Of a DNA stretch of 30,061 bases, positions 1 to 30,061 are shown piece after piece. Position numbers and translations under genes: made by a program. Source of the DNA: a virus; the IMG/VR virus record IMGVR_UViG_3300027631_000092, positions 1 to 30,061 of that record; one strand, 5' to 3'. The notes under the pieces were generated by a model. It worked only from the letters and a program-made list of their open reading frames with translations, had not been told where the DNA came from and made no database searches. Each line of letters begins with the position of its first letter. Position 1 is the first letter of the stretch.

Positions 1-17
1 ACACACTAGTTTGTGTA

Positions 18-50
18 ATTAAAAAAGGGCTCTCAATATGAGGGCCCTTT
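18..50 (-). terminator. Rho-independent terminator closing the late operon
   Basis: Positions 24-34 pair with 40-50 as an 11-bp stem (AAAGGGCTCTC against GAGGGCCCTTT, one T-G wobble at 31/43) around a 5-base AATAT loop. Read on the minus strand the stem is followed by a run of T (complement of the A tract at 21-26, half of it inside the stem) and then AATT. The plus-strand reading lacks a good T tract, so it is a minus-strand terminator. It sits directly after the last small gene, at the end of about 30 kb of co-oriented genes. Confidence 0.9.
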
Positions 51-85
51 CTGGTTACAGGAATTTTGGGTATGGTACGCCCATT

Positions 86-160
86 TTATTTATTCCTTTT
101 CTTCTTGAACATTAGAGAGTACATTAACGAGTTCCACTCTTTTTTTAGTTTTTCTATCAT
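86..160 (-). CDS. 24-aa basic micro-ORF, translationally coupled
   Basis: The frame reads MIEKLKKEWNSLMYSLMF followed by KKKRNK and a TAA stop. Its ATG (160-158) overlaps the TGA of the upstream 94-aa gene in an ATGA junction, the usual arrangement for coupled translation. The product would be a short helix, hydrophobic in the middle with a strongly basic end. The stop codon lies inside the sequence AATAAATAAAATG, the same A-rich start context used by several genes here, but the next ATG (84) gives only 9 codons before TAA. It may be a real micropeptide or chance; no family is recognised. It ends 35 bases before the terminator stem. Confidence 0.35.
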   Translation of the reverse strand: MIEKLKKEWNSLMYSLMFKKKRNK

Positions 161-441
161 TTCTTAACGCAGTTGTTTACCATTTTAGTATTACCTCCTT
201 TAGTTTTCTTACCGCTTGGAGATTTCTTTTTACCTTTAGCTTCGTAACCTGACCAGCAAGAAGCTTTTAACGGGCTACCGTTTTTATCAATAACACCTCT
301 ACCAATTAAAACATCTTTCTTAGTAACTTTACCATCACCGCTTAGGTCTGCCATTTTAAATGGACTGTTCATTCCCTTACCTAAAGCTTTTAATCTAGCT
401 TCGTTATCCCAGAACTCTCTATCACTTGGACTTTTTTTCAT
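157..441 (-). CDS. Small basic protein with an EF-hand/dockerin-like calcium loop
   Basis: 94 aa. Residues 32-43 read DLSGDGKVTKKD, matching the EF-hand or dockerin loop (acidic or hydroxyl ligands at loop positions 1, 3, 5, 9 and 12, Gly at 6). The hydrophobic stretch VLIGRGVI follows as the exiting helix. The C-terminal half is Lys/Ser/Gly-rich with two cysteines (C62, C91) and no membrane segment or signal peptide. Calcium binding is therefore likely from sequence, but function is unknown. Similar loop-plus-basic-tail small proteins are, from memory, common in marine phage genomes. It lies 30 bases after the one-TM protein, at the end of the lysis cassette. It could be a minor virion protein or a lysis accessory; only one loop is visible, whereas true EF-hands usually pair. 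Confidence 0.7.
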   Translation of the reverse strand: MKKSPSDREFWDNEARLKALGKGMNSPFKMADLSGDGKVTKKDVLIGRGVIDKNGSPLKASCWSGYEAKGKKKSPSGKKTKGGNTKMVNNCVKK

Positions 442-471
442 TGTTTTATTTTTTCATGATTTATAATTCTT

Positions 472-789
472 TTATTTCTTAGCATTATCTATTTCGAGTG
501 CTTTAACAATGTACTTCAGTTGATTAACATCGTCTTGTAGATATATTATCTTTAAATCTTGTTTAGCGTCATCAGGTAGCGCACCCATTTCTCCACGAGG
601 CCATTTAACTCTAAATTCTTCGTTCAACTTTACAGCGTCTTGCATTCTAACTACATCTAATTGTAGTTGGGCTATTTCTGCTGTTAATGTAAACCATACG
701 CCTGCTATTGAGATAATACCAGCAACTGCTCCGACAACCGCTTTTATATCTAAAGAAACTTTTGATTTTTCTGAAATTTCTGACGTCAT
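472..789 (-). CDS. One-TM coiled-coil membrane protein, putative lysis accessory
   Basis: 105 aa. A short polar N-terminus is followed by one clear membrane segment at about residues 16-37 (AVVGAVAGIISIAGVWFTL). A charged, probably coiled-coil region follows (about 38-60), and a second heptad-like stretch lies near the C-terminus (about 80-100). Its ATG overlaps the TAA of the M15 endolysin gene (TAATG at 787-791), so the two are translated together. Position and topology suggest a lysis helper such as a pinholin-like or spanin-like inner membrane component, but no conserved family motif is seen. A recognisable 3-TM-type holin lies at the far end of the operon (29072-29470), so this one may be an antiholin, a second holin or an i-spanin analogue. 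Confidence 0.6.
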   Translation of the reverse strand: MTSEISEKSKVSLDIKAVVGAVAGIISIAGVWFTLTAEIAQLQLDVVRMQDAVKLNEEFRVKWPRGEMGALPDDAKQDLKIIYLQDDVNQLKYIVKALEIDNAKK

Positions 790-1250
790 TATATAACTTT
801 GTATTTAGTTTTACCGTTTTCTCTATAAGCTTTCAGACATCTTTTTCTATTTTCTTCTGAAGAGCAATAACTTACGTGGATCCAGTCTGGATTTTCATCA
901 CTACCAAACTCCCATATCATCTGATCAAAGTCTAAATTTTCTTTTATGTATTTAAACATCTCAGAATTAGTCTTGTGGCCATATACGTCATCTATATCCA
1001 TAGCTCTACCTTCACAATGCTGTGACTTGGAACTTCCACCTATAGCTTTGTTAAGCTCAGGTGATCTAAAAAAAGAATTTATTTTTATAGGTCCACCAAC
1101 CCACTTACGTAAAGGCTCAAATACTTTGTGAGCTAGTATATACATGTTAGTTATCTGGTACTCATCAGGTATATTTTCTATACCTTTTCTCTTAGCCGTA
1201 TAGGAGTTCACTCCTTCGCTTAAGGTTATGTGATCACTTATCTTACTCAT
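789..1250 (-). CDS. Endolysin, M15-family peptidase (D-Ala-type carboxy/endopeptidase)
   Basis: 153 aa, the usual length for a single-domain phage M15 endolysin. The zinc signature is visible: SQHCEGRAMDID gives H78 and D85, and WIHVS gives H125. E114 in the WEFG segment is the likely catalytic acid, and FRSPELN around residue 62 holds the conserved Arg region. The family (Peptidase_M15_3 type) cleaves peptide stems or crosslinks of peptidoglycan. There is no signal peptide, so release would depend on a holin. It lies 9 bases after the giant ejection protein gene and overlaps the downstream membrane protein gene by one base. The M15 fold could alternatively serve as a virion-bound wall-opening enzyme, but the lone domain and cassette position favour lysis. 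Confidence 0.9.
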   Translation of the reverse strand: MSKISDHITLSEGVNSYTAKRKGIENIPDEYQITNMYILAHKVFEPLRKWVGGPIKINSFFRSPELNKAIGGSSKSQHCEGRAMDIDDVYGHKTNSEMFKYIKENLDFDQMIWEFGSDENPDWIHVSYCSSEENRKRCLKAYRENGKTKYKVI

Positions 1251-1259
1251 AGCATTTGT

Positions 1260-4200
1260 TTAAATATCTAATTTTCTAGTTTTTATTTTTCCAGATTTTA
1301 ATGTACCTCTTTTCTTTTTCTTTTTCTTTTCTTCTTTAATACCTAACTCCCAGGCTTGCCAACCACCAAGTAGAGCTATACGTTCCCAAGTCTCTAGATC
1401 TTGCGAAGTAGCTTGAACAACGTTGTTAGCTTTTTTAATAGCTCTATCTAAAGGTATATTTGTAAGAGCGGATAAAACATTACCACCAGCTAAGAAAGCG
1501 GGGTTGTCTAAGCTTAAACCTTTTGTCTTCATTTCATCTTTGTTCCAATCGTATGATTTACCTGCTTGAACAAGTCTTGAATACTTAGCTGAAATTGGAG
1601 GTGATATTTTTAACACTTCTGATGCAATGTTTTGAAGCTTAGGCCTATCCTTGTCTAACTCTTTTACTAATTTAACAACAGCGTTTTTACCTACAGAAAC
1701 TACAGTTCCACCAATACCAGAACCTCTAAGTATAGAATCTAGCATACCGTTAGCAATATTTATATATTTTTTCTCTTTCTCTTTATCTTCTGGCTCTTCG
1801 TCACCAAAACCAACAGCAAATAAAGCTTGTTGTAAAGCGTTAAATATAAGGTTTTGTGCAAATCCGTAATAAATTATCTTAGACATATTTGTCTTAGCAT
1901 CTCCTCGGCCATTTTTAAGATCACTAGCAGCTTTTTTAATTATTCTAGCATATTGAGCCGGCGTATTCGCAAAAGCCAATACAACACGTCCTAATGGACT
2001 AGCTTGCTGCTGAGATATTCTATCTGCTCTAGATGATTGCTGTGATTCTTCAGCTGTTTCTCTAAAATCTTCAAAAGCTTTTTTCTCAGCTTGTTTCTCG
2101 GTATATAAATTATTACCGTTAGCATCTTTTTCTTTTAAGTACGTATTAATTCTATTTCTATAAAAAGCAGATCCACCAGAAGCAATAGCAAAACTATCTG
2201 CTATTTGAGTAGGTGCAAAACCTAATTCTAATAATTTACTTATAGCTCCTTTAGCTCCACCTTTTTTAGCCATATCAGCAATGTCTGCTTCGTTAACGTT
2301 TATACGTAAACCTCCACGTCTTTCTTTTAAGAAGTCGGAATTCATTAACTTCATAAAATCTGCCCAGTATTGTTTTTGATTTGCAAAAGCTTTACCAGCA
2401 GCTAATACATTGTTATCTGTAAAGTTTACGAAGTTTATAGCTGATATAGTTTGTAGCACTGCTGATCTAGTGTTAAGAAACATTATAGTACCAACACTAC
2501 CAGTTAACCAATCAGTAACTCTACCAGTCAAGCTATCACCTGGGAAACTTCTGTTTCTACCAGTCTTCATTCTTTTTAGCATGTTCTCTAATGCTTTTCT
2601 ATAATTTAATCCGTATATAGCTTGTAGCTTGTTTAAGTTTTCTTCACTGAATATTGCGTCTACATTTTCTTGCCAAGCATTTAAGTACTTAGCTCTTTTA
2701 GTAGTATTTAATCCTTCAAGTATATCTGTTGTTATAGTACCAGCTGGCCAACTTTCTTTTGGTTTTATATACCCATCACCCATCTGCATATTAATCAGTT
2801 GATCACCAAATGTTTGCAAATTAGCATCATCTGCTACATAGCTAGTTAGCTTACTTACATCGGCATCACTAATACCAGGAATATTCATCTTCTGTTTATT
2901 CCATATATAAACTCTAACAGCTTGCTCTCTGGTGTAGTCAGTATCTTTTACTTTTTTACCTAAATCTTTTGGTACAACATCTAGTTGTTTTTTTAATAAA
3001 TTATAGTTATTCATTAAATAGATCCTAGCTCGACTAAGCTTATTCATAGCCTCAGCGTATGGGTCTATTAAGTTTTTCTTATACCAAGACATTTGAGCGT
3101 CACCAACTTTACCTTTACCAAGAGTAGGATATAATAAACCAACAAAATCTTCTGCTGACGGTGGTATGAAGAAGTTAAATCTACCTTTACTAGAACCTTT
3201 AGTTATAGCTTCAACAATACCATACCTTTTTTTGCTATCTATACCTGATTTGTTTTCTAGTATATCGTTAAAAGCTTTATCAAGATTACTAACTTTACTG
3301 AATTTTAAATCTGATGTTTTTGTAGGTTTGAATTTTTCTTTCTCGATTAAATTCAAAGGAGGTAAGCCTTTTTTATTAAAAACTGAAGCAGAATCGTAGT
3401 ATCTAGTTATTTTACTTCCTTTCCCTAACAATAATCTACCATCTTTAAGCCTTCTACCATTACTACGTAATCCAGCCCCGCCTTTAGATATAGACATGTC
3501 TATTAATTCACTGTAAATTTTTGGTATTATAGCAACTTTAAAGCTATTCATTAAGTCGTCAAACTTGTAAGCGTTTTTTTCACCAGTTATAATTTTACTT
3601 ATTTCAACTAATGTGTCTGAAGCTGTTTGAGTGTGCTCATACATATAATCTCCGTCATCAAGCTTTCTATTTATTTTTTTCTCTATTTTCTTAATTGTTC
3701 TAGGGTCTGTAAATAAAGTAGGAGTCGCTGCGGTTCTAATCAAAGCGTCAATAGATGAGTTGAAGTTTTGCAATATCATAACCAATTGAGAAGAATTTAT
3801 CTCGTTATCACTGTATAGCTTAGTTAAAGATTCAACAATTTGCCTCATTGATTCTTTTTGGTTGTAAGCGTATTCTTGTCTTTTTTCTAGACTAGGCATG
3901 GTGTTGCTTGATCTTCCATTTATAAAATCTCCATTTACAATGCCTTTAGGGCTCTGCAGAGGAGTAGTCAATAATATTTTATTGCCGTCTACAATCAAGT
4001 AAGATCCTTTATCTCCTTCTTCTATCTTGTTGTCGTAAACGTTTCTTAGTGTTTGTACAAAATCTTTTTTATTTAAAAACAGGAAATTTCTAGTAGAGTA
4101 TCTACCTTGTTCTTCATCAAAAAACTTAACAGTTCTACCATCATTAGTTGTTTCTATGTACCTTCCTTGAGCATATGCTCTTTTAGCTGTTCCTAAAAAA

Positions 4201-7200
4201 ATATTTATAGAATCTTCTATACTTAAACCTTTCATGATTTTTTCTACACCTAATCTAGCCGAGTTAACGTCTTTTATTTTTCCAAAATCAGAGTTTTTAA
4301 CGTTTTTAAGCGAAGGATTGTATCTTTCTACTTTTTTACTAAACATTGTAGCGCTTTTACCGGCAGCAACATCTTGTTTTTGCTCAAGAGTTAAATCACT
4401 ATCTACAGTTCTAACTAATTCATTAGCTATATTCTTATCAACTATACTTAATATACCTTTAATAATTTGACCTTCAGGTGATCTAGGCTCTATTTGTATT
4501 CTCTTATCGTCTACTCTTTTAGGTCTTCCTATAGCGTCTAATACATCTTGATTTGTTAAACCTTTTTTCAAAGTCCAAGGAGATAACCCTGCACCTTTTT
4601 TAATTCTAGGATTTTTATCGTAAAGAAGTTTCAACACACTGTTAGGTACACCAGTAGCAGTACCTATTAATTTTTCTGTTGCGGCTTCTGTTACAGCTCC
4701 TTTTGGAAGTGTTTTTCTAATATAGTCTATATTGTTCTCTATAAACATCGCGCCAGCAGTCGTTTCTCCTTTAGATAAATTCTTTTTTGGATCTGTTATT
4801 TTACCTGCAGGTACGCCAATAACTTTAGAAACTATGTCAGTAACAAAACCACTTACTTTTTTATAGCTTAAGTTTTTAGGATCGATGTCTTTAACCTTTT
4901 CTTTAACGATATCAGCAGCTTTATCATACTGTTCTTTTGATAGTACTTTAGTTGCTTTTATTAACTTAGTTTTCGATCTAGTTTCAGTGTCTGCTAAATC
5001 AATTTGATCTTCTATACTAGTAGATTCGTCAGCTATTTCTTGAACAGAACCAACTTCACCAGCAGCAACGTCTAAACTCTTACCGCTTATACCAGCTTCT
5101 TTCTTATATCTATTTACTACATCACCTATTCTATATCTAATAAGTTCGTTTACAACAAATCCACCTAAATCATCATTAGACTCAGGGTCAAATCTAGTTA
5201 AACTTTTCTCGTATAACTGTGCTTTAACGTCTTCTAAGAATATATCTTTAGGTTTACCATATACATTGTCACCTACAACTCCAAACTTGTTTAATTGACC
5301 GTTTATTAATCCATCTAAGGTGTTTCCTTGAACTAACTTAGCGTACACGTCTCCAATTACTCTTGAGTCGTATTTACGCTTTGTCGTGCCTTCAGGAACC
5401 AATGCTTTTATTTCGTTACCAAGCTCTTTGTTTTTACTAAAAGCAGTTTTAACTTCGGCTTCAACATCAACTACATCTTCGGTAATTCCTTTTATTAAGT
5501 CACCTTCTTTAGCTGCTTTAATGTCTGAGGTTGTTAATGTTCCATCTTTTATTTTTTTACCAATACCAACTACAAAATTAAATATATCTTGTTCTCCTCT
5601 AAAGTCAAAATCATAATCTTTATTAAATTGCTTTTGAACTATAACTCCAAACAAACCTGCTACACCTTTTGCTTTTTGAACGTTGGTTATTTTGTTTTCA
5701 CTTACATATTCTAAAAACCTAGATATAACTTCTGCAGGTAGTATATTGCCTTTGTCATCATCTATTCCGTCTTTTATAAACTTGTCATAAACTTTTTTGT
5801 CTGTAGCTTCTAATGTGGTTAAAAGTTGATTACTTATATCTTTAAAAGCTTTATTGTTAGAATCTTTACCTAATAAGTTCCAAAAAGCCGCGTGACCAAC
5901 TTCATGGGTCTTAGTATATCTTCTTTGATTTTTTACTTGATTTTCTACAACAGCAACTTGAGTATTTGCAACTGGATCAGCATAACCATCGTTACCTTTT
6001 CTAAGACCTTTTATTATTATATTTTTTTCGTCTGCGTCTAAGTTTTCTTGAGTATCAAGATCAGCTATAGCGTCTTCAACTGTTTCAAAAGATTTAAACT
6101 TTTTGAATACAGTAGAGTTTGGTTTACCTTGCTTAGCGTTTTCAGCTCTAACAATGTCTCCAAAATAAAGATCATAAGCTTTTCTATTTACATCTTTCCC
6201 ACTAACTTCTCTACCATCTCTTTCATCTTTTAATATAGATTCAGCAGTGTTTAAATACTCTTGAGATTTTAATTTATCTAAGCCTTTAAATGCTTCCCAC
6301 TCAGTTTCGTTAGCGAGCATTGCGTCTTCAGAAACAGCTACTTGCTTTATTTGTACTAAACTATTAAATTGATTTTTTAGGTCTTTTATAAGTTCAGACC
6401 TAGTGTCTTTGTCTAAGTTTTTATTTTCTTGTATTGATTTAGCTTCGTTTTGAAGTTTAACTTGCTCTTCTACTATTTTAGTTACAAAAGAAGCACCTCT
6501 GTGTGTTAGGTTGTTATTTATAATAACTTCTTGTTCTTTTACTTTGTCGTTTAATCGCTCTGTTTTTGTTGTAATTAAACTTGCTATTTGCTTAGAGGAC
6601 TCACTATCAACACTAGATTGAGATGTTGCAAATCTTTTTTCTAAATCAGTTATTTCAGATCTTAATTTTCTAACTTCTGACAAGCTTTCGTAAGTTGAGA
6701 ACTGAGAGTTGTATGCGCCTTTAAAAAACGGTACAGCCGCAAAAATTAGTCCAAAACCAAAGCCTGAAGCACCAGCATGATCCATTCCTTGTGTAAAAGG
6801 TTTTGCATCTATAAAATTTTGAACACCTACAGTAGCTACTTCTCCAGCCGCTTCTAACAAGGGCTCGTAAATAAGGCCAGAAGATTTAGACTTAAAGTAG
6901 TTTTTAGTAGAATTATTAACTATTTGCTCAGCGCCATTTTCTAGCCAGTTGAGTTTCGCTCTTCTTAATATAGGAACAGTAGTAATCTGTGCAAAAACAC
7001 CTTCAGCTAAACCATAGCCTAAACTCTTTAACCAAACCTCACTATCTGAGTAGTCTGCAGATCCAGTAGTAATTTCATTCTGCATATCCATCATCTTACT
7101 ACCTGCGCTCGAAGCCCCAACAACAATACCAGCAGCACCACCGGATGCAGCCATTGCCAATAGTATAGGTATTTGATTAGAAACTTCTTGAGCTATAAAT

Positions 7201-9083
7201 TTACCAGTGTTACCAGCACTAGAAAAAGCGTCATCAAAAGAAACATCTCTAACATATGATTCTCTTATTTCGTTAGTTGCTTGAACATACTTTGAACCTA
7301 ATTTTTTTAATTCGTCACTTTGGCCTAACGTTAGTATACTTGCTCCTAGATAACCAGTACCAATAACAATGTCAGATAGACCTAGACCTACATTAGCCAA
7401 GTATTTCTCATGTAACTCATAGTTCTTAGAAACAGCATTCATTGAAGTAGCTATATCACTAATATCACCTATAGATTTATTTACTTTAGATGAAGCTTCT
7501 TTAGTAACTGCTATGTTTGAATTAAAAGAAGAATCTATAGCATTAAATAAATTATATAAATTAGCAGATACATTTGCTTTTTTATCTAAATTAAATCTAG
7601 AATTAAAAACTGGATCACTAACAACTTCAGATGCCGCTACAGGATTTACACCGTATTTTTTTACAATATCGTTTAATTCTTTCGCGGTTTGTACACCTCC
7701 AGCACCAGCTTCAGAATATATAGTTAACACTCTTTTTAAATCATCTCTTGATTCTTGTACTTTTTCACTAGCTATTTGAAACTTTTTAGATTTACTATTA
7801 TAGTTTTCAGCTTGCTTTGTTTTTTCTTTAATTAAAGAAGCATATAATAACCCTTGGGCTTTATCCTTGTCTTCTGATTCGTTTATATACTGTTCATTTA
7901 AACTATATATAGCCTCGTTTCTAGCTGATTCATATAAATTGTTTCTAACAGCTAGTTTAGCTTCCGCAACAACATCTTCATTGCTTTTTTTAGGGTTTTT
8001 TCTTTTTATTTTTAAAGTTTCTTTATTTATTTCATCTTCATAAGGTTGTATAGTTTTTAAAACTCTACTAGTTCCGCTTATTGTAGTTCCATCTTCTTGT
8101 TTAATACCTTTTGTATATACGTACTTTTTATAAGGGTTAAATAAATCTTCATTAGTCAAGTATTGTTCAGAGGCTTGATCTTCTTTTATAGCTAACTGCG
8201 GATTAAATTGCTCCTTTTTCCATTTAGTAAAATTAACGTCTAATTTGTTTGACTCTTTGGTCCAACCTGGTATATTAATTTTATCTTTATTAGAATCTAT
8301 AAAATCATTTATTATACTATTATTTCTTTCAGATACTTTTTCATTTTGTAATTCTATAGGTTTAGAATAAATATATTCTCCAGTGCTAGGATCTAATACT
8401 TTCATAACTACAGCTTCTGTTCCTAATTGAGGTAAAAATCTACGCTCAATTGGAATCTCTTTACCAGAAGAGTCTGTTATTTGATCAGCTTCTTCAAATT
8501 CAATACCTGATCCTTTATATACATTTCTAAAAACATTTACAGCTGTTTCTTCTTCTTGACTAAATAATTCTTTATTAAAATTATTAACTTCAAAAATACC
8601 TTTATCTTTATTATATGTTCTAGATTTCCATGCGTCTTTAAGCTCTGGAAGCTTTTCAAAAGGAGATGTCGCTTTTATTACTACTTCATCTAAATCAAAT
8701 TCTTTTGGTCTTGTTCCAAAAGCCTGAGCGTACTCGTCAAAGGTTTCTGGATAACCTTTCTTACCAGCTTTTGTTTTTAAATAAGTGTCTTCATATACTA
8801 CGTTTCCGCTTTCAAACTCTATGAATCTAGGCTTAGGATCTTCTGATACCAAAGAAGTATCTACCTGTTCTAATTCCGTATTCTCGGATGCTTGCTCCGG
8901 TTTTATCGATGTTACAGTTGCATCCTTTACCACAACATCGTTTGTCTTTCCCACTTTTTCTTCAACAACCTCTAATCCATTAGTATCTGAAATATAATCA
9001 TCTAATATGGTAAAGCTGCTATTTTCAAAACCCTCTGTTACAAATTCTTCAGATATATCTTCTCCTTTATATTTATATGGCAT
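1260..9083 (-). CDS. Giant internal virion (DNA ejection) polyvalent protein with HExxH metalloprotease motif
   Basis: 2607 aa, the largest gene here. The N-terminal ~550 residues are charged. Gly/Ala-rich hydrophobic stretches follow near 563-585, 638-660 and 770-790, then coiled coil around 790-900. A zinc-protease motif THEVGH lies at H1060-H1064, with E1118 or E1125 (AEVISRFLE) as candidate third ligand. A helical segment at about 1293-1368 resembles sigma-70 region 2. The C-terminal third (about 1900-2580) has hydrophobic patches near 2198-2220 and 2399-2438, an FANTPAQYARIIKKA motif, and a Lys-rich end. This architecture fits polyvalent ejection proteins, and the place after the gp14- and gp15-like genes is that of T7 gp16, here twice as long. 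No lytic transglycosylase motif was recognised. The start follows ATAAATAAATAAAAG. Confidence 0.75.
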   Translation of the reverse strand: MPYKYKGEDISEEFVTEGFENSSFTILDDYISDTNGLEVVEEKVGKTNDVVVKDATVTSIKPEQASENTELEQVDTSLVSEDPKPRFIEFESGNVVYEDTYLKTKAGKKGYPETFDEYAQAFGTRPKEFDLDEVVIKATSPFEKLPELKDAWKSRTYNKDKGIFEVNNFNKELFSQEEETAVNVFRNVYKGSGIEFEEADQITDSSGKEIPIERRFLPQLGTEAVVMKVLDPSTGEYIYSKPIELQNEKVSERNNSIINDFIDSNKDKINIPGWTKESNKLDVNFTKWKKEQFNPQLAIKEDQASEQYLTNEDLFNPYKKYVYTKGIKQEDGTTISGTSRVLKTIQPYEDEINKETLKIKRKNPKKSNEDVVAEAKLAVRNNLYESARNEAIYSLNEQYINESEDKDKAQGLLYASLIKEKTKQAENYNSKSKKFQIASEKVQESRDDLKRVLTIYSEAGAGGVQTAKELNDIVKKYGVNPVAASEVVSDPVFNSRFNLDKKANVSANLYNLFNAIDSSFNSNIAVTKEASSKVNKSIGDISDIATSMNAVSKNYELHEKYLANVGLGLSDIVIGTGYLGASILTLGQSDELKKLGSKYVQATNEIRESYVRDVSFDDAFSSAGNTGKFIAQEVSNQIPILLAMAASGGAAGIVVGASSAGSKMMDMQNEITTGSADYSDSEVWLKSLGYGLAEGVFAQITTVPILRRAKLNWLENGAEQIVNNSTKNYFKSKSSGLIYEPLLEAAGEVATVGVQNFIDAKPFTQGMDHAGASGFGFGLIFAAVPFFKGAYNSQFSTYESLSEVRKLRSEITDLEKRFATSQSSVDSESSKQIASLITTKTERLNDKVKEQEVIINNNLTHRGASFVTKIVEEQVKLQNEAKSIQENKNLDKDTRSELIKDLKNQFNSLVQIKQVAVSEDAMLANETEWEAFKGLDKLKSQEYLNTAESILKDERDGREVSGKDVNRKAYDLYFGDIVRAENAKQGKPNSTVFKKFKSFETVEDAIADLDTQENLDADEKNIIIKGLRKGNDGYADPVANTQVAVVENQVKNQRRYTKTHEVGHAAFWNLLGKDSNNKAFKDISNQLLTTLEATDKKVYDKFIKDGIDDDKGNILPAEVISRFLEYVSENKITNVQKAKGVAGLFGVIVQKQFNKDYDFDFRGEQDIFNFVVGIGKKIKDGTLTTSDIKAAKEGDLIKGITEDVVDVEAEVKTAFSKNKELGNEIKALVPEGTTKRKYDSRVIGDVYAKLVQGNTLDGLINGQLNKFGVVGDNVYGKPKDIFLEDVKAQLYEKSLTRFDPESNDDLGGFVVNELIRYRIGDVVNRYKKEAGISGKSLDVAAGEVGSVQEIADESTSIEDQIDLADTETRSKTKLIKATKVLSKEQYDKAADIVKEKVKDIDPKNLSYKKVSGFVTDIVSKVIGVPAGKITDPKKNLSKGETTAGAMFIENNIDYIRKTLPKGAVTEAATEKLIGTATGVPNSVLKLLYDKNPRIKKGAGLSPWTLKKGLTNQDVLDAIGRPKRVDDKRIQIEPRSPEGQIIKGILSIVDKNIANELVRTVDSDLTLEQKQDVAAGKSATMFSKKVERYNPSLKNVKNSDFGKIKDVNSARLGVEKIMKGLSIEDSINIFLGTAKRAYAQGRYIETTNDGRTVKFFDEEQGRYSTRNFLFLNKKDFVQTLRNVYDNKIEEGDKGSYLIVDGNKILLTTPLQSPKGIVNGDFINGRSSNTMPSLEKRQEYAYNQKESMRQIVESLTKLYSDNEINSSQLVMILQNFNSSIDALIRTAATPTLFTDPRTIKKIEKKINRKLDDGDYMYEHTQTASDTLVEISKIITGEKNAYKFDDLMNSFKVAIIPKIYSELIDMSISKGGAGLRSNGRRLKDGRLLLGKGSKITRYYDSASVFNKKGLPPLNLIEKEKFKPTKTSDLKFSKVSNLDKAFNDILENKSGIDSKKRYGIVEAITKGSSKGRFNFFIPPSAEDFVGLLYPTLGKGKVGDAQMSWYKKNLIDPYAEAMNKLSRARIYLMNNYNLLKKQLDVVPKDLGKKVKDTDYTREQAVRVYIWNKQKMNIPGISDADVSKLTSYVADDANLQTFGDQLINMQMGDGYIKPKESWPAGTITTDILEGLNTTKRAKYLNAWQENVDAIFSEENLNKLQAIYGLNYRKALENMLKRMKTGRNRSFPGDSLTGRVTDWLTGSVGTIMFLNTRSAVLQTISAINFVNFTDNNVLAAGKAFANQKQYWADFMKLMNSDFLKERRGGLRINVNEADIADMAKKGGAKGAISKLLELGFAPTQIADSFAIASGGSAFYRNRINTYLKEKDANGNNLYTEKQAEKKAFEDFRETAEESQQSSRADRISQQQASPLGRVVLAFANTPAQYARIIKKAASDLKNGRGDAKTNMSKIIYYGFAQNLIFNALQQALFAVGFGDEEPEDKEKEKKYINIANGMLDSILRGSGIGGTVVSVGKNAVVKLVKELDKDRPKLQNIASEVLKISPPISAKYSRLVQAGKSYDWNKDEMKTKGLSLDNPAFLAGGNVLSALTNIPLDRAIKKANNVVQATSQDLETWERIALLGGWQAWELGIKEEKKKKKKRGTLKSGKIKTRKLDI

Positions 9084-9094
9084 CTTTTATTTAT

Positions 9095-10528
9095 TTATGA
9101 TTTTAATAATGGATTTAGTTTCTTTTTTGTACCTGCTCTAACAGCGTCTTCAAACTGCTTTCTCATTAGTTTGTCACCTTTAGAGTTTCCTTTAGCTGCT
9201 TGAGAATATTCTAAAAGTTTCGTGTAGAAAGAAATTCTTTCATTAGGATTATTCATGTTATAAACCTTATCTCCTTTTTCTGAATCTTTTCTATCTCCTG
9301 CTTTTAGTGTGATAATATTTTTATCTCTATCATACTTAGGCTCTATGCCAGTATAAGCTAAGAAATATGATATAGGATCTTTTCTAACTTTGTCGTAAAA
9401 ATCTTTACCTGTTTCTATAGGGCCTTCTTTAGTTTCCGGTGTTGGTGTTTTAACACTAGATAATACTAATCTTTCTGGTATACGCTTTAAAAAGTAATTA
9501 GAATAAGCTTTAGAAAACTCTTCGTTAAACTCTTCAGTGCTAGCATCTGCCACTGCTCTAACTTGACCTTCTTTGATATTATTTCTAGAGTCTTTTTCAG
9601 CTAGAATATTATTCCAAAAAGCTACTTTGCCTGTATTTGACATAGCAGCCATATTTCCTTTTACTTCAGCTTGTATAGATTTTTCTATAGCGTCTTTATT
9701 AACTTTTTTGTAAGTAACCGTGTTACCCGCTTCATCTGGTCCAGATGCTACAGTTCCTAGAACATTATCTTTAAGTGTTTTTTTACCATCTTGATCTATG
9801 TCGTATACAAACATCTTAGACATGTTGTCAAGATTAGATGTTTGATCAGGAACAGTACTAATCATATCTGAACCACCGCTCAGAAAGTTTTGTAATACAG
9901 ACAAAGGATAGTTGTTAGTTTTACCGTCTTCACCTGTAATCTCTACTGAGGGACTGTAAGCTCCATTAATGTTATTTATTTTTATTTTTCTTTGACCAGG
10001 TCTTTGATCTAAAAACACTTGCAAGTCTGTCAACATTCTAGGATTAGAGTATAAATCATATCCACCCATCTTACCTTTTTGCTCTAGTATTGTCTGTAAA
10101 TCGATTGAACTAGCAGAAAAAGATTCTATACTAGTTCTTACTTGATCTGGCATAGCTAATATACTTGCAGCCTCTGCTCTTAGTTTTGCTATTTCTTTAG
10201 GATCAGTTTCAGCTCCACTTTGTATATAACCCATTATGTCACTATACCTGTCTATTACAGAGGTAAATTCTTCACCTATGTTTAAAGCCGGGTTTTGAGC
10301 ACTTAGCTTGGCCAAGCCCTCAGTAACCTGATCTTCTTTTCTTTGGTAATATTCAGCAGCTTTTCTATTCTTTTCAGCTATTTTATTTTGTCTAGCAGCT
10401 TCTGCTGCTTGATCTTTTTTATAAGTATCAGCTACACCAGCGAAAGTTCCTGATATTGTTCTCTGTAAATCTGCGAAAGCTTTACCGCTTTGAGTATCTA
10501 CTACTTGTTGTGGGTTTCTATAACTCAT
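9095..10528 (-). CDS. Probable internal virion protein (gp15 position)
   Basis: 477 aa. The N-terminus (about residues 15-80) is a long charged helix rich in Ala, Lys, Glu and Gln, as in internal core proteins. The middle is mixed alpha/beta, with a GAYSPSVEITGEDGKTNNYP beta region near residue 190. The C-terminus is basic (KKKLNPLLKS). No membrane segment or catalytic motif is evident. It lies between a gp14-like protein and the giant ejection protein with gaps of 14 and 11 bases, which is the T7 gp14-15-16 order. The role is assigned from this position and composition, since no direct homology is recognisable by eye. The start is supported by AATAAATAAATAAAAC immediately before ATG. Confidence 0.6.
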   Translation of the reverse strand: MSYRNPQQVVDTQSGKAFADLQRTISGTFAGVADTYKKDQAAEAARQNKIAEKNRKAAEYYQRKEDQVTEGLAKLSAQNPALNIGEEFTSVIDRYSDIMGYIQSGAETDPKEIAKLRAEAASILAMPDQVRTSIESFSASSIDLQTILEQKGKMGGYDLYSNPRMLTDLQVFLDQRPGQRKIKINNINGAYSPSVEITGEDGKTNNYPLSVLQNFLSGGSDMISTVPDQTSNLDNMSKMFVYDIDQDGKKTLKDNVLGTVASGPDEAGNTVTYKKVNKDAIEKSIQAEVKGNMAAMSNTGKVAFWNNILAEKDSRNNIKEGQVRAVADASTEEFNEEFSKAYSNYFLKRIPERLVLSSVKTPTPETKEGPIETGKDFYDKVRKDPISYFLAYTGIEPKYDRDKNIITLKAGDRKDSEKGDKVYNMNNPNERISFYTKLLEYSQAAKGNSKGDKLMRKQFEDAVRAGTKKKLNPLLKS

Positions 10529-10542
10529 GTTTTATTTATTTA

Positions 10543-11298
10543 TTAAAAAGAAAGTGGAGGTGCGGTAAATCCTTTGCTTGTATTTCCGCCAAATTTGCTG
10601 GTATCAAACGGCTTACTAGATCCTCCAAACGCTCCTGCTGAATACATACTTCCAACCGTGCTAACAACACCTCCAATAGCGCCTGTTATAGCACTTGTTC
10701 TATCTGCATTAGCTTGAGCTTTTCTAGCTTCTGCTCCAGATATTTGAGCAGATAATCTATCCATTTTAGCAACTTGTCTATTTTCTCTTACTCCAAACTC
10801 AAATTGTTTACCAGATACATCTGCTTGCTGTAGTCTCTGAGCTTCAGCCATTTTCATTTGCTGTTGTTGCTGTTCTCCTTGAGCTCTTAGTTTTTCGTTC
10901 TGAGCTTCTTGAGCTTCTATGCTAGCAGATACACCTTTTTTAGATTGTAAAGCTGCTTGAGCTAAAGCAGTTGCTCCACCAGCTGATGCTCCAGTAGCTC
11001 TAATTGTATCTAAAGTATTTGCTAGAGATATATCAGCTTGTTCAGCTTGCATCTCTGCAGCTTGAGTCGCTACGCCTAGATTTTCGTATGGGTTTTGAAC
11101 CATCGAAGATAAGTCTGTAACACCTTCATAAGGATTAATTATTTCTTGTCTACTATTTTCTAGGCTTAGTAATTTTCTTTCTTTATCTTTTCTATCAGCT
11201 TCTGCTGCCTTTGCTCTTCTGCTTGCTGCTGAAGCTCCAAAAATACCTGAAATTATAGATGCCCCGCCTGATATTATTCCGGCTGTTACCATTGACAT
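10543..11298 (-). CDS. Internal virion protein, gp14-like (DNA transfer)
   Basis: 251 aa. The N-terminus is a Gly/Ala/Ser hydrophobic stretch (residues 1-25, GIISGGASIISGIFGASAAS). A long Ala/Gln/Glu-rich helical region follows with a polyglutamine-like run (EQQQQQMKMAEAQ, about 141-153). A second Gly-zipper hydrophobic stretch occurs at about 203-226, with a short Gly/Phe-rich tail. Two amphipathic glycine-rich ends around a helical core are typical of T7 gp14-like proteins that insert in the outer membrane during ejection. It starts 3 bases after the cupin-like gene. The family is inferred from architecture and gene order. Confidence 0.7.
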   Translation of the reverse strand: MSMVTAGIISGGASIISGIFGASAASRRAKAAEADRKDKERKLLSLENSRQEIINPYEGVTDLSSMVQNPYENLGVATQAAEMQAEQADISLANTLDTIRATGASAGGATALAQAALQSKKGVSASIEAQEAQNEKLRAQGEQQQQQMKMAEAQRLQQADVSGKQFEFGVRENRQVAKMDRLSAQISGAEARKAQANADRTSAITGAIGGVVSTVGSMYSAGAFGGSSKPFDTSKFGGNTSKGFTAPPLSF

Positions 11299-11301
11299 AA
11301 G

Positions 11302-11745
11302 CTATTGTTTTAATTGTTTATATTGTATGTATGTTTCGCAGGTTAAAATTCTTTCTAACTCTTCGATGTCTCTTATATTATCTGGATTAGGGTGAATGTT
11401 TACAAAAACAGAATCCTCTAAAGCTATTATAACTCTTTTTGCCCCAGATTTAGCGTTAACGTAAGTAGGAGCTGAGTAAGTTACTACACCGTCTTCGTTA
11501 GCTATTTTTAATTTACCTTTCATTAAAAACCAAGTATGGCTTTTATTATGTATTTTTCCTATTACTATTCCTCCTTCAAGCATAGACATCTCTCTAATAT
11601 AAACTCCTTCAGAAAAAGAATGAGTTAATGGAAAGCTGTCTGAATTACCTTTTACTATTAAAGGATCATTACTAGCTAGCATTTCAGCCTCTAAATTTGT
11701 TACTGTATTTCTAAAATAATCTATACTTAAAGACGTTTGTTTCAT
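11302..11745 (-). CDS. Cupin-fold protein in the tail module
   Basis: 147 aa. Residues 59-80 read as cupin motif 1 (GIVIGKIHNKSHTWFLMKG: H66, H70, then a Gly turn). Residues 91-120 resemble motif 2 (P93, G101, H118, N120). The conserved Glu of motif 1 appears to be replaced, so metal binding is uncertain. Small cupins may bind metal or sugar, or serve only as structural beta-barrels. The ATG overlaps the stop of the nozzle-like gene (TAATG), so it is made with tail proteins, and it precedes the gp14-like gene by 3 bases. Likely roles are a minor tail or adsorption component or an assembly factor. No enzyme activity can be assigned from the sequence. Confidence 0.6.
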   Translation of the reverse strand: MKQTSLSIDYFRNTVTNLEAEMLASNDPLIVKGNSDSFPLTHSFSEGVYIREMSMLEGGIVIGKIHNKSHTWFLMKGKLKIANEDGVVTYSAPTYVNAKSGAKRVIIALEDSVFVNIHPNPDNIRDIEELERILTCETYIQYKQLKQ

Positions 11746-13184
11746 TAATAAGATGATTCTGAATAATCTGAAGAAACTGCAAATAGCTCTTTTAATCCAC
11801 CTGGATTAGTTGTAGCGTCTGTAGAAACTGTAACTGTTGTAAAGTAGCCTTTAATACCAGTCATACTATTACCAAACAAGACTTCTTCTTGCCTAGCGCT
11901 AGTATTGTTAACTAGATTAGCGTGATATTTGTTTTCTTTTCTATTAAAACCTACCCTATATTTAACACCGTTTTCAGTATAGACTCCTTCGTCGTAACTA
12001 TAAACTGTTGGTTTATAAACTGGGGCGTCGTTAACTAGTTCAAATCTATTTGCAGTATCAAAGTTATTAGACCAATTACTGTCTAATAAGTCTGGTCCAG
12101 TTTCATCAGAGCTAAAGCTTGTCACCTGCCAACCATTACTACCTTCGTAGTTTACGGTTTTAAAAACTTTTGACATACTTACTTTAGGGTTAAACACAAA
12201 CTGTATAGAAGTACTGTTGTTTACGTTGTAAAAATTACCTCTATTAACATCTTCAGAATAATGTTTCCATAACTTACCGCTATTAAGACTATAAAAATCA
12301 CTTCTTAAACTTAAGACTTGGTCTGGTTTGTAAGAAAAGAAACTAGTCCAACCTTTTACACCTTCGTCAAAAGTTAATGTTTTGTAACCGTTAGAAGTAT
12401 TACCTGATGCAGGCTGTGTTGATAAGACGTATTGTTTATTATATATGTCCCAACCACCTACTATATTACCTTCTGTACTAAGTGTGTCTATACGCGCGAA
12501 TTCGTCTCTAAAATAATCATACATACCATATGTAGATATTTCAGTTAAACCATCCATAGACAACCTTAAAATAGCGTTTCTATCTTTATCTGAAAAGTAT
12601 TTCCTATAACCATAAGTAGCAAAGCTACCTGGATCTCTACTTATACCAAAGTTACCACCATACGGTTGTATAGTTCCTATAGTAGTATTAACATTGGTAA
12701 TGCTACCTCCGCCTTCAGCAGAGTATATAGCGTCTTTATCTATCAATGCTCTAGATACTTTTGATTCTTGAAATATTATCAAGTTAGTATCTTCTGCATA
12801 TAGTTTTTGTATTGTACCGTTCGCGGGATCAGCTGACTTAGTTATATCTGCACCAACAGGAAATACGTTTGTATCGTTTACACCTGTTCTTGAGTTAAAT
12901 ATACCAGAGTATATTAAAGAATTACCTCTTACTACAGCATTAGGTTCGTCTTCAACTAAATAAGCTTTCACACCATAATCAACATTAGTGTTATTGTAAC
13001 CGCCTCTAATTCTAGCTTCTTCAATAACCCAACTATTAGGCCCAGTTCCTGCGACTCTTTGAAAACCACCTATAGCAGTAGGAATTCCAGTAGATCCATT
13101 CCATATAGGATTGTTTACAGATGCTGGCACGGCTTTTCTAAGTAGAAAGGAGTTAAAATATTTTACTTCTATAGTTGCTGGCAT
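11745..13184 (-). CDS. Tail nozzle/hub-like beta protein (second nozzle component)
   Basis: 479 aa, beta-rich throughout. The stretch around residues 130-235 (ESKVSRALIDKD; TIGTIQPYGG; YRKYFSDKDRNAILRLSMDG) has the look of the beta-propeller part of podovirus nozzle proteins of the T7 gp12 / P22 gp10 kind, in which a late blade reports on the tail-tip gate. The remaining C-terminal part is Asn/Ser/Tyr-rich beta. It follows the 1413-aa nozzle-like protein by 34 bases and overlaps the cupin gene by one base. Together the two may share the job that a single ~800-aa nozzle does elsewhere. It could alternatively be a tail-tip or receptor-binding protein. Confidence 0.6.
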   Translation of the reverse strand: MPATIEVKYFNSFLLRKAVPASVNNPIWNGSTGIPTAIGGFQRVAGTGPNSWVIEEARIRGGYNNTNVDYGVKAYLVEDEPNAVVRGNSLIYSGIFNSRTGVNDTNVFPVGADITKSADPANGTIQKLYAEDTNLIIFQESKVSRALIDKDAIYSAEGGGSITNVNTTIGTIQPYGGNFGISRDPGSFATYGYRKYFSDKDRNAILRLSMDGLTEISTYGMYDYFRDEFARIDTLSTEGNIVGGWDIYNKQYVLSTQPASGNTSNGYKTLTFDEGVKGWTSFFSYKPDQVLSLRSDFYSLNSGKLWKHYSEDVNRGNFYNVNNSTSIQFVFNPKVSMSKVFKTVNYEGSNGWQVTSFSSDETGPDLLDSNWSNNFDTANRFELVNDAPVYKPTVYSYDEGVYTENGVKYRVGFNRKENKYHANLVNNTSARQEEVLFGNSMTGIKGYFTTVTVSTDATTNPGGLKELFAVSSDYSESSY

Positions 13185-13218
13185 ATATTCTATTATTACT
13201 TGTTTTGTTTTATTGTTA

Positions 13219-16200
13219 CTACTGTATTACTTCAAACCCATATTGTAAAAATTCTGAAGAAAGTATTTCAACAGAAGCTTCTGTTTTTGGTTCGTAGGCA
13301 CCAGTGGTACATGCTTGCCAATTATTGACAACGTCACCTAATGTTCCAGCACTGTAAAAGTACAATGGCTCTGAACATTCGTTTTGTTGTTTCATTGATA
13401 TAATATTAACACCGTTAGTTAAATTTGACCAAGAACTAGCTACTATATACCAACCGTTATAACCTAATGGATCATCAGCTGCATCAATTTCTATTATTGT
13501 AGCTCGTTTTGTAGTTAAGTTTTCAAAAGTAGCGCTAAGACTGTAAGTCCAAGTAAAATCATAAACTCTTGAAGGTATAACACCTAGCTCAGCTGTTATA
13601 ACTATTTCGTCAAAAGCATTACCCGCGTCTAGACACTTAAGATTTATAGTATATGTTCCTACTGGTATAGGAGATCCGGCAACATTTCTAAGTTCACATG
13701 TTGATAATTCATTTGTTTGAGATGTAACTGCGCTAAAAGCAAAGCTAAAGTCATTGTTGTTAGAGTCAACTGCGCTAACTGACCACGTAATATCTCTACC
13801 TTGATTTCCTCCAAGAGTGTTAGCTCCATTAACGGCGGTAAAAGTATCAATATAACTAGGAAAAGTACTACCTGTAGCCGTGTAGTTAACGGCAGGAGTT
13901 GGAGTTGTACCATTTCCACCAGGACCACTCATTATAGGTGGTAAATTAGTTAATCTAGCTACTTCGTTGTAGCGGGTAGTAATACCATCTACAACAGAAG
14001 TAAAAGAAAAATTAAATTCATTTGAACCAATAATAGAACTGTAGTACACATTATCTACAAAGTTCTGCTTTACTTTAATGTTATACCCATTACCAGGGCC
14101 GTTTGGCTCATAAAGAACAAACCAATTACTTTTATCTAAAGATCCAGGCACGTTATCGAACACAGAAGTTATATCAAAAGTGTCATTAGCGCCGAGCGTT
14201 ATTGCGTTACCAAGATTATTAACTATAAAAAAGTCAGATCTTGTAGCTTGAGTACCTAATATCGGGTCGTCAAGTCCTAGACCTTCGTCAAAAGCAGCAT
14301 CATTCCAGCCAACAAAACTCGAACCAGCATTAGAAGAATAAAGAATAACGTCGTTTAAATCTGTTATTAACCCAGATGAAGATGTTTCCCAAAAAATATC
14401 TAACCTAGAGGTAACAGGCTTTGTTTCAAACACAGCCAAAGTGTTTATATCATTAAAGTCTTGTTGAGAAAAAATAAGTTCATCACCATTACTGAAGCTT
14501 ATAATTTTATTAAAAACTACTGTAGTGAAGCCATTAATTGTTACACTTGTAGCATATACTCCATTAACAACAGCTCCATCTATAGAAATTAATGAGCTAC
14601 CTATTTCAATAGTTCCTACTACGTTTTCTAAATCGACTGTTATAACATTTGATCCTACCGCTTTTGCATCTCCAGAACCAGCAACCTCTGTAAAACTATT
14701 ATTTACTCCAAATTGTAAGCCTGAATTTTGAGAAGTACTTATCTCTGCTATAAAAGGATCTGAGTCAGACTTGAAGAAACCGTGAAAAGCGTTTAATGGA
14801 TTAGTTATAGGTATTACTTCATCAAACTTACCTTTAAAGTCTTGAACATCAAATAATCCAAATAAATCTTCTACAGAAGAAGTGGTGAATGATCTTCTTC
14901 CTGGATAAAACTGTTCGTTAGAAGTTGAAGTGTTTTGAACTCTTCCGTAAAGCTCAACAGAACTTCTAAATGTTTTATCTTGTGGTCCTACTTCTGATAA
15001 ATCTCTAGGTATTTTATTTATATTGTCATTTAACAATGTTATAAAAGATGTATTCTCGCTAAGAACTGGTGTTATGTCAAATGTGTCATAGTTATAAGGT
15101 AAACCTTTCATAGCTCCAGCAGAGTAAACATTGTAATATTCTTGCTCAACCTGTTTTACTACTATTTTATAAGAATACCAACCTAGTGGGTTATAGTCAT
15201 CACTACTAGCATCGCCATTATATATACCTGGCTCATTAGTAACAGGGTTTGGAGATTGTGGGCTAATAGGATCATTAACTAAAACCTTTAAGGAATTTCC
15301 CATCCAATCATAAGTGTTTGTCCCTTCGTCTATATACGGAGAGAAGGCGGTTGAAACACTAAAATTATAAGTGTTTTCACTATTACTTGCTAGTATAACG
15401 CTAGATTGTCTACCAAACTTATCTGAAAGAACAAAGCCTACTTGATAATTTCTGTTTGTTTTTAAGTTGCTAGACGGGTATTCTACTTTACTTGTTGAAT
15501 CTGAAACATTACCTGATAAATTAAAATCTATAAGTATACTGCTTGAAAGACCAACGTCTTTGTTAAGTGTCATAGTTGTAGACCCATCAGTAGTTACTAC
15601 CCTTGTACCTATAGGTATTGAATCATTTGGATATAAAGAACTCAATAAACTACCTACAACAATACTACCTGAAGCATTATATATAGTTATTGATGCACCT
15701 GCCGCGAAAGAACCTCCACTAGTTTGAGCACTACCTTTATTCAAATTGAAATCTGATTTTTCACTAGAGGTAACATTATAGTTTAATAAAGCTGGTGGAG
15801 TGTGTTTGTTTTGATAGTTACCGTAAACAATTCTATTACTTATTATTTCTTGAGAAAAAGCTTTTACAGGTACTTTATCGTATACTCTTGTTATTTCGTC
15901 TGATGGTAAAGTTTTGTATGGTATTTGAGACTCATACTCATAAGTAAAAACATCCAACAAGCTATCAGCTTCACTTGTTCTAAAGTTATTTGTATTAGAT
16001 ATAGTTTCTACCACTTGAACAGCTAGTCCATCTGATTCTTTATATAGTATATCTATTTCTTCTATATGTAAACTATTACTTAAATTAGCTACACTTGAGG
16101 GTAGTGGTATTTTTAAATCTATTTTATTAACCTTATTTTCCATAAAGTCAATTATGGTAGAAGAATAAGCTTGTTGCTCATCACCTTCCGTAGGCGTGTT

Positions 16201-17460
16201 ATTTAAAAAATAACCATCTTGCTTAGGTATAAAACAAGGCTGAGTAAATGGAGCCATTATAGAATATTCTCCATCGTTAAACTTAAATCTGTAACTAAAT
16301 CTTACAAATTTATCTTCTAAGAATTTAGGATCACCTTTGTAGTTAGGTATGTAGTAGGGATTAGCGTCAAAGACTAACTCTTCATCATCAGTAACTGATA
16401 TAGAACTACTAACGTTTAAAACAGTAGAACTAGAACCAGCGATTACAGTAACACCTAAATCTGTAACTTCACCAAGAGCGTTAATTTTACTTACGCTTTG
16501 ACCAACTACAGGTTCACCACCTACTGGTATGTTTGTTTGATCTATGTTTATACTAGTACCGCTTTGATCACCATTAACTAAAGCCGTGCCACCATCCGGA
16601 TAAGCTATGCTAAAAACATCTTTCATTGTAGACTCGTAGTCTCCAGGCGATAAAGCACTTGACTCATAAAGCTCTATAGCTTCATAGGGATTATATTTAG
16701 CTACAGATATATTATCTTCTGAGGTATAATAATAAAAAACACTTGATATTGATATAACGGCTTGTGTACCAGGCCCTGGACCCAATATGTTTACTAAATC
16801 ACCTACAGCATATCCATTACCTGGATTAACAACTGTAACACTATTTATAGTACCGCCTATTGTAGTTACTGACACTGTTAAACCTTTACCAACGCCTCCA
16901 GGAACTTGATTCTGCGTATTGTATACACTATCTATATATCCATTACCAATAGCGCTTAAGCCAACATTCATAACAGATCCAGCACTTTCTGTAGCGCTTA
17001 TTACATTTATTTTTCTAGGTTGATTTCTATTATCTGTCCAAAACAATAAATTCTCAAGTAGATTAACGCCGAATATAGGATTTAATTTTGAGAAATTTAA
17101 AAAAGCTCCTTTAACTAATATAGAACTAGTGTCATTAGTCGCATTGTAAGAAACAACGTAATGGTTCGAGCCTGCGCCAGTAGGGATATAATCATTAGTA
17201 TCATTGTCTGTTAAGAAAACATATATCATACTACTTGCTTCATCTGATAAATATCCTATAGAAGACAAGTTTGATATACTCAACCCAAAGTCGCTGACTT
17301 GTTTGTTACCTAAAACGTTTTCTAAAGCTCCAACATCAGAACCTTCTGATTTACTTACTTGAGCATTTAAAGCGTTTCTATATTCACCTGATGGTAGAAG
17401 TCTACTATCAAGGTCTTTATTCATTTTAGACTTTATAAAAGCATTTTTAACCTCAGCCAT
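13219..17460 (-). CDS. Large tail tubular/nozzle-like structural protein with beta-repeats and Ig-like domain
   Basis: 1413 aa. Residues 8-55 (KSKMNKDLDSRLLPSGEYRNA, then SDVGALENVLGN) form the typical start of podovirus nozzle or stabilisation-type proteins, in which a propeller contacts the adaptor. Residues about 169-240 contain a GNGYxxGD beta domain. Three copies of a beta-repeat lie at about 300-367, 581-650 and 926-1001 (pattern: VG..v/l.., then TVxxxxxSxxxxxDxELxF). Residues about 1191-1300 look like an Ig/cadherin-like domain. The C-terminal ~100 residues are aromatic- and Asn-rich. There is no coiled coil or membrane segment. It starts 6 bases after the adaptor candidate. Added beta modules could decorate the tail or bind host glycans; no separate tail fibre gene is seen in the window. 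Confidence 0.7.
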   Translation of the reverse strand: MAEVKNAFIKSKMNKDLDSRLLPSGEYRNALNAQVSKSEGSDVGALENVLGNKQVSDFGLSISNLSSIGYLSDEASSMIYVFLTDNDTNDYIPTGAGSNHYVVSYNATNDTSSILVKGAFLNFSKLNPIFGVNLLENLLFWTDNRNQPRKINVISATESAGSVMNVGLSAIGNGYIDSVYNTQNQVPGGVGKGLTVSVTTIGGTINSVTVVNPGNGYAVGDLVNILGPGPGTQAVISISSVFYYYTSEDNISVAKYNPYEAIELYESSALSPGDYESTMKDVFSIAYPDGGTALVNGDQSGTSINIDQTNIPVGGEPVVGQSVSKINALGEVTDLGVTVIAGSSSTVLNVSSSISVTDDEELVFDANPYYIPNYKGDPKFLEDKFVRFSYRFKFNDGEYSIMAPFTQPCFIPKQDGYFLNNTPTEGDEQQAYSSTIIDFMENKVNKIDLKIPLPSSVANLSNSLHIEEIDILYKESDGLAVQVVETISNTNNFRTSEADSLLDVFTYEYESQIPYKTLPSDEITRVYDKVPVKAFSQEIISNRIVYGNYQNKHTPPALLNYNVTSSEKSDFNLNKGSAQTSGGSFAAGASITIYNASGSIVVGSLLSSLYPNDSIPIGTRVVTTDGSTTMTLNKDVGLSSSILIDFNLSGNVSDSTSKVEYPSSNLKTNRNYQVGFVLSDKFGRQSSVILASNSENTYNFSVSTAFSPYIDEGTNTYDWMGNSLKVLVNDPISPQSPNPVTNEPGIYNGDASSDDYNPLGWYSYKIVVKQVEQEYYNVYSAGAMKGLPYNYDTFDITPVLSENTSFITLLNDNINKIPRDLSEVGPQDKTFRSSVELYGRVQNTSTSNEQFYPGRRSFTTSSVEDLFGLFDVQDFKGKFDEVIPITNPLNAFHGFFKSDSDPFIAEISTSQNSGLQFGVNNSFTEVAGSGDAKAVGSNVITVDLENVVGTIEIGSSLISIDGAVVNGVYATSVTINGFTTVVFNKIISFSNGDELIFSQQDFNDINTLAVFETKPVTSRLDIFWETSSSGLITDLNDVILYSSNAGSSFVGWNDAAFDEGLGLDDPILGTQATRSDFFIVNNLGNAITLGANDTFDITSVFDNVPGSLDKSNWFVLYEPNGPGNGYNIKVKQNFVDNVYYSSIIGSNEFNFSFTSVVDGITTRYNEVARLTNLPPIMSGPGGNGTTPTPAVNYTATGSTFPSYIDTFTAVNGANTLGGNQGRDITWSVSAVDSNNNDFSFAFSAVTSQTNELSTCELRNVAGSPIPVGTYTINLKCLDAGNAFDEIVITAELGVIPSRVYDFTWTYSLSATFENLTTKRATIIEIDAADDPLGYNGWYIVASSWSNLTNGVNIISMKQQNECSEPLYFYSAGTLGDVVNNWQACTTGAYEPKTEASVEILSSEFLQYGFEVIQ

Positions 17461-17466
17461 ATTGTT

Positions 17467-18663
17467 CTAGTGTTTTATCCATTTCGATTGACCTCTTAAA
17501 ACTTGAACTATTTCGTTTAGTTTTATATTAGATAATCTTATTTTAGTGTTTCTTAACTTAGCGCTTTTTTCTCTTTTCAATCTATTTACAACGTACTCAG
17601 GTTGATTTATTCTTGAAGCTATAATAGCGTGACTTATATAAGCGTACATTGCTTCTTCAGCCATTTTTGGAACTCTAGTATTTAAGTTTGTAGAAAGCCC
17701 ATCAGATACATACTCTAGTATTATTAGCTTACCTACTAAGTCAGATGAAAAAGAAAACTTACCTTCTCTTTCGTTTATTGTAAAGTAACCATTTACATTA
17801 GCGTATTGAGGGTCTAAACCGTAAAGCTGTCCAGCTCCGTAACCGTCTTCGCCGTAAAAAGAGCCAAAGCCTAAGCTATTGTCTCTAATTTCGTTTCTTT
17901 GTTTTAAATCATTATTCGCCCATCTTTCTTCAGTTATAGAAGTACCTTCGATGTTATCACCAAAATTGTCTTGCATTGGTATACCACTCTGATCTTGTAT
18001 AGGGTTTGAGTAAGGGTTACTAGTTAATTGAGTAGGCATTATAATGTGCTTAACACCTTGTTTATCAACCCAATGTATGTTCACGTAGTTTACATAGTCT
18101 TGAGGTATAGCTACGCTTAAACTATTTGGTATATTTAATTCTTGAGAATTTATACTTTTCAATGTATCGTAACTAAACTCTTGCATAGCTCGTTTAGCGT
18201 GAAAGATAACATCAGTTCTTTTAACACTAGGTATTAATTTACCAGCTCCAACATAAGCTACAATAAAGTTATTTATAACATCATTAAGTTTAGTGTAAGC
18301 ATATGATCCCCAGTTATCTTGAACAGTTTCACCGTAAGCGTCTTTGTTACCGTAATTACCACCTGACTCAGTTTTTAATTGAACTATTAAACCAACACCT
18401 TGATCTAAGTCTTCTGCTATTGTTATTGTATTTCCAGAAACTGTATAAGGCAACACGTACTCCGTGTAAGTTAAAGAACCTATATCTGCTTTGTATAACT
18501 TAAAGTTGTTAATTGCGTATTCTATAGTTGAAGGGTTGCTACTTCCAAAAACTAATTCAGTATTAAAAGTAGTTGTGAACTGTTGATTAGGTGCGTCGCC
18601 TGGTACTATAAATTTTTGAGAACCAGCATAATACTGTTCATTGGTTTCTGTTATAAGTCCCAT
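17467..18663 (-). CDS. Head-to-tail adaptor candidate with gp17-N-like beta domain
   Basis: 398 aa. Residues about 25-105 form a beta domain with the rhythm of the T7 tail-fibre N-terminal domain (FTTTF...YTEYVLPYTVSGNTITIAEDLDQGVGLIVQLKT). Residues about 120-170 are helical (INNFIVAYVGAGKLIPSVKR, then FHAKRAMQEFSYDTL), and the last 60 residues are again helical and basic. Helices at both ends of a beta core match gp11/gp4-type adaptor proteins of short-tailed phages. The gene starts 3 bases after the 261-aa gene and ends 6 bases before the nozzle gene. An alternative is a fibre-docking protein, because of the gp17-N-like domain. Confidence 0.55.
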   Translation of the reverse strand: MGLITETNEQYYAGSQKFIVPGDAPNQQFTTTFNTELVFGSSNPSTIEYAINNFKLYKADIGSLTYTEYVLPYTVSGNTITIAEDLDQGVGLIVQLKTESGGNYGNKDAYGETVQDNWGSYAYTKLNDVINNFIVAYVGAGKLIPSVKRTDVIFHAKRAMQEFSYDTLKSINSQELNIPNSLSVAIPQDYVNYVNIHWVDKQGVKHIIMPTQLTSNPYSNPIQDQSGIPMQDNFGDNIEGTSITEERWANNDLKQRNEIRDNSLGFGSFYGEDGYGAGQLYGLDPQYANVNGYFTINEREGKFSFSSDLVGKLIILEYVSDGLSTNLNTRVPKMAEEAMYAYISHAIIASRINQPEYVVNRLKREKSAKLRNTKIRLSNIKLNEIVQVLRGQSKWIKH

Positions 18664-18666
18664 TTA

Positions 18667-19452
18667 TTAGCTTTTTTGATTTATTTCGTTTTGTTGTATT
18701 TCTTGAGCAGCAACCTGTATAATTTGAGGGTCTCTAATTATTATACCAGAATAAAATAATATTCTAGTTATAACCTCTACTTGCTCTGAAGCATTTAACT
18801 CAAAATTCTGAGAAGGAGTACCGCTGTCAGGTGCAGACAAACTAGGGCTGTATATGTACTGACCAACTGTTCCAATGTCAAAGCCCCATGTTATATTTCT
18901 AGGCTTTCTTATAAAGCTAGTAGAAACATCTGATGTTATACTCTTAGGTCTTACGGTTAATTTATTTGATTCGTATAAATAAGTAGGAAAGTCTTTAGTA
19001 GATGCTGTTAGTGGAGATTTTTCTATGTTGTAGAAATCATTTCTAGCCAAACGCTGTAGTTCAGTATCAAACCCAGCTGGTGGCGTAAATATAGGTGTTC
19101 CTAATTTGTAAAATGAAACTTGATCGCTAGCAGGCTCTGCGCCTGTATTTATAACTGTATTACCTTCAGTGTCTAGTATTGGTAAGTTAAATTTACCAGC
19201 ACTGTAAACACAGTTACCTTCAGTTTTAAAAGGAGAAATCTTTTCATCAATACTCATTTGTCTATCAGAGTAATCATAATCAGATTGTGGCACTCGTAGT
19301 TGTTGGTTTAAGTCTTCGAAGTATTGTTCAAATATATCGAGTTGAACTTGTGTAGCTGTTTTATTAAACTCGTCAGGCGTCATATATCCACGCTGCTCTT
19401 TGTTTAGTATTAATAAAACTGTCTTATATACTGTATCTACGTTTATTGCCAT
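18667..19452 (-). CDS. Virion connector/stabilisation protein candidate
   Basis: 261 aa. The helical N-terminus (TVYKTVLLILNKEQRGYMTP, then a helix containing QLDIFEQYFEDLNQQL) is followed by a beta-rich middle (about 70-210) and a short C-terminal helical tail (SEQVEVITRILFYSGIIIRD). Proteins of this type are found between capsid and nozzle genes in phages of marine Bacteroidetes, to my recollection, and would act as an adaptor, ring or connector layer. No motif fixes the role. The gene begins after CAAATAAATAAA and is preceded by a 69-base gap that carries a hairpin, so its expression may be set apart from the capsid genes. Confidence 0.55.
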   Translation of the reverse strand: MAINVDTVYKTVLLILNKEQRGYMTPDEFNKTATQVQLDIFEQYFEDLNQQLRVPQSDYDYSDRQMSIDEKISPFKTEGNCVYSAGKFNLPILDTEGNTVINTGAEPASDQVSFYKLGTPIFTPPAGFDTELQRLARNDFYNIEKSPLTASTKDFPTYLYESNKLTVRPKSITSDVSTSFIRKPRNITWGFDIGTVGQYIYSPSLSAPDSGTPSQNFELNASEQVEVITRILFYSGIIIRDPQIIQVAAQEIQQNEINQKS

Positions 19453-19475
19453 TTTATTTATTTGTTATAATACAA

Positions 19476-19500
19476 TGGAGACCACGATTAGTAGTCTCCA
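19476..19500 (-). promoter_or_regulatory. Hairpin between the 275-aa and 261-aa genes
   Basis: TGGAGAC (19476-19482) pairs perfectly with GTCTCCA (19494-19500). Two further pairs (AC 19484-19485 with GT 19491-19492) flank a GATTA loop after one C/A mismatch. On the minus strand the hairpin is followed by TTGTATTATAAC, not a clean T run, so it is a weak terminator at best. It may be an RNA processing or stability element just upstream of the connector gene. Confidence 0.5.
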
Positions 19501-19521
19501 CTATATTAGTATTACTTGTTT

Positions 19522-20349
19522 TTATAGATTTTTCTCTATAGATCTGTAGATTTCTACACCTTCATCAGTTTTAAGGAAGGCTGCAAATGCAGAGTAAGGG
19601 TTTTCATCAAATGGAACATTCATTAATTTTCTTCCGTTTGACCCCCAAGCAAATGTTCTTTGATCTTGAGATAATTTTATAAGTCCAGCTTCTGACGCTC
19701 TAATTGCAAAGTTTCTTAATTGCACGTTATCGTCATTAGCTAACTCTATGAACATTTCAGGATTACTTCTAGCAAACAATAGTAAATCTCTTTTAAGCTC
19801 CTTAGAACTCATCTTAGCAACAGCAGAACCAAGCTCTACTCTTAATATTGCTTCAGCATGGTCAATATCCATTTCTTTAGCAGCATTCATTGCTTCGATT
19901 TGAGAGTTTAATATATCTAAATCATTTTCAGCTACTTTTACAGGACTAAATTCGCTGTATATTCTCCCTCTTAAAGGGTGATACAGAGACAGTAGTTTTT
20001 GTAAGTTTTGTTTTTGCTTAGGCACGGTTAGTGATCCGTCTTTAAATACGATATGGCCTAATGTAGCTTCTCCTTCTTGTTCGTTTTTAAATATAGACGC
20101 GTGATTAGTCGCATATCTTATTTCTCTTTGTTCTCCTTTTTCTTCATCGAAGAATAATAAAGAGTGTTTTCTAGTATGTTTAGATGGTATGGTTAATGTT
20201 AGTGGACTAATACCACCTTTTAATACATACGTTCTATCTTTTATTTCCCACTTTGGTTTAGCAGGTTGTATTGGTGTAGATGCTTTTTTAGTCTCTACGA
20301 TTGGTTGAGGTGCTACCTCGACTTTTTTAGCTGTAGCTTGTTTAGCCAT
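19522..20349 (-). CDS. Conserved-looking virion-region protein of unknown function
   Basis: 275 aa. The N-terminal ~33 residues are a Lys/Pro/Ala linker (KKASTPIQPAKPK). A beta-rich domain follows (about 34-125: DRTYVLKGGISPLTLTIPSK, RYATNHASIF). The C-terminal ~150 residues are helical with scattered charges (AEAILRVELGSAVAKMSSKE). No catalytic motif is visible. It lies 78 bases after the major capsid gene, separated by a hairpin. Position suggests a head completion, capsid-decoration or head-tail joining role. I recall similar sequences beside capsid genes in marine phages, but no function is known to me. Confidence 0.6.
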   Translation of the reverse strand: MAKQATAKKVEVAPQPIVETKKASTPIQPAKPKWEIKDRTYVLKGGISPLTLTIPSKHTRKHSLLFFDEEKGEQREIRYATNHASIFKNEQEGEATLGHIVFKDGSLTVPKQKQNLQKLLSLYHPLRGRIYSEFSPVKVAENDLDILNSQIEAMNAAKEMDIDHAEAILRVELGSAVAKMSSKELKRDLLLFARSNPEMFIELANDDNVQLRNFAIRASEAGLIKLSQDQRTFAWGSNGRKLMNVPFDENPYSAFAAFLKTDEGVEIYRSIEKNL

Positions 20350-20386
20350 AATATAATAAAATTTAATAGTTTAATAAGGGTAATAA

Positions 20387-20413
20387 TTACCCCCGTTGAT
20401 ATAACGAGGGTAA
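20387..20413 (-). terminator. Hairpin after the major capsid gene, possible partial terminator
   Basis: TACCC (20388-20392) pairs with GGGTA (20408-20412), and CGTT (20394-20397) with AACG (20403-20406), with one C/A mismatch and a GATAT loop. T20387 can also pair with A20413. On the minus strand it starts 15 bases after the capsid gene stop. An overlapping near-palindrome GGGTAATAATTACCC (20378-20392) offers an alternative fold. No long T run follows, so it may protect the capsid mRNA 3' end or attenuate readthrough. Confidence 0.5.
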
Positions 20414-20427
20414 GAATTACATAATAA

Positions 20428-21891
20428 TTATACTCCTTGGAATAATACAAAGTTGTTAGCTCCTTGTACACATAAACATCTTTCTGATAAGAAGTTTACT
20501 TCCATTGCGTCTAGGTCAGAACTTACAGCTCCTCCTGCAGAACCAGTTAACCAAGTCTTCATCTTTCTGTCGTCAGCTTGTGAAGCTCTATAACGTACGT
20601 GTAAGAATGGACGTCTGATATTAGTTCCTAGGATTTGATCATATACTGTAGAAGTTCCTGCAGGTATTAATACACCTTCAACACTTGCTACAGCTCCTTG
20701 AATAGCTCCACGAGTAGAAGCATCGTTTAAGTATTTCCAGTCAGTTTTGTAGAAGTCGTAAGAACCTCTTCTGAATCCAGAGAAACCTAAGTTTAATGCC
20801 ATATCTTCAGAGTTTTCAAATACTCCGTAAGAACTACCACCTGCGTAAATTCCGTTATCAGCAGCGCCTACACCAGCTAACATATCATCAAAATCTAAAG
20901 ACGTTTGTCTGTTTAAGAATAACATGTTTTCTTCAATAGCTCCTTGAGTATCTAAGTTTTTCAAGATCTCGTCAAATGTAGCTAATCCTCCAGCAGCAGT
21001 AAACCCTACGTTAGTGTTACCTCTATCTTTGATAGCAGCAAATAAACCTTGAGTACCTTTTACTCCAGCAGTAGCAGCTCCAGATCCAGCAGCAGCTTTT
21101 TCTCCTTCTACTACAGACATTTCTAAATAGTCTTCAAAACGTAATCTAGTTTCAGATTCAGCTTTTAAGTACCATAAATATCCAGAAGTTCCGTCTTCAG
21201 TTGCAACTTCTACCCATCCTATTTGCGCCATATCAGATCCAGATACTACGTATTTGTTTCTAATGATAACTGGTGAGTTAGAGAATTGAGTGAAAGAAGG
21301 AGTAATAGATTTATATCCATTTACATCTGCAGCTCCAGTAGAGTTAGCCACAGAAGATCCTTTTCCATACTCAGAACCGTATACGAAAATCTTTAATCCA
21401 GTAGCAGCTAAAGCTCCAGTATTAGCAGCAGTATAAGGCGCTACTTCTACAGTTGCTGTTGTACCAGCTTGAGAAGATTCAGTAACTAAAGCTTTTAATT
21501 CTAATCCAGCTGGATCTAAAATTACAATAGTTTGGTTTTTAGAAATAACGTTTTCTACGAAAGCATCTCCTGCTCCACCTACAGTGAAAGTAAGAGTGTT
21601 TGTTCCATCGTTAGATACGTCATTATATGCTACGTGCAATCTGTTTTGTTCAGACCAAATTACTTGATCAGAAGTCATTGGCATTTCTGCTCCTACCATA
21701 CGTAAGAATCCAGATAATGTTCTGTTTCCATAACGCTCTACTTCTTGTTCGTAGATCTCAGGTAAGTACTGTTGTGCGAATGAGTTTGAATCTCCTGCTC
21801 CTGCACCACCGTTAAATGATAAGAAGTTAGATTCTAAAATTTGTTGTTTTTGACTCGGTTTAATTGAACCGAATGATGGTGTTAATGCCAT
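20428..21891 (-). CDS. Major capsid protein (probable HK97 fold)
   Basis: 487 aa. The N-terminus (SFGSIKPSQKQQILESNFLS) is followed by FAQQYLPEIYEQEVERYGNR, a typical N-arm and E-loop entry. The rest is Ala/Gly/Thr-rich with alternating beta strands and helices and no membrane or enzyme motif. The C-terminal half contains NLDTQGAIEENMLFLNRQTS and RPFLHVRYRASQADDRKMKT. The gene lies 11 bases after the scaffold gene, in the conserved portal-scaffold-capsid order. Codons favour GCA/GCT, CCA and AGA strongly, consistent with high expression. The fold is inferred from context and composition. Confidence 0.85.
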   Translation of the reverse strand: MALTPSFGSIKPSQKQQILESNFLSFNGGAGAGDSNSFAQQYLPEIYEQEVERYGNRTLSGFLRMVGAEMPMTSDQVIWSEQNRLHVAYNDVSNDGTNTLTFTVGGAGDAFVENVISKNQTIVILDPAGLELKALVTESSQAGTTATVEVAPYTAANTGALAATGLKIFVYGSEYGKGSSVANSTGAADVNGYKSITPSFTQFSNSPVIIRNKYVVSGSDMAQIGWVEVATEDGTSGYLWYLKAESETRLRFEDYLEMSVVEGEKAAAGSGAATAGVKGTQGLFAAIKDRGNTNVGFTAAGGLATFDEILKNLDTQGAIEENMLFLNRQTSLDFDDMLAGVGAADNGIYAGGSSYGVFENSEDMALNLGFSGFRRGSYDFYKTDWKYLNDASTRGAIQGAVASVEGVLIPAGTSTVYDQILGTNIRRPFLHVRYRASQADDRKMKTWLTGSAGGAVSSDLDAMEVNFLSERCLCVQGANNFVLFQGV

Positions 21892-21902
21892 AATCTTAAT
21901 TT

Positions 21903-23057
21903 TTAATTGTTAAAAGTTCTTTTTTTAATTTTTAGTTTTGAGGAATCGGCTCCACTAATCGACTTAACTTTTAATCCATTTACAAAAACACTACCACTAG
22001 AAGTTTGTCTTGGGTCTGTCTTAATGTTTTTAGATTTAGCTACAACGTTCTTTACAGCATCAGCTTTACCTTGCTCATAAAAGTGTTGCGCTATAGTATC
22101 AGCGTTCCTAGCGGCGTACAGAGCTTTGTGATAGCCTTTAGCGTCTGATATGTTTCCTTCTTTATCTAGGAACTTCCCTATAAAGTTTGAAATATCAGAT
22201 TGTGCTTCAGCAACCTCGTTAACATTTTTTACTCCGTATCTAAATTTTTTCTCGCCAACATTGAAATCAAAACCTTTGAAATCGTTATTAAGTAAATTCT
22301 TAGTTCTTTGTAAGAAATTGTTATGCTTTTCTTCTGCAGCTTTTTGATCCTCGTTGAATCTGTTAAAAAAGTCATTTGCCTTTTGTTGTTCCTGAGTCAC
22401 GCCGGGTCTCAACTTGATTTCGTCGTAATATTTACTCTTGGTCTCTTCTAAAAAGCTTTTGGCTTTAGCAACTTCTTCTTTATACGCAAGTTTTTTCCTG
22501 CGAATGTCTTTCTCCTCATCTAAGTCTTCATCATATTGGAAATTATCCTCCATAATCAAGTCTAAATCATCTTTATCTAAATAAGGTTTTGATTTTTTAT
22601 AATATTCTCTAATCAATGTTTTTTCATCTACATTAGAGTAATCAGTATTTAATCTTACGTAGTCATCGATTGTACCACCTGTGTCTTCCATAAATGAAAC
22701 TAGTTTTTCGATGTTTTCTGGCAATGCTTTTCCTATTACCTTTTCATCTCTAACAGCTTCAGCTACTTCTTGTTCAAGAGCTTTTGATGTTTCTACTATT
22801 TCTTCTTCTGTTATTTCTTCAATAACTCCAGCAGTCTCTTCAACTACTTCTTCAGTAGCTTCTACTTCTTCGACAACTTGTTCAACAACTGGTTCTTTAA
22901 TCTCTACTTTTGTAACATTTGGTATTACTTCGCCTTGGTTTTCTTCCGAAGGTTTAGATAAATCTACCTTTGTTATTTCGTTTTTCTTACCTAAGTTCTT
23001 AGGTTTCTTGGGTTTAGCCTTCATTTTGAAGTCACCCTCTTGTTTTACTTCTGACAT
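21903..23057 (-). CDS. Capsid scaffolding protein
   Basis: 384 aa. The Lys-rich start (residues 12-30) is followed by an acidic Glu/Val low-complexity stretch (about 50-100: VVEQVVEEVEATEEVVEET). Helical charged regions (about 160-260) and a basic C-terminus (KLKIKKRTFNN) complete it. Long helical, acidic and removable with a basic C-terminal capsid-binding tail is the usual scaffold design. It sits between portal and capsid genes, with 29 and 11 bases either side. The start at 23057 follows TTATATTATATT; Met12 is an alternative start. No protease gene lies nearby, so removal may be without cleavage, or by an enzyme outside the window. Confidence 0.8.
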   Translation of the reverse strand: MSEVKQEGDFKMKAKPKKPKNLGKKNEITKVDLSKPSEENQGEVIPNVTKVEIKEPVVEQVVEEVEATEEVVEETAGVIEEITEEEIVETSKALEQEVAEAVRDEKVIGKALPENIEKLVSFMEDTGGTIDDYVRLNTDYSNVDEKTLIREYYKKSKPYLDKDDLDLIMEDNFQYDEDLDEEKDIRRKKLAYKEEVAKAKSFLEETKSKYYDEIKLRPGVTQEQQKANDFFNRFNEDQKAAEEKHNNFLQRTKNLLNNDFKGFDFNVGEKKFRYGVKNVNEVAEAQSDISNFIGKFLDKEGNISDAKGYHKALYAARNADTIAQHFYEQGKADAVKNVVAKSKNIKTDPRQTSSGSVFVNGLKVKSISGADSSKLKIKKRTFNN

Positions 23058-23086
23058 AATATAATATAATTAAATAGTTAATAAGC

Positions 23087-25504
23087 TTACCTAGGATCAA
23101 ACTGCTCTAAGCCGAAACCTCCTAGGTTGTCCATACCTGCAGACTCAAAGTCTTTTGGTAATGAATCGTTTTGTCTTTGATTTATTAGTTCAGACTGTTG
23201 AGTAGCTTGTATTCTAGTTCTCTCGTCTTTCCTGTCTTCAATTTCTTTTTCTTTATTTGTTTCTGCATTTGCATGCACTTGAGCTAGTTGCATTTTGTAA
23301 CTAAACTCTTCAGCCATCAATTGTTTTTTGATTTCAGCTTCTTGTTGCATTTGCTGTATCTTGAATTGAGATTTACCTTGCTCTATTTGTAACTCTGTTT
23401 GAGCTAAGGCTTGTTGCTTTTGTAACTCAGCCATAGCAGCTTTTTCTGCAGACTCAGCATTTGCTTGTGCTTGTGCCTGAATATTAGCTTGTTGCGCTTG
23501 CTGCTCTTGCTCTCTCTTCATCTTCTGTCTATTCTTTAGAAACTGATTAGCAAGTTTTAAATTTCTAATCTGTCTAATATCAATAGCGTCACTTAGATTT
23601 ATACTCTGAGTTTGCAATGCAATTTGTATGTTCTTTTCTAAATTAGCTTTTTCTTCTTCTTCTGGTTCTAATTCTAAGAATATACCGAACTCGTGCATGT
23701 TTAAATTTTCGATCTCTTCTAAAGTTGCTACGTTTACAGAATTTATAGAATTCATTAAAGCGTTTTTAGTAAGAGGGAAGTTTAACATATCCGCTACTCT
23801 TAAGCTTATATTCTCACATGTTCTAACTGTTATATACATTAATGACTGCAACACGTGCTTAGTAGCTACATTAGAATTAGCTGCTGCTAGTTTTTGTAAA
23901 CCTACAAGAGAATCTTTAGCTGGCATACTACCATCTCTAGCTTCATTTAAACCTGTTACGTCTCTTATCATCTGTAAATAGTATTGATAAGTTTGAGTAA
24001 GAGCTTGTATCTTATTAATACCAGACGAAGAGTTTAATTCTTGAATAGGTACTTTACCTCTGTTTGGATCACCATCTTGAGTTAAAGATCTACCTATAAT
24101 ACTACCAGTTTGGAAGTACATATTTAAAGCTTCTTGTGGATTATAATTTGTACCGTTACCTAAATCAACTTCAGCTAAACCATCAACGTCAACAAAAACA
24201 CCATCAGGCACCATCTTGGATAATACCTGTTGTATTTTCAAATGAGTAATCTGTATCATATCAGCAAAGCCAATACACTTGCTAACAATGCTATCTATTC
24301 TACCTTTGTACATTCTAGGAGCTGATAATGAGTAATTCATCTCAACTCTAGTTTGATCGCTGTAAGGTCTAGTCATATTTTCAGCTAGTTCCCATTTAAG
24401 CATTTTATTACTACCTAAAACCTTAGCTCCACTATATAATACTTCTATTGATCTTGATACTCTTTCAAAGTTATCACTTTCTGGTGGATCAAACGTATCA
24501 GGCTTTTCAAGAGCTTTTTCAAGTCCTTGATCTGTTTTCTTTATTTTAAATACTTGGTTAGAATACGTCTTATATTCAAAGTATAAAACCTGTACACTAT
24601 CGTAATTATCATCTTGACCATTATATTGTCTAGTGTAATTACTGTCTCCAGGTTGTTTTTGTATTTCTTCTAGTTCAGAATCTGTTAAGTCAGAGAATTG
24701 TTTCTTTAATTCCTGTAATGAAATACCTTTAACTTCACCAACATAGTATATGTCTTCAAAGTTAGGGTCTTCAGTATAAGAATAAACTAAGCTAGCAGGA
24801 TCAACGTAATCTACTACAACTCCTTCAGATAAGTTAAAGCTAGTTTTAGTAGCACCAATACCTAGTATTGTTAAATCTTGAGCAACTCTTTTCTTTACTT
24901 CTTCGTATCTATTAAACTCTAATATGTTATCTATAACTTCTTCTTCAGCAATCTCAACAGCTTGTTTATAGTTTAGCTGTATAAATAAATCTAGTTCTTC
25001 TCTAGACTCAGGTAAATTAGATGGATCATTAGTTGAAAACAAATTAGTACCAAGCTTGTTTTGTATATCTTCAAGCAAAGGTTTTGCGTTCATATCTCTT
25101 ATGATACCTTTAGTATAATCAGTTCTATGTTTTAAAGCGTATGGATCAGTTGCAAAAGATTTAATCTTATAACCTTTGTCAGTCATACCATTTACAACAA
25201 TATCAACAAATTTTGATAATACAGCTACAGGTTGCCAGTCTAAATTTAAATAAGACAAATCGCCGTTGATAGACATTTCATCTTTGTATTTTTGAACAGA
25301 CTGCTCTCCTCTAGCGTAAAGACGTAACCTATGAAAGCTTTGCCAGTTATTACCAAATCTTCCACCTGCACCAGCACCTCTGTCTCCACGGAACCATTCG
25401 TTCTCTATAGCTCTACCAACTGCATGTCCGTATTCTAAACTTTGTTTCTCTGCATCAGATACTACCTGACTTGGAAATGTACTGTTTACATTTTTGTAAA
25501 TCAT
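23087..25504 (-). CDS. Portal protein
   Basis: 805 aa, within the range of large podovirus portals. Residues about 10-60 give the N-terminal wing region (FHRLRLYARGEQSVQKYKDE). The middle (about 390-540) holds the stem and clip-type helices (YKGRIDSIVSKCIGFADMIQ; LTQTYQYYLQMIRDVTGLNE, then ARDGSMPAKDSLVGLQKLAA). Residues about 660-775 form a long Gln/Ala/Glu-rich coiled coil, a barrel-type extension that may point into the capsid and contact the ejection proteins. The ATG directly follows the terminase stop (TAAATG). Gene order terminase-portal-scaffold-capsid supports the call. Confidence 0.9.
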   Translation of the reverse strand: MIYKNVNSTFPSQVVSDAEKQSLEYGHAVGRAIENEWFRGDRGAGAGGRFGNNWQSFHRLRLYARGEQSVQKYKDEMSINGDLSYLNLDWQPVAVLSKFVDIVVNGMTDKGYKIKSFATDPYALKHRTDYTKGIIRDMNAKPLLEDIQNKLGTNLFSTNDPSNLPESREELDLFIQLNYKQAVEIAEEEVIDNILEFNRYEEVKKRVAQDLTILGIGATKTSFNLSEGVVVDYVDPASLVYSYTEDPNFEDIYYVGEVKGISLQELKKQFSDLTDSELEEIQKQPGDSNYTRQYNGQDDNYDSVQVLYFEYKTYSNQVFKIKKTDQGLEKALEKPDTFDPPESDNFERVSRSIEVLYSGAKVLGSNKMLKWELAENMTRPYSDQTRVEMNYSLSAPRMYKGRIDSIVSKCIGFADMIQITHLKIQQVLSKMVPDGVFVDVDGLAEVDLGNGTNYNPQEALNMYFQTGSIIGRSLTQDGDPNRGKVPIQELNSSSGINKIQALTQTYQYYLQMIRDVTGLNEARDGSMPAKDSLVGLQKLAAANSNVATKHVLQSLMYITVRTCENISLRVADMLNFPLTKNALMNSINSVNVATLEEIENLNMHEFGIFLELEPEEEEKANLEKNIQIALQTQSINLSDAIDIRQIRNLKLANQFLKNRQKMKREQEQQAQQANIQAQAQANAESAEKAAMAELQKQQALAQTELQIEQGKSQFKIQQMQQEAEIKKQLMAEEFSYKMQLAQVHANAETNKEKEIEDRKDERTRIQATQQSELINQRQNDSLPKDFESAGMDNLGGFGLEQFDPR

Positions 25505-27730
25505 TTATTGTATTATTTTTGAAGTAAAGCCTTTATTATCGTATCTACCAAAAGATACAGCAACAGGTTTCTTGTTTTGCTTAAACACTGGCGTGTATTT
25601 GTTTTTGTTACAAGCCATTATAGCTAAACCAGAACTTATAGTTGCATCAAACTTTGTTCTATTGTTTATGTCAAATTTTGCCCACTCTTCTAAGGTTTTT
25701 TGGAAAAACATATTTCCATAACCTCTTTCGGTAGCGCCTACGTAATCGTTTATATATGATTCAATTGCAGCTGCATGAGCTTGTTTAATATCTTCACTAG
25801 AGTTTGGTATACCACCTATTTCTTTTTCTGTTGTTGATAATTTAGCAAATACCTTATCTGGTCTGTTTATAGAGAAGCCTCTATAACCTCTTCTTTTAAA
25901 ATAGTATAACAATCTAGGTTTATTATTCTCTGCTAGTATTGGCATGCCATAAAATATGCAAGCCATTAGTACGTCTTCAAAAAACATCTCAGCTGTCTGA
26001 GGTCTAGCTATGTACTCTAGAAAAAACATATTAATTGGAGCGTCTTCCATACTGAATTTAGTTAAACCGTGTAAAGCGCCTTTAGAACCTCTGTTGTCTA
26101 CAGTTCCTGAAATATCATAACTATCACAGCCAAAAGCACCGATGTGTTCATTGCCGGCAAACTTAACCCCATTCTTTACTATCACACGGTTTTGAAGATT
26201 TATAGGTGGAATCCAACTAATAAGGAATCTACCGTCTTTATTTGGTGTAAATATAACTCTTGTATCTTTGATACCGTTCTCCCATTGAAAGCTTCCTCTA
26301 GTAACTGTCTTGTTATTAGCAAACTCTTCGTTGTGATCTATTTGCTCGTATATCTTAGTTAAATTAAATAAAGATAATTTAGCTTCGTCTCTAAAAGCGT
26401 GTTTCTCTGTTCTTGGAAACTGACGATAATATTCATTTAAACCGTCTTGATCGTTTTTTAAACCTTCTACTTCATTTTCCCAATGCTCTATAACTCCGTG
26501 AGTTATTAAATCGCCGCCAGGGTCTCTAGTTTCTTTTTTTGGGTTATCGAATACAGGTAATCCAAAAGCATCAATGAATCCTTCGTAGTTCCATTCCATA
26601 GGTATGAACAAAGAATATAGTCCTGAGCTAGTCTGCCCATTGCGGTTTCTGTTTGTGACATCTGAGGCATAATAAAGTTTTTTAAAGTTCCCACCACCTT
26701 TTTCTAAAGCATTAGAGGTTGAACCCATCATGCATTTACCAACGATCTTACTACCTAGTCTTAAACAAGTTTTTGTAACTCGCCAGTTGTTTAATATATT
26801 ATCTGGTCGTTCCCATTTTCCACTTTCATCGTGTACTAATAGTTTTAATTTTTCACCATCATAGGAGTTGTCTCCCGTATTCTTCCAGTCAATAGTTGTA
26901 TCTAATCCTTCTAGTTCTTCCTCGGTTTCACCTTCGTTAAGTTTACGTCTGGTGAGCCTTGACGCGGGTACTCTATAGGCGAGCTCCGTTTTCGGCCGGT
27001 CCATTCCGTCTTGTATTGGTTTGAAGAAAAAGGGGTAATTGCTAGAAATGGGTACAACTTTATCTGTGAACATTTTCTTTGCGTCGGCGCCAGATTTGGA
27101 CAATATCCCAAACCGTGAATCCGTTGATATTGTGGCCATATTAACTGTCTCCCCAGACGCCATGAATGAAAATCCTGAACGTCTATTCTTGAGATACGAC
27201 ATTCCATAACACCTCTTGTCTGCTTTACAAGCTTCCCAGAATATGAAGAATAGTCTGTTTGACTCTCTATAATCTGCTGCCCCAACATCAATCTTGGACC
27301 ATTGCAAGTACATGTAATGAGTACCAGTAATGTAAGTCGGATTGCCATTGTTATAAAACCAAAAACCTTTTTCTCTTTTTTCAAACTCTTTGTCTATGTA
27401 TTCGTACCACTCTTCTTTAAAATCAGTTGGATATTTTTCCCAATCAAAAACACTCTTTATCTTAGATAGTTCTTTTGGATATTCCAACTTCGTCCAAACT
27501 TGATCTTTTTTATCCTGAGAACATTTGTGAACGTTCTTAGGTTTTAACGGTAATGCTATTTTTAAGTTTTGAATCTCTATGATTTCACCTATAGTTCCAT
27601 CGCTACTTATTATAACTACATCATACTCAGGGTTATAGCCTTTTTCCCACTTTTTGTATCTATTATTTCTTTTGATTACTGCTGGCTTTATATGATCTTT
27701 TACAGTACGTACTAGCGTTTGCTTATACAT
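25505..27730 (-). CDS. Terminase large subunit (packaging ATPase-nuclease)
   Basis: 741 aa. The ATPase half has a deviant Walker A at about 180-188 (LKNRRSGFS) and a Walker B LLVHDESG with D301-E302. The nuclease half has the RNase H-like metal residues D536 (FGCDSYDISG) and D695 (TKFDATISSGL). The pattern matches large terminases that cut and pump concatemeric DNA into the procapsid through the portal. Its ATG overlaps the stop of the presumed small subunit (TAATG), and its stop touches the portal start. The codons for residues ~140-265 are G+C-rich (CGG, CTC, GCC, CCC), unlike the AGA/CCA/GCT style elsewhere, suggesting an exchanged segment. Confidence 0.93.
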   Translation of the reverse strand: MYKQTLVRTVKDHIKPAVIKRNNRYKKWEKGYNPEYDVVIISSDGTIGEIIEIQNLKIALPLKPKNVHKCSQDKKDQVWTKLEYPKELSKIKSVFDWEKYPTDFKEEWYEYIDKEFEKREKGFWFYNNGNPTYITGTHYMYLQWSKIDVGAADYRESNRLFFIFWEACKADKRCYGMSYLKNRRSGFSFMASGETVNMATISTDSRFGILSKSGADAKKMFTDKVVPISSNYPFFFKPIQDGMDRPKTELAYRVPASRLTRRKLNEGETEEELEGLDTTIDWKNTGDNSYDGEKLKLLVHDESGKWERPDNILNNWRVTKTCLRLGSKIVGKCMMGSTSNALEKGGGNFKKLYYASDVTNRNRNGQTSSGLYSLFIPMEWNYEGFIDAFGLPVFDNPKKETRDPGGDLITHGVIEHWENEVEGLKNDQDGLNEYYRQFPRTEKHAFRDEAKLSLFNLTKIYEQIDHNEEFANNKTVTRGSFQWENGIKDTRVIFTPNKDGRFLISWIPPINLQNRVIVKNGVKFAGNEHIGAFGCDSYDISGTVDNRGSKGALHGLTKFSMEDAPINMFFLEYIARPQTAEMFFEDVLMACIFYGMPILAENNKPRLLYYFKRRGYRGFSINRPDKVFAKLSTTEKEIGGIPNSSEDIKQAHAAAIESYINDYVGATERGYGNMFFQKTLEEWAKFDINNRTKFDATISSGLAIMACNKNKYTPVFKQNKKPVAVSFGRYDNKGFTSKIIQ
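26935..27310. other. G+C-rich codon patch inside the terminase ATPase domain
   Basis: The reading frame is unbroken, but synonymous choices change: GAC CGG CCG, GAG CTC GCC, GTA CCC GCG and TCC AAA TCT GGC GCC GAC occur where neighbours use AGA, CCA/CCT and GCT/GCA. The line 26941-27000 contains 35 G or C in 60 bases, and the following 300 bases stay at about 40 percent. This is the stretch covering Walker A and the segment after it. It may be a recombined allele from a phage with other codon habits. Confidence 0.55.
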
Positions 27731-28005
27731 TACTTAGATCTACCTTCAGCAAAACCTCTAAAAGATTTTTCTTGTTTAACATCTTTTGGTTTTTCTTCCA
27801 AAAGCTTTTCTTCCTCTTCTATTCTACTAAGTATTTCAAAAGCATCGAAAATAGCTAGCTTCTTTGTAGCTGCAGCGTTTTTTAATCTATCAGCAGATAT
27901 ATCATCATCTGAGTCAACTATTTTTTCTTTAGCTACTTGAATTAATTCCTCAACTGCTTTTTGCCCAGCCAGGATTATATTCTTTTTCGTCTCCTTTATA
28001 TTCAT
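27730..28005 (-). CDS. Probable terminase small subunit
   Basis: 91 aa, mostly helical and charged. Residues 8-60 form helices (AGQKAVEELIQVAKEKIV; SADRLKNAAATKKLAIFDAF), and the C-terminus is Lys/Glu-rich with a basic end. There is no clear helix-turn-helix. It lies directly upstream of, and overlaps by one base (TAATG), the large terminase gene, the standard position of the DNA-recognition subunit. Its start lies 56 bases inside the preceding GroES-like gene in another frame, and no later Met exists, so the overlap is probably real. The call rests mainly on position; it could instead be a small structural protein. Confidence 0.6.
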   Translation of the reverse strand: MNIKETKKNIILAGQKAVEELIQVAKEKIVDSDDDISADRLKNAAATKKLAIFDAFEILSRIEEEEKLLEEKPKDVKQEKSFRGFAEGRSK

Positions 28006-28555
28006 ACTTTAATAAAATATCATTAGATTCCATACAGTAAAGTCGTTGATCATCAACTATGAACTCAAACTCTCTATTGCTTTTGAATCCAAGTAAGTCT
28101 CCTTCGGCTATTTCTAGCGCTTCTAACGAGCTATTACCAATTTTTAGTATACCAACATCCTTACGCTCTTTATCCATTGAGAAACTATCGTTATTCTCTA
28201 TTGGCATTAAGAAACATCTGTTACCTACAGGTTTCCATTTACCATTTCTTTTGTATAAATAAATTTGATCTGGTTGGCAAAAATAAAGATTTTCCTTAAA
28301 AAGTTTACTACTGTCTACAGCTTCTCCTTTTTGATTGTAATATCTTCTAAATACGTTGTGGTGAATTATAACAATGTCACCAGGTTGTATTAATGTCTTT
28401 AGTGATAATGGTACAGTTATTACTTCTGCTGTTCTACTTATAAACTTAAAATTTTCTATATTAGAATTAAGTATAAGTTTTTTACCATTAACATCTATAT
28501 CATTTTTATATCGTCCTTCTATAGGTTTAACTATAAAGTCAAAAACACTTCTCAT
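27950..28555 (-). CDS. Tandem GroES-like co-chaperonin candidate
   Basis: 201 aa that read as two GroES-like barrels. Copy 1 (about 7-104) opens FIVKPIE, has a loop region KKLILNSN, then AEVITVP, the GDIVIIHH strand and PDQIYLYK. Copy 2 (about 110-186) opens NRCFLMPIE, has VGILKIGNS, then the GDLLGFKS strand, an FIVDDQRLYCM hairpin and SNDILLKYEY. That order (xVxPIE, mobile loop with a hydrophobic tripeptide, GDxVxF, DGExY, DIL) is the GroES order. The candidate chaperonin-binding tripeptides are ILN or LIL in copy 1 and GIL or ILK in copy 2. A phage cochaperonin acting with host GroEL on capsid protein, like T4 gp31, is the likely role. The start overlaps the preceding stop (TAATG). Confidence 0.65.
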   Translation of the reverse strand: MRSVFDFIVKPIEGRYKNDIDVNGKKLILNSNIENFKFISRTAEVITVPLSLKTLIQPGDIVIIHHNVFRRYYNQKGEAVDSSKLFKENLYFCQPDQIYLYKRNGKWKPVGNRCFLMPIENNDSFSMDKERKDVGILKIGNSSLEALEIAEGDLLGFKSNREFEFIVDDQRLYCMESNDILLKYEYKGDEKEYNPGWAKSS

Positions 28556-28782
28556 TAGTATTTTAAATCATATTCAACGGATATAGCCATGTTAGAATTA
28601 AATTTCTTCCATGGCAATATCTCATTGTCTTTTTTTATATGTATACTATAAGAATTTTTAGACTCATCATAAAGTATGTGTGATATTTCGTGACCACCAT
28701 ATACTGATTGACCCAATGCATAATGCATCGCATCGTTTTTATAATCAGAACCTATACTAATTTTTCTTATAATAGATGACAT
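28555..28782 (-). CDS. Small conserved-looking protein of unknown function
   Basis: 75 aa, mixed alpha/beta, soluble, with no motif of known function. It begins IIRKISIGSDYKNDAMHYAL, followed by GQSVYGGHEISHIL, and ends WKKFNSNMAISVEYDLKY. I recall this kind of protein, with an ISIG-DYK-AMHY start, in marine phage structural modules, without an assigned role. It starts 2 bases after the coiled-coil gene and its stop overlaps the start of the GroES-like gene, so the three are translated as a set. Confidence 0.65.
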   Translation of the reverse strand: MSSIIRKISIGSDYKNDAMHYALGQSVYGGHEISHILYDESKNSYSIHIKKDNEILPWKKFNSNMAISVEYDLKY

Positions 28783-28784
28783 AA

Positions 28785-29060
28785 TTATTCTGCTGAAGCT
28801 TCTTCTTGTTTAACTTCTTCAAAACTACCGTCCTCTAGATTAATTGTAATACTTCCGTATTTATTTTCTAGCTCAGACTTTTGTTTTTCAACATCAGAAT
28901 TGATTTCTGCAATTGAGTGTAATAAAGAGTGCTTTTGAGTTTCTAAAAATCCTACCTGTGAAACAGATTGATTTAATTTACCTTGCAGCTCTTTTAATAA
29001 TATTAATTCTTCTTCTGTGATCTTGTTTTCCATTTGATTTAATTTAATTGTTTTAGACAT
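28785..29060 (-). CDS. Small coiled-coil protein, unknown function
   Basis: 91 aa. Residues about 14-70 form a heptad-patterned helix pair (EEELILLKELQGKLNQSVSQ, LETQKHSLLHSIAEI, EKQKSELENKYG) ending in a short beta tip (SITINLEDGSF) and an acidic tail. Two helices joined to a small beta segment recall prefoldin-like hairpins, an analogy only. It lies between the holin and the 75-aa gene, two genes before the GroES-like protein. The start is supported by AATAAATAAA directly before ATG. Confidence 0.65.
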   Translation of the reverse strand: MSKTIKLNQMENKITEEELILLKELQGKLNQSVSQVGFLETQKHSLLHSIAEINSDVEKQKSELENKYGSITINLEDGSFEEVKQEEASAE

Positions 29061-29071
29061 TTTATTTATTA

Positions 29072-29470
29072 CTATTTATTATTACCTGATTGTTTAGACT
29101 TTTCCCAAGTCCTTCCTACAAAGTAAGCACCGTATACCGTTATTAATAATGACTGAAATATAGGTATGTATTGCGTAGCAACTTTGAACCCACCAATATT
29201 ACCATCAAAAAAAGATAACACAGTGAAAACTATAGTTAAGTATATTAAAACTAATGGGCGTATGTTTTTAGATAAAAAACTATCACTAGCCATATCAGCA
29301 TTCCAACGATCAGTTACTTGAGCTTGAGCGTCTTTGTCAGCTTGTTCTAATAACTCTTGTATTTTATGCTTAGCAGCTAATCTTTCTTCATCCGTAGTGG
29401 TTAGCTTGTCTATTACGCCACCAACGTCTTTAATAAGACCACCTGTTAAAAGGCTTAGGATTTTTTTCAT
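29072..29470 (-). CDS. Holin, 3-TM / gene-transfer-agent type
   Basis: 132 aa. The N-terminal 60 residues are amphipathic and charged (DKLTTTDEERLAAKHKIQEL). They are followed by DRWNADMASDSFLSKNIRPL, the hallmark lead-in of the GTA holin 3TM family. Two strong membrane segments follow at about 72-88 (PLVLIYLTIVFTVLSFF) and 100-118 (YIPIFQSLLITVYGAYFVG), then a basic C-terminus. The weak first hydrophobic segment may be residues 3-20. Such holins form inner-membrane lesions that let endolysin out. It directly follows the upstream gene (TAAATG). It is unusual that it sits with packaging genes, about 28 kb upstream of the endolysin. Confidence 0.85.
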   Translation of the reverse strand: MKKILSLLTGGLIKDVGGVIDKLTTTDEERLAAKHKIQELLEQADKDAQAQVTDRWNADMASDSFLSKNIRPLVLIYLTIVFTVLSFFDGNIGGFKVATQYIPIFQSLLITVYGAYFVGRTWEKSKQSGNNK

Positions 29471-30058
29471 TTATCGTTTTTTGTTTTTTGTTATTCTTGG
29501 CCTATGCCCAGGTTCTCTAGAGCTTATTGCTACATCTCTTCTAGAGACATTGCTTGTGTTGCTAGGAAAGTCACCTTTACGAGAAACAGTATAATCTCCA
29601 GTTTTTGGCGATATACTTCTAGCTATATAATTACTTAATGCACCTCGTGATTGCATTCGTTCTCCGATGGCAGGAAACTTAGTAGATAAGTCTCTTTTTT
29701 TTGCTGATATAGAGTCTTTGGAAAAAGCACGCTTATTCATTAGATTCGCTACTTTAGCACCAGCGTCATCACCTTTGATAGGCTCAAAAGATTTGCCATA
29801 TGTTGATTTTTCATAACCAGGATGATGTTCTTTTTTTTCTGCTTTAGCTTTTGGCTGCTTCTCTTTTGGAATAGGATCACTAGGTCCAGTTTTGTAAAAA
29901 GGTGTATTTTTTGTTGAATTTTTCATATCTGTAGTTTTATTGTATGCTTCTTTTTCCCAAGGTAGATTTTTAGCTCCTTCATTCATTACTGATCTAGGGT
30001 ATTTCTTACCTTTCCAATAAACGTTATCGCCATCATAATCTAAATCTCCTCTACTCAT
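29471..30058 (-). CDS. Basic Lys/Ser-rich small virion-region protein, unknown
   Basis: 195 aa, highly basic and low in hydrophobic residues, so probably disordered or nucleic-acid- or capsid-binding. The start YDGDNVYWKGKKYPRSV is followed by a Lys/Pro/Glu linker (about 60-85) and an Arg/Ser-rich C-terminus (VSRRDVAISSREPGHRPR). The phrase TPFYKTGPSDP is, from memory, common in marine flavophage small proteins. There are no membrane segments or cysteines. The ATG is 3 bases from the window edge, preceded by CAA, so its upstream context is outside view. Its stop touches the holin start. Confidence 0.6.
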   Translation of the reverse strand: MSRGDLDYDGDNVYWKGKKYPRSVMNEGAKNLPWEKEAYNKTTDMKNSTKNTPFYKTGPSDPIPKEKQPKAKAEKKEHHPGYEKSTYGKSFEPIKGDDAGAKVANLMNKRAFSKDSISAKKRDLSTKFPAIGERMQSRGALSNYIARSISPKTGDYTVSRKGDFPSNTSNVSRRDVAISSREPGHRPRITKNKKR

Positions 30059-30061
30059 TTG

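What the first reader, a model, noticed from the sequence alone, without database searches (positions are those of the whole stretch)
1260..9083. 2607-aa ejection protein with an embedded HExxH metalloprotease
The THEVGH motif at residues 1060-1064, with E1118 or E1125 downstream, sits in the middle of a giant internal virion protein flanked by pore-like Gly-rich segments. Such an enzyme would be delivered into the host with the DNA and could cut host or virion proteins, or process the protein itself. T7 gp16 instead carries a transglycosylase.
Basis: partly seen in the sequence, partly recalled or inferred. Interest (0 to 1): 0.6.

Follow-up and report, generated by a model that had tools for sequence, protein, structure and literature searches.

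The report
Zinc protease inside phage ejection protein
A giant protein that this marine phage probably packs in its particle and injects with its DNA carries a built-in zinc-protease domain, conserved in most of its relatives, and the same short sequence recurs at domain borders downstream of the protease, which may be where the protein is cut into its working parts.

Summary
The 2607-aa ORF is real, but on the minus strand. H1060-E1061-VG-H1064 is in place, and alignment settles the third ligand: E1118 is invariant in 58 of 58 aligned relatives, whereas E1125 varies. Among 122 non-redundant homologues, 109 carry HExxH, 8 EExxH, 2 QExxH and 3 none; shuffled sequences give HExxH in 0.25% of proteins. 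AlphaFold predicts a confident zincin-like core, and the best solved matches are the zinc-protease domain of anthrax lethal factor. Isolated flavobacterial podoviruses have an annotated structural protein in the same gene slot (Elemovirus, with protease; phi38:1, without). The idea is not new: zincin-like metallopeptidases are the commonest domain of phage 'polyvalent' proteins (Iyer 2017), and N4 virion RNA polymerase has one. Pfam does not recognise this clade. New here: (1) the protease module has been exchanged independently of the C-terminal domain (21% versus 61% mean identity); (2) a motif, consensus [ILV]KFSK[SA], recurs at borders downstream of the protease (held-out set: 53 seen, about 10 expected), a candidate processing site. 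Self-processing is my leading mechanism but unproven: EExxH variants keep the motif, and N4 vRNAP is packaged uncut. No cleavage, zinc or virion location has been shown.

The parts
1260..9083 (-). 2607-aa polyvalent internal virion (ejection-type) protein
   Evidence: ORF; homologues; synteny with annotated structural proteins
5682..6101 (-). Zincin-like metallopeptidase core, residues about 995-1134 (modelled segment 935-1229 = window 5397-6281)
   Evidence: AlphaFold block mean pLDDT 87-94 over most of the core (one block of 76); fold searches
5892..5906 (-). HEVGH motif, residues 1060-1064
   Evidence: E1061 and H1064 in 58/58 and H1060 in 54/58 aligned relatives (rows were chosen for HExxH or EELFH)
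5730..5732 (-). E1118, inferred third zinc ligand
   Evidence: 58/58 in A4, not selected for; lies on a later helix of the model
6342..7556 (-). Residues 510-914, region shared with phi38:1 gp101 and Elemovirus gp18; holds the three hydrophobic Gly/Ala-rich stretches
   Evidence: blastp E=1e-15 and 2e-7 in a small database, hydropathy scan
4332..4346 (-). Candidate processing motif MFSKK, residues 1580-1584
3291..3305 (-). Candidate processing motif KFSKV, residues 1927-1931, at the border of the C-terminal domain
1314..3296 (-). Conserved all-helical C-terminal domain, residues 1930-2590
   Evidence: 61% mean column identity over 58 relatives; model pLDDT 79.6; matches predicted phage polyvalent and internal virion proteins
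9095..10528 (-). 477-aa companion gene in the second ejection-protein slot
   Evidence: position; same slot as phi38:1 gp100, annotated structural
10543..11298 (-). 251-aa gene, T7 gp14-like by position and a weak profile match
   Evidence: Pfam T7_gp14 E=0.0095, below its cut-off; same slot as phi38:1 gp99

Best explanation
It is a polyvalent internal virion protein of a flavobacterial-type podovirus with an embedded zincin-like metallopeptidase (H1060, H1064 and E1118 bind zinc; E1061 is the general base). Most likely the protease cuts its own polypeptide, or sister copies, at the [ILV]KFSK[SA] sites that recur downstream of it. This would release the variable linker modules and the conserved C-terminal domain during head maturation, or after the chain is threaded into the cell. 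Shown: the ORF, motif conservation, predicted fold, synteny, and non-random motif placement. Inferred: zinc binding, catalysis, virion location, ejection, and cutting at the motif.
For: One HExxH in 109 of 122 homologues, in the same place between the membrane-like region and the C-terminal domain. E1118 is invariant without selection. The model has three strands, a helix with HExxH and a later helix with E1118, the layout described for polyvalent MPTases (PMC5512222). The top five VIA-align rows are all the lethal factor protease domain, Z 6.3-7.1. Foldseek's best viral match is the Elemovirus giant structural protein, prob 1.00, and the A4 profile finds the domain in Elemovirus gp18, E=3e-12. 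Gene order matches phages whose giant protein is annotated structural. The strict KFSK motif is enriched only downstream of the protease: first set linker 66 vs 10.2 and border 20 vs 1.1; held-out linker 39 vs 9.2 and border 14 vs 0.6; N-terminal part and other phage ORFs at background. It has 145 hits against a median of 21 for its 120 letter-order permutations, in 51 different flank contexts.
Against: Z about 7 is near what models without clear relatives often reach (note); Foldseek alone found no PDB match at E<=0.001. The profile match to N4 C1 vanishes when the HExxH columns are masked. EExxH variants, which lack a normal first ligand, keep the KFSK motif (7 of 8). 41 of 109 HExxH proteins lack the strict motif. 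The protease modules are only 21% identical, yet the motif is the same. N4 vRNAP is packaged uncut although it has such a domain (PMC5512222). phi38:1 and Panino do without the protease.
Confidence: 0.45

Rival explanations
1. The protease is an injected effector that cuts a host protein (a defence, transcription or envelope protein), and the KFSK motif is an unrelated linker feature.
For: Protease modules differ sharply between phages with nearly the same C-terminal domain (window vs L002: 20% and 86%; window vs L007: 59% and 44%; correlation 0.19), as expected of a diversifying, exchanged effector. PMC5512222 offers host targets as one option; PMC7824862 argues likewise for jumbo-phage peptidases.
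Against: Effectors are often optional, but here HExxH is in 109 of 122. No target or immunity partner is known. It does not explain the motif.
Confidence: 0.3
2. The domain cleaves other virion proteins during head assembly, acting as the maturation protease of this phage group.
For: No other prohead protease was recognised in the window (not searched exhaustively); the protein is predicted to lie inside the head.
Against: The KFSK motif is absent from the other annotated window proteins and not enriched in 260 other ORFs (14 vs 12.2 expected). Relatives such as phi38:1 lack the domain but keep the same head genes.
Confidence: 0.12
3. The domain is a structural relic: a zincin fold kept for packaging or folding, with catalysis unimportant.
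For: H1060 is replaced by E or Q in 10 of 122 homologues and the domain is not recognised in 3. N4 vRNAP is uncut, and its region including the MPTase domain is needed for encapsidation (PMC5512222).
Against: E1061 and E1118 are invariant at about 20% overall identity, a pattern typical of selection for catalysis.
Confidence: 0.13

Closest known systems
Zincin-like metallopeptidase (MPTase) domains of polyvalent proteins (Iyer et al. 2017, PMC5512222)
   Same: HExxH helix plus Glu helix, three-stranded sheet, embedded in the middle of a giant multidomain phage protein; HEXXXH variants are also described there and one relative here has HEMIGH (L008)
   Different: No Pfam, NCBIfam or PHROGs family recognises the window domain; EExxH and QExxH variants and the recurring KFSK motif were not found in the passages read
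Phage N4 virion RNA polymerase gp50, C1 domain (PMC12633501)
   Same: HExxH domain within an ejected ~3,500-aa protein that also has a membrane-inserting N-terminal part
   Different: No RNA polymerase was recognised in the window protein; H-to-E spacing is 82 rather than 58 (N4 Glu assigned from the conserved NEFMAW motif); similarity rests on the motif
Elemovirus gp18 (Flavobacterium phage elemoE_6-9C)
   Same: Same gene slot, shared membrane-like region (E=2e-7) and protease domain (E=3e-12), annotated structural protein
   Different: 3694 aa and a different C-terminal part (no A3 match)
Cellulophaga phage phi38:1 gp101 (Pervagoviridae)
   Same: Same gene slot, shared membrane-like region (E=1e-15), annotated structural protein by similarity
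   Different: 1691 aa, no protease domain found
T7 gp16 (from general knowledge)
   Same: Large protein in the last position of a three-gene ejection cassette
   Different: T7 gp16 carries a transglycosylase; no homology was tested, and T7 gp15-gp16 appears only as a weak row for the C-terminal domain (Z 4.1, 72 residues)

Membership tests
Zincin-like metallopeptidase fold (gluzincin type) | HExxH motif on a helix | tested here: met
Zincin-like metallopeptidase fold (gluzincin type) | Glu third ligand on a following helix | tested here: met
   E1118 58/58, in helix 182-194 of the model; ligand distances could not be measured, no coordinates were available
Zincin-like metallopeptidase fold (gluzincin type) | Overall fold similar to solved members | tested here: inconclusive
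   Top five rows are the lethal factor protease domain, Z 6.3-7.1, but rmsd 4.8-6.8 and Z under 8
Zincin-like metallopeptidase fold (gluzincin type) | Zinc bound and peptide bonds cleaved | not testable with these tools
   needs protein
Polyvalent-protein MPTase clades (Iyer 2017) | Recognised by published sequence profiles | tested here: inconclusive
   Window domain: no Pfam hit; members give weak M78, SprT-like and PHROG metallo-protease hits; the paper's own clade alignments are not held
Polyvalent-protein MPTase clades (Iyer 2017) | Embedded in a large multidomain phage protein encoded among virion genes | tested here: met
N4-type vRNAP C1 domain | Profile similarity beyond the motif | tested here: not met
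   hhalign prob 73%, E=3e-5, falls to 0.6% with the five motif columns masked
T7-like ejection proteins (gp14/gp15/gp16) | Three adjacent genes, found in the virion and ejected | tested here: inconclusive
   Three adjacent genes, gp14 profile E=0.0095, relatives annotated structural; ejection not testable

The most novel reading that the evidence does not exclude
The embedded zincin is a polyprotein-type protease: [ILV]KFSK[SA] is its recognition sequence, and these phages load a chain of exchangeable modules in one polypeptide that is cut apart at KFSK borders. That would be the first defined cleavage code for polyvalent-protein metallopeptidases.
Probability: 0.3. Interest if true: 0.8.

Novelty: new variant of a known kind. 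Interest (0 to 1): 0.5.

Why it matters
What the very common metallopeptidases of phage polyvalent proteins cut has been an open guess since 2017.

Tried and rejected
(1) Split genes as evidence for processing: L008, L051 and L081 encode the protein in pieces, but the junctions are frameshifts or a local duplication, probably assembly artefacts. (2) Homology to N4 C1 beyond the motif: lost on masking. (3) Relatives in 84,980 cellular genomes by pattern scan: none; in isolated phages by direct tblastn of the whole protein: none, so isolates were reached through the capsid and terminase. (4) Known enzyme families in the linker between protease and C-terminal domain of 52 homologues: Pfam found nothing convincing, although a HAD-like DFDDT/TARP signature is visible in many. 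(5) Solved sequences by profile: nothing significant. (6) Fold of the C-terminal domain against PDB: no row above Z 4.2. (7) E1125 as third ligand: rejected, not conserved. (8) A P1 DdrB comparison was started but the gene was not reached in the two stretches fetched. (9) Papers on KFSK-like sites in polyvalent proteins: none found in the open library. (10) A first hhalign control script ran in global mode by mistake and was replaced.

Full report
What is there. The ORF at window 1260..9083 is on the minus strand and encodes 2607 aa. It is the last large gene of a late cluster read on the same strand: terminase, portal, capsid, ring and tail proteins, then 147-, 251-, 477- and 2607-aa genes. 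The record is a 30-kb virus fragment. Capsid and terminase place it beside flavobacterial podoviruses: Elemovirus, Cellulophaga phi38:1 (Pervagoviridae) and Maribacter phage Panino. These share the gene order, and the giant gene in this slot is annotated structural in Elemovirus and in phi38:1. Residues 510-914, which hold three hydrophobic Gly/Ala-rich stretches, match phi38:1 gp101 and Elemovirus gp18.

The motif. HEVGH lies at 1060-1064. I collected homologues by the whole protein and by the conserved C-terminal domain. In the first set 68 of 79 long homologues have exactly one HExxH, against 0.25% of shuffled sequences. A held-out set gave 51 of 55. Over 122 non-redundant proteins the counts are HExxH 109, EExxH 8, QExxH 2, none 3. 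One split relative has HEMIGH, an HExxxH form like one known among polyvalent MPTases. In the 58-row alignment E1061, H1064 and E1118 are invariant. The first two were part of the row selection, E1118 was not.

The fold. AlphaFold on residues 935-1229 gave mean pLDDT 78, with 87-94 in most blocks of the core. The order of elements, three strands, a helix with HExxH, then a helix with the Glu, is the one described for polyvalent MPTases. Foldseek found no significant PDB match, but a second-look alignment put the lethal factor zinc-protease domain in the first five rows (Z 6.3-7.1). In viral predicted structures the best match is the Elemovirus giant structural protein (prob 1.00). The fold assignment is therefore likely but not proven by structure comparison alone.

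Modularity. The protease region averages 21% pairwise identity and the C-terminal domain 61%, with a correlation of only 0.19. The window's protease is 59% identical to that of L007 while their C-terminal domains are 44% identical; with L002 the figures are 20% and 86%. Modules have been exchanged. The C-terminal domain is all-helical and resembles predicted phage polyvalent and internal virion proteins; some of the same database proteins also match the protease model (A0A516LJH9, A0A8S5V458, A0A218ML07, A0A8S5QNW5).

A new motif. Aligning the otherwise poorly conserved linker (14% mean identity) showed one nearly invariant Ser in a [KML]-[FL]-S-[KR] context. A strict pattern, [KRMLVQ][FL]S[KR][SAKTVN], was then counted by region. 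First set, observed against shuffled mean: N-terminal 5/6.4, protease 2/1.4, linker 66/10.2, border of the C-terminal domain 20/1.1, C-terminal domain 9/7.7. Held-out set with the pattern fixed: 6/5.8, 0/1.5, 39/9.2, 14/0.6, 1/7.1. The consensus is [ILV]KFSK[SA]; outside about six positions the flanks differ. It occurs in at least 51 distinct flank contexts and beats all other letter-order permutations (145 against a median of 21). Other ORFs of these phages show no enrichment. The window has MFSKK at 1580-1584 and KFSKV at 1927-1931, the latter at the C-terminal domain border. The homologues are related, so shuffles overstate significance; the flank-context count partly answers this.

Mechanism. 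A protease followed by a repeated short motif at module borders looks like a polyprotein, so I favour self-processing (about 0.45). Against it: EExxH variants keep the motif, the protease is very diverged while the motif is not, and N4 vRNAP with a similar domain is packaged uncut (PMC5512222). The two QExxH proteins, which are near relatives, lack the motif, but that is too few to weigh. A host-directed effector is the main rival (0.3).

Novelty. Metallopeptidases in phage polyvalent proteins, and the idea that they process the chain, were published in 2017 (PMC5512222); the N4 C1 domain has been solved (PMC12633501). This family is a Pfam-invisible clade with unusual ligand variants. The motif appears undescribed in the open papers I could search, which miss most subscription journals.

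Noticed in passing
window 789-1250 (-): Peptidase M15_3 domain (E=8e-16), a likely endolysin, directly downstream of the giant gene.
   Followed up: partly
window 29072-29470 (-): GTA_holin_3TM match (E=2e-6), a likely holin, upstream of the packaging genes and far from the endolysin.
   Followed up: no
window 27950-28555 (-): 201-aa gene in the slot where Elemovirus and Cellulophaga Calle_1 carry an annotated GroES-like co-chaperonin; Pfam did not match it.
   Followed up: partly
linker of many homologues, e.g. L017, L018, L041, L051, L052, L081: A HAD-like phosphatase signature (VFDFDDTLARSNSKV ... LTARP) lies between protease and C-terminal domain in many relatives but not in the window; DFDD/FDDT 4-mers occur in about 26 of 65 linkers.
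   Followed up: partly
MW202828.1 (L093) 741-12320 (-): The 3859-aa giant protein of this spring phage has two HEFGH sites, about 885 residues apart.
   Followed up: no
window 11745-13184 and 13219-17460 (-): Two adjacent genes match different parts of one PHROG family (phrog_14478), as if a single tail gene had been split or fused.
   Followed up: no
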